This document shows positions 1 to 64,000 of a stretch of 64,000 nt of DNA, one piece after another. How positions within the stretch are numbered: the stretch's first letter is position 1; the number at the start of each line of letters is the position of its first letter. Below the pieces are notes generated by a model. That model ran no database searches, had not been told where the DNA came from, and worked only from the letters and a program-made list of their open reading frames with translations. This DNA is from Harmothoe impar (lineage: Eukaryota; Annelida; Polychaeta; Phyllodocida; Polynoidae), in contig OX381716.1 in NCBI GenBank assembly GCA_947462335.1, forward strand, positions 10,674,861 through 10,738,860. The letters are read 5' to 3'. A program made the position numbers and the translations under genes.

Positions 1-2
1 CT

Positions 3-395
3 AACAAACAAATCGACGAAATATGGAAAAAGAAGAAAAAAACAAAGACGTCCGCCGTCGACGTCATCGCTCCGGGTGACAGAGTGAGGATGTTGAGAAC
101 TAAAGGCGCCTTCGACAAAGGGTACGAGGGAAACTGGCGCGAGGAAGTGGTCGACGTTGCTAAGACGTTGGGAAGCAGAGGGTTCGAGCTGAAAGACGAC
201 AAGGGCGAGGAGATAAAAGGCGTCTTCTACCCGGAAGAGGTTCAGAAGGTGTACAAGAGTCGTTACGACAACAACTACCTGATAGACGAGGTGTTGCGCC
301 GCAAGACCGTCGACGGTAAAGAGTTAGCTTTCGTACGTTGGTTAGGTTACGACGACAAGTTCAACGAGTGGATCCCCGTCAAAAAAATTATGTAG
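3..395 (+). CDS. Polinton integrase, C-terminal part with chromodomain (partial)
   Basis: The reading frame is open from the window edge, so only the last ~130 residues are seen; the DDE core lies upstream. The first part (APGDRVR..., then a Gly/Lys-rich loop and WREEV) matches the beta-barrel C-terminal domain of retroviral/Polinton integrases. The last ~45 residues (YLIDEVLRRK ... FVRWLGYDDKFNEWIPV) form a chromodomain with the aromatic pattern expected for methyl-lysine binding (Y, W, Y, W). The family integrates element DNA with 6-bp target duplications, and a chromodomain may steer insertion to particular chromatin (family knowledge). The stop at 393-395 is followed by an A-rich run and the penton-like gene 20 bp on. 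There is no in-window start; the ATG at 90 lies inside the domain and is not the start. Confidence 0.85.
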   Translation, partial: NKQIDEIWKKKKKTKTSAVDVIAPGDRVRMLRTKGAFDKGYEGNWREEVVDVAKTLGSRGFELKDDKGEEIKGVFYPEEVQKVYKSRYDNNYLIDEVLRRKTVDGKELAFVRWLGYDDKFNEWIPVKKIM

Positions 396-414
396 AAAAA
401 AAAAAAAAAAAAAA

Positions 415-1492
415 ATGAACATCACTCTACCTAGCAACAGCTCTATGGAGTATTATCCTGACAACAGCTTGACGTCTTTCCGAACTCACTTCGACTCGCC
501 GCTCCTTCTGCCCGAAGCGTACTAACGTGCACGACGACGACTTGATCATCATTGTTCCTCTGCGCACCAAAGTGTCGCTAGAGGAGGCGATCCAGGTTTT
601 AAAAGAAACTAAATTCTCCGAAGGAAAAAAACCACAGGTAGACTGGAGGGGAATGAAAAACGCGAACGGTCTGAGCAAGCTAACGTTCAGCTCAAAATTC
701 CCGCTGAGCTGGAAGGAAGCGAGCTATGTAACGGTGGAAGAGATATCAGACACGTCGGAAGAGCAGCAATTGAAACCGGAAACAAAAAGGTTCAAGAGAG
801 AGGTCGACTTGAGACAGACGAATGCCGTATACAAGCAGTTCTTGTCCCCGGCGGTGAAGAAGAAGGCGATCAGCGATCAAGCAGGACAGATGATCGAAGA
901 GATGGAGAAAGACATGGGAGTGCGCAGTTTCATGCCAAACATATTCGAGATACCTCCTATTTTCACCGGAAGCAACCACACCCTAATCGAGCGCTTGAGT
1001 GAGACGTTGCGAGATGACAGACTAGAGGGCGACAGCTTCTTGCTCAAACCGATGCGGATCTTATCGTACGACGCCAAGACGAAACGCGTCACCATCAAAC
1101 CGCCGAGACACTGTGCTGTCCTGCTGAGTCAGCATCTCGCATGCGTTCTAGGCTTCGGAGAGAAGACGTGTTTCGCGTCGCCGACTACCGGCGCCTACTC
1201 GATGGATGTTTACGGGGACGTGCACTCTGTGTACATATACACCGACATGATCCAGGAGAGACGTGTGGGCGACATGCAAGTGCCGCTGTTGCGCAGCGTG
1301 GCGGTGGACAGAGGCGGAAAGCGTCGAGGTGGCGTGCAAGCTATCAGTTTTCCCCATTTGGATTATTTCCCCTTGAAATCCAAGAGGTTTACCGAGGTCG
1401 GCATCTATTTAAGAGACCGATCCGGTCATTCCATCCCATTCGGTAGAGGCGAGGTGACCGTGACACTTCATCTGAGACCTATTGAGCGCTGA
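415..1492 (+). pseudogene. Minor capsid (penton base-like) protein, frameshifted near its N-terminus
   Basis: A short reading frame starting at ATG 415 carries the typical Polinton penton start (LPSNSS...YYPDNSLTSF, 'PSN...FPDN.L..F') but hits TAA at 523-525. The rest continues in the next frame to 1492, with no ATG at its beginning (it begins at GTG 527). The C-terminal block FPHLDYFPLKSKRFTEVGIY...GRGEVTVTLHLRP is the conserved jelly-roll end of Polinton minor capsid proteins, which form the vertex capsomers. The frame change lies between about 473 and 523. The N-terminal strand usually found after PL.L is not evident, so a small deletion is possible. The stop lies 11 bp before the PX-like gene. 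The assignment is firm; whether the break is genuine or a sequencing error cannot be decided here. Confidence 0.8.
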
Positions 1493-1503
1493 AAGAGAGA
1501 AAA

Positions 1504-1929
1504 ATGATGCGTCAACGCGTTCCGTACTTTCCACCCAGGCGCACCGTCGGCAGAGGGTACAGCGATTACTACAACGCGCAGCTGGGCAACGGCGTCAACG
1601 TGTACAGCGGGCGCTCTTTCCAGAGCGGGCACGGTTTGGGCGGCGCTCTGTTAGGTCTGATGCGCTCGGCTACCCCGCTATTGAAGTCGGTGGGAAAAAC
1701 GCTGCTCCGCGCCGGTGTGGGCGTAGCTAAAGATGTGCTGGCGGGTCGGACTTTAAAGAGCAGCGTGAAAGACCGAGGCGCAGGCGCTCTGAAGAGACTG
1801 GCGAGTACGGCGTTCTCGGGAGGAAAGACGCCTGTCGCGTCTAAGAAAGGGTCGAAACGTCGCCGGCATTCTCCTCAGACGGGCGGTGGCTCTTGCAAGA
1901 GACGTAGAGGGGATGTATTCGACCGGTAA
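1504..1929 (+). CDS. Adenovirus PX-like / Polinton core-capsid small basic protein
   Basis: 141 residues, very basic, with Gly-rich beginning GRGYSDYYNAQLGNG...YSGRSFQSGHGLGG followed by an Ala/Leu amphipathic stretch (LLGLMRSATPLLKSVGKTLL) and a C-terminal tail of KR clusters (KKGSKRRR, CKRRRGD). This arrangement (tyrosine/glycine motif, GLGG linker, 'RSA.PLLK..GK' helix) recurs in the small protein next to the capsid genes of Polintons and adintoviruses and resembles adenovirus pX/pVI. It probably binds DNA inside the capsid or helps maturation and membrane disruption (inference). The start is the ATG pair at 1504/1507, 11 bp after the minor capsid stop. A TATA-like box for the next gene follows at 1947. 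Confidence 0.75.
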   Translation: MMRQRVPYFPPRRTVGRGYSDYYNAQLGNGVNVYSGRSFQSGHGLGGALLGLMRSATPLLKSVGKTLLRAGVGVAKDVLAGRTLKSSVKDRGAGALKRLASTAFSGGKTPVASKKGSKRRRHSPQTGGGSCKRRRGDVFDR

Positions 1930-1946
1930 GCGCCTAGGCGTTCAGG

Positions 1947-1954
1947 TATAAATA
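1947..1954 (+). promoter_or_regulatory. TATA box of the major capsid gene
   Basis: TATAAATA in the 79-bp gap between the PX-like stop and the capsid ATG at 2009; ATG lies 55 bp downstream. It suggests separate transcription of the late structural genes. Position and sequence only; not tested. Confidence 0.5.
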
Positions 1955-2008
1955 AAAAGACTGGAGGCGGCCGGCGTCAGTCTGTCGGCCGCGTGAAGAG
2001 AGAACACA

Positions 2009-3316
2009 ATGGCTTACGTACACGAGAGCAGTAACGAGTGCGCGCTCTCTGAGCTCGACCTGCACACCGTAGCGCCGACTCAGACTACTATCTTAAAGTC
2101 GTCTTTCCTGGGGATAGAAACAAAAAACTCTTTAGAGGATGGAGGTAACATAAATTTCACCATCAACAAGTCGCAAGAGTACACAGACCTGAACGAGAAT
2201 TACCTTCATCTGGAATGTCAAGTGCTGAAAGCGAACGGAGCGGCGATCGAGGACACCGACGCGGTAGCTCCGGTGAACAACTTGGCTCACTCGCTCTTCA
2301 AAGACGTCCAAGTCTCCATCGGCGGTTTCAAAGTGTCTGGCAACACCGAGACCTACCCTTACCGAGCTTACTTGGAAGGGTTACTCAACTACAACAAAGA
2401 CGTGAAGGACGGCGTCATGAGCGCCCAGGGGTGGCATGAAGATACGCCCGGTCAGTTTGACACGTTGACTGACGCGAATGCGGGGTACAAAGCGCGCAAG
2501 AAGCTAATCTCCAACAAGCGCTTTTCGCTGATGGCGCGACTGCACTTTGACCTGGCTCATCAACCGAAGCTCATCGTTGGAGAGACAGAAATCAATCTCA
2601 CTCTGAAACAAGCGGCGCCCTCTTTCTATCTGATGTGCGCCGCTGACGGAGGCTACAGCTTGAAGATCTACAAAGCAAAGCTCTACGTGCGACGCGTGCT
2701 GGTGGCGGACGCTGTAGCGGAAACGCACGAGAGAGCGGTGATAGAACACGGGCCCTTCGACTACCCGGTGAACAGAGTGGAGGTGACGACGTACGCCATC
2801 CCTCAAGGTAACAGAGATCACAGCTACACGCACTCCAACACAGGCCAGCTTCCCAAGTCGATGATGATTTGCTTCCTTGACCACGACGCCTTCAACGGTA
2901 GCTACACCAAGAACCCGTTCGAGATGAAGCATTACGACATCAGCTCGCTTTAAGTGATAGTGAACGATCAGAAAGTGCCGAACGACGCCTACGTGCCCGA
3001 CTTTAAGACCAAAGCGGCCGTGAGAGAGTACTTGGCGCTACACACGGAAACGGGGATGTACGAGGGCGCGCGCTCCTGCGGTATTTCATACGATCAATTC
3101 CTGAACGGTTACACGGTGTTCCCCCTCGACTTAACCCCAGACAGATCGCACGACGGGTGTCGCGTGAACCTTATAAGAGCGGGTCAGCTGAGGGTGGAAG
3201 TCAGTTTCCGCTCGGCGCTACAAGCGACAACAACGGTGCTACTCTACTTGGTGTACGACAACGTCGTCGAGCTGACCCGAGATCGACACCCCGTCACCGA
3301 CTACCACATGAACTAA
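2009..3316 (+). pseudogene. Major capsid protein (double jelly-roll), one in-frame stop
   Basis: 435 codons in a single frame, interrupted by one TAA at 2951-2953. The first 314 residues contain the N-terminal beta-sandwich features (INFTINKSQEYTDLNENYLH, then NLAHSLFKDVQVSIGG), the typical 'D.N..YL...' and 'NN..HSLF..V.V..NG' signatures of Polinton major capsid proteins. The part after the stop continues the same homology (DAYVPDF..K.AVREYLAL, then YDQFLNGYTVFPLDLTPD, a nearly invariant Polinton motif, then GQLRVEVSF). The protein forms the hexon-like trimers of the predicted icosahedral particle. Because the frame is otherwise clean, the nonsense change looks recent. Translation from the GTG just after the stop would give only the second jelly roll. 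Confidence 0.9.
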
Positions 3317-3345
3317 AGACAAGACGGCGGTACTTGGCGTATCGT

Positions 3346-3798
3346 ATGAACACGCTTGAAATAAGCAGAGTGTTGAAGGAAAACGTTCACACAAAACATC
3401 GTTTCCTGGGCGTTTTCTCTTGTGACACTATTCCGAAGCACCCTATCAAAGACACTTGTTTCGTGAGCAACACAGATCCGCAACATTTACCAGGTCAGCA
3501 TTGGGTGGCGTTTTACGTGTCGAGCACGGGTGAAGTGTACTACTTTGATTCCTTCGGCTTACCGCCGCTGAGTGCGGAGTTCTTGTCTTTCGTGGAACGC
3601 TCTGCTCCGTTCAAGTGGCAAAGAAACCGCATTCAACTACAAGACACTTCTGCTGACACCTGTGGACCTCATTGCGTTCATTTCCTAATTGAAGCATGTC
3701 GAACAAGAAACCCCAAGAAGTGCGTCATGCGCATGAGCAAAATCCCAAAGCTGAGCGACCGGGCCGTGAGTCAGAAGCTATCGATGATGCTGTTGTGA
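3346..3798 (+). CDS. Adenain-like cysteine protease (capsid maturation)
   Basis: 150 residues from ATG 3346, 29 bp after the capsid frame. The catalytic order His...Asp/Glu...Gln...Cys of the adenain/C5-C48 clan is visible: QHWVAFYV (His), YYFDSFG (Asp), a Gln in IQLQDTSADTCG and the nucleophile in TCGPHCVHF. Size and order match Polinton PRO proteins, which cleave capsid precursors. No lesion is seen. An in-frame extension upstream to 3157 overlaps the capsid gene and has no family similarity, so the ATG at 3346 is preferred. Confidence 0.88.
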   Translation: MNTLEISRVLKENVHTKHRFLGVFSCDTIPKHPIKDTCFVSNTDPQHLPGQHWVAFYVSSTGEVYYFDSFGLPPLSAEFLSFVERSAPFKWQRNRIQLQDTSADTCGPHCVHFLIEACRTRNPKKCVMRMSKIPKLSDRAVSQKLSMMLL

Positions 3799-3995
3799 CG
3801 GGTTGTTGCGATGGCGGCCGTTTCATGGAGGCAAAGATTCTCTGCCTTGCCGAAATGGTGTTGGATTTATCCAAAGTCGTGCAATGTCTATTGGAGAGAA
3901 GTCGTCCGGGGTGTGGTGGTGCGAGTGACGGCGGCGTGAGACTTTGCGGCCTGTTGAGTTGCTGCAAATCGAAGAAGCAAGCTAAAAAAGCATAA
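3696..3995 (+). CDS. Possible small ORF with Cys-Cys-Lys-rich tail
   Basis: A 99-residue frame overlaps the end of the protease gene in another frame and runs to 3995. An inner ATG at 3824 would give a 57-residue protein beginning after the protease stop. The C-terminus (CGLLSCCKSKKQAKKA) looks like a palmitoylation site next to a polybasic stretch, i.e. a membrane-anchoring tail, preceded by a leucine-rich helix (ILCLAEMVLDLSKVVQCLLE). I do not recognise a family. The evidence for expression is weak: position between protease and polyadenylation signals, and a plausible short protein. It could be a chance frame. Confidence 0.3.
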   Translation: MSNKKPQEVRHAHEQNPKAERPGRESEAIDDAVVTGCCDGGRFMEAKILCLAEMVLDLSKVVQCLLERSRPGCGGASDGGVRLCGLLSCCKSKKQAKKA

Positions 3996-4023
3996 ACTTG
4001 TGTGTTTTTCTGATTGAAATGAA

Positions 4024-4036
4024 AATAAAGAATAAA
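4024..4036 (+). terminator. Polyadenylation signals of Polinton 1 late genes
   Basis: Two AATAAA hexamers (4024-4029 and 4031-4036) directly follow the last + strand frame and precede a T-rich stretch, a usual 3' end for the capsid/protease transcripts. Confidence 0.5.
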
Positions 4037-4084
4037 ATGAAAAGAAAAGAAATTATCTTGTTGTGTTTTTATTTCTATATATAA

Positions 4085-4496
4085 GTTACATAACTTTTTT
4101 TTGTTTGTTTGTTTACAAACAGTCACGTGTCACGTGGTGTTGTTTACAAACAAGAGAGCCACGTGGTGTTGTTTACAAACAAACCCTAAGTAGGTCACGT
4201 TACCCTAGTTACCAGAATGCCGGCTTCTGATTGGCTGAGCCTAAGTAGGTCACGTGACGTAAGTAGGTCACGTTACCATGGTTACCAGAATGCCGGCCTC
4301 TGATTGGCTGAGAGCTTCTAAGTAGGTCAGTAGGTCACCCAGAATGCTGGCTTCTGATTGGCTGAGAGCCCTAAGTAGGTCACGTTACCATGGCAACGGG
4401 TCACGTGACCAAATGGAGGCCTCTGATTGGCTGCATGTCGATTGAGTAATAAACAGTAGTTAACTTTAGTCCCGTTCCGATACATACTATACTACT
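4085..4496 (+). repeat. Terminal inverted repeat region of Polinton 1 (right end)
   Basis: The outer ~100 bp match the Polinton 2 termini with few differences and end in ...CATACTATACTACT. Inward there are tandem blocks: two copies of CACGTGGTGTTGTTTACAAA, then repeats of AAGTAGGTCACGT, CCAGAATGC and CTGATTGGCTGA. The blocks contain E-box (CACGTG), inverted CCAAT (ATTGG) and forkhead-like (TGTTTACA) words, so the terminus probably acts as promoter/enhancer as well as replication and integration end. The left partner is outside the window. Confidence 0.8.
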
Positions 4497-4700
4497 CACG
4501 AGATATTCCCAAATATTGTGAACGCGTCCCATTCACAAAATGAACTCGGGATTTAACGTTCATGAATGACACAAGTTAAAACGTGTTCAAAAAACGTGTT
4601 CAAAAAACTCGTTCAAAAAAACAAGAAATTCCCGACAATAGGCCACAAAAGGTTTACAAAACGTTCAAAAATCTCCTGGGGATCACGAGTCAAGACCCAA
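4497..4700. repeat. MITE fragment (CCCTCCAAAC family) that received Polinton 1
   Basis: The sequence right of the Polinton end (CACGAGATATTCCC..., then ...TGACACAAGTTAAAAC, TTCAAAAAAC) matches the inner half of the MITEs at 42832-43087 and 63000-63267. Polinton 1 therefore inserted into a pre-existing copy of this family. Confidence 0.6.
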
Positions 4701-4954
4701 GAAAGGCAAAAGCAAAGCAAGATTAGGCAAGGCAAGGTTGAGCTCTAAATAAATGAGCACCCCTAAGTAAATAGTTCCAGGAGTGAGATATGCCGTCCTC
4801 TGTTATCTCCAGTAGGGGTAGTATCGCCTTTACTAATAGCTGCCCGTGCTGAGGTGGGCCTTTTAGCCTTACCCGATAGACACTTAGGGAGTGGTCATTT
4901 GTTAACAACAGGGACTTGGGTTGAGTTTGGTATGGTTTTATTTGACAGTAAGAT

Positions 4955-4956
<2 letters not shown>
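4701..4956. other. No gene seen; short dispersed-repeat pieces
   Basis: Contains only a half copy of the GGGAGTGGTCATTTGTTAACAA end (about 4889-4912), which recurs at 48.8, 50.6 and 54.8 kb. Small open frames here have no family features. Confidence 0.5.
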
Positions 4957-5019
<63 letters not shown>

Positions 5020-5041
5020 AGAGAGACAGAGAGAGAGAGAC

Positions 5042-5076
<35 letters not shown>

Positions 5077-5129
5077 GAGACAGAGAGACAGAGAGACAGA
5101 GACAGACAGACAGAGACAGAGAGAGAGAG
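4957..5129. repeat. Compound microsatellite (TA)n then (GA/GACA)n
   Basis: About 60 bp of perfect TA dinucleotides (4957-5016) adjoin about 110 bp of purine-rich GAGA/GACA repeats. The open frames across it are artefacts of the repeat (YIYIYI, RERDRE). Confidence 0.95.
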
Positions 5130-5327
5130 TTCTCTCAAACTGAATAAACGAATAGAGCTTCAAGTAAATGGGGGGATGGATTTTGGGGCGGGGAGGACCA
5201 TAAGATTTTTCTTTCACCCTTCTTAAATGTGGAGAGGGGACCAAATAAATTTCAACTAATTGTACTGTAAAATCCCTCGCATTACTACAGCTGAATTTTG
5301 GGTTGTGATGAAATTTAACTACCATAA

Positions 5328-5545
5328 AACCTCGCATATAAGCCGTGGCTAGTATGCGAGTCAGATTGGCAGTGCTGCTCGTAGGATCAGCCCAGGGTCA
5401 GGGTGCAGCTTATATGTAAAGTTTTGCTACTACGGTAAATTACTAAAGGTCACCATTATCAGATCTCTTGTGTGGCTTATAGGTTCGGCCTAAAGTCGGG
5501 GTGCAACTTAAACGTGAGTCTGACTTATACACAGGGTTTTACGGT
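5328..5545. repeat. Interspersed repeat, 'AAAACCTCGCATATAAGCCG' family
   Basis: Begins ATAAAACCTCGCATATAAGCC and ends with the complementary AAC...GGGTTTTACGGTAG; internal GGCTTATAGGTTCGGCC also recurs. Related pieces lie at about 36985-37085, 51150-51240 and 57728-57950. The inverted ends suggest a short non-autonomous DNA transposon. Confidence 0.6.
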
Positions 5546-5720
5546 AGTCTTGAAGGATGGGGTAGGGCACAAGTTTCGACCTACTTCCAGCCAGAACTGA
5601 AAATATTCCTGTGGGCTACGCAAAAATCCACCTCCCTGTTGTTATAAAATGAGCACACCCTATAGTTGCCTTGTGGGTGTTGAAGCTGGACCTTTTAGCC
5701 TTTACACAGAAGGCAAATAC

Positions 5721-6397
5721 GGGATATCTCTACTAGGTGCGAGGACAAACGTTTAGTGCGTTATCTTAATCTTATATCTTAAATATTAATCCTTAAGGTG
5801 GGATTAAGACAGTTTAAGAGTTAAAGTTAAGACAAAAAAAAAGAAGAAAAAACGGGGGTTGGGGGGCTGTGGCCCCCATTACATACCAGATAACTCGCCT
5901 ATCCTACCATGGACTGTGTAGGCTCATCACTACACCACCTTCATTTGTTTAGTTTCTTTTTTTCATAAGAGCAACGCTCACTTTATTTCCACAAAAAAAA
6001 AGAAATACAATGTTCAATAAAGCGTTACAAGATTTTGTTTCTCATATTTTACAAAGACATCGGACAAAACAGTCGGACAAGACAGGACAAAACAAGGGTT
6101 CACAAAAGCTTTGGTAAAATAGTGCATAAAACATTTGACAATATATGAATGATCCGAAAAAAAAACTACATGCTGTCCTATAGTATCTGCAAATCAGCAA
6201 ACCGTTTCAACTTTCTCTCTCTCTTTGAAAAGTTTCTCTCTCGAAGTTGTTTAGTAATATTTTTAATATAGTCTAAGACAGTTTTAGTTAGGATTAAGAT
6301 AGTTTAAGAGTTAACATTAAGACAAGTAAGATCATCTTAATAATGCAATTAAGATAACGCTCTAAACGTTTGTCCACGCACCTGGGAGAGCTATCCC
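5721..6397. repeat. Foldback/MITE with GGGATAGCTCTC termini
   Basis: Left end GGGATATCTCTACTAGGTG...ACAAACGTTTAG...GTTATCTTAATC is mirrored at the right by GATAACGCTCTAAACGTTTG...CCTGGGAGAGCTATCCC. The interior is rich in TTAAGAT. A second full copy is at 60334-60844 and a diverged one at about 40293-40750. No coding capacity. Confidence 0.7.
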
Positions 6398-6957
6398 GGG
6401 CGTGTACACAGGAGGGACCTGGGGAGGGTTTCCCATGTAGAGTGCTTGACCTGAAGCTGATATTATAGAAGGGTAAAGTTCGTAGTAACACCTACGGTGC
6501 CCATAGGGGGTTAACCCCTTTAAGCCACTAGAAAAGAAAAGCCGCTTTCTCACCAATAACTGAAAATATGAAGAAAAAACCCTTTTTAATCTTTCAAGTA
6601 CTGTACTGTCGCGATTTAGCGCTGGGGATGCTCTTCAATTTAGAGGGGCCTTTATACCAAAGACAGGCGCTTATTCAAGATCCTATGCTAGTGCTTAAGG
6701 CAGCTTTCAAGACCTGTGTACCTCAGGCGCTTATACAAGACCAGCGCTCTTTTGAAACCGGCGCTTTATTGCGTTTGTACAGTATTTAACTTGGGGGCTA
6801 CCAGTTAGAGGTATAGGTTTTCTGTTGCCAATAATTCACATTTTAGTACTTCAGAGTTATTTGATTTTCCAACTTTGGGAAAATATAAGTGATTTCTTGC
6901 TCACTGCATTACTGATTGCATGAAAAATGTTGAAGCCATTTATAGGGCGCATGGTGC
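6398..6957. other. No gene seen
   Basis: Non-coding by composition. An open frame at 6568-6789 is made of decayed repeats of GGCGCTTATTCAAGA and has no protein features. Confidence 0.5.
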
Positions 6958-7056
6958 TTTAAAGCGGCATGATCACCGAGCGTATTCCCCTCACAATTCT
7001 AGTACTGTTCTAGTCTACTATGTGGTAGCCGCGCGAGTGGTGGGACTGCCGCTTTA
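6958..7056. repeat. Short MITE at a TTAA target, copy 1
   Basis: About 100 bp bounded by TTTAAAGCGGCAT and GCCGCTTTAA, so the inverted ends AGYGRCAT are flanked by TTAA on both sides. Copies of the same element sit at 38781-38879 and 45044-45142. TTAA duplication is characteristic of piggyBac or Kolobok transposases. Confidence 0.65.
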
Positions 7057-7788
7057 ATGCATCATGTCATTTATCATGACGCATGGATGCAGTCCTAGGC
7101 AGGGCTGCAGAATGCTAATCCATTCAAAACTAGCCATAAAAGGGTTTTCCGGCTGCTCTAAAGTAGCTTGTTACACTTATGCCATCTAATTTATAACTTG
7201 TACTTCTTTATTCATATTGAATTCTCAAATTTGCAAAATGAGTAAACCAACACTTCTATATTAATTATTAATGTTTATTCACTATAAAATGCTATATTCA
7301 TCTTCTGAGAATCGCAGTGTGAACCGTGAGTTAGCATGAATAAAAATCTGCAATCTTGAAATGTTCAAAGGAGGCCAGTGTCGATACATCAGGTAAGGCC
7401 TCTTACAGGGGTAAAGGGTGTGTGTGGGTGGGTGGGGGAAACGTCTTGCACGCTGGTTTATGACCTTTTAGAGCCAGTTCCCTGATGGTTTGACTCAACC
7501 AAAATTGCAAAAATAATAGCGAGGTTTAGATCACAACATGTATCTAGAGAGGATGGCCTAGACGTTGCCATACACGTTACAAGTAGGCATATCTAAACCT
7601 TACTAATAAAAAACACAACGTCAAAATGGGAATTCAAAGATGAAACCTAGATAGATAGAAGAGTAGAGGGAGACATATTGATCGATGTGTATCATTGTGA
7701 CAGTGTGAGTGAAGGGTAGACCCGGGGGCTGGGGGATATTCCTGCCTTGCTTTGGCCCTCTAGCGGCCACATAGTGCCTCAATGAGTA
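7057..7788. other. No gene seen
   Basis: Diverged non-coding sequence with GCATCATG... repeat fragments at its left edge; no ORF or RNA structure that I can support. Confidence 0.5.
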
Positions 7789-8049
7789 CCCTCCAAACAC
7801 AACTCAAGAATCACACAAGTTAGAAACGTTCACATTTCCCGGGAAATGCACAAACTGTATGCACAAGGGAGATTCTCGAGAATAGTGAAAGATCCTAGGG
7901 ATATGTTGAATGGTGGTATTTCCGAAGTTTTACGCGTGCAAATAACCAGAAGACCTGTATTTCACGAGTTTTACTACAATAAATGCCACAGAATTTTGAG
8001 GTTCGACACGCAAATGGCACGACTTCAGCTTGAAATTTTGTTTGCAGGG
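7789..8049. repeat. MITE, CCCTCCAAAC family
   Basis: Starts CCCTCCAAACACAACTCAAG and ends ...TTGCAGGG, the complement of the CCCTGCAAAC start seen in reversed copies. Flanked by TA on the left. It contains GGGAAATGCACAAACTGTAT and TTTTACGCGTGCAAATAACC, blocks shared with the copies at 21.7, 33.3, 46.9, 52.6, 55.4 and 57.2 kb. Confidence 0.75.
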
Positions 8050-8339
8050 TTATGCCCCAATCATTATGATTCAGCTCAATGGCGTCACTCCACAGGGCTG
8101 CATTTAAGCATCATGCCGACCCTACAGGGTTGATACACTCACACAGATTTGACATTGTGCATGATTGCAGCTCTCGCGAGTTAAGCATGTATTCCACTGG
8201 CGTGAATCTATTCTATCATCGGACCAGATTTGTCCATAAGTTTAACATTACAGACTTTCATCGGATGACAACATTTCGGCCAACCAATGTGTTCATGCAT
8301 CAGGTCACGCATCATGTCAGAACACATTGAATTACTATA

Positions 8340-8536
8340 GCCCAAAATCCACGGCGACAAGAACCTGCGTTAAAACAGTATTGCGCCTGTGCCGCCATAA
8401 TTTCGCCGCTTTTTCGGCCTGCCACTCCCTTTTCGCGCCTGTGCCGCCAAAGTCCACGGCGTTATGGGGGCGAAATTGGCGAGGCAGAGGGGCGATACCC
8501 TTTTAACGCAGGTTCTTGTCGACGTGGATTTTGGGC
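8340..8536. repeat. Foldback element with GCCCAAAATCCACGGCGACA ends
   Basis: Left end GCCCAAAATCCACGGCGACA continues into AGAACCTGCGTTAAAA, and the right end is its inverted complement with one or two changes, around a GC-rich core (TTCGCGCCTGTGCCGCC). About 197 bp; hairpin-forming MITE. Only one copy seen. Confidence 0.7.
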
Positions 8537-8790
8537 TTGTGCTGCCATCTATCATTCTGACTGAGTGACTGAGAGATGATGTAAGTGGTATCATTTTAAA
8601 CCACCTGTTCCCAAACTTGTGGTTTATAGCAGTCATTAGAGCAGCTCACACCTCCTTGTCCTTCTGTTAATGTATGTCATTGATTAACTGTAACATAGGT
8701 CACCCCTTGACCACTGTTTTATAGCCCTGGTCAACATCTAAAGGGGATAGGGTAGACCTCCTGAAGGTGTCAATTCAACTCTAATATAAC

Positions 8791-9337
8791 TGTAGTTGGT
8801 CTCTTACTACGTATGTAACACTTGAGTACAAAAACCAGACAAGGTAAATTAGACTTTAATATACGGCGACTTTATTGTAAAGGTAACTCTTGGGTATTAT
8901 AGTACAAGTATAACCAGCGGATATACAAGATCAGAACAGATATATAATACAGTGGGGCAACCCTATAGCATAGAGTTAAGCCCGTGAGCACAGGGTGGTC
9001 ATGTCACGACAGTCCCAAACCTGACTGACTTCCAATGGAGAAGTAGCCGTCTTATATACAGCGCTGCATAGCCACGTGACCGTACTAGCAGCGCCACCTG
9101 TTAGGTTTAGTTATGTAAAATGCTTATGTAACAACTACCGACGGTAACCGAAGGTGGTACCGGTACACTACCGTATAGATAACCGAACTAGAGGAGTCGG
9201 TGTATGTAACGAACCGACGACACTAGTTAGATGAATAAAACAGTTATTAAACACAATAGAACCGTGTTGTCTTACATCATACAACATACAATAGATATAC
9301 AACAATAACAGTTAGACTTTATAGTCAACCCGTTACA
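8791..9337 (-). repeat. 3' LTR of the gypsy element
   Basis: 547 bp, identical by eye to the 5' LTR. On the - strand it follows directly after the polypurine tract. Contains one ACCGACGGT (9137). Confidence 0.95.
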
Positions 9338-9350
9338 CTACCCCCCTTAA
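9338..9350 (-). promoter_or_regulatory. Polypurine tract
   Basis: On the - strand TTAAGGGGGGTAG lies immediately before the 3' LTR start TGTAACGGG, the expected place and composition for plus-strand priming. Confidence 0.8.
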
Positions 9351-10272
9351 GAATGTAGGAAGGGTTGGTTTTATAATAATAATACCTCTTGGATACATTA
9401 TATACCACGTATATCTATTTATCAACAAGTAACATTTCTACTCATAGTAACAACAGGCATACATACATGAACAACCAGGTTAACATGTATATAACAGTTT
9501 ATATCAACAATATAGTCTTTGGTATCAAACCATAGTCCCGTAGGCACATGATATAAAAAACTGTCCAACTGATAGTCCTAGACTAGTATCAGTTAAAAGT
9601 AAAAGGCACCAAATAACCACCTTGGAAACTCAACACATCACCTACTACATTCAGCAATGGTGCGAATCCGTGTGGAGTCAGTGTCCTTATATATAAATAA
9701 TAGAACTATAATAGCTCTCACTTCCTTTTGGCGAAGAAAAGTTTTATAATTGGAACTATAGCAGTTCCCACTTCCTTTGGCGTAGAAAAGTTTATATATA
9801 AAAATCCATAGTAGCGTATCCTAAATAAGGTGGGATAGATCGTCATCCTTATTAGGGGCGGTACTCCAGTACCTAGCAGTTTATGGTGGTAGAGATGGAT
9901 AGAGTCCAGTACCGGTATAGTACTTCCATCTCTTGTGAAATATAAATATAAAAAGGTAGGTCCGTGCCTCCCTATAAATAATTATCACAGGAGGATGATC
10001 CATAATAGTTCATAGGTCACAATAGTAGAATGCGACCACAGGATCAGGAGCCCTGGACAGTAGTAGAGAACCGACGGTTGTGGCTTAGTAGTAAACCACG
10101 GTTTGAAGACATCAGGCTGCTTCCAGTGTGGTGGCAGTAGTGACTAGGTTAAGTCACGACAGCACCGTCGGTCTGCTTCGATTGTCCAGGGGCGTGTAGC
10201 TGCGTCGATGGTTTAGTTTTACCTCCGAGGGGCGGAACAGTGCACCCCAGAGGGCCTGACAGGGGACCATCC
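9351..10272 (-). other. 3' non-coding part of the gypsy element
   Basis: Between ORF3 and the polypurine tract. AT-rich, with an imperfect internal duplication (TAGAACTATAATAGCTCTCACTTCC... / GGAACTATAGCAGTTCCCACTTCC...). Contains two ACCGWCGGT words (10070, 10164). No ORF of note. Confidence 0.6.
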
Positions 10273-12684
10273 TTAGGTGTCCATAGGGACACCGCCGGAT
10301 GGCTTTCCTTCCCCATCAGGACTTCCTCCAGGAGGGGCCTCCGTGGTGTAAACCACAGCAGCCTCCACCTGGAGAGGAAGGGCTCCACCTGGGGCTACCG
10401 AGAGGGTACTCGGCGCCGCAGTAGGCTCCCCGCCACTGACCACCCGGGTAGAGTGTGCCATGAAAGAGAATGGCATCTCATACCTAGGTGGGTGTACTGA
10501 CAGTACCGGGGTCACAGGAGGAGCAGGCCTTGCGGCAAGCCCCAACCTGGACTGGAGATCTGGAAAACCAGTTCTCTCCCACTCTGTCAGCTTTAGCCCG
10601 AACTGCCGGAAGAACTTGGCGTCACAAGTTGTCAACCTTGATTCAAGCTGTTCGATCGTAGCCCTCCAGAGGGCATGATCTTGCTCCAGACTCGCCTCAC
10701 GCTCGGCAAGGACTCTGGTGCGTTCAGCAACCCAAGCTTTCCCTTCCCGGATAGCCTGTTCTCTGAGCAACTTGTACTGCTCAAAGTAGGACTTCTCCAA
10801 GAAAGAAACCTGAAACTGGAGTAGCTTACTTGCGTTTTCAGCCATCTTAGCTCTGTAGCACTCAAATCCGGGGACTAGAGTGTCAGAGAATCCAGTGTCA
10901 TAAGCAGGACCGTCTCCAGGCAACACAGGTAACCCTGCTAGCCCTTCGTCAACAGCCCTGTGCTCAGGTACTGGAGTCACCTCGTCATCCCTTGCGGGGT
11001 CAGAGGTTGCTCCGTGCTGGGGTGGAGCAGTCGGCTGGGCTGACGCCCCATCCGACTGTTGTACCTCTACCTGTTCAGCGTCACTGATAGGTGAGATACT
11101 CTCCTGTGGAGCTGAAGCTTTCTTTTGCTTCTGGCTCCACTTGTACTGCTTGACATAGTCAGCAGCAACCTGACCCGCCTGCTCGTCACCCAAAGAGTTC
11201 TGAACAATAGCCAGTGCATCACCCAGTTTCTGTCTCTCCTGCCTGGGCAGTTGATCAGCAACCGGGGGCAATGCAACCGAAGATACCGTGACGGTACCGA
11301 CGGTTTGGCTACGGTCGACCTCAGATGTTACCGTGGCGGTGGCGACACGTTTCTTCGCAGGTTCACTGCGGGAACGGTCACGTCCACCTTTGGTATCATC
11401 TTTGGATGACTGGCGGCCCCTTTTCAGATCTTTCTTCTTAGGAGGGGTATCCTTTCTGACAGTGGGCATCGGAGTTTCTGTATCTGGCCCGAGATCGGTT
11501 TGTTCGCACTTGGCGCCCTTACACAATCTCTCCCAGTCAGCCTCCGTGAGGTAATTCCACTGTTTAAGTTTGTTGGTTCGCCACTTATACTGTAGATTCC
11601 CTACACGTTTGTGGCACCCCCAAACCTTCAGTGCAGCCTCAACTCCACGACTAATAGTGCACTTGTGAACGCCCTTATTGTCGCAAAGATGCCTTACCAA
11701 ACCAGCCCTCCGTTGGCAACGGAATAGCTCCCCGTCACTGTACTCAGGGCAGGAAGTTGAGGTACTCCCACTCACACAGTACAAGTAGGGACGCACATTC
11801 ATGTGCTTCTCTACTAAATGACGGGCGAACTTGAACAGGTTCGGCCACCGTTTTGCAGCTGTCGAAGCCCCTTTCAGGCGCTGACAGCGAACATACGGGC
11901 AGGGATCCCCTGGCACGTAGTTCTTCCAAGCATATTTCAGCTTGGGGCGGCATGACCTATGGATGTTAGGTTTATTCCCTTCCAACACTGCCCTGAGGTA
12001 CACGAGGTACCAGTCAATGGGGTGGGAATCACCTGTCAACCAGTCTTCGTCGTCAGAACCCTCGGTCGTGTGAGGTGCAGGAAGAGCCATTTTGCCATTT
12101 TCCTGAACTAAGTCAGAAAGGCTCAGGTTCTTCCGGTCATCATCACGGAGACACAAGTTCAGACGAACATGCGCTGCCTTGGCGCGGAGGCGGCGATTGG
12201 CCCTGCTCTCTGCGACAGACCATCCCTCGGCTTCCGCCTTGGACAGTCTATCAGCAACAGCTTTGAGCCTATCTGCCTCAGTCGGTGCGACCTCTTCGGT
12301 AGCAGGAGTTTCAGGGGAAGATGCTATCCTCCTCTTACGCTTCCGCTTCCGTTTGGTCTTGACACGAACCGTGGACCCGTCTGATGAATCACCATCAGGG
12401 ACCGTCGGTTCTTGTGCCACTACACCGGCGGGTTTCGGAGAAGATCCCCCTGCAGGGTTCTCCTCCTGGTTGGTATTACTACCACCCAGACCAGGTTCTG
12501 TTTTCGGAACAACATCACCCGACCCCTCAGGGTTAGGTTCAGTTGGTACCGAAGCCGAGCCTTGACCGACGGTTGGAGCACCGGTAGTGTCCATTTCCGT
12601 GTCAGACTCGAGAACTCGGTCTTCCCCGTCGGAGGCCTCAGCCTTCTCCGGGGCCGTGCATGTGCCATCTACACGGGCTGCCAT
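10273..12684 (-). CDS. Gypsy ORF3: basic, Cys/His-cluster protein of unknown family
   Basis: 803 residues from ATG 12684, between Pol and the 3' LTR, the place where other LTR elements carry env or accessory genes. There is no signal peptide or membrane helix, so it is not an envelope protein. Visible features are an acidic/Pro-rich N-terminus, a strong nuclear localisation stretch (KTKRKRKRKRR, residues ~109-119) and two Cys/His clusters at ~262-342. The first cluster, C-x4-C...H-x4-H, resembles a zinc finger; the second has several Cys and His. Further on are a KR-rich middle (~410-450), a coiled-coil-like stretch (~640-705) and a Pro/Gly tail. A nuclear DNA- or chromatin-binding role is an inference. 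A TATA box 165-170 bp upstream suggests its own transcript. The intact long frame argues it is under selection. Confidence 0.75.
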   Translation of the reverse strand: MAARVDGTCTAPEKAEASDGEDRVLESDTEMDTTGAPTVGQGSASVPTEPNPEGSGDVVPKTEPGLGGSNTNQEENPAGGSSPKPAGVVAQEPTVPDGDSSDGSTVRVKTKRKRKRKRRIASSPETPATEEVAPTEADRLKAVADRLSKAEAEGWSVAESRANRRLRAKAAHVRLNLCLRDDDRKNLSLSDLVQENGKMALPAPHTTEGSDDEDWLTGDSHPIDWYLVYLRAVLEGNKPNIHRSCRPKLKYAWKNYVPGDPCPYVRCQRLKGASTAAKRWPNLFKFARHLVEKHMNVRPYLYCVSGSTSTSCPEYSDGELFRCQRRAGLVRHLCDNKGVHKCTISRGVEAALKVWGCHKRVGNLQYKWRTNKLKQWNYLTEADWERLCKGAKCEQTDLGPDTETPMPTVRKDTPPKKKDLKRGRQSSKDDTKGGRDRSRSEPAKKRVATATVTSEVDRSQTVGTVTVSSVALPPVADQLPRQERQKLGDALAIVQNSLGDEQAGQVAADYVKQYKWSQKQKKASAPQESISPISDAEQVEVQQSDGASAQPTAPPQHGATSDPARDDEVTPVPEHRAVDEGLAGLPVLPGDGPAYDTGFSDTLVPGFECYRAKMAENASKLLQFQVSFLEKSYFEQYKLLREQAIREGKAWVAERTRVLAEREASLEQDHALWRATIEQLESRLTTCDAKFFRQFGLKLTEWERTGFPDLQSRLGLAARPAPPVTPVLSVHPPRYEMPFSFMAHSTRVVSGGEPTAAPSTLSVAPGGALPLQVEAAVVYTTEAPPGGSPDGEGKPSGGVPMDT

Positions 12685-12853
12685 ACTGTTAGCTCAGGCG
12701 TAGGTGAACCTCACGGTTCACTCACCCGAGCTTTTAGTAGCACAGCAAGTAAACAACAGTGTAGGTACTGCCGGGCAGACCTAGGCACCACTGATCAACA
12801 CGTTACCCTACGGGCAAACGTGCTGATCTGAAGAAGCCTGGCTGCCTGTGGGG

Positions 12854-12861
12854 CTTATATA
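12854..12861 (-). promoter_or_regulatory. TATA box upstream of gypsy ORF3
   Basis: TATATAAG on the - strand within a GC-rich setting (GGGGTATATAAGCCCC), about 170 bp before the ORF3 ATG. It resembles the LTR's own TATATAAG and suggests an internal promoter. Confidence 0.45.
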
Positions 12862-13365
12862 CCCCACCCGTCCCCCGTGACCCCGCCCCTTGACCGGCTT
12901 CTCAGCCAATCAGGGGTCGCGTCTCCAAGACGCGCCGAGGTGACCCAATTTCTCACGGCTCATTTGGCGGGAGAAATCGATCAGGTGACGCGGGCAGCGC
13001 CCTTCCCACGCCTGGCATATCCGACGGTGGGAACTCTCACTGTTGTTTACCATTTTCGTGGCGTAGCCACCGGACAACCCGGGAATGATATACCGGCGTT
13101 AGAGGATATACACAGCAGCGTGTCACTAAGCAATATGTGGTCAAAACTAATCCCATACTTAGAATTAATCGGCAAAGCCAGCCACCCGCCCCGGACACGT
13201 GCATTTCTACCTCCAACGGATAACCACACCGGATAACCCGTCTCTTCTCGTTGTGTTTTGGTGATCGAGCACCGGGCCAATGACCACCGGCCCAGTACGG
13301 AACTGTCCATGGAAATTTAATCAAGCCAGCAGCTAAATGTCGTCAACAAGGTAAGAAAAAAATGT
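12862..13365. other. Gypsy Pol-ORF3 spacer
   Basis: Non-coding interval of the retrotransposon between the Pol stop and the ORF3 promoter. Open frames on either strand are short and unlike known proteins. May hold a splice acceptor or promoter; none can be asserted. Confidence 0.4.
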
Positions 13366-16300
13366 TTACACAATTTTATCTCGCTCTCTGACACGTGTGA
13401 TCCTCCGTAGACCTTGTACCGGTATGTCCAGCAATGGTGACACCGGAGGTATCACCTTGCTTTGTTTACCGGTGTCTATGGTTAGTCCTTTACGCACAGC
13501 TGACCCTTTTTTACGAGGCCTACAGCGCTTGGGCTTGGTAACACACGACTGTGGTTCAATCGGTAATTTCCTAGGACGACCCCTTCGGCGCGCTACCGTC
13601 GGTACCGACGGTATGACCGTTGGTCCTGCCTTCGGTATTTTCGGTAGCGCAGGGTCGGTTGGTGCTGGTACTCGACCAGCACCGAGGGAATCTTCACCGT
13701 CATCTATATATGGAACTCCATACCAAGGTCGGAGTCTAGCCACATGTGATTTAGTGAGAGTCCCTTTTTGCAACCGTATTACTACAGTAGTTTCACTAAC
13801 CACCATAGTAACCGTATGCGGACCATCCCAGGAGTACAGGGTCTTGACTTTGGAATTTGGTGTGCTAAATCTCGCGACCTTATCCCCCACCTTGAATTGG
13901 CGGAGTTTAAGGCCCGTGTCATAGCCCACCTTCTGCAAACTAGCAGATTTTTCCAAGTTGTCCCTTACTACTCCATAGGACTCGCGTAATGATTGTCGAA
14001 GTGATTCAACAAACATCAACATGCAGGGTTGCTCGAGCTGGTGTCCCTGCACTCCATAGACCATGTCACTAGGCATGACTATGTCTTCACCCATTACGAG
14101 CATATTAGGCGTACAGCCCGTCGACGCATGTTCGGTAGCATTGTAAGCGTGGGAGATATAGCGAGCGTGCTCATCCCAATCATCCCGGTGCTCATTAACC
14201 ATTGTCGTGAGACATTGGATCAACGTCCGATTGAAACGTTCCACCATACCATCCGATTGAGGTCGGTAGGGGTTCGTATGCGTCTTGCAGATGTGTATTT
14301 TACTACACAGTTCTGCCCACAGTCGAGATTCAAACTCACGACCCTGGTCGGAGTGAAGCATTAAAGGACCTCCCCACGTGAGGATCCAATTCTCGAAAAG
14401 TGCTTCTGCGCAGGTAACAGCTGTATGATTTACCAACGGATATACTTGGACATACTTGGTATAGTAGTCCTGTACCACCATCATACAGGTATTCCCACGG
14501 GGGGTCGTGTTGAAACCACTAATGATATCAACAGCGATCCGGGCAAATCGAACACCGAATAGCTCTTGACTTAGAGGTAGTTTACCAATACCAGGTCCAG
14601 GCTTTGATAAACAGCATTGGGGACATTGTTTCACCCAACGCCGTATGTCCAAAGTCATACCAGGCCAGTAATATCTACTCTTAATCTTTGCCTCAGTCCG
14701 TTGTCTGCCAAAGTGTGCTGAAGTTCGGTGGCCATGACAGTAATTGAGCAACTGTAGTCTGAGTGACAAAGGCACTACAGACTGAGCTGTTCTCTTCCTG
14801 CCAGGTTGCACCCTCCAGCGGCACAATACACTGTTCCGTATAAAAAGATTATCCCACTGAGCTAACAGTTGTCTAACTTCTTTACATTCCAGCGAAAGTG
14901 CGGGGCGAACAGGCTTGGACAGGCCCAACAACTTCAAGGAGTACACCCTCGAAATAGCTGGATCTGCAAGCTGCTCATCCTTCAAGTGATTTAACGTCCA
15001 GTTAGGAACTTTCGCACCCACAGACGCAATCACTGCATTGTGAGACCCACAGTCTCGGCAGTCTACACGGTGACAGTTCCGGATAGGATAGCGGGACAAG
15101 CTGTCCGCATTCACATGATCTACTCCACTCCTGTGTATGATATGCTCATTCGTCATGCCAAACTCAGAGAGGTGGTTCAACCATCTACCCATCATCCCCT
15201 CAGCGTCCTTGAAGTTAAGGAGCCACTGCAGAGATGAATGATCCGTCCGTACAAGATAATTCCCACCATATAGGAAATGTCTGTACTTTTTTGTGTAAAC
15301 CACCACTGCCAAGAGTTCACGCTTGGTTGTGCAGTAGTTACGTTGTGTTTTGCTTAGACTGTTGGACGAAAATGCCAGCGGCACTTCTCGCCCATCCTGG
15401 ATCTGCGACAAGGCAGCACCAATACTTGTATTAGAAGCATCAGTGTCCAAGATGAACTTACCAACAGGTGCAGGGTAGTGCAAAACAGGTGTTTCTAAGA
15501 AGAGTCTCTTTAACTCACTGAAAGACTGTTCTGCGGCTGGAGACCAGACTATCTTAGCCTTAGCCTTCTTCTCTCCAATCATCAGCTCTTGTAAGGGAGC
15601 TGCGACTCTCGAGAATCCAGGTATAAAATCTCTGTAGTATGAACAAAACCCGATGAAAGAGCGTATCTCCTTCGTGTCCATCGGACGAGGCCAGTTCTGT
15701 ACCACTTCGATCTTATGAGGATCAGCCATGATGCCATGTTCAGAAACAATTCTACCTAGGTATTCAACTGACTTCCTAAAAAGCTTGCACTTTGAAGGTT
15801 TCAATTTCAGACCATATGATAAGATGCGTTTCAGCACAGCTTGGAGGTTCTGTAGAGTTTCCTCCACAGAACCACCGAAGACGATGATGTCGTCCAAGTA
15901 TACTAGGCACTTTTTCCAAAGTAAACCCCGTAACATGGTTTCCATCATTGCCTCGAAGGTTGCCGGGGCATTGCATAGCCCAAATGGCATGACGTTGAAC
16001 TCAAATAGTCCCATATGGGTAGAAAATGCGGTTTTTTCTCGGTCCCGGGGGTCCATGCCGATCTGCCAATAACCAGATTGTAAATCTAGTGTACAGAACC
16101 ATTTCGCCCCACCCAGAGATTCCACACATTCATCTATCCGAGGTAGAGGATATGCATTCTTCCTAGTGAGTCCGTTCAACTTCCTATAGTCGATGCAAAA
16201 TCGACAGGAACCATCCTTCTTGGTGACCATCACCACAGGACTTGACCATGGACTCTCACTAGGTTGAATCACATCTTCATCCAACATCTTTTCTACCTCA

Positions 16301-17529
16301 GCCTCCATAGCACTTTTTTTAGCCATGGGTAACCGACGGTAGGGGATTCTACTGGGAAGCGCGTCCCCAGTGTCAACCCGGTGTTGTACCGTATTGGTAC
16401 GCCCTAGAGGATCTCCTGGTTGCGCAAAGGCGTCAGATAACTCCGACAGCTCATTTGCCACCATTTCGCTCTCTAGGGTTGTGAGGTGTGACTCACACAA
16501 CAGGGACCTTAAATGTTTCGGTAGGTTGGATTTAGCTAGAGCCTCTTTGTGGGAAGAGTCTCCCGCCACCACACCTACTTCCACAAAGTCCGTAGTTAGT
16601 GAGTCTACCCCATATGCTCGCGTGGTGTTACCAATAGGCATCCCCTTTCGTAGAGTGATTTCTCTACTACTCGAGTTACAAATCGGTATCACCCCCCAAC
16701 GAGCGTTGGCCAGGTAAGTATGATAGCCAGCAAGACCTAACTCAGAGAGCTTTTGATCTTCTGGTTCAAACATTCCCGGCCGTTTGGCCTGCACTCCCAC
16801 GCAGCTGACTAGGACATCGGATACATGTCCTGCTGCCAACTTTGTGTCTTGTGCCACTGATGCCACAGAAGAACCATTCCTTAAAACGCACTGTACAGAT
16901 TGTTTATAAGGATGTTTAATCTGAAGTCGGCCTGTTGCGGTGTTCATTGTTACCCCGTAAAGAGCAGCAAAGTCCATCCCCAGTATGCCATCATCAGTGA
17001 TGTCGGTGATGGTTGGACATATCCAGTATGTCTTGCCATCGACCAACATAGGTTTTACAGTTCTGCCATAAGTCTGCATACTATCTCCCGTAGCAGTCCG
17101 AGGCTTTACTCCTAGTAGCGGAGCTTCGGGCTGGTTGCAAAGACGGGCCATGAATTTACGATCGACCAAGGTGTGGGATGCACCCGTGTCGACCAAAAAT
17201 TCACCACGCGTCCCGGAAATAACCAGACTCAGGTACCAACGCTGTCCCCGTAAAGGGACACACTCAGAGGTCAGCATCGGGCTTCCCCCTCCATCCATAG
17301 CAACCCCTTTTGTCAGGAGATAATCCCAACACGGGTCGCTCGGGGAGTCTTGAATCACACTGCTCTGGGCAATCGATTCTAACCAAGACTCCTCTAAGCC
17401 AGCGACTACAGAATCCTCCGGATTCCGTTCGTCCTTGCCAGCCCCGCCTTGCCAGACGCTTACAGGTTGTACAGACCCTTCTGCCTCTGCGCGGCCTTGG
17501 TTCATGGAAGAGTTAACACCGTCTACCAA
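13366..17529 (-). CDS. pol: Gypsy Pol polyprotein (PR-RT-RNase H-IN)
   Basis: About 1387 residues with all enzymes intact: aspartic protease FLVDTGASHTLV (~D114); reverse transcriptase with LDLQSGYWQI and YLDDIIVFG (~544-551); RNase H beginning FILDTDASN (~D695); integrase zinc motif HFGR...CPQCC (~939-972) and catalytic D1001, D1061 (HSDQGREFES) and E1097 (SDGMVERFNRTL); GPY/F-like DGPHTV near the C-terminus. No chromodomain is seen. The frame lies -1 to Gag and stays open upstream of 17529 (the first in-frame codon there is not ATG) back across the Gag stop, so Pol is probably made by -1 frameshifting as Gag-Pol. It copies the element's RNA and integrates the cDNA. No inactivating change is visible. 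Confidence 0.95.
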   Translation of the reverse strand: MVDGVNSSMNQGRAEAEGSVQPVSVWQGGAGKDERNPEDSVVAGLEESWLESIAQSSVIQDSPSDPCWDYLLTKGVAMDGGGSPMLTSECVPLRGQRWYLSLVISGTRGEFLVDTGASHTLVDRKFMARLCNQPEAPLLGVKPRTATGDSMQTYGRTVKPMLVDGKTYWICPTITDITDDGILGMDFAALYGVTMNTATGRLQIKHPYKQSVQCVLRNGSSVASVAQDTKLAAGHVSDVLVSCVGVQAKRPGMFEPEDQKLSELGLAGYHTYLANARWGVIPICNSSSREITLRKGMPIGNTTRAYGVDSLTTDFVEVGVVAGDSSHKEALAKSNLPKHLRSLLCESHLTTLESEMVANELSELSDAFAQPGDPLGRTNTVQHRVDTGDALPSRIPYRRLPMAKKSAMEAEVEKMLDEDVIQPSESPWSSPVVMVTKKDGSCRFCIDYRKLNGLTRKNAYPLPRIDECVESLGGAKWFCTLDLQSGYWQIGMDPRDREKTAFSTHMGLFEFNVMPFGLCNAPATFEAMMETMLRGLLWKKCLVYLDDIIVFGGSVEETLQNLQAVLKRILSYGLKLKPSKCKLFRKSVEYLGRIVSEHGIMADPHKIEVVQNWPRPMDTKEIRSFIGFCSYYRDFIPGFSRVAAPLQELMIGEKKAKAKIVWSPAAEQSFSELKRLFLETPVLHYPAPVGKFILDTDASNTSIGAALSQIQDGREVPLAFSSNSLSKTQRNYCTTKRELLAVVVYTKKYRHFLYGGNYLVRTDHSSLQWLLNFKDAEGMMGRWLNHLSEFGMTNEHIIHRSGVDHVNADSLSRYPIRNCHRVDCRDCGSHNAVIASVGAKVPNWTLNHLKDEQLADPAISRVYSLKLLGLSKPVRPALSLECKEVRQLLAQWDNLFIRNSVLCRWRVQPGRKRTAQSVVPLSLRLQLLNYCHGHRTSAHFGRQRTEAKIKSRYYWPGMTLDIRRWVKQCPQCCLSKPGPGIGKLPLSQELFGVRFARIAVDIISGFNTTPRGNTCMMVVQDYYTKYVQVYPLVNHTAVTCAEALFENWILTWGGPLMLHSDQGREFESRLWAELCSKIHICKTHTNPYRPQSDGMVERFNRTLIQCLTTMVNEHRDDWDEHARYISHAYNATEHASTGCTPNMLVMGEDIVMPSDMVYGVQGHQLEQPCMLMFVESLRQSLRESYGVVRDNLEKSASLQKVGYDTGLKLRQFKVGDKVARFSTPNSKVKTLYSWDGPHTVTMVVSETTVVIRLQKGTLTKSHVARLRPWYGVPYIDDGEDSLGAGRVPAPTDPALPKIPKAGPTVIPSVPTVARRRGRPRKLPIEPQSCVTKPKRCRPRKKGSAVRKGLTIDTGKQSKVIPPVSPLLDIPVQGLRRITRVRERDKIV

Positions 17530-17588
17530 TCCCTTACAGGCATGGCTAACTGTGGGGGCGCCATCCTTGCCAAGAGGATGGGCCCCAT

Positions 17589-18500
17589 TCAGTTTTCCGT
17601 CTCCTTTTCGGTTTTAGCAGCGACGGGTGCAGGGGCTTTGCATTCGCTAGCCCAATGACCCATCTTTTGACAGCGTCTACATGGCTGAGGTTTCGTGTCC
17701 TTTTTCTTCTTTTTCCTTCTCTTTCCAGATCCAGAATCAGAAGTGGACGCAGAGCTCTTTTCTAAGTGCTTCCGCAACAAACCCTCAATCATCTTTTCCA
17801 TGTCCCTGTCAGGCATTACTGCCGCCACCTCCTCGGAGGCGGGCTGTTTCTTCTTAGGTGGTTTTGTGGCGGCCTCTACCACCTGAGCTCCTTTCGGGGC
17901 CACAGATGGAGCTGCCGACACTCCTCCACTAGGAAAAACAGCCTGTTTGGTGTCATACACATCTGCATGGTCAAAAAGGTCAGCTAGAGATAAGTCCGGC
18001 TGCCATTTCTCCCGCAGATATGCCTGGAGATTGGTGTCCCTGACTCCATTGACAAACCTGGAGGTTAACTCCTGGATGACAGTGGGGGTGTCAGGTCTAC
18101 ATCCCTGATAACACTCGGATATCAGTTCCTGTAGAGCAAATCCGTAGGATCTCAGATGCTCGTCCTTGCGTTGGACACGTTTGAGTAGCTGAGTCCTTGG
18201 GTCATGCTCACCAATCTTCCCAATCGCCCATTCAGCTGTTTCTTCAAGTGAGCTCAATGTCTTGATCTTCACTCTCTCGAACGCCAAAAGGGCTGGTTCA
18301 CCTGGCCCGTTGCAGAGTGCCTGCTTCAGAGCAACCAGCGCTTGCTGATTGTTCCAGCGATTGCTCTCCACAATAGCCTTGAACCGAACTTTGTACTTTC
18401 TCCAGGGTGGCGACCCTGTGAAAGGCGGAATATCGATGGCCTTTTGACGGGCTGCATCAGGATGTTTGATCTCCCAAAATTGAAAGGAGCATACCGTTCA
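17589..18500 (-). CDS. gag: Gypsy Gag, capsid and nucleocapsid part
   Basis: This frame has no ATG of its own. It opens at about 18500, carries IPPFTGSPPWRKYKVRFKAI and WNNQQALVALKQAL (capsid-like helices of Ty3 Gag), the stretch LLKRVQRKDEHLRSYGFALQ and FVNGVRDTNLQAYLR typical of retrotransposon gag, and a CCHC zinc knuckle CRRCQKMGHWASEC near the C-terminus after a Lys-rich linker. It is the direct continuation, shifted by -1, of the N-terminal part (18326-19741). It packages element RNA into virus-like particles. Confidence 0.85.
17592..17598 (-). promoter_or_regulatory. Candidate -1 frameshift site at the Gag/Pol junction
   Basis: On the - strand GGAAAAC directly precedes the Gag TGA (17589-17591), and the Pol frame is -1 relative to Gag. 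The P-site/A-site codons GAA AAC can re-pair as GGA AAA, similar in form to the known G-GAU-UUA type site. It is not a perfect X-XXY-YYZ heptamer. Confidence 0.4.
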
Positions 18501-19741
18501 TCCAGTTCATCGATGTCCCGCGGGACGATGTCTGTCCCCAGCTTCTCAATAGCCGGGTTCCGGTCATACTTAGCCCGCTGGACAGGAGTTAAGCCCTGTC
18601 TAGCTCTGGGTTTCGGTACTGGAACTGAGACCATGGTCTGCTGTTGGTTCAACATCGTTGAACCAGTAGATGGGTGGGTGTACCCTGGAGGTGTTGCCGT
18701 GCCTCCAAAGGCGCCACCACAGACCGGAGTCTGTAGATAGCTAGCCCCCATCTGAGGTGTCATACCTGTTACCGTGATGTGTACTAGCGGCGGGACACTT
18801 GAAGGTGTCACTGTCGTGTACACACTGGGTGCGGGTATGACTGGAGGTACCACCGTGGTAGGTGGTGGTACTTGCTCCGACTTCGTCTTCAGGTCCTGAT
18901 TGACTTGCCTTAAGCTTGCGAGGTCTTGTCTGGCTAAGTGGAGCTGCGTGCTCAAATCCTTTCCCAAGGAAGTTAAGCTTGCAACCTCACATTCGCCAGA
19001 CACCCTCTGGTGCAAAAGTTTGTCAACCTCCACCTTGTGGGAAGCCATCTCGTTCTGGAGTTCCAGTAGGAACTTTTTCTTCTCATCAACCTCCCTTAGG
19101 AATAACTTCCTAGTTTGATTGATGGAAGCAAGTTCCCTCCGGGCTTCCGCGAGCTCATGCAACTCAGTTTTCCTGGTGGGGATACCCATGGCAGCTAGTA
19201 GGTCCCCATCCAGTGGTAAACTGGATGGCTCATCTACTGCTGGCGGGTACCCCTTACCAGGAGCTTCTGTTGCCACATTAGTCTTCTTTGATAGCCCGCC
19301 ACCCCCCATACCGTTCGGTGTAGGAGTGGCACCATCAGTGAAAACCGACGTGTCTGGATCCAATGAAGGATCTGCTACCGTCGGTGTAGAACCGAAGGCA
19401 GCTGGGCCGAGAGTTTTAGGCTCTCTACCCGGTATTTTCTGACCCTCAGGACAGAAAAGATTCGTGGAAAGGGAGTCCAACGATCTCCTGGAGCTTATAT
19501 CAAAGGGTCCCGGGATTGGAGATTGCTCCCCATCCTCTCCTTTGGTAAAGGCTTCCACAATAGGATCACCTATTGCTTCTTGGGAGAGGTCGTCACCGGG
19601 CACCTCCAAGGCTGCCCGGCTCTCCCGCCTATTGGATTTGCCTGTGAAGAAGCGTACATTCTGTACGGCTTCTTCACGTTCTTCAGCAGGGGTTTTAGTC
19701 CTGCCGCTGAACGAGCTGACAAAATCGTATAGGTAATCCAT
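18326..19741 (-). CDS. gag: Gypsy Gag, N-terminal coiled-coil part (separate frame)
   Basis: Starts at ATG 19741, 62 bp after the 5' LTR. 471 residues as an open frame, but the last ~50 look like an out-of-frame tail: the capsid homology continues in the -1 frame from about 18480-18500. The convincing part has a Ser/Pro-rich beginning, a long heptad-like helix (HELAEARRELASINQTRKLF ... LTSLGKDLSTQLHLARQDLA, ~195-290) and a Pro/Thr-rich linker. A long coiled-coil leader is not standard in Ty3 Gag. The shift may be an inactivating single-base change or a second frameshift; I see no canonical slippery heptamer. Confidence 0.7.
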   Translation of the reverse strand: MDYLYDFVSSFSGRTKTPAEEREEAVQNVRFFTGKSNRRESRAALEVPGDDLSQEAIGDPIVEAFTKGEDGEQSPIPGPFDISSRRSLDSLSTNLFCPEGQKIPGREPKTLGPAAFGSTPTVADPSLDPDTSVFTDGATPTPNGMGGGGLSKKTNVATEAPGKGYPPAVDEPSSLPLDGDLLAAMGIPTRKTELHELAEARRELASINQTRKLFLREVDEKKKFLLELQNEMASHKVEVDKLLHQRVSGECEVASLTSLGKDLSTQLHLARQDLASLRQVNQDLKTKSEQVPPPTTVVPPVIPAPSVYTTVTPSSVPPLVHITVTGMTPQMGASYLQTPVCGGAFGGTATPPGYTHPSTGSTMLNQQQTMVSVPVPKPRARQGLTPVQRAKYDRNPAIEKLGTDIVPRDIDELDERYAPFNFGRSNILMQPVKRPSIFRLSQGRHPGESTKFGSRLLWRAIAGTISKRWLL

Positions 19742-19789
19742 ATACTGTAAGTCTATTTAATACCCTATCAATGGTCGGTTCGATCAAGT

Positions 19790-19802
19790 GGTCACGGCAC
19801 CA
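19790..19802 (-). promoter_or_regulatory. Primer-binding site
   Basis: On the - strand the 5' LTR ends ...ACTACA, then one base (T) and TGGTGCCGTGACC, beginning with the TGG that pairs with a tRNA CCA end. The tRNA species was not assigned. Confidence 0.7.
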
Positions 19803-19803
19803 A

Positions 19804-20350
19804 TGTAGTTGGTCTCTTACTACGTATGTAACACTTGAGTACAAAAACCAGACAAGGTAAATTAGACTTTAATATACGGCGACTTTATTGTAAAGGTAAC
19901 TCTTGGGTATTATAGTACAAGTATAACCAGCGGATATACAAGATCAGAACAGATATATAATACAGTGGGGCAACCCTATAGCATAGAGTTAAGCCCGTGA
20001 GCACAGGGTGGTCATGTCACGACAGTCCCAAACCTGACTGACTTCCAATGGAGAAGTAGCCGTCTTATATACAGCGCTGCATAGCCACGTGACCGTACTA
20101 GCAGCGCCACCTGTTAGGTTTAGTTATGTAAAATGCTTATGTAACAACTACCGACGGTAACCGAAGGTGGTACCGGTACACTACCGTATAGATAACCGAA
20201 CTAGAGGAGTCGGTGTATGTAACGAACCGACGACACTAGTTAGATGAATAAAACAGTTATTAAACACAATAGAACCGTGTTGTCTTACATCATACAACAT
20301 ACAATAGATATACAACAATAACAGTTAGACTTTATAGTCAACCCGTTACA
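19804..20350 (-). repeat. 5' LTR of the gypsy element
   Basis: 547 bp. On the - strand it holds TATATAAG (20064-20071) and, about 180 bp further, AATAAA (complement at 19884-19889), a normal order for promoter and polyadenylation signal. Carries ACCGACGGT at 20150. Confidence 0.95.
20064..20071 (-). promoter_or_regulatory. TATA box in the gypsy 5' LTR
   Basis: TATATAAG on the - strand, preceded by GCAGCGCTG. Transcription would start some 25-30 bp further left; the AATAAA at 19884-19889 then falls inside R. Confidence 0.55.
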
Positions 20351-20463
20351 TAACCACAATTATTATTTACTCAAGGAGGGGGCTTCCCATGGTGAACTCA
20401 TTAGCCAGCCCCCTTGTCGGCCTCACCAACAGATGCCAGAATCAGTATAGCAATATAGCTCAA

Positions 20464-20769
20464 GGCTCATGAAGTTGGGCCATTGTTGTTGTCTATGAAC
20501 GGGTGCAATTTTTGACCCGGTGCAACCTATGACCGGATGCAATTTATGACCAGCTTGGAAAAACGCTTTATTTAGGGCAGATGAAGATATAAATGGTGGA
20601 AAACGTTGATGAGTTTTTTAAGACTTTATATCACTCATTTTATTTCAATTTATATCTACATCTGCCCTAAATAAACCATTTTCTTTCAAGCCGGTCATAG
20701 ATTGCACCCAGTCATAGAATGAACCTGGTCATAGACGAAAACATAGGCACATGTTCGTGAGACACAGCC
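20464..20769. repeat. Non-autonomous transposon, GGCTGTGTCTCAC family, copy A
   Basis: Ends GGCTCATGAAGTTGGGCC and (right, complement) GGCTGTGTCTCACGAACATG; flanks TCAA / TTAA fit a 4-bp duplication with one change. Inside each end are repeats of CTATGACCGGGTGCAAT in opposite orientation. See copies at 35066, 45994 and 58159. Confidence 0.7.
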
Positions 20770-21118
20770 TTAAATGGTTAAGGCTATCCAGTGGGACCAG
20801 TCACACCAATCCGGACCTGTCATCCTTCCCCCCTTTGTGATGCATCAGGCGCATATTTCCATCTAAGTATTATGAGCAAAGATATAGCCACTTGTCCATC
20901 TAGCCAAGACCAACAGATACTGTTGCTCGGGACCATAGTAGTTCTATTACTATTACCTCTGTTATAAATTTTCAGATACGTTTTCTTCAATTGCGTATCA
21001 GGTGATTAAAAATCCGTTTCCTATATTGTATAGATTTTTCTATAAATTCTGGATATACAACCGTTTCTAACTTATGTCATTCTTGAGTTCTGTTTGCATG
21101 GCTGGCTGTGAATAACAT
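20770..21118. other. No gene seen
   Basis: Non-coding. The end (about 21040-21100) is a fragment of a CCCTCCAAAC-family MITE (TTTCTAACTTATGTCATTCT). Confidence 0.4.
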
Positions 21119-21562
21119 CCCTGCAAACAAGATCTCAGGCAGAACTAGTGCAGTGTTTGAGTCACAACTCGGGATCCCTGCGAGAATTGTGCACGTATCT
21201 GGCACGGGAATATGTGAAAAGCTTTTGACTGTGTCATATTCTGTGGAATTCCAGGTTATCTATATCAAACAGAACTTTGGAATTGAACGTTCACATCTTG
21301 GTAGAATCTTGGAAGGTCACAATGACACAAGAAAGGCACAAAATATTCCCGAGAATTGTGAACATGTACCCTTATTACAATCAGAACTTGGGAATCGAAC
21401 GTTCGCAACTGGGTAAAATCCAGGCAGGTCGTGAACGTTCAATTTCGAAGGTCTGATTGTAATAAGGACATGTTCACAAATCTTAGGAATATCTCGTGCC
21501 TTTCTTCTGTCATTGATTCTACCCAGTTGCGAACGTTCAATTCCTAAGTTCTGTTTGGAGGG
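21119..21562. repeat. Nested or rearranged MITEs, CCCTCCAAAC family
   Basis: Begins CCCTGCAAACAAGATCTCAG and ends GTTCTGTTTGGAGGG. Blocks with CACAAGAAAGGCAC and GAACGTTCGCAACTGGGTA occur in both orientations, indicating a copy inserted into or recombined with another. Confidence 0.6.
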
Positions 21563-21731
21563 ATCACTTCCTGTTAAATGTTACACGTGTTACATTATAC
21601 TGATACTCAGTTGAATTGACTCGGTGGTAATGAGATGAGATGTAATGACTCAATACATGGGAATATGAAAGTGTGCATACGCTGAACAAGACAATGGTAT
21701 TTTTAACACATGCAGTCAGATGTCATAGATA

Positions 21732-22054
21732 CCCTCCAAACAAAACTCAAAAATCACACAAGTATTTCCCAGAACAGGCACAAGCTGTATACACAAGATA
21801 GACACGGGAGATTCTCAAGAGCAGTGAACGTACCTAGTGACATGTTTAATGGTGACATGTATTTCCCGAGAATTACTCATGCAAATAACCAGAAATTCCA
21901 CAAAAAGAATGAATGTATTACCCCAGTTTCACCACAAGAAATGACATGGAAGTTGGACAATAACATTTCCGAAAACGTTTCTAAAAAAATTCTGAAATTC
22001 TTGAGTTTTGACAAGAAAATAGCATGAGTTCCTGTCGAGTTTTTTTTTGCAGGG
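21732..22054. repeat. MITE, CCCTCCAAAC family
   Basis: CCCTCCAAACAAAACTC at the left, preceded by TA, and TTTGCAGGG at the right; interior shares GTGAACGTACCTAGTGACAT and CCAGAAATTCCACAA blocks with the copy at 33.3 kb. Confidence 0.75.
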
Positions 22055-22732
22055 TAGTGTCTAAACTAATTCAATTAACCTATTTCTAGTGGAGTCTGCT
22101 GAAGGTATGAGGTCGGGGATTATGAGGAAATTGGTTCACTCAGTTGTTTTGTCATGGGAAGATACACCTCTTATAAAGTTAATTCTGTGATCTGGCTCTA
22201 GAAATACAAGTACCCCCCGGACATCATCAGGGTTTGCTCTAGCCACTCGCCAGATCGCCAATGGCGAATCAAAGTTAAATTTGGCGAATGTCATCCACTG
22301 AAAATTCGCCAAATTGGCTAATTGTAGCAGTTGGGCAGTTTCTACCTGATCACTATAGCCATGTTATATATCATTGGAAAGCGGAAAGTGGGGAGAAGCC
22401 AGTCAGTTATATTCAGATATATCAAATATAATCATGAATGTTTCCAAAAGAAAGTAAAATCTTTATTTTAGCTACCAATTACCAGATCTGGCTAGGATCA
22501 AGTGAAAATGTAGCCCTTTCTCTTGAAACCATACCGCCTCCCTTGACAATGGAAAAGGCTAACAATTCATACAAGAAGGTTTGGCTAATCGATGCTGGGA
22601 AATCCACCCTCTTGGACATCTACCCCCTCAGACTTTTACCTTCTAGGACATCTACCCCTGGGAACATCCGTCCCCCCCCCCCCCATAAGGTTGAGTCACA
22701 TAATGTGAAGGGGGTAAAGCTCCAAGGTCGTA
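22055..22732. other. No gene seen; minisatellite flank at the right
   Basis: Non-coding. 22608-22660 holds inverted units of the GGACATCTACCCCC minisatellite that continues on the other side of Polinton 2, so the host target was this repeat. Confidence 0.5.
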
Positions 22733-22738
22733 GATGTC

Positions 22739-23290
22739 AGTAGTATAGTATGTATCGGAACGGAACTATAGTTAACTACTGTTTATTACTCAATCGACAT
22801 GCAGCCAATCAGAGGCCTCCATTTGGTCACGTGACCGGAAGTGACCTACTAAGGGGATTAGTGGTGCATTCTGGGTAACCCTGCAGCCAATCAGAGGCCA
22901 CCATTTGGTCACGTGACCGGAAGTGACCTACTTAGGGGATTAGTGGTGCATTCTGGGTAACCTACTGACCTACTTAGGGGACCGGAAGTGACGTCATATG
23001 ACCTAATTTAGGATCACGTGACCGGAAGTGACCTGATGAGTCACGTGAGCGGAAGTGACATCACATGACCTAATGGCCGACCGGAAGTGAGTGACCTCAT
23101 TGAGGATCACGTGACCGGAAGTGACCTGATTGATCACGTGAGCGGAAGAAGAAGTTTTTTGTTTAGGAAGTGAGGGTCTTTAGGATCACGTGACTGGAAG
23201 CGACGTCGTCACATGAGTGACGCTTTAAGAGACTGCGCGACTTACTAGTAAAAGAAGACGTATGAAAATAAAAACACAACAATATTTTAT
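22739..23290 (+). repeat. Left terminal inverted repeat of Polinton 2
   Basis: The first ~130 bp match the inverted right end closely. Further in are tandem variants of GGTCACGTGACCGGAAGTGA and GGGGATTAGTGGTGCATTCT. Matching with the right end resumes at CTTTAAGAG and GAAGACGTATGAAAATAAAA (about 23220-23275), giving a TIR of roughly 550 bp here against ~1.1 kb on the right, where microsatellite and C-rich insertions intervene. Confidence 0.85.
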
Positions 23291-23312
23291 TTTATTTTTT
23301 TTATTTATTTTT
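23285..23312 (-). terminator. Polyadenylation region of the polymerase gene
   Basis: On the - strand several AATAAA-type words (complement ATTTTATTTTATTT and TTTATTTATT) follow about 60 bp after the polymerase stop. Confidence 0.4.
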
Positions 23313-23372
23313 TTTTCAATCTTGATAAACACTCTATTTTTGAAAAGATGCACACGCTTATTTTTTTTTTTT

Positions 23373-26300
23373 TCATATCTCTAAAGGACTCGTTGTCACA
23401 CCGTCAGAATGCACGCGACGCTTATAATACAAGTAGCGCACGCCGTCTTTCTCTATGGTGTAGGTGACCATTTTGTTTCGCACCACTTTGAAGTTTCTAT
23501 TTACAGCAATGAGAGTTTTTCGTTGGCGAAGAACATCCAAGAAGTCGTCTGGTTCCTGAGGGTTTTGTTTCTTCTGTACGCCTTTTGCACTCCATTTTTT
23601 GGATTTTCTTTCACCGGTGTCGCTGACTCGATCGTAGCAAATGTAAGTCTTAGGGTTGAGACTTAGGATCCCGTCACCTTCCCACTCCGCTTTCATAAGC
23701 CCCGAAGTTCTCAGATCGTGAAGGTACCGTCTCTCACAACATCCGCCGGGCGGCGGACACCATTCTCGCACTCTTTCCGTTTTTGTCTTCACGAGAAGCT
23801 CTAAGTGATCGTCGCACACCGCTGTCGGAAGCCACTTTCGTTTCTCTCTGAAGTACGTCTCTCTCAGGCGAGGTTTGACTAGGTCATCCAACGTGTCACC
23901 GCTGAGAGCCATGTAAAGACTGTCGGTGTCCATTTGACAAAGGGCATAATCGTGCCGATCGACGAATCTATCCAAGAAGTCGTATGTGAACTCTAACATT
24001 TTCAACTTCACGTACTGGTATACCATGAACCCTATTTGAATAGGGAGGTTGTTGTTGACTGTTTTCGGTTGTAGTTCGACTTCAAACAGATCGGAACTCA
24101 ACTCGGACGCCTTTTTGAAGCGCCACGAATTGGCCAATAGTTCGAACTTCCGACTGTCAGTGTATCTCACCGCCGTGTGTTTTTCTTTGTTGCAGATTGT
24201 TTTACCGTACGTAGCGTTTCCCATTAACTTGTAACAGTCTGACAGAATTTTCTCGTTCTCGTTCACGTCGCCACGTCTTCGCGCCGCCGTTACTTCGTCC
24301 GCGAAACCGGCAAAGGAGCGTTTAGGTAGGTATTCTACCACCAGCTGCACTTTGGTGACTATCAAACCGTGCTCTAAATACCACTTGAGAAGCGGCGTTC
24401 CCAAGAGAATATTTTTTCCGTGGTAACTCCCTATCAGACATCTCTGAGGCGTGTTCAACAGCTTTTCTTCCTGCGCAAAGTCTGACATGTGAGGTCCTAT
24501 GTCCGATTTTGAAACGGTCGCGTTCTTGAAAACGGGGGTCATTTCTTCGAAGTAGTCTCGTAGGTGAGGCGGCGTAGTGATGTCCACTTGAACTAAACCG
24601 AACATTTTCTCCTCTTTCACAGCGGAAAGGATGTCGCTCTCGCTCATCGCGTTTCGAGACACTTTCAAAGCGTCAACCTTCCAGCGTTGTTGGGAGGCCT
24701 TGACCCGCTCATCTCGACGCTTCATCTCTCGCCATTCGCACTCCCACACGACGACCAGCTTGTGACCTAGCGCTTTCAAATAAGCGCTTACTCTGGTCGT
24801 TCTGTCGCGTCTCTCCTCTCTCAGTGAAGCGCACTGATATCGGTGCGACGGTATGCACTCGTGAGCGTGGAACCAACACCCGTGAAACTGGAAAACCGTA
24901 TTAGAGGCCGCGTGAAACCCGTCCACGCGAATTCTCCGACAGCCTACAACCATCTCGCCGCCGTTCAAAGCGTGGCGCAGTTTCACGTCGCGGTCGTGCT
25001 CTACGAAGCGTAACCACTCCAAAGCGCTGTGAGAGTTTCTTTGCCTAATTTCGGGCTTGAACTCGGTCTCGGGCCGTCTCACCGCGTAATAGCCCGTGCA
25101 GTGCGCTTCGCTCATGCAGCGCAAGTACAGAGAGTTAGCGTCTAGTCCTAGGATGTGTTGGCACGGTCTCGCTTCTTCGCCGTACTTGTGCTCCCTTATC
25201 CGCGTGGTGCCCTTCTCGTGAAATCTATGGAAGATGATGGAAGGACCGCCGACTAGATTTTCTTTGATCAGAGCGTGGAGGACGGCGTCGAACTGGGGGA
25301 ACGTTGTGAACGCGTCTTCTAGGTTTTGGAAGAGGAACCGTAAAGTCAAACCGGCGAGAGAAACTCCGTCTTTCAACATGTCAATGCCGCGATCTTGGAA
25401 AAATTTAGCGTGATTTTTCAGAGCTTCCATGAAAGGTTTGACGTCTTTGTTGTTGTAGTGGATCAAGTAGTCTTCCATAGTTTGCATCTTCTCGTCGGAC
25501 CAAACTTTCTGACATGCGGCGTAGTCGGATTCGGACATTTTGACGCCCGTCAGCTCGCTGTCGAAAGCCGATCTCGGTGGCAGCGTTCTGTTTGCCAGTT
25601 TCCTGGTAGACGTCATCCATTCGTAAGGAAAGTGACCTTTCTCTTCGTTCCTGGTGAAAGCTCGCAAATAGGTCGCGTAGTTGTAACCGGGTGCCAAATA
25701 GTTGACTACGTCCAAGAAAACCGTGTGCTGTGTGTAAACCGCCAAGTATTGATTGCTTCTCTTTATGACGCTGAATTCTTGGTTTCTTCGGTCTCCGGAG
25801 GCGAAGAACGAGTGAAGGCGTATTTTGATCAGGTTCAAGTCGTAACGCCCCGAGTTGAAGCCCACGACTGGAGCTTGCCGGATGTATCTCAGAAGACGCT
25901 TCTTCAGTTGAACTAACGGGTGTCTGGTCTGAGCCGCAGCGAAGCCGCCTGGAGAAGGGGTGAACGTCGCCTCCTCCAGCAGGAGAGCTTCACCTATCGC
26001 CGCATCTAACTTCGCTAAGGTCGGTCGGTAAAGTTCTAGCACAGCTTCCCCGATGACTTTGGCGTTCTCGTTTATGTGATTTAAAACTCGGTCCAACAAG
26101 GGGTCGGAATCTGCGTCGGATTCTCTGACGAAGCAGACGGGCCCCTCCCACCCCGGAAAGTTGGATGCGACGCTAGCCGACAAAGGGACGTGATCCCACA
26201 GCAGGGACACGTGTTCCGTCGACGGTTCTTTGCACGGTCTGAAGAAAGCCTCGAAATCGAAGGCGATCTTGTAAGGGTAGATTCCGGAATGTCCGTCGGG

Positions 26301-27464
26301 GGTAAAAATGGAGAAGTCTGCTAGCGCTTCGAAAATCGTTCTCGAATTTTGGTAGATGCCACCTACGTAGCGCAACTTGACTTGTCGGCAAGAGGAAAGC
26401 TGGTTCCTGTGTCTCTTCAGCAAGAACTCGGTGGTAAACGCCGCCTTACACTTGCAACATTCGTATATGCCCGCGTACGCGTTGAAGTCCGTGACGAGAG
26501 AGACGTGCAAACCGCCTTTCGCCGTCAGGTGTAGGTTGACTTTACCTCGGGCGGCCAGAGTTCTGGAAGGCGGTCTGATCAGAGTAACGCGTCTTCTCAA
26601 CTTCCGCCCCGGCACTTGACGCGACGCGGTGTAAACCTCTATCTGTACGTCAAACAAGTTCTCTAACGCGGGTAAGTCGCGGATGTTCAGACCCGGAAAG
26701 GATTCAGGTGTGGCAGCGGGACAGAACTGACGTAACAAATCTGAAGCGCGCTTGCTGGTGTTGTATAAGTGAAAGGAAATGCAGCGGAAGATGCAGAGGT
26801 TGTCCTTGTTGGGAAAATCTAACACGCCGCTTCTCTTTCCAACTCGACCGGCCTGAGTGATCCTACCGCCTATGGGGAATTCCCCCGGTCCCATGTAAAC
26901 GCAAATGTTCAAATTGGTAGGAAAAAGAACGTGCCACTTGGTGTCAGCGTCGCAAAGTTTCCGTACTTCCTCGCAAGCGACGGTGTTTTCCATCTTTGAG
27001 AGGAGCTCTTCCAAAGTTTCTGAATTAGTTATAGTAGGGAGCGGTTGTATGAGAGTTGCGTTGTTCTGGGAGGCGTGAAAGTAGCGCAGTTTGCTCTTGT
27101 CTTCTCTGTGTTGTAAGAGTAAGCCTACCGAGAAACCCACTTTGTATCTGAATCTTTGTGTCAAGTGAATGCGACGCATAGTATCTACAGCGTCACTCAA
27201 CTCGCCGGTTGGTAGCCTGAAGTTTGTTACACTCACGCGAGTCCCGTGCATCCTGACGCCCGTTTGTATCGCAGGCCAATTCGCCGTGAACGTTTCCTCC
27301 CCGTTCGGTACAGCACATATGCGCGGAGGGACGGTCACCCCGTCCAGAGATTCGCGTCGACAGGCGATCTTTCGGCAATCGCCTTCGCCGCATAGAGGGC
27401 AAAACTTAGGTACTACTCTACAATTTTCTACGTGTCTCTCGTGGTTGTACGGTCTTTTAAACAT
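23373..27464 (-). CDS. polB: Protein-primed family B DNA polymerase of Polinton 2
   Basis: 1363 residues, uninterrupted. Exonuclease motifs AFDFEAFF (~402-408, D403/E405), FNSGRYDLNL (~536-545) and YNNKDVKP (~670); polymerase motifs LGLDANSLYLR (~772-782), KLMGNATYGK (~1079-1088) and QMDTDSLYMAL (~1177-1187). Between the first two polymerase motifs lies the Polinton-typical block VDGF...NTVFQFHGCWFHAHEC. N-terminal additions are Cys/His knots (~10-35), an OTU-protease-like segment (DNLCIFRCISFH ~221-232, with LHVSLVTD ~319) and a C2H2-like finger (~337-359). It replicates the element from protein-primed ends. The first ATG (27464) cuts through a finger: the codons before it encode C-x2-C in frame (see findings), so the true start may be upstream or lost. 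Confidence 0.93.
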   Translation of the reverse strand: MFKRPYNHERHVENCRVVPKFCPLCGEGDCRKIACRRESLDGVTVPPRICAVPNGEETFTANWPAIQTGVRMHGTRVSVTNFRLPTGELSDAVDTMRRIHLTQRFRYKVGFSVGLLLQHREDKSKLRYFHASQNNATLIQPLPTITNSETLEELLSKMENTVACEEVRKLCDADTKWHVLFPTNLNICVYMGPGEFPIGGRITQAGRVGKRSGVLDFPNKDNLCIFRCISFHLYNTSKRASDLLRQFCPAATPESFPGLNIRDLPALENLFDVQIEVYTASRQVPGRKLRRRVTLIRPPSRTLAARGKVNLHLTAKGGLHVSLVTDFNAYAGIYECCKCKAAFTTEFLLKRHRNQLSSCRQVKLRYVGGIYQNSRTIFEALADFSIFTPDGHSGIYPYKIAFDFEAFFRPCKEPSTEHVSLLWDHVPLSASVASNFPGWEGPVCFVRESDADSDPLLDRVLNHINENAKVIGEAVLELYRPTLAKLDAAIGEALLLEEATFTPSPGGFAAAQTRHPLVQLKKRLLRYIRQAPVVGFNSGRYDLNLIKIRLHSFFASGDRRNQEFSVIKRSNQYLAVYTQHTVFLDVVNYLAPGYNYATYLRAFTRNEEKGHFPYEWMTSTRKLANRTLPPRSAFDSELTGVKMSESDYAACQKVWSDEKMQTMEDYLIHYNNKDVKPFMEALKNHAKFFQDRGIDMLKDGVSLAGLTLRFLFQNLEDAFTTFPQFDAVLHALIKENLVGGPSIIFHRFHEKGTTRIREHKYGEEARPCQHILGLDANSLYLRCMSEAHCTGYYAVRRPETEFKPEIRQRNSHSALEWLRFVEHDRDVKLRHALNGGEMVVGCRRIRVDGFHAASNTVFQFHGCWFHAHECIPSHRYQCASLREERRDRTTRVSAYLKALGHKLVVVWECEWREMKRRDERVKASQQRWKVDALKVSRNAMSESDILSAVKEEKMFGLVQVDITTPPHLRDYFEEMTPVFKNATVSKSDIGPHMSDFAQEEKLLNTPQRCLIGSYHGKNILLGTPLLKWYLEHGLIVTKVQLVVEYLPKRSFAGFADEVTAARRRGDVNENEKILSDCYKLMGNATYGKTICNKEKHTAVRYTDSRKFELLANSWRFKKASELSSDLFEVELQPKTVNNNLPIQIGFMVYQYVKLKMLEFTYDFLDRFVDRHDYALCQMDTDSLYMALSGDTLDDLVKPRLRETYFREKRKWLPTAVCDDHLELLVKTKTERVREWCPPPGGCCERRYLHDLRTSGLMKAEWEGDGILSLNPKTYICYDRVSDTGERKSKKWSAKGVQKKQNPQEPDDFLDVLRQRKTLIAVNRNFKVVRNKMVTYTIEKDGVRYLYYKRRVHSDGVTTSPLEI

Positions 27465-27658
27465 TTTGAAACACTTTTCGCATACGTAGTGTCATGTTTT
27501 TTTTCACTCAGTTACCAGCTACTTAGCCGTCTAACTATCTATCTATCTATTTATCTTTCTGTCTGCTGTCTGTGTATCCGTCTGTCTGTCTCATACAGCG
27601 TACGTCAAAACGCTGTGTGTGTGTGTGTGTGTGTGCGCGCGTGAGCGTTGAGCGTCTC
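27465..27658. other. Spacer between polymerase and PC4-like gene, with (TG)n
   Basis: Contains CTATCTATCTAT and a (TG) run at about 27612-27634. The interval is short, so both - strand genes could share a transcript or have separate ones; no clear TATA was found. Confidence 0.4.
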
Positions 27659-28788
27659 TCATTCCGAATCTATGCCGAGATATTTCAGAATGATCTCTGT
27701 TTTGTCATCCAACTCTTTGAGCGCTCTGGCGGACAGCGTCACTCCCTGCTGTGTGGGTTTTTTGTCAGGACCTTCGTACTTGCGCACGTGGACGAGGTTC
27801 TTACCGCTGTAGTAGCTCACAGCTGCGTACACTTCGCCCTCCTCATCCAGCACTGCGAACCAGGGGGTGTGATTAGGTTTTCCTTGCGTGGCCGCTGTGT
27901 CGCGTATGCGCACCACTGCGCGGATATCGGCGATGCATGCTATTAGCTCGCGCAGCGCGTCGGCCGTGAAGTGCACTCGCTTGCTTCTGGTCAGAGACGC
28001 CTCTTTCACCTGGCCGTCTTTTGTGTAGCGCGGCCTCCTAGACAGTCTAGCCACGTCCTCCCAGATCTCCAGCGTCAAAGCTCCGTCTAAGCAGAACTCT
28101 AACCCGAGAAGACGGGAGAAGGTTTTCTCTGCTTCTTCTCGTCCATCTCGTTCTTTTTCTTGTATTTTTCTCTTCTTACTAGGCCTTGTTGTTCTGGAAC
28201 TCACCTTAGAACGTTTCACACCCGCAGGATGAGTAACACCATCAGCGTGAGCTGAATCAGCAGCAGAACCGATAGCAGGAGCAGCGTCAGCGCTGGTGGT
28301 ATCCGAGGCCTCGTTGTTGGAACAGCGCAGCCACACGCCGTCGGTGCTGAGTGTAGCGGTAGAAGATGAAGCGCCGCCGCCCTCGTAAGGTGGCGGTGAG
28401 GGCAGTCGCCACGGACCAGACGGGACGCTACTAGTGGAGGAAGTGAGGTCGAAAGGTCGAAGAGGGAAGCCGAAAAACGTACCGCCCACCCCTTTCCCTT
28501 CGGGTTGTTCGTACGCCTCGTCGTCAGCGTCGTTCTCTGTCTCACCCTGTTGCTCCTCCTCCTCTTCTTCTCGGTTTAGGGGCTGAGTGTCCGAATAGCT
28601 GTCACTCTCAGCGCGAGCGGCGTCGAGGGCGTCGGTCGATGTAGTGGTGGAGGAGAGGGGCTGTGCAACGTGCGGCAGGTCATCAAAGTCATCAACAGTA
28701 GTGGGGAGGTAAAAACCCGGTTGCCAGTACTGCGCTGTGCCAGGAGCGTTGTCGTCAGTAGTAGTAGCGGTAGCAGCAGGTGCAGCAG

Positions 28789-28825
<37 letters not shown>

Positions 28826-29236
28826 CGCAACAGTAGCAGGCGCAGCAGCCTCAGCAGGCGCAGCAGTAGCAGGCGCAGCGGTAGCAGGTGCAGCAGCAGC
28901 AGCAGCAGCCGCAGCAGGCGGGGCGGCAGTAGCAGCGGCAGCGCGCTTAGCAGCAACGTGTACCGTCGCGAGTGTAACAACGTCGCTAGCACGACGACTA
29001 CTACCAGTAGTACTACTACTACTACTACTACTACTACTAGTACTACTACAACTACTACTACTGCTACTACTACTACTACTGCCGCGAGCGCTCGCTACAG
29101 CGGGAGGGTGATAAGACCAAGCGGCTGCGGCGGTAGTCTCATTTTCAGTAACAAGAGGAGGCACTGACGCTTAACGAGCGCTGTTCCGCGTAGTCTTCTT
29201 GTTCTTGGACGGCGCTAGGTGTTGTCTTTTGCTCAT
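27659..29236 (-). pseudogene. Polinton 2 basic/low-complexity protein with PC4-like C-terminus, one in-frame stop
   Basis: A strong start ACCACCATGA at 29236 opens a frame of 21 basic residues, meets TAA at 29171-29173, then continues in the same frame for 501 residues. The middle is repeat-driven (poly-Ser, long poly-Ala/Thr, acidic QQ/EE stretch) and includes a nuclear signal (RPSKKRKIQEKE). The last ~180 residues are globular. Its end, KNLVHVRKYEGPD..PTQQGVTLSARALKEL, follows the PC4/Sub1 ssDNA-binding pattern ('hIRkY....P...GitL....w.eL'), and a similar unit precedes it (VKEASLTRSKRVHFTADALRELI). I infer an ssDNA-binding replication partner for the polymerase gene next to it. The assignment to PC4 is tentative. 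The stop may be a lesion or read through. Confidence 0.6.
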
Positions 29237-29294
29237 GGTGGTGACTGTAGAGAGCAGCAAAAGAATGAGTGAGTGAATGGAGGTTTCCAGACCC

Positions 29295-29302
29295 CTTATA
29301 TA
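29295..29302 (-). promoter_or_regulatory. TATA box of the PC4-like gene
   Basis: TATATAAG on the - strand, 59 bp before the ATG at 29236, at the edge of a tandem-repeat promoter region. Confidence 0.55.
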
Positions 29303-29316
29303 TGCCTTCTCGCTTC

Positions 29317-29676
29317 TAGAGCTAAGCTACTTACTGACCCTGTTCAGCTGCCGCCGGCTGGCCGGCGGCCATTCACAAAGAGAAACAAAAGACATAAGGC
29401 ATGACGTTTTCAGCTGGATCCCTTTCCCCCCTTTTGAGAGATCGACTGTCATGAGCTAAGCCGCTTACCACCCTGTTCAGCAATTCAACGCGCATTAGCT
29501 GTATAAAGGATTAACCGGTTGCTGCCGTCGACTGACCGGCGGCCATTCACAAAGACATAAGGTATGACGTTTTCAGCTGGATCCCTTTTTTGAGGGATCC
29601 ACTGTCATGAGCTAAGCCACTTACCACCCTGTTCAGCCATTCAGCGCGCGTTAGCTGTATAAAGGATTAACGGTGA
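29317..29676. repeat. Tandem ~150-bp repeats in the divergent promoter of Polinton 2
   Basis: Two and a half units start AGCTAAGC(T/C)(A/G)CTTAC...CCCTGTTCAGC (29317, ~29454, ~29608). Shared blocks are CCATTCACAAAG, ATGACGTTTTCAGCTGGATC and GGATCCACTGTCATG; units 2 and 3 have GCTGTATAAAGGATTAA, a TATA-like word. They lie between the divergently transcribed PC4-like and death-domain genes and may be duplicated control regions or a replication/packaging site. Confidence 0.65.
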
Positions 29677-30170
29677 TGAGCTTAGAGTGTGTATACAAAA
29701 AAAAACTACAGGAGGCGTGTGGCGTGAAGCAGGACCCCCCTAAGACGAACGTGTCTGTCTGTGAGTAGAGGCGTGTGCATGTGGTGAGCGACTTAAGTGT
29801 AAGACAAAAAAAAAATCACCACCTCCTGCCGTGGTGAGTAGACCGAGCCGGCCAGGCGGCGGCGGCCGGCTAGTTCAATAGGGAGGGGTGACAGCTGACT
29901 AAGGCTGTGCATGAAAAAAATCCGATTTTCACCTGACCTCTGACGTTTGTTACAATGAATGTCAGAGGGAGGGAGACGTCCTCAGGTAGGGGGTAGGAGG
30001 TAAGGCTATGGATGAGGAAGAAACACCGTTTTCAGCTGGTCTCCACGGATAGCGATGACACACCCCTCGTCATCTAAGCTCTTAAGGAGCGGAGCGGTTG
30101 AAAAAAGCGTCATGCGGACAGGTCGCTACACAGCTGGAGTGCTGTTGGAAATGGGATTAAACTCCCTCTG
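29677..30170. other. Divergent intergenic region of Polinton 2
   Basis: No ORF. Includes GGCGGCGGCCGGC and a further TTTTCAGCTGGTC block (about 30029) related to the tandem repeats. Probably upstream control sequence of the death-domain gene. Confidence 0.4.
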
Positions 30171-30179
30171 TATAAAAAG
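30171..30179 (+). promoter_or_regulatory. TATA box of the death-domain gene
   Basis: TATAAAAAG lies 155 bp before the ATG at 30326; the leader between them is mostly a (CCG)n tract. Confidence 0.5.
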
Positions 30180-30235
30180 CTCTGATTTCTGTTGGAAAAA
30201 AACCATATCGCCTCTGACCACAGTAACGTCTACTA

Positions 30236-30241
30236 CCACCA

Positions 30242-30288
<47 letters not shown>

Positions 30289-30316
30289 GCCGCCGCCGCC
30301 GCCACCGCCGCCAAGA
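30236..30316. repeat. (CCG/CCA)n microsatellite in the leader of the death-domain gene
   Basis: About 80 bp of CCGCCGCC with CCA interruptions, just before the ATG. In one frame it reads as poly-Ala, in others as Arg or Pro; these are repeat artefacts. Confidence 0.85.
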
Positions 30317-30325
30317 CGAGACGAG

Positions 30326-31066
30326 ATGGCTCAAGCTATTCCACTTTCAAGCTCGCCTTCACCGCCTTGTCCACCTGAAAAAAAGTTAATGCGGCTTGAC
30401 GACGTGAGACGCGCGAGGCAGACCGATGGGGAGAACAGAGAGGTAGGACAGCGGCGGTTAGCCTATAGCGACGCCTTGCTTCGTCAACTAGGTAAAGAGT
30501 TGAGCGGCTGTTGGAGAGAGTTGGGCAGTAGCTTAAAAGTTACCGCCGCCCGTATGGATGCTCTAGTAGAGCGCAGTGTCAAGACACCGGAGGAGCTGTG
30601 TACGGCGATGTTCCGAGTCTGGTGGGGTGAAACCCCGCATCGTCATAGATGGGGAGAGCTCGGTCGCGTCTTCACCCGCATTAGACGCGTGGAACTGTTG
30701 GCTCAGTGGATGTCCCTTCTCCACAGACAGGGGTTGGATTTCAAAAACCCCGACTCGCGCGCGATGCATAAGCACTTGGGCACCCTCGGCAGACGTCTAG
30801 GTAGCAGGTGGAAAGAGGTGGGGGACCATTTAAAATTGTCGCCTGAGAGGTTAGATAAGATCGCTGAAGAATGCGAATACGGAGGAAGTCCCGCTGAGTG
30901 GGCCTTCCGAGTGTTGAAAATGTGGCAAGATGAAGCTGACGGTGCCGGCGGTACACCTTTTGAACTCCTTCGAGTGTTGACTGAGGACATGGGAAAGTTT
31001 GACCTCGGCATCGCGATATTACTTGACTTTATCAAGCAAGAAACAACGAGAACGACGGACATGTGA
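30326..31066 (+). CDS. Tandem death-domain protein of Polinton 2
   Basis: 246 residues from ATG 30326, the only + strand gene of the element, intact. After a Ser/Pro-rich start come two similar six-helix units. The first, ~49-127, has LGKELSGCWRELGSSLKVTA, then RMDALVERS, FRVWWGE and LGRVFTRIRRVELLAQWM. The second, ~146-235, has LGRRLGSRWKEVGDHLKLSP, then RLDKIAEEC, FRVLKMWQD and LLRVLTEDMGKFDLGIAIL. Each shows the death-fold pattern (L...L...W..LG..L.l....ld.i, a 'vl..W' helix, then 'L...L......d.a..l'). Death domains assemble complexes in apoptotic and Toll/NF-kB-type signalling, so a decoy or scaffold against host defence is a reasonable inference. No caspase, kinase or TIR domain is attached. 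It could instead be a captured host adaptor fragment. Confidence 0.75.
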   Translation: MAQAIPLSSSPSPPCPPEKKLMRLDDVRRARQTDGENREVGQRRLAYSDALLRQLGKELSGCWRELGSSLKVTAARMDALVERSVKTPEELCTAMFRVWWGETPHRHRWGELGRVFTRIRRVELLAQWMSLLHRQGLDFKNPDSRAMHKHLGTLGRRLGSRWKEVGDHLKLSPERLDKIAEECEYGGSPAEWAFRVLKMWQDEADGAGGTPFELLRVLTEDMGKFDLGIAILLDFIKQETTRTTDM

Positions 31067-31222
31067 ATTGTTGTGTTTTATTTTCATACGTCTTCTTTAT
31101 TAGTAAGTAAAAAAAAAAATATATATATCATAACAATTAAGACGCGCGCCCTCTTAAAGTGTCACTTCCTCCAGTCACAGCTGATCGCCTCATCGAAGCA
31201 CGTGATAAACAAAAAAAAACGA

Positions 31223-31264
31223 AGAGACACGCTTCTTCCTCTCGAGAGGAAGAAGCGTGTCTCT
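31223..31264. repeat. 42-bp perfect palindrome
   Basis: Half-site AGAGACACGCTTCTTCCTCTC followed directly by its reverse complement, with CTCGAG at the centre and no loop. It sits about 160 bp after the death-domain stop inside the right terminal region and is not found at the left end. Confidence 0.9.
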
Positions 31265-31318
31265 CGATTGAAATCTTTTTCTTTTCTTTTTTTCTTAAAA
31301 GAGACAAACGCCCCTTAG

Positions 31319-31472
31319 AGTGCCCCCCCACCCCCCTAGAGTGCCCCCCTCCCCCCTCCCCCCCTCCCCCCCACCACTCGCCCCATGCATCCTAAAAGCG
31401 CCCCCCTCCCCATGCATCTTAAAGGGGCCCCCCTCCCCTTCCCTCCCCTCCCCTCCCCTCCCCCCCCTTTAT
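31319..31472. repeat. C-rich tracts (G-quadruplex-prone on the - strand)
   Basis: Many runs of five to eight C separated by short A/T spacers (about 31323-31377 and 31432-31468), interrupted by CCATGCATC and TTAGAGTGCC repeats. The - strand could fold into G-quadruplexes. Confidence 0.75.
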
Positions 31473-31607
31473 ACACTCTAAAGAACGCTTCTACCTAGTT
31501 CAATAAGTCACTTCCAGTCGCTCGTAAAACAATAAAAAATGAAAAAAAAAAACAAACTTATATCGTAGTGTTTTTTATTAGTTTACCGAAAAAAATAAGA
31601 GACTCGC

Positions 31608-31755
31608 CTCCTTCTCCTCCTCCTCCTCCTCCTCCTCCTCCTCCTCCTCCTCCAAAAAAAAAGATATCACATTTTAAAGCGCGTGACCCCTTAAAGACGC
31701 TCATCTCTTCATTAAGTCGCGTGACGTCACTTCTTCTTCTTCTTCTTCTTCTTCC
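31608..31755. repeat. (TCC)n and (CTT)n microsatellites in the right TIR
   Basis: A pure TCC run (31608-31653) and a CTT run (31729-31755) separated by TTTTAAAGCGCGTGACCCC. The ORFs across them are repeat artefacts. Confidence 0.9.
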
Positions 31756-32160
31756 GGTCACGTGATCAATCAGGTCACTTCCGGTCACGTGATCCTCAAT
31801 CAAGTCACTCACTTCCGGTTGGCCATTAGGTCATGTGACGTCACTTCCGGTCACGTGACTCATCAGGTCACTTCCGGTCACGTGATCCTAAAGTAGGTCA
31901 TATGACGTCACTTCCGGTCCCCTAAGTAGGTCATATGACGTCACTTCCGGTCCATAAGTAGGTCATATGACCTCACTTCCGGTCACATGACCAAATGGCG
32001 GCCTCTGATTGGCTAACTAGGTCACGTGACCTCACCACTAATCCCCTAAGTAGGTCACTTCCGGTCACGTGACCAAATGGAGGCCTCTGATTGGCTGCAG
32101 GTCGATTGAGTAATAAACAGTACTTAACTATAGTCCCGTTCCGATACATACTATACTACT

Positions 32161-32335
32161 GATGTCCAAGGGGGTAAATGTCCTAGTGTGTAAAAGTTCT
32201 AGGGGGTAGATGTCCTAGGGGGTAGATGTCCAGGAGGTAAATGGCAGGGGGTAAATGTCCAGGGGTAGATGTCCAGGGGGGTAAATGGCAGGGGGTAGAT
32301 GTCCAGGGGATAGATGTCCAGGGGAGTACTCGTCC
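32161..32335. repeat. GGGGTAGATGTCC minisatellite (Polinton 2 target)
   Basis: About ten variants of GGGGGTAGATGTCCA or GGGGTAAATGTCC. The Polinton target duplication GATGTC is part of the unit. Confidence 0.85.
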
Positions 32336-32384
32336 TGACACCCTGTGATCTAGACATAATGGTCTTAATAATTTATTGTGTAAA

Positions 32385-32570
32385 CCCTGCAAACAAGATC
32401 TCAAGCGGAACTTGTGCAATTTTGTAGAACCTCTTTTTTTTAAACCTTTTTTTTAATTTTCTTGTGCCACATTTCTGGTTATTTCCAGAGTTAAACTCGG
32501 GAAATACATGTAACCATAAATATTTATAAACGTTTCTAACTTGGTTGATTCTTGGGTTCTGTTTGCAGGG
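32385..32570. repeat. MITE, CCCTCCAAAC family (short form)
   Basis: CCCTGCAAACAAGATCTCAA at the left, GGGTTCTGTTTGCAGGG at the right; middle largely deleted relative to the copies at 21.7 and 55.4 kb. Confidence 0.7.
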
Positions 32571-33288
32571 TATGCATTGTTTGAGTTCAGGAAAGTGGTC
32601 ACTTCTTTCTCATACGTCATTCCCAAATCTGCACTTCAGGTGCCTAACAGGCGCAGGAAATGAAATACCTTTGGAATTACCCTGGCTAAGAAAATAATCA
32701 ACTCAAAGTAATCAAATTTATTTGAAATTACAGGTGAGAGAGTAAAACCTTCACAATTCATTAGTTTCATTCCCATTTTCCCTTTTTGTATGCACAGTGC
32801 TTTAGTACACTCACAAAGGCTACATTCATGCATTATACATTATAGATCAAGATGACGAAGGACAACAGATATTTAAGCATTAAATGCAGCCCTTAAGAGT
32901 TTGGAAATTATGAGTACTGTAGTAGGTTATTTGAGCACCGGGCTCATAATTGATTTAAAAGAGGGCTGAACTGTGCAGCCAAATGTATGCTTTCCGCATA
33001 CTACACCAATTTTAGGAGTTAAGACTTTATAGATATTCAAAAGCTGGGAAGTCTTAGCTATATACTTTAATATTATTCCAAATATGGCGTCAATTGGCAT
33101 CATCTGTAAATCTTCAATCGTGTTTTTAATTAAAGATTTGCAAAGGTAACAATGTTTTTTTTCCTCGAAATATGCTAAAATTTAAAAATCTAAATTAGCC
33201 GACATACCAACTTTTAAGGTTAAGTAAATTGTCAAGGTCCCAAGACCATATATGCCATAAGGGCTTAGGGAGGGAACTGAACACCTCA
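32571..33288. other. No gene seen
   Basis: AT-rich non-coding sequence; nothing beyond short low-complexity runs. Confidence 0.5.
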
Positions 33289-33985
33289 CAGATCTCCATC
33301 CAGACAGAACTCAATAATCACACAAGTTAGAAACGTCCGCATTTCCCCAGAAACACACAAGCTGTATGCACAAGATAGACACGGGAGATTCTCAAGAATA
33401 GTGAAAGTTCCTAGTGACATGTTCAATGGTGACGTGTATTTCCCGAGTTTTACTGGTGCTAATAACCAGAAATTCCACAAGTAGAATGAAAACCTCTATT
33501 TCACAAGTTTTGCTGCAAGAAATGACACAGAATATAAAAGAAGAAAATTTCCAAAAAAGTTTTAAAAAAACCTTTAAAAAACACAGAAATGCGAGCCTCA
33601 CTGTCCCTAAAAAACACTCAATTCTGATAGGGCCAAATAAAAAAAAAGGTTTATTTCAGGTTACCCGACCCTACCTAGCAAAACAGGGCCGACCCTAAAA
33701 GGTTTTATGCAATTTTGAAAAAAAAAATTGGGTCATTTTTGGACTATTTAAGGGTCGATCTGATCGTTCACGAGTCGAGGCGGTCGTCGGCGAGTCGGCA
33801 TTGTAGTTTGTGAGTCGATTTCCAGGTACTTCTTGGGCTAAAGTAAAAAAAAAAAATTAAAATATTAAAAATACGACCTACCTACCCTAGATTTTCAAAC
33901 CATGTAACCCGAAACACACCTTTTTTTTTGGCCTAGTCAGGCAGTGCTCAGTGTTTTTTAGGGTCAATGAAGCTAGCATTTCTGT
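33289..33985. repeat. CCCTCCAAAC-family MITE interrupted by a foldback element
   Basis: 33289-33570 is a MITE copy with the usual blocks (ACACAAGTTAGAAACGTCCG, CCTAGTGACATGTTCAATGG). At about 33577 a second element starts CACAGAAATGCGAGCCTCAC and ends with the inverted complement (GAAGCTAGCATTTCTGTG, ~33967-33984) around CAGGTTACCCGACCCTACC. A fragment related to its interior is at about 39105-39175. Confidence 0.65.
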
Positions 33986-35065
33986 GCGTGTACCACCCGG
34001 TGCTTTCCAATGCTTCCATTTCCCACCATGTCGTAGCGCTCTCACACTAACAACCAATTTCCTGTTCCGGAAAACATCAAATTAGATTTCACAGTACCAA
34101 TCATTTTGGCTAATACACCAACATTTCCAAGCTCAAGCCTGCTTGCGGGACCGGATCTCTTTTACTGAGTGAGGATATCATTTACGTATACCGTAGTTAG
34201 AATTTTCCTTTCCAGGTCAAATAGGTTGATTTTTAAACCTGTTGTGAAAATATGAGCACTCCCCTAAGGGCTACATGAAGGGTGAGGCCACTCATAAAAG
34301 AAAGTCGTTTCTCATTACTAAGTACTGAAAAATATGACGACAGTGTTTTTATTTAATTTCTTTTTTTTTTGTAATTTTGGGCTAAAATAAATAGGGAAAT
34401 TTGGACTTTTCGCAATCAATTTTTTCATTTTAGTAATTCAGAATTTATCAGCAAAAGTTGTTATAATGCAAGTTATTCCTAGCTGACTGCATTACTGACA
34501 GCATGAGCTTTAAATTGATAGCATATTTGCCAATATTTTTCCAATTTTAACATATTTTTCATCAAAAATGTAAAAAAAAAAAAAAAAAAAATACTCCCCA
34601 AATCACTATTTTTATGATGCGCGGTGATGGAAAACAACTTTTTATTTCAATGGCCTTATATACCAGTAATCAGGTCACCCATTTTCCTCTGTCAGGTGAG
34701 GAAATTAACTTCCTTGTGGGGGGTTCTGCTGGCAACTTCACGTCAACTTCTACATTACCCTTTAAGGGTGCATGTCGCTTTAAGGTTGCCATTTGTCGTT
34801 ATGATGCACTGGTGCATTGGTGCATTGGTGCATCATGCCGATCGTTCAGGAGCATCTCCACCTCATAGGGTCAGCATGTTGCTTGAATGCAGCACTGGTG
34901 AGTAACTCGCCAGGGCTGCATTCATGCATCATGACAACCAAGAGCATCATGCCATCCTTAAAGGGTTAATGGCCACAGAGTGCATCAATGCATTATGCCT
35001 TAGGTCAGCATGAATGCAGCCTTAGTGAGAAACTCGCCAAGGCTGCATTGAAGCACCAAGCTGAC
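33986..35065. other. No gene seen; GCATCATGMCGACC-type repeat fragments
   Basis: From about 34790 to 35050 short units such as GGTGCATTGGTGCATCATGC and GGCTGCATTCATGCATCATG recur. The same units appear around 36.9, 39.9, 42.0, 43.5, 60.0 and 62.5 kb. Open frames at 34614-34905 lie in this repeat. Confidence 0.5.
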
Positions 35066-35560
35066 GGCTCAGTCTCACGACTTTGTAACAATCGGATCGG
35101 CTTTGACCGGGTGACGTCTTTGACCGGTCGATGTCTTTGACCAGCTGACGTCTTTGACTGGCCGACATCTTTGACCGGGAGGCTAGAAAAAGTAACTTTT
35201 AATTTTTTATTTTTTTCCATATCTTTACTAATAGAGAAAATGTGTGGATGGTTATTGGATAATACTTTGGACAGTGTAGCTCTTCAAATTCCACATGATA
35301 TAGAAAGTGATGTCTTTGACCCGGCAGAGGAAGAAATATAACACTATGCTATGATGCATGTAAAAGAGCCTAGATATAAATATAACAAATAAATGTTGTT
35401 TCATATAGTGTGAAAATATCCTTTGACGTTTTCCACCTATTTCTTACTCTATAGGTCTTATTTATCCTATAATAACGTCGCCCGGTCAAAGACGTCACCC
35501 AGTCAAAGACGTCACCCGGTCAAAGATGATCAAATTGTTACAAAGTCGTGAGAATGAGCC
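35066..35560. repeat. GGCTGTGTCTCAC family, copy B
   Basis: Inverted ends GGCTCAGTCTCACGACTTTG / GTTACAAAGTCGTGAG...GAGCC, flanked by TGAC on both sides (35062-35065, 35561-35564). Subterminal arrays TCTTTGACCGGGTGACG point inward from both ends in opposite orientation. Confidence 0.8.
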
Positions 35561-35970
35561 TGACACTGTAGCATTTCCAGATACCCGGCATAATGAAGCG
35601 TTGGTGAGTTACTTGCAAGGGTCACATTGGTGCATCATGATGACAAATGTCGCTTTTTACGACAAACTGTCATTATAGGGTGAAGAACATTATGGGTGGT
35701 TTTAGATTTGTGATTTCCAAGTAAACATAGTTCTTAGAAACAGAAGCTATGCCTATCTCTGACAGACATAAAAATGCTAATTAACTAGACATGTCATTCC
35801 CATTGCTGTATTCCCGGGTAAAACAGTGTCTTCTCAGTCTATGCGCAAACTTTTTCATCCCAATGGGCATTCGGTCTTGCAAATTTTCAATATTTAAGGA
35901 CTGGCTACATTTTTGGAGGACCGGATAGCCACGTATTTGATGATTTCTGCATTTTAAGTATAAAAGAGTT
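35561..35970. other. No gene seen
   Basis: Non-coding spacer between two MITEs; no features to report. Confidence 0.45.
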
Positions 35971-36534
35971 TTGTCCATTAAAGGTATACAACACAATCTA
36001 CGCATACGGCACCTGGTGGCAAAAACCGAAACTACCTGCAACCATGATATTTGCCAATTTCTCTTACTTGTATGTCATGATCTACCTTTATCTACCATTT
36101 ATGTGCCTTACCTTGGCATTTTACATATCTTCATTACTATATTTCCCTTTTGCCATGCCCATAGGCTTGTACAGTGCATATATTAATTTTTATTTTTATT
36201 AATTCAGGATAATTTCATTTTGCCCGTGACCCCATAATTTCTTGTTTTCAGCATGTTCCTAATGATCATATAAATGCATGCCTGCATTTTCATTGAAAAA
36301 TTGTTGGGAGTTTATTTTTTGTGTGGAAAATTGTAGAAAAATATGATTTTCTCATGAGGGCCTATACGTAATGCACTCACATGGGAATGCCCTCTGAAAG
36401 ACAAATAAACCCCGTGACATAGGCCTTTTTTCTTTTCTTTGTGTTCCATAAGCATCAGGCTAACATCTCTAAGAGTCATTAAGATACATTGTTGGTCGAT
36501 CTAGAATTAGCTAGATTGTGTTGTATACCTTTAA
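35971..36534. repeat. TTAA-flanked MITE, AGGTATACAACACAATCTA ends
   Basis: TTAA-AGGTATACAACACAATCTA at the left and its exact inverted complement ...TAGATTGTGTTGTATACCT-TTAA at the right. A truncated copy with the same end is at 45491-45575. TTAA duplication points to piggyBac/Kolobok mobilisation. Confidence 0.8.
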
Positions 36535-38780
36535 AAATGCAATTTATTTGAAATCATTTATGGCCAAATCAGGATAGATATAATAGTCTTACACAGTATA
36601 TTGACATACATGCTTCAGCTATAGAAACCCAACTGAATTCTTCTAGATCAGAAAAGCCCAATATGTGACTGGACATTCGGTCCTGCTACACTTGTAAATC
36701 TACTGGACAGGTGGCATTTTAAAAGGACATTGCCACTGTCCTGCATGTTTCGCTAAGACTGTCTTCTCTATCAAGGCTAATATCAAACACTGTGTCACAA
36801 CCAATGAGGGTGATGCCCATCACCCTCATTACAAATGGCAGCTTCTTGTAAATAAATCACAAGGAAGGGAGAAATAACTACTGTAACAGACTTTGAGGAC
36901 GCCAGTGCTGTATTCAAGCACCATGCCCAGCATACGGGGTTAAGACACTCTTATGTGGTCTGCATGACACTTGAATGCAGCCTCAGCGATATAAGCCACG
37001 GCTAGTACGTAAATCAGATCACCGGTGCGGCTTATAGGATCGGCCTAGAGTCGGTGTACGCAAGGTCTTACGGTAGTATAGATTATCCTTAGTTGATATT
37101 GACCACCTCCAGGGGTTGCAGTAGTGAAGGGAATACCATAAATGAGTCCACTTTATTTTGGTAATAGACTGTCAATGTGTGCTAAACAGAGTTCCATCTA
37201 CTCCTAATAATCTTGACTTTTTAATCAGGTCAACATTAAATGTTGATAGATTTAAATTCAAATTTTATTTAAAAGGATGTGCTTCAAGTTACCTGATTTT
37301 CTCTCGACGGAATGATGCTGATGCAATTTTCTGTTTTGAGGAAGTTCATTAGTCAATGCAAATTATCTCATACGTTTTCTGGTACTTTAAATCAATTTCG
37401 ACGTATTCTTAAACATGCATGAGGGGTCTCAGGTGCCGCCGTAGGTTGCAATTAGGGAGGTTTGGCTGTAAAGTGGATGTGTTACACAACTCCTGTACAT
37501 AATCTAGTCCACTTAAGGGTAGCCACTGACGCTGGTCCGGCAGCCAACAGCGTCGAGCGCTCCAGCCCAATTACATCTGTCGGCTGCAATGGGCCCAACA
37601 ATTTTGTATCTAATAATTGTCTATCTATATAACGGTTCGAGCGTTTATATGAGTATATACTGGAGTGGGGTCTCTCGGGCGCTGCCGTTGTTGTTACCCG
37701 GTCAGCGCGGGAAGGGTTTGGTTCTGCTTCCGCCCTATAGGTGGCGTTTGGGTAATGCTCCGCCGCCGCGGTATCCAGCCAAAGTCGATTTGAAAATTTT
37801 TAATCAGGTCAACGTTGGGCCTGGACAATTTTGTATCTAATAATTGTGACCTACTTAGAAAATGATCCAGGATCCTGGATCATTTCTTAATGAGATAGGT
37901 CAACCACTGATTGGTAAGCCATGGTCACATGATCATGACTGATGTTGTGTATGGCCTCATGGGTTCGAATCCCGCCTTGGCAAAACGTAGGTCCGTTTTT
38001 TTATATTATTTATTTGGCCCTTTTGAAGCATAATTACCCCTAAACTGGGATAGTAATATTACATATTACATATTTGGATGGGGACAATAGTGTAATAGAT
38101 GTGCATTCAACTTGGACTGCCCTGATATTACGAAATCAAAACCTTCACATATTGGATGTACGTGGGCAACAATGTAATGACTGATAAAGATATGCCAAAT
38201 GATTATATTACAACATAGAATTCAATTCAAACTCTCATCAAATAACAGAATAGTTGGTTATACTGTACCACAGGCTCACATTTCACATTAACTTGATGTA
38301 CAAATGAAAATTCCCTTTGTTGTACATGTATGAAGGGAGTGGTCATTTTAAATCTACAACATTAATAGCCCTAAGTATTCATATCATCCATTTTCCAGTC
38401 CCTTACTTCACTTCAATTTCCTCTAAACATCTGTACTCCGAGTTCTTAGACAAGGAGGGTCTTTCGGAATGGACTCGTCAGTCTTCACCATTAGATTTTC
38501 GTCAACAGGGCAATATTTGCAATTGACGAGGATATTTGTAGCTGGCAAAAATGTGATATTTACATTAATTTTCTATAGATTTCAACAGGAAATCTTGTGA
38601 AATTTTTTTACTGATGGTCGTCAAACAGGTTTTGTCACATCATCATTTGTCTACGATCTGTAATTTGTTCTGAAAGAGCCTCCTGTTGTTGTAATTTTGG
38701 TGTAGCCTTTAATACTACACATTAGGCTTTAAAAAAAAGATCAGATGGCTTATTCTCCGCTAATGGCTTTGGTAAACGTA
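36535..38780. other. No gene seen; repeat fragments
   Basis: Contains an AAGCCG-family fragment (about 36985-37085). At 37969-37981, GGGTTCGAATCCC resembles a Pol III B box, but no convincing A box or cloverleaf accompanies it, so it is probably a SINE remnant. Two related pieces with ACAATTTTGTATCTAATAATTG lie at about 37597 and 37825. Confidence 0.4.
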
Positions 38781-38879
38781 TTAAAGTGACATGATCACCG
38801 AGCGTACCCCAGTCACAATTCTAGTACTGTACCAGTGTACTATGGGGCTAAGTGTGAGTGGTGAGAATGTCCCTTTAAG
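38781..38879. repeat. Short MITE at a TTAA target, copy 2
   Basis: TTAAAGTGACATGATCACCG ... GAGAATGTCCCTTTAA, same element as 6958-7056 and 45044-45142. Confidence 0.7.
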
Positions 38880-40292
38880 CATTCAATTAGCAATAAGCTC
38901 TTTTCATGAATTTAACTTAATTCTACTGCAGTAACACTTTGATCTTCTCCTTCTTATACTCCCGACGTTACATGAATCCTACCTTGAGCAGTATCTGTAC
39001 TTTTAAACATAGAAGAGATTTCCTAACATTTTCAACCATATTTAAATGAGTTCCCCCTTTGTGTACTCTCTACATTATGTCAATAATAAGGCCAAATTAA
39101 AAAAAAGGTTCTTTTTAGGTCACCCGACCGAGCCTACTATAATAGGGCTGACCTTACTTTTTTTTTATGCAATGCTGGAGAAATTTTCATATTTTTACAC
39201 CTTTTTCGTCAATTTTAGGGTTTACACACAAACTGGTTAGTACTTTCATGTTTAAAAAGAACAAAATAAATAATATCCGACCTACTGACTTTCTCCCCTT
39301 GTTACTTAAAGCATACCTTTGTTGTTTGCCTGATCATACCTTGGGGAAGTAGCTTTGATTTCTTCTCACAGATCTAACACCATCTGCTCCACCATTAAAG
39401 TGGGTATATATCCGATTTTTCCTCAAATTCAAAATCCTACTTTAATTTATTCCAAACGTATAATGTTTAGAGAATAGAGGTTAATTAAATGTCATCAATG
39501 GGTGTCACAAAGGTATCCTATGTCCCCCAACCATGGGCTTTTCTACTGTATTTTCAATGTGGGGAATAAAAGCGTGCACAAATTTATTTCAAAATTAGGG
39601 CAAATCACAGGGAATTAGGAGGAATGGAGCAGTTAGGAACATTCTGACTCATTTTTGGGAAAAACTATTCTTTGGTCCCAAACATTGGATGTACTAACTT
39701 TAATAACAAGTTTGCTTTTCTGTTTTTTTATGTATTCAGATTCATGATGTGTTCATTGTACCAAAACACTTTTCATCCATTTCTCATTTTGCCCATTCTC
39801 CTATTAACAACATTTTAATGGCTCATCTTTTGATTAGACAGCGTGCCTCTCATTTGCCTACAGTGAGCCATACTTCTATGCAGTAATGTTAAGTTGTGTA
39901 ATAATGCATCATGCCCATTTGTCGTCATCATGCGTTGCGAGGGCTACATTCATGATTTTGATTTTGCAATGTGTATTCATTTCATAAATGATATTTCAAA
40001 ATACAACAACAATCAAAAATAGCATGTGAAAAGCATGGTATACAATCCACAGTAGTCACATCCATCAGAGGGTCTTGTGCTGATATAATATAATGTATCA
40101 ATATAACATGACATATGTCTACAAGCATAACCATTACCATAATCATTTGCTGTTTCCAACAGCTTATATTGAGGTGCAATAATATTATATAATTTCAATA
40201 GTATCCTTGACACGCAATCATAATAATTGACAAAGCATTTCCCCCAAAGATGAGAGAGGTATACGTATCACATTGAGTGGCCTGAGCGGCCC
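38880..40292. other. No gene seen
   Basis: AT-rich non-coding DNA. Piece at about 39095-39180 (AGGTCACCCGACCGAGCC) is related to the interior of the foldback at 33.6 kb. Confidence 0.45.
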
Positions 40293-40750
40293 GGTTTCAT
40301 GTGAACGTCTGTGCACTGACAAACGTTCAAAGTGCAATCTTAATCTATAAGCTTAAATCATAATATGATAGTCTGATAGCTCTTAATTCTGTCTTAATGC
40401 TGAGTAAATAATCTTAGACAATCTTAAAAGTCAAACACACCAAATGAAGATGGTGCCACTAGTGGCGGTAAGCCTACGTAGTTCATTATAGGATAGACTT
40501 TTCAAATAGTATGTAATGTGGGATCTGCCCACCCCCCCGCCCCTATTTTTTTTTTTGGTTTAAATGTTTATGTTGTCTCATCTGGCTGTAGGATATATAC
40601 TATAAAGGCAGCCTCCGGTAACATAGATTGGGTATGTGACACTAGGTGGCAGGTAAAGGGGGAACTATCATATTATATATTAAGATTTAAGATCATAGAT
40701 TAAGATTGCACTCCGAACGTTTGTCCTCGCAACCAGGAGAGCTATCATGT
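40293..40750. repeat. Diverged GGGATAGCTCTC-type foldback
   Basis: Left GACAAACGTTCAAAGTGCAATCTTAATC-like and right GATTGCACTCCGAACGTTTG...AGGAGAGCTATC are inverted relative to each other and related to the elements at 5721 and 60334. Ends are eroded. Confidence 0.5.
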
Positions 40751-42109
40751 ATTTGCCATTCATGCACCATACTGAACATACAGGGTGGATAAACTCCTAG
40801 GGAGATGGCATGATGCATAAATGGAGTACTGGCTATGAAGCTACTAGCCGGGGCTGCATTTTAAGTGACATGGTCCGATTTTTTCGATATTCTAAATTCT
40901 ACTCTAATATGTTCCAAATGCTAGTACAAAATCATGTTTGAAGAATGGGGCACAATAAAATGTCATCTATGGACAATTATACCTTAAATAGAGGGTCAAA
41001 TATGGCCCAGGTATAGTTCTTATGGTGCATTTTCAAAGGGGAGAATTATAGCCTGCACTCCGAAAATAGGAAATTGAGCCAAAATCTGATAATAAGCCCA
41101 ATTTCAAGCTGAATTCTAGGGAATAAAAGTATTTAGCACATGTAATATTGCCATAGGAAACATTCTGGTTCATTTTAAACAAAATTAGTTTTTTAGTCCT
41201 AATCATCAGACTATGTCACTTTAAGAAACTTGCTGACAAAAGACATTAAAATAGCATGCTGCGTTTAAGGAAGCATACCCTGCTGGCCATTCAGTGGGTT
41301 CTGGCTGGGATTAGGGTTGACATTCTGGGGCTCAGACACATGGCTAGATTCATGCCCCATGCTAATCTTACAGGGTTGACAAAAGAGTTGGCATCCTGCA
41401 TGCAATTACGGTCTAGCGACAAAACTAGCAGGGACCGGCAAACCTCAGCCAGCGGCCACTGTTTAGATGTTTAGATAAGACCGGGGTGAGGCTCCCTATG
41501 TCTGCCTCTCACACACTTTTACCCCTAATTCACCCTCTGACCCAGTTGTGTCTACCTTGCCCCCATATTTGTACCAGCTGTTATTACCAAAGAGGTGGAG
41601 TCAACTCTCCCCCTGGTATAGAGCCCCACAACAAATGTCTCAGGATGAGATTACAACAGTGTAAGGATGACTCGATTTGGATAGCCTTGTCGCTAGACTG
41701 ATTAGCACCGACAAGTTACTTGCAGCAGCTGCAATCATGCATGATGTAGACCAAGGACATATAGCACAGTCTTTTAGGCAAGCACTCTGCCAGGATAAAT
41801 AAAAGAAATTTCAATTCAATTCAATTCAAGCAGTATGAGCTAACCATGGTGCAAAATAAATGTAGTAGAAAAAGAGGAAGAAGGAGAAGAAAAATGCTGC
41901 ATGAATGTAGCACCCATACATGTAACATTCAGACCAAGTATGCAGCCCCTAACCCTTTAAGGACGGATGTCGCTAAAAGTTGATATATTTCGTCATGATG
42001 CACCAATGCAGCTCCACTGAGTAACTCACCTGTGCTGTTTTCTAGCATCATGCTGACCCTTCGGGAGTGTCTCAACACCTTCGGTCAGCATGATACTTGA
42101 ATGCAGCAC
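40751..42109. other. No gene seen
   Basis: Includes a diverged duplicate (about 41270-41345, TTCAGTGGGTTCTGGCTGGG) of sequence inside inverted-repeat arm A, plus GCATCATG repeat units. Confidence 0.45.
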
Positions 42110-44640
42110 TAGCAAGTTACTTACTTGGGCTGCATTCATACATCATGATGACCAGGGCATTATGCATTAAAGCAGTATCCAGCCTTTAAAGGGCTAAGTG
42201 TGGTGCATTGCTAAGTGGGTCTGGGCTAGGATCCGGACAGACATCCTGGGGCTCAGACACATGGGCCGTACAGATGTAGCGGTGGTCAGGGGGCTTTGTG
42301 GTCAGCAAGTCATTAGTAGTACAGCACCACACCCAGGGTTAGAAACGGACCATTACAGGGTATCCTCCATACATGGGTCTGGGTAGATTTTAAGCGGAGG
42401 ATCCATTAGTTGTATTGCTTGGGGGAAAGAGTAAGAGATAGACATAAGTTGGACAACTATGGAAGTTAACCATCAACTTCTTAAAACCTTTTCAAAAACT
42501 GGCTCTTTGATGTCAGACAAATGATGCCTGAAAATAGGTAAATTCCACTCACCTTTATCCACTGTATGCATGAATACCTCAAATAGACTTTTAGGGACCC
42601 TCTTCATCAGTCTTATTCTAATTGGCTGACCAAAATCCTGGCATGTATATTTTGTTGGCTCAAGTGAGCTGAAAGCTTATCCACTGTGAGTTCTAACATG
42701 AGAGTAGCTTGGAATAACACCTACATTGGTTGATATTACCTCAAAGTGCCATGCTAGCCAACAACTACTATGTGGGAATGTTTCTAGAAAATGTAGTTTT
42801 GCACCTTTGGTGATAGTGTCAATTGAAGATTCCCTCCAAACAGAACGTTCGCAACTGGGGAGATTCTGGGGAAGTCACCATAACACAAGAAAGACACGAG
42901 ATACTCCCAAGAATTGTGAATGTGTCCTATTCACAAAATGGACTTAGAAATTGAACGTTCGCGACTTTGACGAATGGCACAAGTTAAAACTTGTTCAAAA
43001 AACACATTAAAAAAAAAAAAAATTCCCTGGAATATGCCACAAAATGGGGATCACGACTCAAGAATGGCAGGAGCTCCACTTGCAGGGAATTTAATGCCCT
43101 CTTCTTATTAGAATTCACCTCTCTTTATATGTGTAATAAAAAAGAAGCATTATGTCAACTTATTAAAAAGGATGGGGATTTGGCCAGCTTAAATTGCTTT
43201 TACAGTGTTGGATGTTTTGACATTAATTTTAATCTCGGTTTAGGTGACAAATGATAATGAGGATTTTGGACATGTATGTACTTATATATGAGAACAACCT
43301 GCGTAAGAACCTCACCTGATATATGAGGTGGATTCTTTTATTTCAATCATATTCTAGTCAACAAAGTACTGTCCACAGCCAGGGCATACACAGAAATATC
43401 TAAGGGACTACCGGCATCCGTTTGGGGCCACATCAGCTTAACCCGGTAAGGATGAATGTTTTTAAGAGATGACATTGGTCGTCATGATGCCTTGGTGCAT
43501 CATACCGACCCTTCATGGGCGTATCAACCCAATAGGGTGGGCATGAAGCTTGAATGCGGCTCTAACGAGTTACTCACCAGTGCTGCATTCATACATCATG
43601 ACGACCAAGGCATGATGCATTAATGCTGTACTTAAAGGGTTAAACATCATAACTAGCCTATACAACAATACAATGATTCATCATGACAGCCTCCAGATGT
43701 CCTTTAGGGCCTCCCTATTGGAGATGCCTTCATTGGTCCAATGATAAACAGGATGTTGTAACCAGATTAAATCCTGCCAGGGTTTTATCCCCTGTCTGGA
43801 TGAATCCTTACAATGGGCTGCCAGTGAGCATCTTCATCTTCCTCCTAACCTGCTTCTAATTGACAGCTAACTAATGATATGCAGAGTTTGTTGGCTTCAA
43901 CCAAAAAGTCATTGTCTCACATTTAACCTGAAAGTGGCACTCTTGCTAATTACTAGTACCCACTTATTGTGGACCCTTGGGCCACTTTTGGCGTTCCCCC
44001 AATTTCCAACAATTTGAAATGGCTCGCCAATTAGCTACTTTGAATAATAAATGATGAAATTATTTTCATCAGTTCATTTATCGCTCTTTGTGTCTGTGTT
44101 TTTCTAAAGGATAGGGATTTAGGTAGATTCAATTCCTATAGCTTGTGTTGGTGCCGTCCTAGGGGACAGGCGGAAGAGGACAGGTGGGCAACCCTGTTGC
44201 TAGACAGAATGTGTGACACAGACAAAGGTGAGATTCACCTCCAATTCCTATAGCTTGAAGTAACATTGATAACTGCCCATTTCATAAAAACAAATAATGA
44301 AAATTCAATATCAGTCAGAGTCAACAGCAAAAGCCCAGCCATGCCACTGATGAAGCACATCTACATCTAGGGCATTTCACAACATCAATGAAGGTTTAAA
44401 ATCTAACAGCAGGCTAAACTGACCCAACTATACTGTATGCTGCTCTGTTCTGTTGTTAATTGCACATAGAAGTTAATGAGCAAGACTTGCCTAATAAGTC
44501 ACCATTTCTGGCACCGTGGATCTATAAAAGGGGAGCTTAGGGAGCCTGGTTGGTGTCCTTGGAGGCACTCCAGGATGAATAAGGCTTAGTGGGTGTGGCA
44601 CCCTAAGGACCAGACTGGTAGTTAGTTAACCCCTTTAAGA
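42110..44640. repeat. Large inverted repeat, arm A
   Basis: Reverse complement of most of 61035-63940. Matching landmarks: AGTGGGTCTGGGCTAGGATC (42210) with GATCCTAGCCCAGACCCACT (63822), the MITEs at 42832 and 63000, GATGAATGTTTTTAAGAGAT (43451) with its complement near 62614, and GAATAAGGCTTAGTGGGTGT (44577) with its complement near 61065. No coding frames of interest inside. The arms have diverged by substitutions and insertions. Confidence 0.8.
42832..43087. repeat. MITE, CCCTCCAAAC family (within arm A)
   Basis: CCCTCCAAACAGAACGTTCG ... TTGCAGGG; belongs to the sub-type with ACACAAGAAAGACACGAGAT and AATTCCCTGGAATATGCCAC, like 48187 and 63000. Confidence 0.7.
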
Positions 44641-45490
44641 ACCACTTTCTTTACTGTGTCATGCTCATTCTTGTGGTAGTATAAACATTAATCCTGCAGC
44701 CAGACTGGTGCTCATTTAACCCTTTAAGAAGTACTTTACTGCCTCATGATCTAATTCTTACCATACTGATTCTCTCTCTGCATGTCAGTCCAGTAGGGTT
44801 ATCAGGATGCACTAATGCAGCCCTGGTTAACCTAGTAGGTATATAGTGACATCAAATGTACCTCCCTTTGTTCTGTATAAATATACATTTACTTCTTCTA
44901 CTGCCCATGTAGACTAAAAACCTTAGTTTATACTGTAAAACAGCAGTAGATTTGATTAATCAGCTTTACTTACTATATGTCTGCATTTATACATCATGTT
45001 GACCCTCAGCAAGGATATCACTCCTGCAGGGTTGATGGTTTACTTAAAGTGAAATAATCACTGAGCGTTTCCCACTCACAATACTTGTACTGTTCTAGTC
45101 TACTATGTGGTTAAGTGTGAGTGGTGAGAATGCCCCTTTAAGTGCAGCAGTGGAGAGTGTCTTCAGCAGTGGAGAGTCTCTTCAGCAGTGGAGAGCGCAT
45201 TTACGTATAACGACCATGAGGGCATCGCACAGTAAATCACTTTGCTGTCCTTAAAGGGTTAAGATGCTGCTGCAGGGTTGGATGTGGTGGGTGTCTGCAG
45301 CCTCTGTGCTTATCCCTCTTGCTGTATCTAACACTGCCACATCATGGCTATCCTGGTCAATGAGGACGGGTATTCCTGACAGTTTACCATTTAACCCCTT
45401 AAAGGCAACATGTCATCCCTTATTGTGTCTTTAACACTGCCACACCACGGCCAGCTATTGATCAATGAGGGGCAATAAGCCCTACAGTTT
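44641..45490. other. No gene seen; one short MITE inside
   Basis: Contains the third TTAA-flanked MITE (45044-45142: TTAAAGTGAAATAATCACTG ... GAATGCCCCTTTAA) and CAGCAGTGGAGAGT direct repeats at about 45145-45200. Confidence 0.55.
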
Positions 45491-45575
45491 ACCATTTAAA
45501 GGTATACAACACAATCTAGCTAATTGAAGTTCGACCAACAATTTTCCTAAATGAATCTTAGGTATGATAGCCTGA
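45491..45575. repeat. Truncated TTAA MITE (AGGTATACAACAC end)
   Basis: TTTAAAGGTATACAACACAA plus about 70 bp match the inverted right end of the element at 35971-36534; the other end is missing. Confidence 0.65.
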
Positions 45576-45993
45576 TACTTTAACTTTTGCAAACTCTCAT
45601 TGTATCCCCAGCTTTTTACCTCTTTTCATGGAAAATTTAAAAGGTATCCTGGAGTCAACATGAAACTTTGATGTGAGCGATTTCTTAGAACTAGCTACAC
45701 AAGACAGCTCGCCCACAAAGACATCTCATCAACAGTTATGTTGTATCCAACGAGTTTTTCCAGAAATTTCCAAGCTTTGGTGAGAAAAAGATCACTACTT
45801 GACTCCTGGGTCATATATTACTTTGGTTATCCAAGCGGCCTGCAGAAGGAGGCCCAGCATGGTAACCACAGAAACCTGATTACAGGATCCATGCCTGCAG
45901 GCCTGACTCAGAGACCCTGTGCAGGACATGAAGTAAGCTCAGCTGCCTGCCGTTATATCATTAGGGACTGGTCATTGTCTGACAACAGGGGCA

Positions 45994-46383
45994 GGTTGTG
46001 TCTCACCAACTTGGGCCAATATTTTCATCTATAACCGGGTGCTGTCTATGACCGGGTGCCATCTATGACCGGGTGCCATCTATGACCGGGTGTCATCTAT
46101 GACCGGGTGTCATCTATGACCGGGTGTCATCTATGACTGGGTGCCGTCTATGACCGGCCACCTTAAAATATAAGATTTAGAAAAAATAAATTTCTTCTTT
46201 GATATGTAAGGGATGAAATAAAGAAAATGGCGGTGGTTACATATATATAATATCTTCACCTGCCCTAGATAAACCTTGTTCTCTCGGGAGGTCATAAACA
46301 GCACCTGGTCATAGATGCCACCCGGTCATAGACGCCACCCGGTCATAGACGGAAACATTGGCCCAAGTTGGTGAGACACAGCC
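45994..46383. repeat. GGCTGTGTCTCAC family, copy C
   Basis: Ends GGTTGTGTCTCACCAACTTG and the complement at 46350-46383, flanked on both sides by GGCA (45990-45993, 46384-46387). Seven or more tandem units of ATGACCGGGTGYCATCT at the left and three inverted units at the right. Confidence 0.85.
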
Positions 46384-46888
46384 GGCAGTGGTGAAAAATG
46401 ATGCGGATGTGCAAAAATATCTACTGACACCCACCGACCCCACCCCATTAGATCAGACAGAATCTTTAATGCCCCACGCCTACAGAAAAAGCTCTGACAT
46501 TATTCAACAGTAATGTAATTGTTTTTTTGCTAAAAAAGGGTTATAAGTTTTCATCCTTTCCCCCCACGCCCACACCCCCCTTAACAGGACCAGATTGATT
46601 TTTTTACGCCCTCCCCCAAGAAACCAACACACGATCGTGGGTAATAAATGACTACTCCTTCACTGCAGAAAACCTACCTCGTAGCCCACCTGAACCTGCC
46701 CATTTGTTCATTATGGCTTCAGGTGATTCTTTATAAGCTAGGTCAACTTAATTATACACATTCACCTAAGGCGACAGGTCTCAGGTTCCGAGCTTGAGGC
46801 AGTTAGAAGGTAAATGTGTTAGGTCCCTGCAGAGGGAGCCAATCATCATCTACCTGTCCTTATTCCTTCTGTGATTTCTTGGTACCTG
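46384..46888. other. No gene seen
   Basis: Non-coding spacer, no features. Confidence 0.45.
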
Positions 46889-47220
46889 CCCTCCAAACAG
46901 AACTCAAGAATGACACAAGTTGGAAAGTTCATATTTCCCAAGAAATGCACAAGCTATATACACAAGAATAGTGAGCGTTCCTTGTGACATGTTCAATTTT
47001 GATGTGAATTTCCTGAGTTTTAATCATGCAAACAACCAGAAATTGCATGAGTAGAACGAAGACCTGTGTTTTACGAGTTTCACTGCAAGAAATGACAATA
47101 ATATACAACACAAGAAAATTAAAAAGAAATAACATTCAAAAAACATTCAAAAAATGTTCTAAAATTCCCAAGTTCTGACACGAGAATAGCACATGTTCCG
47201 CTTGAGATTTTCTTTGCAGG
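46889..47220. repeat. MITE, CCCTCCAAAC family
   Basis: CCCTCCAAACAGAACTCAAG at the left, ...CTTGAGATTTTCTTTGCAGG at the right; same long sub-type as 33.3 kb. Confidence 0.75.
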
Positions 47221-48186
47221 ATGAGCTAGGCTTCCCATATTCCAATATCCTTGTCCTTTATCCAGTGTCCAACACTCTGTAGCTGTCTCATGATGTTTTA
47301 TTTACATGGACTCAGGACGTGTACCTGCCATCCCCTATACTATTTAACCCCATGAGACATCTGCTACAGAGCGTACAATCCCTGCAGTTACAATAAATGG
47401 GGGCAGAAGTGAAGTCTCACCCAACCTAACACCTCTGCTACTAAGCCTTACCTATATAAAACACCAACACCCTGTCTGAATCTGCATTAGGCAGAGCTGG
47501 GAGTAAAGGGTGAATCATCACTAAAGGCAGTAGTCCACTGCAGGTGAGTTGGCTGACAGACACTCATACATTGCAGTGTTGAGACGGCAGGAATAAAACT
47601 TTTATCATCTATTGGTTGTAATACGGGCTATAATTAGTCCTGTCATGATTGACCAAAATGGTCACTATAGATCCCGTTATGATGTAAGATTAAAGTAACA
47701 AGCAACAGAAGTCATCTGCCTGTGGATCTTAGAGAAGGGCGTTCTTGCTCATGAATTCTAAAGGGCTCCTCCTTACGACAGCTACAGAGCAGATGTTACA
47801 TAAATGATAATCTATGCGGCTAGAAATACACTCCTGTGGTGGTCTTGGAGGGCCATAGACTCTAATCTAGAGGACATTTGCTTATTCTTCTGTAGGGTAT
47901 GTGGGAATGATATATCACAATTTTAAGCTTCATATATCCAAGTTATTGCTTTGAGCCTGGAGTTTATTACCCTTTCATGTTGATGTCTAGCAAATATAAT
48001 ACTATAATGAATTATTATCTCCCTCTATGATACCAGTGAGTGTTTAGGAGTTCAAATTATTGTGTGTTAAACCTTGAATGTGTATAATGTATGATATATT
48101 TTGAACTAGGTATAGACACTTTTTCCTAATTAGCTATATTTAATGTCAACATTTTACATGATCAACAATATTCCGACTGATCACTA
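47221..48186. other. No gene seen
   Basis: Non-coding; nothing recognised. Confidence 0.45.
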
Positions 48187-48463
48187 CCCTGCAAACAAAA
48201 TCACAAGCGGAACCCGTGCCATTCTTGAGTCTTGACTTGTGATCACCAACAGATTTTCGAACATTTTGTGACTGTTTTGTGGCATATTACCGGGAATTTC
48301 TTGTTTTTTGGATAAGTTTTTTTATGAGTTTTACGACAAGTTTTGACTTCATTTTGTGAATAGGACACGTTCACAATTCTTGTGAATATCTCGTGTCTTT
48401 CATGTGTTTTCCCCAGATTCTCCCCAGTCACGAACGTTCAATTCCCGAGTTCTGTTTGGAGGG
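48187..48463. repeat. MITE, CCCTCCAAAC family, TA-flanked
   Basis: CCCTGCAAACAAAATCACAA ... GAGTTCTGTTTGGAGGG with TA on both sides (ACTA|CCC and GGG|TACC), supporting a TA target as in Tc1/mariner-type elements. Confidence 0.8.
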
Positions 48464-48779
48464 TACCAAAGACACGCTTTTGCTAGTTTCTAAATTTCAT
48501 GTTCCTGTTCAAACATTTTATTTGACTTATATGACGGATAAAATTGCAAGAAATAGTAGTATGATATAGCACATGATATAAGCTGCAGCACAATAATTCA
48601 TTTACCTAATTGAATATATGCAGAGGGTTGTGCTTATCTCTCATTAATTACATAGTTGAATCTGGTACAATATGATGAATGCAATAAGAAAGAGGATTAC
48701 TTCATGTAAACAAGTTGCTAATCCTTACAGCTGCAAAGGAGGACAATCTCAGTCTACTGTGTGATGTTGATAAGCTAGG

Positions 48780-49058
48780 GCTTTAGCGACTGGTCATCTT
48801 TTTAACAACGGGGGGATCGGTGGATTTTCGCGTTAGCGGCTCCAAATTTTTTTGGTCCACCCTTCAGGCAAGTTGAAATTGAGCATGGCCGACACCTTTG
48901 AGCTATAGTAAGATGCAGGCTTTATAGAGAGAGAGGATTACTTCAAAAGGTTCCAAATGTTTTTGGTCCCCCCCTCCAAGGGGTCAAACATTTTTGCCCC
49001 CCCCCAAATCCACCAACCCCTCCCCCCATTTTGTTAAAAGATGACCACTCCCTTAGAA
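48780..49058. repeat. Foldback, GGGAGTGGTCATCTTTTAAC family
   Basis: Left GACTGGTCATCTTTTTAACA, GGTGGATTTT; right AAATCCACCAACCC...TTTTGTTAAAAGATGACCAC, inverted with a few changes. A second copy lies at 50627-50936; half copies near 4889, 54838 and 55326. Confidence 0.7.
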
Positions 49059-49316
49059 CACCCATCTAGAGCTGGAGGGAAATAAGATAACAATTTCAAC
49101 CATGAAAACAAGTTTTTAAAACCTTAATTGTACATCAATGTGTGGCAAGTGTAGATTCCTATAAGTTCCAGAAGGGAAGAGATGAACCAAAGTGTGACAC
49201 ATCCATCAACCCTTTGTGTCATCCTAGAGATGTAGGCCTTTACAACCAATATCAAAGTAGAGCTCTCTCTATATATATTTAGGGCCTTAGCAAGATGATC
49301 AGTGGATAGCGCCATT

Positions 49317-49840
49317 CCCACTGGTACAAGGTCTATTCCCAGTACTCACAGCAACCAGCTTGGTCAAATCTCGTGGCCGAGATTAGGGTACAAACAGGGC
49401 TCAGGTATTGTGAATAGGTTGTACCTGGACACTCCTAATGTCAACTGTGTCCAGTATAGTGTAGTGGATAGCACTGCAGACTCATGATGCAGAGTACATG
49501 AGTTCAAATCTCTTCCAGGCAATGCCTGGTAATCAAATTCATAAGTATAGCAATTTTGGAAACAGAATACATTATTCACAATACTAGAGAAAATTTAGAA
49601 ATATGTATTTAAAGGACATAGTGTTATTTGGCCTGGTAGGGATTTGAACTTGGGCTCCCAGTATTATGAGTCCACAGTGCTAACCACTACACTATACTGG
49701 ACACAGGTGACATTAGGAGTGTCCAGGTACAACCTATTCACAATACCTGAGCCCTGTTTGTACCCTAATCTCGGCCACGAGATTTGGCTGAGCTGGTCCT
49801 TGCAGAGCAAAGGGTTATGATTGTTACCAGTGGTCCAAAA
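49317..49840. repeat. Foldback with tRNA-like (Pol III) sequence in each arm
   Basis: Arms of about 150 bp are inverted copies (TCTCGTGGCCGAGATTAGGG / CCCTAATCTCGGCCACGAGA; GGTTGTACCTGGACACTCCT). At the inner edge each arm has A-box-like TAGTGTAGTGGATAGCA and B-box-like AGTTCAAATCTC about 30 bp apart (49459-49511 +; 49639-49692 -). This looks like two opposed tRNA-derived SINEs or a SINE-bearing foldback. Confidence 0.7.
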
Positions 49841-50626
49841 GGTGGAGCCACTGTATCTCGCTAATGCGGAATATAGGATGAACAGGATGTTGTCAAATGT
49901 AACATAAATAGGAAGTGCCACAATAGGAATCAGGTGAAGTGCTCTGAATGAAGTCTACATAAATGGAGGGCAACCAGGATTTATTAAATAAGAGGTCTAC
50001 CTGGCTTTGCTGTCAACTACCTATCGGCTTCCTGGTATGACACAAATAGCAGTTGAATAGGTTTGAGAAGGGTAATGTATAGATACTTTCAATTGAGAGC
50101 TCGCACATACATATTGAAATGGGGCATGCTGTAAATATGTACAATAGAAATGTTAAGGTCTAGGTATTAGATTAGGAGCTAAATGGCTGTTTATGATAAC
50201 ATTGTCTGAATGACTTGCTAATAAATCTTATCCTGCCATTTGCCCTGCGTTTATACAGGACATACATATTTGATTTCTATTTCTAGTGGTTAATATTGTT
50301 TTGATACACTTTTCTACCCTATGCTATAACCGAACACACTAATTTGAATACCTGCGCTAAAACGGGTGGATACAGAATTGTGTCTTTTGGAATTCAACAT
50401 GCAGTTACTTAATGTCAAATGGTCTAAATCTTATGAGACGTAATACATTTGTCTAAACTAAGCTCCCCTTTACAAGCAGCCATGCATCCCGGACTTACAG
50501 TTTTCTGAACCACAGTGAATTATCACATGAAAGCCTTACTTGCATACAAACAACACCCTTTATTTTGACAAACCCTTCATACCGCACAGGGAGTCTCAAA
50601 AATGCTTATTTTGTCCTACAGTGATA
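49841..50626. other. No gene seen
   Basis: AT-rich non-coding sequence; no recognisable repeat. Confidence 0.4.
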
Positions 50627-50936
50627 TTAGGGAGAGGTCATTTTTGATTTGATTTGATTCGAAATTCTGTTATTTATCCTGGCAGGGGGGGGGGGGGGTT
50701 CAGTGGTTTTTCGCGAGAGCGGGTCTTTTGTCCCTCCCCATGTGAGTGGTCAAAATGTTTTTCAGTCCCCCAAGGCAGGTTGAAAATGATCGGGGCTGAC
50801 CCCTTTGAGCTATTTAACCGCGCTGACTTTTTTGCTAAAAAGGGGTGCAATTTTTTGGTCTCCCCTCAGGAGGGGACCAAAATCCACCAACCCCCCCCCC
50901 CCCCAATGTTGTCAAAAAATGGCCTCTCCCTTAACA
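50627..50936. repeat. Foldback, GGGAGTGGTCATCTTTTAAC family, copy 2
   Basis: TTAGGGAGAGGTCATTTTTG ... GTTGTCAAAAAATGGCCTCT(CCC), with G/C homopolymers inside the ends. The open frame across 50654-51007 is repeat-derived. Confidence 0.6.
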
Positions 50937-52061
50937 AGGGGCCGATATATGGGATGTGCCAGAGATTTATTTCCTTAATCCTTCCAAGCGAAACCATATT
51001 TCAGTGATCAATCACTAGTTAGTGATCAATCACTAGTAGAATCCATCATATCGTTAATGGTCTCAGTCCCATGAGACATATTGCATTTCTGGAAAATAAG
51101 CTGTCATTTACAAGCAGGCATGCATCGTAGATATTCATCTTGTTGTAATACCGTAAATATCAAATATAAGCAAATTATATGTAAGCCTAACTAGGGTGTA
51201 AGCCGCACCCCTAGCTTTGATAGATCCTACAAATTGCACAGGGGTCTCAGAAATGCTTATTTTTTATTCCTGTACTATACAGGCCTGGGCCTCTACCTGA
51301 GACTTTACATTACCATTAACATAGGCCAAATAATATGACATATCAGAAGTCCATTCCCTTTGCCCCTCCAAAAATAACCATAGTTCAGTGATCAATCATC
51401 AGTAAGTGCTAGGGTGAGCAAGCTTAAAGTGATGCCTTAAAAGCACAAAGTGTATTGGTGAAATGATACATCCCCCATCCACCTTTGTAGTAGCCTGCTG
51501 TCAGTGATAAGTCCCACCTTGTCAGCCTCATCTGCTGTACACCACCCCTAGTGTTTGACAGTTTTAAAGCACACTCATGAAATGGTTATATGATATTTTA
51601 GAGAAACTTGATTTTAGTGCAATGTCTTTGTAGTGCCTTATCTTATAAGACATCTGAAGACATCCCAGGTAGAAGAATATTAGGAAAAATATCATAATCT
51701 ATCATACTTGACCATGATTAAACATGAATAACCATAATGCATCATCCTTTTTGCCTGCATGATTTACTATGATCCATTTCTGTGCAAAAACTATGATCCA
51801 ATTAACATAAGAACGCACAATATTTATTATCATTTTCTTCTACCAGGGGTGCTTTGTACATCTATAACCGGCTATAACCAGCATAGGGTATGACATTTTA
51901 AAAGCACACTTATGAAATGGTTATATGATATTACAGAGAAATTTGATTTTAATGCTTCATGGTGCCATCTAAGAGTGCATTGGATGGCCATGCTATGTTT
52001 CACCACTACCAGCTAAGAGATATAAAATGACATCAAACATCATGCAGCTTATACATCCCTC
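50937..52061. other. No gene seen
   Basis: Non-coding. AAGCCGCACCC fragment near 51205-51220, and two diverged copies of TTTTAAAGCACACTCATGAAATGG-like sequence (51563, 51896). Confidence 0.4.
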
Positions 52062-52628
52062 TGTAGTTGGTCTAGGCTACTAGTGACTTCATAAGAACAA
52101 CAACCGGACAAAGCACAATTAAGCTTTGATATACGGCGACTTTATTAATTATCGTTCAGATATTATTTCTCTGGGATAACCGTCGGTTACAACAGGGATC
52201 AGAACATGATCATAAATAATACAAGAGAGTAAACAAATTACGGCATAGTGTGTATCAAACCTGGAGTACAGGGAGATGTGTGCCTCAGCATGAACCAAAC
52301 CTGACTGCCTTCTTATGAAGAGCAGCCAACCTTATATATATATATACAGGCCTGTGGGGGTCACATTACAATACCCGCAGCGCCACCTAGAGTTGAATGT
52401 TATGTAAAACGTTATGAAACCTTAATGATCATTTATCGTCGGTAACTTCGGTAACGTCAGTATACAACCGCAGATAATAAATGATGGTATATGTAACGAA
52501 CAGTCGGTCCTCATTAAGGAACGAATGAAACATGTTTTGAACAATAATAGAACGGTGTCATATTCAATCATAACAACCACATAGAAATAGATATATAAAT
52601 AACACAGCAGTCACAGCTGCCCGTTACA
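52062..52628 (-). repeat. Solo LTR of a gypsy relative
   Basis: Starts TGTAGTTGGTCTAGGC and ends CAGCTGCCCGTTACA, aligned along its length with the 547-bp LTRs (e.g. GATATACGGCGACTTTATT, CAAACCTGACTGNCTTC) but clearly diverged. It is inserted at the end of a CCCTCCAAAC MITE (CCAAACAGAACTC resumes at 52632) with no internal retrotransposon sequence. Contains ACCGTCGGT at 52189. Confidence 0.85.
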
Positions 52629-52830
52629 ACTCCAAACAGAACTCAAAAATGACACAAGTTAGAACGTTCATATTTCCCCAGAAACGCACAAGAGTTTTAC
52701 TTGTGCGAATAACCAGAAATTCCATAAGCAGAATAAAGACCTGTATCTCACGAGTATAACTGCAAGAAACGATATTGAATTTGACACAAGAAAATTTCAA
52801 AAAAACGTGCAATATGGAAACTGCAAGTAA
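52629..52830. repeat. MITE remnant, CCCTCCAAAC family
   Basis: CCAAACAGAACTCAAAAATGACAC-type start split by the solo LTR; right end lost. Confidence 0.6.
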
Positions 52831-53214
52831 CGTCTCAGTAAGCAAATTATTCTCTGAATTGAAACTTAATACACTGGAGCACTAGAGCTATAATGGTAGC
52901 CATACTGTAACAGTGGAGAATAATGTAACATGAAATAGTTGATAAAAGGGCCCAAGGGTAAATAATGCAATGCGCGGTAGCTAGGTATAACGTATTCTTG
53001 TAATTGTATCATTTTAACCCAATAAAACACTTTAAAAAAACACATAAGGGCAGTTCCTCACCAAATATCTGTGGAAGTAAGGGTCCAAGGTAGTAAATGT
53101 TTGAGGTAGTGAGGGTTGACTGTTCATATATGTGCCAAATGTATTTTACCAATTAGGGTGTCCTACGGAGCCCCTAAGGGGACATGCTTCTTTTTTTTTT
53201 TTTGGAACCTCATA

Positions 53215-53480
53215 AACCTTGCGCAAACAAAATAAAACTTGCGCAAACAAAATAAAACTTGCGCAAACAAAATGTAAAAACTTGCGCAAACAAAATGTAA
53301 AAACTTGCGCAAACAAAATGTAAAAACTTGCGCAAACAAAATGTAAAAACTTGCGCAAACAAAATGTAAAAACTTGCGCAAACAAAATGTAAAAACTTGC
53401 GCAAACAAAATGTAAAAACTTGCGCATACAAAATGTAAAAACTTGCGCAAACAAAATGTAAAAACTTGCGCAAACAAAAG
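53215..53480. repeat. Tandem array, ACTTGCGCAAACAAAATGTA units (left)
   Basis: About a dozen 20-23-bp units, each with the 8-bp palindrome TTGCGCAA. Long open frames on the - strand (KFLHFVCASFYILFAQV repeats) are produced by the array. A further small cluster lies at 53818-53905. Confidence 0.95.
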
Positions 53481-54522
53481 ATACAGTTGCGCTGATGTGT
53501 ACCCTTCCTGTCACTGTTTACGATTTGTAAATCGGAGCATTATTAATGATTCTAGAGCATAATTACAGGCCTGTGATTATTGACAGTTAAACTGTCAATG
53601 AAGGAATAAAATTCCCTTATTGACAGTTCCAAAAATTGACTTGCCAATAAGAGAAAATTATTCTGTTCTTGCCAGTGCAAACTGTCAAAAAGAGAATTTT
53701 ATTCTGGTGTTAACAGTTGGAACTCTCAATAAGCGCTATCATTTGAACAGCATAATTACATGAATGACAAAATATGAATACATGATTAACAAACTCATTG
53801 GAGGTGAGGTGAAATAGAAACTTGCGCAAACAAAACAGAAACTTGCGCAAACAAAATAGAAACTTGCGCAAATGAAAAAGAAAATTGCGCAAACAAAGTA
53901 TAAGTTGCAGAAGGAAATTAGCTACTTGGCATTTTTTAAGGTTTGTAAATCGGACAATTATTAAGGATTCTACAGCTAATTTAAGTATAAGAAGATCATA
54001 TATGAATCATATATAATACAGGACCTATCATACACTCTTAATCAATTAAGGTTGACCGCTACTCTTAACTTTATATCCATGAAATCTCCTTTTTTCCCCC
54101 AAGGGAAGCTTATATTATTTAGAAATGGAAAATGTAAAAAAAAATGTGGGGGTTCCGAGCTACTTTTTTTTAAAACAGATTTTTGAAAAAGTATTCTCTC
54201 TTTTTTGCCAAAAAATGCAAAAAAAAATGTTTATGTTTTTTTTCTTATTGAACCAATGCCCACATTTATTTTGTATTGCATATGAATAATCCTAGGTTAT
54301 GTCCTTTAATAGGAAAAATAGAATTACGGTCCAATAATGTACCCTTTTATGAAAAAAACATGATGGTTTGGGATGATTATCTGAATTTAATGCATAATTC
54401 TTCAGCAATATCTAAATATCATTGAAAAAAATCCATGAACTTTTTTTTCTATAACTTTAATCTCCTGTAGAATCCTTAATAATTGTCCGATTTACAAACC
54501 GTAAGAAATGGCAGGCAGCTAT

Positions 54523-54702
54523 TTTGTTTGCGCAACTTTTATTTTGTTTGCGCAACTTTTATTTTGTTTGCGCAACTTTTATTTTGTTTGCGCAACTTTT
54601 ATTTTGTTTGCGTAGCTTTTATTTTGTTTGCGCAACTTTTATTTTGTTTGCGCAACTTTTATTTTGTTTGCGCAACTTTTATTTTGTTTGCGCAACTTTC
54701 TG
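54523..54702. repeat. Tandem array, TTGCGCAACTTTTATTTTGT units (right)
   Basis: Nine 20-bp units (one mutated to GCGTAG), opposite in orientation to the left array. Inferred protein frames (NFYFVCATFILFAQL) are repeat artefacts. Confidence 0.95.
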
Positions 54703-55129
54703 GGCTTCCCCCCCCCAAAAAAAAGCATGTCCCCTTAGGGGCTCCGTAGTACCCTCATTGTCAGGGTTGTGTCAGGTGTCATAACATTACATGTTGGTGA
54801 GGCTAACAGTAACACAACTTGGCTAGGTTATCACTAAAGGAGTGGTCATTATTTAGCAGCAGGAGGGGGTTGGTGGATTTGAGGCAGGGGCCTCAAAAAC
54901 GTTGACCTTTCTAGACAGTACGGACTATGACGGCCACGGTATCTTAACATCTCTTACACCACCCTCTTATATAACCTACACTGGGCTCATGGACCTCTCC
55001 TTTTCTCAGTGTGGTCGCCACAGACACTCTGGTGTCAGGTTCCATCATCCTGACTCAGGATAGGGCCCTGCACTCTCATGGTGTATACTGTAGAGGGAAC
55101 AGGAGGCAGAAAATGTCCACCCCTTATTT

Positions 55130-55290
55130 TTAGCAAAAAAGGTGTGCAGAAATACTTGTATCATTAATAACAGATATGTGCCATCTGTATTTTACCAATT
55201 AGGGTATCCTCATTGTCAGGGTTGTGTCAGGTGTGATAACATTACATGTTGGTGAGGCTAACAGTAACAGGACTAACAGGAAGAGACATG
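55130..55290. repeat. Paralogous empty site of the TTGCGCAA transposon
   Basis: Matches both flanks of the transposon: ATATGTGCCATCTGTATTTT...CCAATTAGGG before and TCATTGTCAGGGTTGTGTCA...GGTGAGGCTAACAGTAACA after, joined by a single GTATCC (55204-55209). Confidence 0.85.
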
Positions 55291-55371
55291 TCAGAGTTCA
55301 GGTTGTTATTATAGAGGACTAAATGCATGGTCATTATCTAACGAAAGGGAGGTTGCTAGATTTGAGGCAGG

Positions 55372-55708
55372 CCCTGCAAACAAGATTTCAAGTGGAACTT
55401 GTGCAATCCTCGTGTCAAAATTTCAAAAGGTTTTTAGAAAGTTTCTGGAACACTTTTGGAAATGTTCTTGTGTCTTATTCCGTGTCTTTTCTTATAGTGA
55501 AACCAGAGAAATACAGGTCTTTATTCTGCTTGTGAAATTTCTGGTTATTGCTCAAGTAAAACCGGGAAATGCACGTCACCATTGGACATATCACTAGGTA
55601 CGTTCACTATTCTTAAGAATCTCACGAGCATGTCTTGTGTATACAGCTTATTTTCCAGGAAAAACAAATGTTTCTAACTTGTGTGATTCCTGAGTTCTGT
55701 TTGGAAGG
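55372..55708. repeat. MITE, CCCTCCAAAC family
   Basis: CCCTGCAAACAAGATTTCAA ... GAGTTCTGTTTGGAAGG; long sub-type, reverse orientation. Confidence 0.75.
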
Positions 55709-56140
55709 GGGGCTCCAGGCTTTGCATATAATTGCTAAGATGTGTAGCTATAATTGTATCTAGAAACCTGGATTTCTTTATCATTATAATAGTTGATGAC
55801 AAATGCTAGATCTATATGTTATCTATACAGATAAACATCAACACAAGCGTTGCTTACAGAGGATATGCATCATATTTACTCATTTTCTTTTTGTAAATTT
55901 GATATTCCAGTGGTCTCGAGTAAGCACATCACTAACAAAAAGTCAAATTGCATAGCGGAGAAATCTTCCTTGTCCCTGACTTCAAGCAGTATTAGTATAG
56001 CATTCCCACATGGCTATAGACCAATGCAGCAAGAAAGGGTCACTTTTTCAGAAAAGTTGTTGATAAAGATTTAGAAAATGTCTGGGGTGCAACTGACAAA
56101 TACATAAATGTAACCTAGAAATCCTGCATTTCTATGTAGT

Positions 56141-56610
56141 GTATATGTCAGGCGCAGAAAAGGAACCAGCCCAATTCCGGAATTGCCCCTGTACAATTCC
56201 GGAACTGCGCAGAGCAATTCCGGAATTGCACCATAGTTAGATTGCACAGTATCAGAACTCCTCTCTCTTTTTATTGTAGCTACAGATATAGAATATAAAT
56301 ATATATTTCAGCTATGTTTGAGGATACTGTACTGCATCTTGGAGGTGTGAAAATAGTCAGGGAGAACCCACATGCATGTCACACCTGTATGTAGCTGTGA
56401 ATAAGGTGTGGCAGAAATGCATCTGCTGTGATAAAACATTGGGCCTTTGGCTGCCTGGGCCTGAAATGATACAAAATAACCTCCTTGCAAATACATTTCT
56501 TGCCCTACCTTTTCTGTTTGAGGGGTATACTGATATATTTTATAATATATTTTATGTTCATGTAGGAGTTCCGATATTGCGCAAATTCCGATATTGCGCG
56601 TGACATATAC
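56141..56610. repeat. Possible MITE with GTATATGTCA(G/C)GCGC ends and AATTCCGGAATTG repeats
   Basis: Left GTATATGTCAGGCGC; right GCGCGTGACATATAC. Near the left end the 14-bp palindrome CAATTCCGGAATTG occurs at 56172 and 56215 with a variant between. Near the right end TTCCGATATTGCGC is directly repeated. No coding capacity. Confidence 0.55.
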
Positions 56611-57163
56611 ATTATTTGAGAGATAGTTATCCTGTGAATCCCCTGATATGAGATGTTCACAAATGTAGCAATGACAGACAATGTTATTAGGATTCTGCTA
56701 ATATCAATGTAAACGCAACTTTATCATGAAAAAGTCACCTTTTCTTGCTACATTGGTCCTTAGAACTGCAATGACAAAGTAGCGCGGGTGACTCTGGTCT
56801 CTGTCCATGACACACAACAGGAAGTAGATTCTGTAAGGTGTCATGTGACCCCCGTACAGACCCATAACGAGGCTAATTGTAGAGATACGTGGCAGCTTAC
56901 CGCCCATACACACACAACTCAGCCTGCTGCTGCTGCCACCACAATGCTACTGGTATTTATATAAATTTGATTTATCTGACTTTGTTCTACATTCTAGCTT
57001 AAGATGTTCAAGAGACATATATCATTTAAGCAATGAGGAAAATCACTTGTTGTATCCATTGTCAGAAACATATTTAGGCCTAGACATGGAATCAAGCCCA
57101 CAGTTATTAACAGGGGAATAAGGGGAGGAAACACTGTACATACATAAATGTGGTGTATACATA

Positions 57164-57475
57164 CCCTGCAAACAATATCTCAAGCGGAACTTGTGCCATT
57201 CTCGTGTCATTACTCATTTTTGGAACGTTTCGGGAACGTTTTTGAAATGTTCTCGTGTCATATCTGCTGTAATTTTTTGTAGGGAAACTCGTATTGAAAA
57301 AACATTTTCATTCTAATAGCAGAAGTTCTTGTTATTTGCATGAGTAAAACTCAGGAAATACACATCACCATTGAACATGTCAATAGGAATATTCACTATT
57401 CTTGCATATCTCCCATGTCTATCTTTCGAATACAACTTATGCATTTCCCTGGAAATACACACATTTCTAACCTGT
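57164..57475. repeat. MITE, CCCTCCAAAC family
   Basis: TA-flanked CCCTGCAAACAATATCTCAA; right end eroded near CACATTTCTAACCTG. Confidence 0.65.
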
Positions 57476-57727
57476 ATTATATAAGTATGAAGAGTATGAA
57501 GAAATTGAGAAATGAGTGGGTGTCTGTAGATATTATTCTTTTCTAAGATACAGCTCGTATCGGATGTATTTGTAATTTGATACAGAATGCATTTTGAGTA
57601 AATGATCTGAGTTCTATATTGGGAGAGGGTATTAGAAAGCCAAGATGTGGTACAGATTTAGGGGATGTAGATGATGATTTTCCAAACATCTTCTGCTCAG
57701 AACCTGAGACACGTTGTCTTCACTACG

Positions 57728-57950
57728 GTAAAACTTCACGTATAAGCCTTACTTGCGTATAACCCGCACACTGACTTTGGGCCAATCCTATAAGCCACAC
57801 CAGAGATCTGATTATGGTGACATTTAGTACTGTACCATAGTTGCTAAAACCCTCATATAAGCCGCACCCTGACCCTGGGTCGATCCTATAAACCGCACCG
57901 CCCCTCTGAATTGTGTACTAGCCGTGGCGTATAGGCGAGGTTTTACAACA
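57728..57950. repeat. Interspersed repeat, AAGCCG family
   Basis: GGTAAAACTTCACGTATAAG ... GGCGTATAGGCGAGGTTTTA; inverted ends and internal GGCCAATCCTATAAGCC match the copy at 5328. Confidence 0.65.
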
Positions 57951-58158
57951 TAATCAAATTGAACCAGCTTCTATCTCAGGTGTCAGCTGAGGCCATATTG
58001 ACCAAATGGGACGCGTAATCAGGTTTCTGCGGGCGAAACATAGTGATTCTTATAGAGGATTAAAGCATCACTGAGAATGAGCTTATATGGGAGGGTCTGA
58101 TATGGTCTTATGCAATAAATTTATATGCAGCCCAGATAGATGACAGGTGCATGATGGT

Positions 58159-58406
58159 GGCTGAGTCTCACGAGATAAGGCCAACGTGAAAGTCTTTGAC
58201 CGGGTGCCATCTTTGACCAGCGTGATAAATGGGCTACTAATTACTAAATTGAAATGTTATAACGTCCATTAACCTTTTCAGCCCAGTTTTATCTCAATCT
58301 GCCTTAAATAGACCATTTTCTATCCAGCCAGTCAAAGATGGCACCCGGTCAAAGATGGCACCCAGTCAAAAACCTTCACATTGGCCCGATCTCGTGAGAC
58401 ACAGCC
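58159..58406. repeat. GGCTGTGTCTCAC family, copy D
   Basis: GGCTGAGTCTCACGAGAT ... ATCTCGTGAGACACAGCC, flanked by TGGT on both sides (58155-58158, 58407-58410). Short inverted arrays of GACCGGGTGCCATCTTT. Confidence 0.85.
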
Positions 58407-58410
58407 TGGT

Positions 58411-59299
58411 ACAGATATAGGGCTATACCGGGATCGGACTTGTTCCCGCAACCACTCTGTATACACTGACACCAGCAATCTCGTGAGACCTTGGTTCTGC
58501 TCTCGTATTGTAGCCTGTTCCCCGGAAGCTATGGTGTGTGACTGACTGGTCACTGCCTAAGTCTCACGATAGATTGCGAGCTCAGAACTAACATGGCCGC
58601 CCATACGGAGAAACCAGAGTCATCGCTATATAACAGGTGACAAACTCCCTGCAGGAGCCACCATGCCAACATCTTTAGCTTGAAATCTGAGACATACAGC
58701 CTCTGGTGTGGTTGTAATATCTAGTTAGCCCAGGGTTTAGGTCAAGCGTTACCCTAAGCCATAATGAACAAATGGGCCGGTTTAGGTTTACCGCATCACC
58801 GGTGTCCAGCAGTGCAGGCCCCGTAATGATATAACGGCAGCAAGGTTGGGGCTGCTTACCAAATCTCTGACACAGGGATCCCAAAAAGCAAACAACTATA
58901 AGAGAGTCAACTGGCCACTAGTAAACATAACTGTGTTATAAGAACGTAATTTTACTACGCAATTATAACATCTTATGTGTACGGGTTGCTTAACGTTATC
59001 AAACGTATATAAATGTTATTAAAGGCATATAAATGTTATGTGAACGCTATTTTCAGGTTTATTAAACATTAGTACCACGTATATTTACGTAATGTAAATG
59101 TTATTATGCGGGTTTGAATCCTGTAATAAGCAACTCAATTCAACTTAACAAAAATGTGTTGCTAGTTACAGGATTCGAACCCACATGTAAATAATATAGT
59201 AATGCTAAAGAAAGAATAATGTGATATTCAAAGACGATTTTTCGTTTATATGTGGCTATAGTTATCCCTTGAAGATAAATTCATTGGCACCATAGCAAT
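58411..59299. other. No gene seen; short B-box-like inverted pair
   Basis: About 59105-59190 holds GCGGGTTTGAATCCTGTAA and, inverted, TTACAGGATTCGAACCCAC, two opposed Pol III B-box-like words. Otherwise AT-rich non-coding. Confidence 0.4.
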
Positions 59300-59310
59300 G
59301 TAATCAGCAA

Positions 59311-59370
59311 TGAGATTCGATCCCTTGACCTTTCATGTTAGGTTTCCAAACACTAACCCACTGGGCTACC
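59311..59370 (-). repeat. tRNA-derived SINE-like sequence
   Basis: On the - strand GGTAGCCCAGTGGGTTAG (A box) is followed ~35 bp later by GGGATCGAATCTC (B box), the spacing of tRNA genes and tRNA-derived SINEs. No complete cloverleaf or acceptor stem is evident, so it is not called a tRNA gene. Confidence 0.5.
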
Positions 59371-59447
59371 TTGGCCTATATGAATGGGAATCTTTAGAAA
59401 GGCCCATACTAGGAAACTTGGGCAACTACACTAGATAACACAAGTCA

Positions 59448-59725
59448 GATCCTTCCAAAGGAAGGCTCTGGTAACAGCCAAATGACCTTGACCTTGGGAT
59501 TTTGCTGGTTCTGGGCAACCCCTGCTGGTAGCCTGGAACCAGTGGACAGGAACAGGAAATGGAACTAGAAAGTCTGATGGTAAAATACAGTAAAACTACC
59601 ATCATACATTCTGGTTCCTGTCCACTGGTTCCAGGCTACCAGCAGGAGTTGCCCAGACCCAGCAAAATCCCAAGGTCAAGGTCATTTGGCTGTTACCAGA
59701 GCCTTCTTTCGGAAGGATTTGGGAA
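59448..59725. repeat. Foldback with ~105-bp arms
   Basis: GATCCTTCCAAAGGAAGGCT...CCAAATGACCTTGACCTTGG...CAGTGGACAGGAACAGG is mirrored at 59611-59725 with few differences, around a ~55-bp centre. Only one copy seen. Confidence 0.8.
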
Positions 59726-60333
59726 CGAGAGTACTTCAACCAGGACCCAGAGTGGTCGCTTGTGCTTAGGCTCGTCATACCCTTACAATTGGACGTGTAT
59801 TTAACATAGTAAAATTACATCACTCAAACCTAAAAATAACATTGAACGTTCAGTAACGTAAGTGTGTTTACTGGGCCATTGCTCTCCGCCAGAGGCCCAC
59901 TAGTCAATTACTACCCTTCTGAAGCCCCTCTCGTGGATGAAGTGTATAGTCTACATACAATCTACATTCAAACATCACGGGGCTCATTCACTTTCTCAGG
60001 GACAGCATGATGGATAAATGCAGCTCTAGTGTGTTGTTTTGCAAAGGCTGCATCTCTGCATCATGATGACCCTACCGGGGTAAAACACATCGGAGGAATC
60101 GCAAAGTGCATGAAGCATTGGTGAAACAGTTGTCAGGGTTGAAATTGTGCAAAAGTAGCATGATGCAGTAAAGCACTTTAGGTTCTTAAAGGGTGAATTG
60201 AGTGCCACACCCAGTAAGCCTTATTCATCCTGCAGTTCCTCCCAGGATACCCTCCAGGCTCTACCTCCCCAACCCAGCTCCCTAAGCTACCTCCCAGTGG
60301 GCACAAAATCCAGCTCAACATGAAAATACGGGA
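59726..60333. other. No gene seen
   Basis: Contains GCATCATG repeat units and, at about 60205-60300, a second copy of the CACACCCAGTAAGCCTTATT segment found in inverted-repeat arm B (61050-61150). Confidence 0.4.
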
Positions 60334-60844
60334 TAGCTCTCCCAGGTGAGAGGACAAACGTTTAGAGCGTTATCTTAATCTTAAATTTTAATATCTTAAT
60401 TCAGTGTCTTATTATTGGGCAGCGGTGTATTGTATTGAGGCACTGCCAGTATCTTATATCTTAAATCTTAATCCAGTATCTTAAAATCGGGCAATAATAC
60501 TTTTAAGATAGCCTAAGGTAAGTCTTAAGATGGGATTAAGATTTAGTTTAAGATAGGATTGAAATAGAAGATAAAGAATTAAGATAGTTTAAGATAGGAT
60601 TGAAATAGTAGAAAAAGGAAGGAAAAAATGGGGGTTGGGGGGCAGAGCCAACCATTACATACTAGATAGTAATAGTAATGCTTTTAAGATAGTCCAAGAT
60701 AAGTCTTAAGATGGGATTAAGATACTTCAAAATAGGTTTGAAATTCAGCTACTAAAAAAGTCAAGACAAATAAGATCATCTTAATAGTCTGATTAAGATA
60801 ACGCTTTAAACGTTAGTCCTCTCACCTGGGAGACCTATCCCGTG
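60334..60844. repeat. Foldback/MITE with GGGATAGCTCTC termini, copy 2
   Basis: GGGATAGCTCTCCCAGGTGA ... TCACCTGGGAGACCTATCCC; interior of TTAAGAT and TCTTAATC repeats as in 5721-6397. Confidence 0.75.
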
Positions 60845-61034
60845 CGTGCGCTTAACATGGAATAAACATTGAAATAACATTGAAATAGCATTGACAGTCA
60901 TTTATCAATGTTGACTCAACGTTCTGTGCCCGCTGGGCTATTCATATATCCATACTGTCCGAAACAGTCACTTCTTAGGCAAGTCTTACTCATTAATTGT
61001 GTAAAGTACTTTGCAGTTCTTAAAGGGTTAAATG

Positions 61035-63940
61035 AGCCCCGGTCTGGTCCTTACGGTGCCACACCCACTAAGCCTTATTCATCGTGCAGTGCCTCCAAGG
61101 ACACCAACCAGGCTCTACCTCCCCAACCCAGCTCCCTAAGCTCCCCTTCTATAGATCCATAGTGCCAGAAATGGTGACTTATTAGGCAAGACTTACTCAT
61201 TAATTTCTATGTGGAATTACAAACAGAACAGAGCAGCATACAGGATAGTTGGGTCAGTTTAGTCTGTGCTGTTAGATTTAAAGCTGGGCCATCAGGGAAT
61301 AAGTTCAACATTTTCCATACATGGACCAAAATAACAGTTCCACCAGTGGGAAGCAGTGTTTGGACAGGGGACCATGAGCATTGTCCAGCTACAACATATT
61401 CACCCTATCTTGTGCCTGTAAGAGCTTAGCTACAAGCCCTTAAGAGCCCTCTTGTGAATCAAAACTGAACTATATCCAAAAGTGGCATGGCTGGGCTGTT
61501 GCTGTTGACTCTGACTGATATTGAATTTTCATTATTTGTCATCATAAAATGGGCAGTTATCAACGTCACTTCAAGCTATAGGAATTGGAGGTGAATCTCA
61601 CCTTGGTCTGTGTCACACATTCGGTCTAGCAACAGGGTCATCCACCTGTCCCCTTGGACGGTACCAGCACAAGCTATAGGAATTGAATCTACCTAAATCC
61701 CTATTTTTCAAATAGATGAATCTACCTGAATCCCTATCCTTTTCAAAAAACAGATACAAAGAGAGATAAATGAACTGATGAAAATAATTTCAGCATTTAT
61801 CATTCAAGGTAGCTAATGGGCGAGCCATTTCAAATTGTTGGAAATTGGGGGGAATGCAAAAAAAGGATAAATAAGTGGGTACTAGTTATTAGCAAGAGTG
61901 CCACTTTCAGGTTAAATGTGGGACAATGACTTTTTGGTTGAAGCCAACAAAATCTGCATATCATTAGTTAGCTGTCAATTAAGAGCAGGCTAGGATGATG
62001 ATGAAGATGCTCTCTGACAGCCCATTGTAAGGATTCTTCCAGACAGGGAATAAAACCCTGGCAGACTTTTATCTGGTTACAACATCCTGTTTATCATTGG
62101 ACCAATGAAGGCATCCCCAATAGGGAGGCCCTTAACGTCATCTGGAGGCTGTTATGATGAATCTTTGTATTGTTGTATAGGCTAGTCATGATGTTTAACC
62201 CTTTAAAGCTGGGCCATCAGGGAATAAGTTCAGCATTTTCCATACATGGACCAAAATAACAGTTCCACCAGGGGGAAGCAGTGTTTGGACAGGGGACCAT
62301 GAGCATTGTCCAGCTACAACATATTCACCCTATTGTGTGCCTGTAAGAGCTTAGCTACAAGCCCTTAAGAGCCCTCTTCTGAAACAAAACTGAACTATAT
62401 CCAAAAGTGCTTTTGGCCTCACTTCAACCATGACGGTCAAGCTTTAAGTACAGTGTGATGCATTAATGCATCATGCCTTGGTCACCATGATGCACTGGTG
62501 AGTAAGTCACCAGAGCTGCATTCAAGCTTCATGCCGACCCTATTGGGTTGATACGCCTCTGAAGGGTTGGTATGATGCACCAATGCATCATGACAACAAA
62601 TGTCATCTCTTAGAAACATTCATCCTTACAGGGTTAAACAAATGAGTCCTCAAATAGATGCCGGTAGTCGCTTAGATATTTCTGTTTATGCCCTAGATGT
62701 TGGACAGTACTTTGTCCACTAGAATATGATTGAAATAAAAGAATCTGCCTCATATATCAGATGAGGTTATTAGGCAGGTTGTTCTCATATATCGACATGT
62801 CCTAAATCCTCATTATTATTTGTTACCAAAACCAGGGTTAAAATTAACGTGACAGTTGTTGAAACATCCAACACTGTAAGAGAAATTTAATCTGGCCAAA
62901 TCCCCATCCTTTTTAATAAGTCGACATAATGTTTCTCTTTAATTACACATACAAAGAGAGATGAATTTAAATAAGAAGAAGGCATTAAATTGTTGAGACC
63001 CCTGCAAGCTGAACTCGTGCCATTCTTGAGTCGTGATTCCCAGGAGATTTTTTAATGTTTTGTGAGCGTTTTGTGGCATATTCCCGGAAATTTCTTGTTT
63101 TTTTAACATGTTTTTTTATTGAGATTGAGATTCAGTTCCCAAGTTCATTTTGGGAATAGGACACATTCACAATTCTTGAGAATATCTCGTGTCTTTCTTG
63201 TGTTATGGTGACCTCCCTGGATTCTCCCCAGTTGTGAACATTGAATTCGTGAGTTCTGTTTGGAGGGACCCTTCAATTGACACTATCACCTAAGGTGCAC
63301 AACTACATTTTCTAGAAGCGTTCCCACATAGTAGTTGTTGGCTAGCATGGCACTTTGAGGTTATGTTAACCAATGTAGGTGTTATTCCCAGCTACTCTCA
63401 GGATAGAACTCACAGAGGATAAGCTGTCAGCTCACTTGAGCCAACAAAATATATATGCTAGGATTTTGGTTAGCTAATTAGAATAAGACTGATGGAGAGG
63501 GTCCCTGTGTCTGTGCAGTCCGAGGGGACCGGAAGATGAGGACAGGTGTGGTCGACCCTGTTGCTAGACCGGTTTCAAGACGTTGGTCTTTTGGTTAATT
63601 TCCATGGTTGTGTCTTCTGTCCATCTCTTCCACCCAAGTAATGAAATTAATGGATCCTCCACTTAAATTCTCCCCAGACCCATGTATGGAGGATACCCTG
63701 TAATGGTCTGTTTCTAACCCTGGGTGTGGTGCCGTACTACTAATGACTTGCTGACCACAAAGCCCCCTGACCACCGCTACATCTGTACGGCCCACGTGTC
63801 TGAGCCCCGGGATGTCTGTCCGGATCCTAGCCCAGACCCACTTAACATGAAGCACACTTAGCCCTTTAAAGACTGCATACTGCTTTAATGCATCAGGCCC
63901 TTGGTCAGCTTGCAGACCTAGTGAGTAACGTGCCGGACAC
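61035..63940. repeat. Large inverted repeat, arm B
   Basis: Reverse complement of 42110-44640. Slightly longer because a ~210-bp segment (AAAGCTGGGCCATCAGGGAA ... AACTATATCCAAAAGTG) is inserted twice in direct orientation (61275-61485, 62210-62415) and is absent from arm A. Includes the CCCTCCAAAC MITE at 63000-63267. Confidence 0.8.
63000..63267. repeat. MITE, CCCTCCAAAC family (within arm B)
   Basis: CCCTGCAAGCTGAACTCGTG ... GTGAGTTCTGTTTGGAGGG; counterpart of 42832-43087. Confidence 0.7.
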
Positions 63941-64000
63941 CGGCTATAGCCGGCTAAAAGGATGCTGGACCGGCAGGACTGGTCCTTCTGCTGGTCCAAA

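What the first reader, a model, noticed from the sequence alone, without database searches (positions are those of the whole stretch)
30326..31066. A Polinton carries an intact tandem death-domain protein
The frame lies between the terminal repeats of a complete element with exact target duplications, opposite the polymerase operon, with its own TATA box. Two units share the death-fold pattern (GxxW+ELG..L.../GSRWKEVGDHL..., then W and acidic/Leu helices). A death-domain-only viral protein would fit a decoy or nucleator in apoptosis or Toll/NF-kB-type signalling, analogous in logic to viral FLIP or viral Bcl-2 proteins. I know of no standard Polinton core gene of this type.
Basis: partly seen in the sequence, partly recalled or inferred. 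Interest (0 to 1): 0.88.

Follow-up and report, generated by a model that had tools for sequence, protein, structure and literature searches.

The report
Death-domain protein in two-part Polinton
A virus-like jumping element in an animal genome carries an intact gene for a protein made of two "death domains", the modules animal cells use to relay cell-death and alarm signals, and the element seems to be one half of a virus-like genome split over two separately inserted pieces of DNA.

Summary
The frame is real. It encodes two tandem death domains: Pfam Death E 2.7e-7, above the curated cut-off; 6 of 6 family members match. Two structure predictions were too poor to test the fold.

The gene lies inside a 9,422-bp element with AGTAGT...ACTACT ends and an exact 6-bp target duplication. 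Of 30 copies chosen by upstream DNA, the window's included, 28 keep the frame. All 16 copies with both ends found have exact duplications.

It is not a complete Polinton. It carries PolB, a protein with a weak PC4 match and the death-domain gene. Integrase, ATPase, protease and probable capsid genes lie in a second element of 10.4-10.5 kb, also abundant, with exact duplications in 8 of 9 closed copies and no PolB in the copy read. The two kinds share 98 terminal bases at 99% identity and little beyond.

Best reading: a bipartite Polinton whose replication segment carries a death-domain decoy. Domain identity (by sequence) and the two-element anatomy are shown; mutual dependence and decoy function are inferred. 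A one-piece helper elsewhere is not excluded.

The parts
30326..31066 (+). Tandem death-domain protein gene, 246 aa
   Evidence: Intact frame; Pfam Death 31.1 bits, E 2.7e-7; homologues P0002, P0003, P0004, P0021, P0022; intact in 28 of 30 copies, this one included
30455..30736 (+). Death domain 1 (residues about 44-137)
   Evidence: Only Pfam family matched is Death, E 0.003, below cut-off alone; family profile aligns this half to the FADD death domain, E 0.0026
30746..31063 (+). Death domain 2 (residues about 141-246)
   Evidence: Only Pfam family matched is Death, E 0.0021, below cut-off alone; family profile aligns this half to the RIPK1 death domain, E 0.0014
30171..30176 (+). TATA box of the death-domain gene
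   Evidence: TATAAA, 155 nt before the ATG
23373..27464 (-). PolB, 1,363 aa, with a Vsr-like endonuclease segment
   Evidence: Pfam DNA_pol_B_2 28.9 bits over cut-off 25.8; 13 relatives of 37-98% identity aligned; Vsr by profile, E 3.8e-7. The start codon used by the 98% relative is not in frame here
27659..29164 (-). ORF2 after a premature stop: low-complexity protein with a PC4-like C-terminus
   Evidence: Pfam PC4 22.1 bits, below cut-off 25; ATG leader at 29236 followed by a stop after 21 codons in this copy
22739..23154 (+). Left terminal inverted repeat, starts AGTAGT
31745..32160 (-). Right terminal inverted repeat, ends ACTACT
22733..22738 (.). Target duplication, left copy (GATGTC)
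32161..32166 (.). Target duplication, right copy (GATGTC)
   Evidence: L005 is this copy
23240..23283 (-). Stretch shared, inverted, with the 3' side of the death-domain gene
   Evidence: 93% over 44 columns with 31067-31108
31067..31108 (+). Same stretch directly after the death-domain stop codon; ties the gene to the inner end of the terminal repeat
1..4496 (+). Right part of the second (capsid) element, whose left end lies outside the window at L030:909
   Evidence: Shared terminus, exact target duplication CACGAG
3..395 (+). C-terminal part of the integrase, chromodomain-like
   Evidence: Pfam Chromo 20.4 bits, below cut-off 25.1; integrase core rve 51.2 bits in L030:6120-6860
527..1492 (+). 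Probable minor capsid protein
   Evidence: Label by gene order only (compare PMC8097293); no Pfam match
1504..1929 (+). Probable PW-type protein
   Evidence: Label by gene order only; no Pfam match
2009..3316 (+). Probable major capsid protein, split by one in-frame stop in this copy
   Evidence: Two open frames in one phase, searched apart; label by gene order only, no Pfam match, no significant PDB match for the first (best E 0.079)
3346..3798 (+). Adenovirus-type maturation protease
   Evidence: Pfam Peptidase_C5 23.1 bits over cut-off 21.3
4497..4502 (.). Target duplication of the capsid element, right copy (CACGAG)

Best explanation
The gene encodes a protein of two tandem death domains and no other recognised domain. 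It belongs to the replication half of a Polinton-type genome that is split into two separately integrating DNA elements. Element A (9.4 kb) carries PolB, ORF2 and the death-domain gene. Element B (about 10.5 kb) carries packaging ATPase, integrase, protease and probable capsid genes. Shown: domain identity by sequence profile, anatomy, copy abundance, shared termini, target duplications. Inferred: the PolB of A replicates both elements from the shared terminus, and the integrase and capsid of B insert and package both. Inferred and less certain: during that replication the tandem death-domain protein binds host death-domain adaptors or receptors and, having no effector domain, acts as a decoy that stops assembly of apoptosis or NF-kB signalling complexes. 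My separate estimates: death-domain identity 0.93, mutual dependence of A and B 0.7, decoy rather than activator or non-signalling role 0.5.
For: Domain: Pfam Death above cut-off, 6 of 6 family members, best PDB profile hits RIPK1 and FADD death domains. Integral gene: inside the terminal repeats, with a 3' flank shared with the PolB side; 30 of 30 loci picked by 5' flank DNA carry the gene and 29 also ORF2; PolB sequence in 19 of 20 left-end stretches; in three further copies (on C3, C7, C8) PolB and the gene lie 2.7-2.9 kb apart as here. Unit: 16 of 16 closed copies have exact duplications and 15 of them measure 9.41-9.58 kb. Partner: ATPase and integrase, protease, no PolB match, 8 of 9 closed copies with exact duplications, 10.45-10.54 kb long. 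Shared ends: 98 left-end bases at 99.2% between kinds against 99.1% within kind A. Constraint between divergent relatives: replacements in P0004 and P0021 (mean BLOSUM62 -0.17 and -0.21) milder than in a neutral simulation (-0.69, sd 0.16), and only 7 of 2000 simulated frames stayed open at that divergence.
Against: No structure model is good enough to show the fold. No expression or interaction data. Changes among copies inside this genome look neutral: 10 synonymous and 24 replacement differences, expected ratio 2.79. In the neutral simulation a second measure, the share of replacements with positive BLOSUM62 score, does not stand out: 0.33, 0.33, 0.32 and 0.25 against 0.28 (sd 0.06) and 0.25 (sd 0.04). 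A one-piece Polinton with both modules was not excluded genome-wide: only 34 of 7,549 PolB and 150 of 2,516 ATPase first-look candidates were scored. The capsid labels rest on gene order. Homologous death-domain proteins come from short contigs of unstated origin, so their linkage to PolB, and whether they lie in other genomes, is unproven. One of 9 closed capsid copies has unequal flanks.
Confidence: 0.5

Rival explanations
1. Element A is a satellite. It brings its own PolB and its death-domain gene but borrows integrase and capsid from a full one-piece Polinton elsewhere in the genome; element B is a second deletion derivative of that helper.
Against: A and B together hold the core set without overlap; the copies measured are nearly uniform in length and the copies listed are near-identical. 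Beyond about 100 bases their ends differ, unlike simple deletions of one parent. None of 67 death-domain copies on C1-C5 shares an element with one of the 139 ATPase copies listed there.
Confidence: 0.22
2. The death-domain protein is an activator or scaffold: it nucleates death-domain assemblies, for example to trigger NF-kB and host-cell survival or growth, rather than blocking them.
For: Death domains polymerise (recalled), and two in tandem could seed assembly. A viral protein that activates the pathway is known: ISKNV ORF111L binds TRADD and induces caspase-8 apoptosis (abstract and passages), though it is a TRAF protein.
Against: No effector domain was found; the one death-fold-only viral protein looked at here, grouper iridovirus CARD, inhibits (abstract).
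Confidence: 0.2
3. The death domains serve the element itself (replication or assembly) or another non-apoptotic interaction, as in THOC1 and ankyrins.
For: THOC1, ankyrin-2 and ankyrin-3 are among the weak PDB matches; the gene sits with replication genes.
Against: The best matches are RIPK1 and FADD; the gene has its own TATA box and strand.
Confidence: 0.15
4. The frame is a passenger: a host fragment captured once, with no function.
For: Within-genome changes are near neutral; one of two simulation measures does not differ from neutral drift.
Against: Open and conserved in relatives at 78%, 55% and 53% identity, with milder replacements by mean score than neutral drift; own TATA box and Kozak-like start.
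Confidence: 0.05

Closest known systems
Vertebrate Mavericks/Polintons (PMC8097293, passages read)
   Same: AGTAGT...ACTACT ends, 6-bp target duplications, PolB; in the partner element ATPase, integrase, protease and a matching gene order
   Different: The paper reports intact elements of 12.7-24.6 kb with both modules in one piece; here the modules sit in two separate elements of 9.4 and 10.5 kb, and a death-domain gene is added
Bidnaviruses and Drosophila Vesanto virus (PMC8363768, passages read)
   Same: PolB-encoding viruses whose genes are spread over two or more segments; many Vesanto segments have similar inverted ends
   Different: Described there as ssDNA viruses, with added segments of 3.3-5.8 kb found from sequencing reads; here the pieces are integrated, about 10 kb each, with rve integrase and adenovirus-type protease
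Viral FLIP proteins (recalled, no call)
   Same: Tandem death-fold domains without an effector, in a viral genome
   Different: FLIPs carry death-effector domains; here only Pfam Death passes its cut-off
Grouper iridovirus CARD protein (PMC4457926, abstract read)
   Same: Death-fold-only viral protein; inhibits apoptosis
   Different: One CARD of 91 aa; here two death domains, function untested
RIPK1, FADD and TRADD death domains
   Same: Among the PDB profile matches, RIPK1 and FADD best
   Different: Weak similarity (E 0.001 or worse) and no kinase, DED or other domain

Membership tests
Death domain (PF00531) | Pfam gathering score reached | tested here: met
   31.1 against 22.6 bits for P0001, 28.9 for P0003 and 33.5 for P0021; 6 of 6 family members match at E up to 0.1. 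Each half of P0001 alone stays below the cut-off
Death domain (PF00531) | Six-helix death fold | tested here: inconclusive
   All-helical models but mean pLDDT 40.9 and 62.3; Foldseek finds no death fold
Polinton/Maverick | Terminal inverted repeats with AGT-type ends and 6-bp target duplication | tested here: met
   end motif as in PMC8097293
Polinton/Maverick | Protein-primed PolB | tested here: met
   PolB present, DNA_pol_B_2 above cut-off; protein priming itself not tested
Polinton/Maverick | Integrase, ATPase, protease and capsid genes in the same element | tested here: not met
   No match of these proteins within 22739-32160; they are in the partner element
Segmented virus genome | Complementary gene sets on separate molecules with common termini | tested here: met
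   For integrated copies only; separate molecules in particles not testable here
Segmented virus genome | Each segment depends on the other | not testable with these tools
   Needs experiment or a complete search for one-piece elements
Viral FLIP | Death-effector domains | tested here: not met
   No DED match; Death is the only Pfam family above its cut-off
Bidnaviridae | ssDNA genome | not tested
   Only integrated copies were seen; no relation to bidnaviral capsids was tested

The most novel reading that the evidence does not exclude
A two-segment dsDNA Polinton virus: one segment replicates, carrying PolB and a tandem death-domain immune decoy, and the other packages and integrates both. 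The pair recently expanded to large copy number in one animal genome, and divergent relatives exist, here or in other genomes.
Probability: 0.55. Interest if true: 0.92.

Novelty: new variant of a known kind. Interest (0 to 1): 0.82.

Why it matters
Polintons are thought to be integrated viruses, but how they meet animal cell-death defences is little known (recalled); a death-domain protein in at least 150 near-identical copies is a direct handle. A Polinton split into two elements with common ends would show how a one-piece dsDNA virus becomes multipartite, and would mean that surveys which require PolB and integrase in one element miss such viruses. The literature searches made here found no death domain in a Polinton or Maverick (none mentioned in the two papers searched by term) and no bipartite Polinton among the titles and abstracts listed.

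Tried and rejected
Rejected: that the neighbour at 1-4496 is a fragment of the same element; it is a separate insertion with its own duplication. Rejected: a fused A+B element at C2:95.18-95.20 Mb, where the ends are 504 bases apart with different flanks. Rejected: evidence of selection from copies picked by protein score (28 loci at 26 places, window included, 11 synonymous and 4 replacement differences), because that choice favours unchanged proteins; the copies picked by flank look neutral. Led nowhere: five viral-contig scans; genome contigs gave one 28% PolB match in a tubeworm-endosymbiont assembly, probably host contamination; PHROGs gave no match for the death-domain protein; Foldseek on the low-confidence model; Rfam and tRNA scans; a PDB search with the ORF2 C-terminus; paper searches on adintovirus or Polinton with apoptosis and on virus-encoded death-domain decoys, of which only the listings were seen. 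Recalled wrongly and dropped: ISKNV ORF111L is a TRAF, not a death-domain protein. Never answered: the Pfam Death search of the host genome, so origin from a host gene was not tested; and the protease search, so the protease was not counted genome-wide.

Full report
The frame. Bases 30326-31066 (+) encode 246 residues without a stop. The only Pfam family above its cut-off is Death: 31.1 bits against 22.6, E 2.7e-7, two stretches. Scanned apart, each half again matches only Death, at 18.1 and 18.6 bits, E 0.003 and 0.002, each below the cut-off by itself. The two halves are related to each other (hhalign probability 95.6, E 1.2e-8, 28% identity). A profile of the family finds RIPK1 (with the second half, E 0.0014) and FADD (with the first, E 0.0026) as its best solved structures; 42 distinct sequences passed E 1, and they include unrelated proteins such as protoglobins and myoglobins at weaker scores.

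What the fold tests gave. Two AlphaFold models were all-helical, but mean pLDDT was 40.9 for the whole protein with four sequences and 62.3 for the second half with six rows, one of which does not overlap it. Foldseek with the second model found nothing significant and no death fold among 31 matches. The fold is therefore inferred from sequence profiles, not shown.

Relatives. Two database searches gave five homologues: P0002 (99% identical), P0003 (78%), P0004 (55%), P0021 (53%) and P0022 (53%, partial), all from contigs of 0.8-2.7 kb. Whether P0003, P0004, P0021 and P0022 come from other genomes or from older copies in this one is not known. All six members match Pfam Death. Random substitution of the window gene kept an open frame in 67 of 2000 runs at 78% identity and in 7 of 2000 at 55%. 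By mean BLOSUM62 the replacements seen in P0003 (-0.04, against -0.60, sd 0.22), P0004 (-0.17) and P0021 (-0.21, both against -0.69, sd 0.16) are milder than neutral, P0022 (-0.51) hardly so. By share of positive scores they do not stand out (0.33, 0.33, 0.32, 0.25 against 0.28, sd 0.06, and 0.25, sd 0.04). The simulation has no insertions or deletions and an assumed substitution bias, and the search preferred open frames, so this is moderate evidence of constraint.

The element. It runs 22739-32160 (9,422 bp) between inverted ends of about 416 nt, 89% identical, which start AGTAGT and end ACTACT, the commonest end motif reported for vertebrate Mavericks (PMC8097293, passages). GATGTC flanks both sides. 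On the minus strand lie PolB (1,363 aa) and ORF2 (weak PC4 match, 22.1 bits, below cut-off). On the plus strand lies the death-domain gene with TATAAA 155 nt upstream. A stretch just after the death-domain stop recurs inverted downstream of PolB (93% over 44 columns), which ties the gene to the element's end. Integrase, ATPase, protease and the probable capsid protein of the partner find no match inside it. In this copy ORF2 is broken by a stop 21 codons after its ATG; of 29 copies with that leader, this one included, 26 stayed open as far as read, about 250 codons.

Copies in the genome. The window lies in an unnamed assembly of 1.51 Gb. A protein search scored 150 of 3,963 first-look candidates; all 150 are listed at 100% identity over the full length without stops. 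That list is selected by protein score, and candidates are not copies. An independent set of 30 copies, the window's included, chosen by the DNA upstream of the gene, has the frame intact in 28; one has a stop and one a one-base gap. Mean pairwise difference of the 29 ungapped copies is 0.33%, so the expansion is recent. Their distinct differences from the window copy are 10 synonymous, 24 replacement and 1 stop against an expected replacement-to-synonymous ratio of 2.79, which is near neutral decay after insertion. For 20 copies from the protein list the other end was fetched: both ends were found in 16, all 16 have exact 6-bp duplications, 15 measure 9,414-9,578 bp and one 10,312 bp; in 4 the left end was not within the fetched stretch. 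PolB sequence lies in 19 of the 20 left-end stretches. PolB itself is without a stop in 31 of the 34 matches scored out of 7,549 candidates.

The partner. Bases 1-4496 are the right part of another insertion. Its left end lies outside the window (L030:909), its length is 10,449 bp by these coordinates, and its duplication is CACGAG on both sides. It encodes an ATPase (Adeno_IVa2 24.6 bits over cut-off 21), an integrase core (rve 51.2 bits) and an adenovirus-type protease (Peptidase_C5 23.1 over cut-off 21.3). The frames between integrase and protease are called capsid genes from their order alone (compare PMC8097293); they have no Pfam match, and the probable major capsid frame has an in-frame stop in this copy. 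PolB finds no match in L030-L032 or in 1-4496. The ATPase search scored 150 of 2,516 candidates, all listed at 100% identity without stops. Of 9 further copies whose two ends were fetched, 8 gave both: 7 with exact duplications, 1 with different flanks, lengths 10,498-10,537 bp.

Relation of the two. Their first 98 bases (left ends of 17 and 11 copies) are 99.2% identical on average (187 pairs), as close as copies of the death-domain element are among themselves (99.1%, 136 pairs). Beyond about 100-130 bases only scattered 68-81% matches remain. On chromosomes C1-C5 only 1 of 67 listed death-domain copies lies within 12 kb of one of 139 listed ATPase copies, and there the two elements end 504 bases apart. 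The two elements thus hold the Polinton core set between them without overlap. That pattern is what one expects of a genome in two segments with a common replication and integration signal. Its weak point is that a one-piece helper could not be excluded with the capped searches.

How it most likely works. PolB of the first element replicates both from the shared ends; integrase, ATPase, protease and capsid of the second insert and package both (inferred). The death-domain protein has two interaction modules and no other Pfam domain above cut-off. The simplest role is a decoy that occupies FADD-, RIPK1- or MyD88-type adaptors while the elements replicate, in the manner of death-fold-only viral proteins such as grouper iridovirus CARD (abstract). 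An activating scaffold and a role inside the replication complex remain open.

What is known. Full-text searches for Polinton with death domain gave no paper; Maverick with death domain and transposon gave one paper on arbovirus vectors, of which only the listing was seen; a broader search showed no death-domain mention in the 20 papers listed of 53. Searched by term, PMC8097293 and the preprint PMC11071296 mention neither death nor apoptosis. A search for bipartite or segmented with Polinton or Maverick listed 25 of 1,526 papers; I saw no bipartite Polinton in those titles and abstract starts, but read passages on this point in only one (PMC8363768). Segmented PolB viruses are known among bidnavirus relatives (PMC8363768). 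The library holds open-licence papers only.

Noticed in passing
window 23373-27464: The PolB carries a Vsr-like mismatch-endonuclease segment, found by profile against three solved Vsr structures (E 3.8e-7 to 5.5e-7); Pfam shows it weakly, below cut-off, in P0011.
   Followed up: partly
PolB relatives P0005, P0007, P0008, P0011: Their longest contigs are 9.6-10.1 kb, near the element's length, while P0009, P0010, P0012 and P0013 lie on contigs of 16.6-17.6 kb. This could mark split and one-piece elements in other genomes.
   Followed up: no
window 13366-19741: A Ty3/gypsy-like retrotransposon with a 1,387-aa pol frame and gag-like frames on the minus strand (label from recall).
   Followed up: no
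window 42209-44635 and 61022-63847: A large inverted pair of arms, in pieces 87-94% complementary, 16.4 kb apart, with no frame above 122 aa between them.
   Followed up: no
G000:C2:95189507 and 95190012: A capsid element and a death-domain element inserted only 504 bases apart.
   Followed up: partly
L001:1915-3411: A distant PolB relative (28%) in a contig filed as a bacterial endosymbiont of the tubeworm Escarpia laminata, probably host DNA.
   Followed up: no
L030:2819-3535: A possible accessory frame of the capsid element between left terminus and ATPase, 238 aa from a TTG start, without a Pfam match.
   Followed up: no
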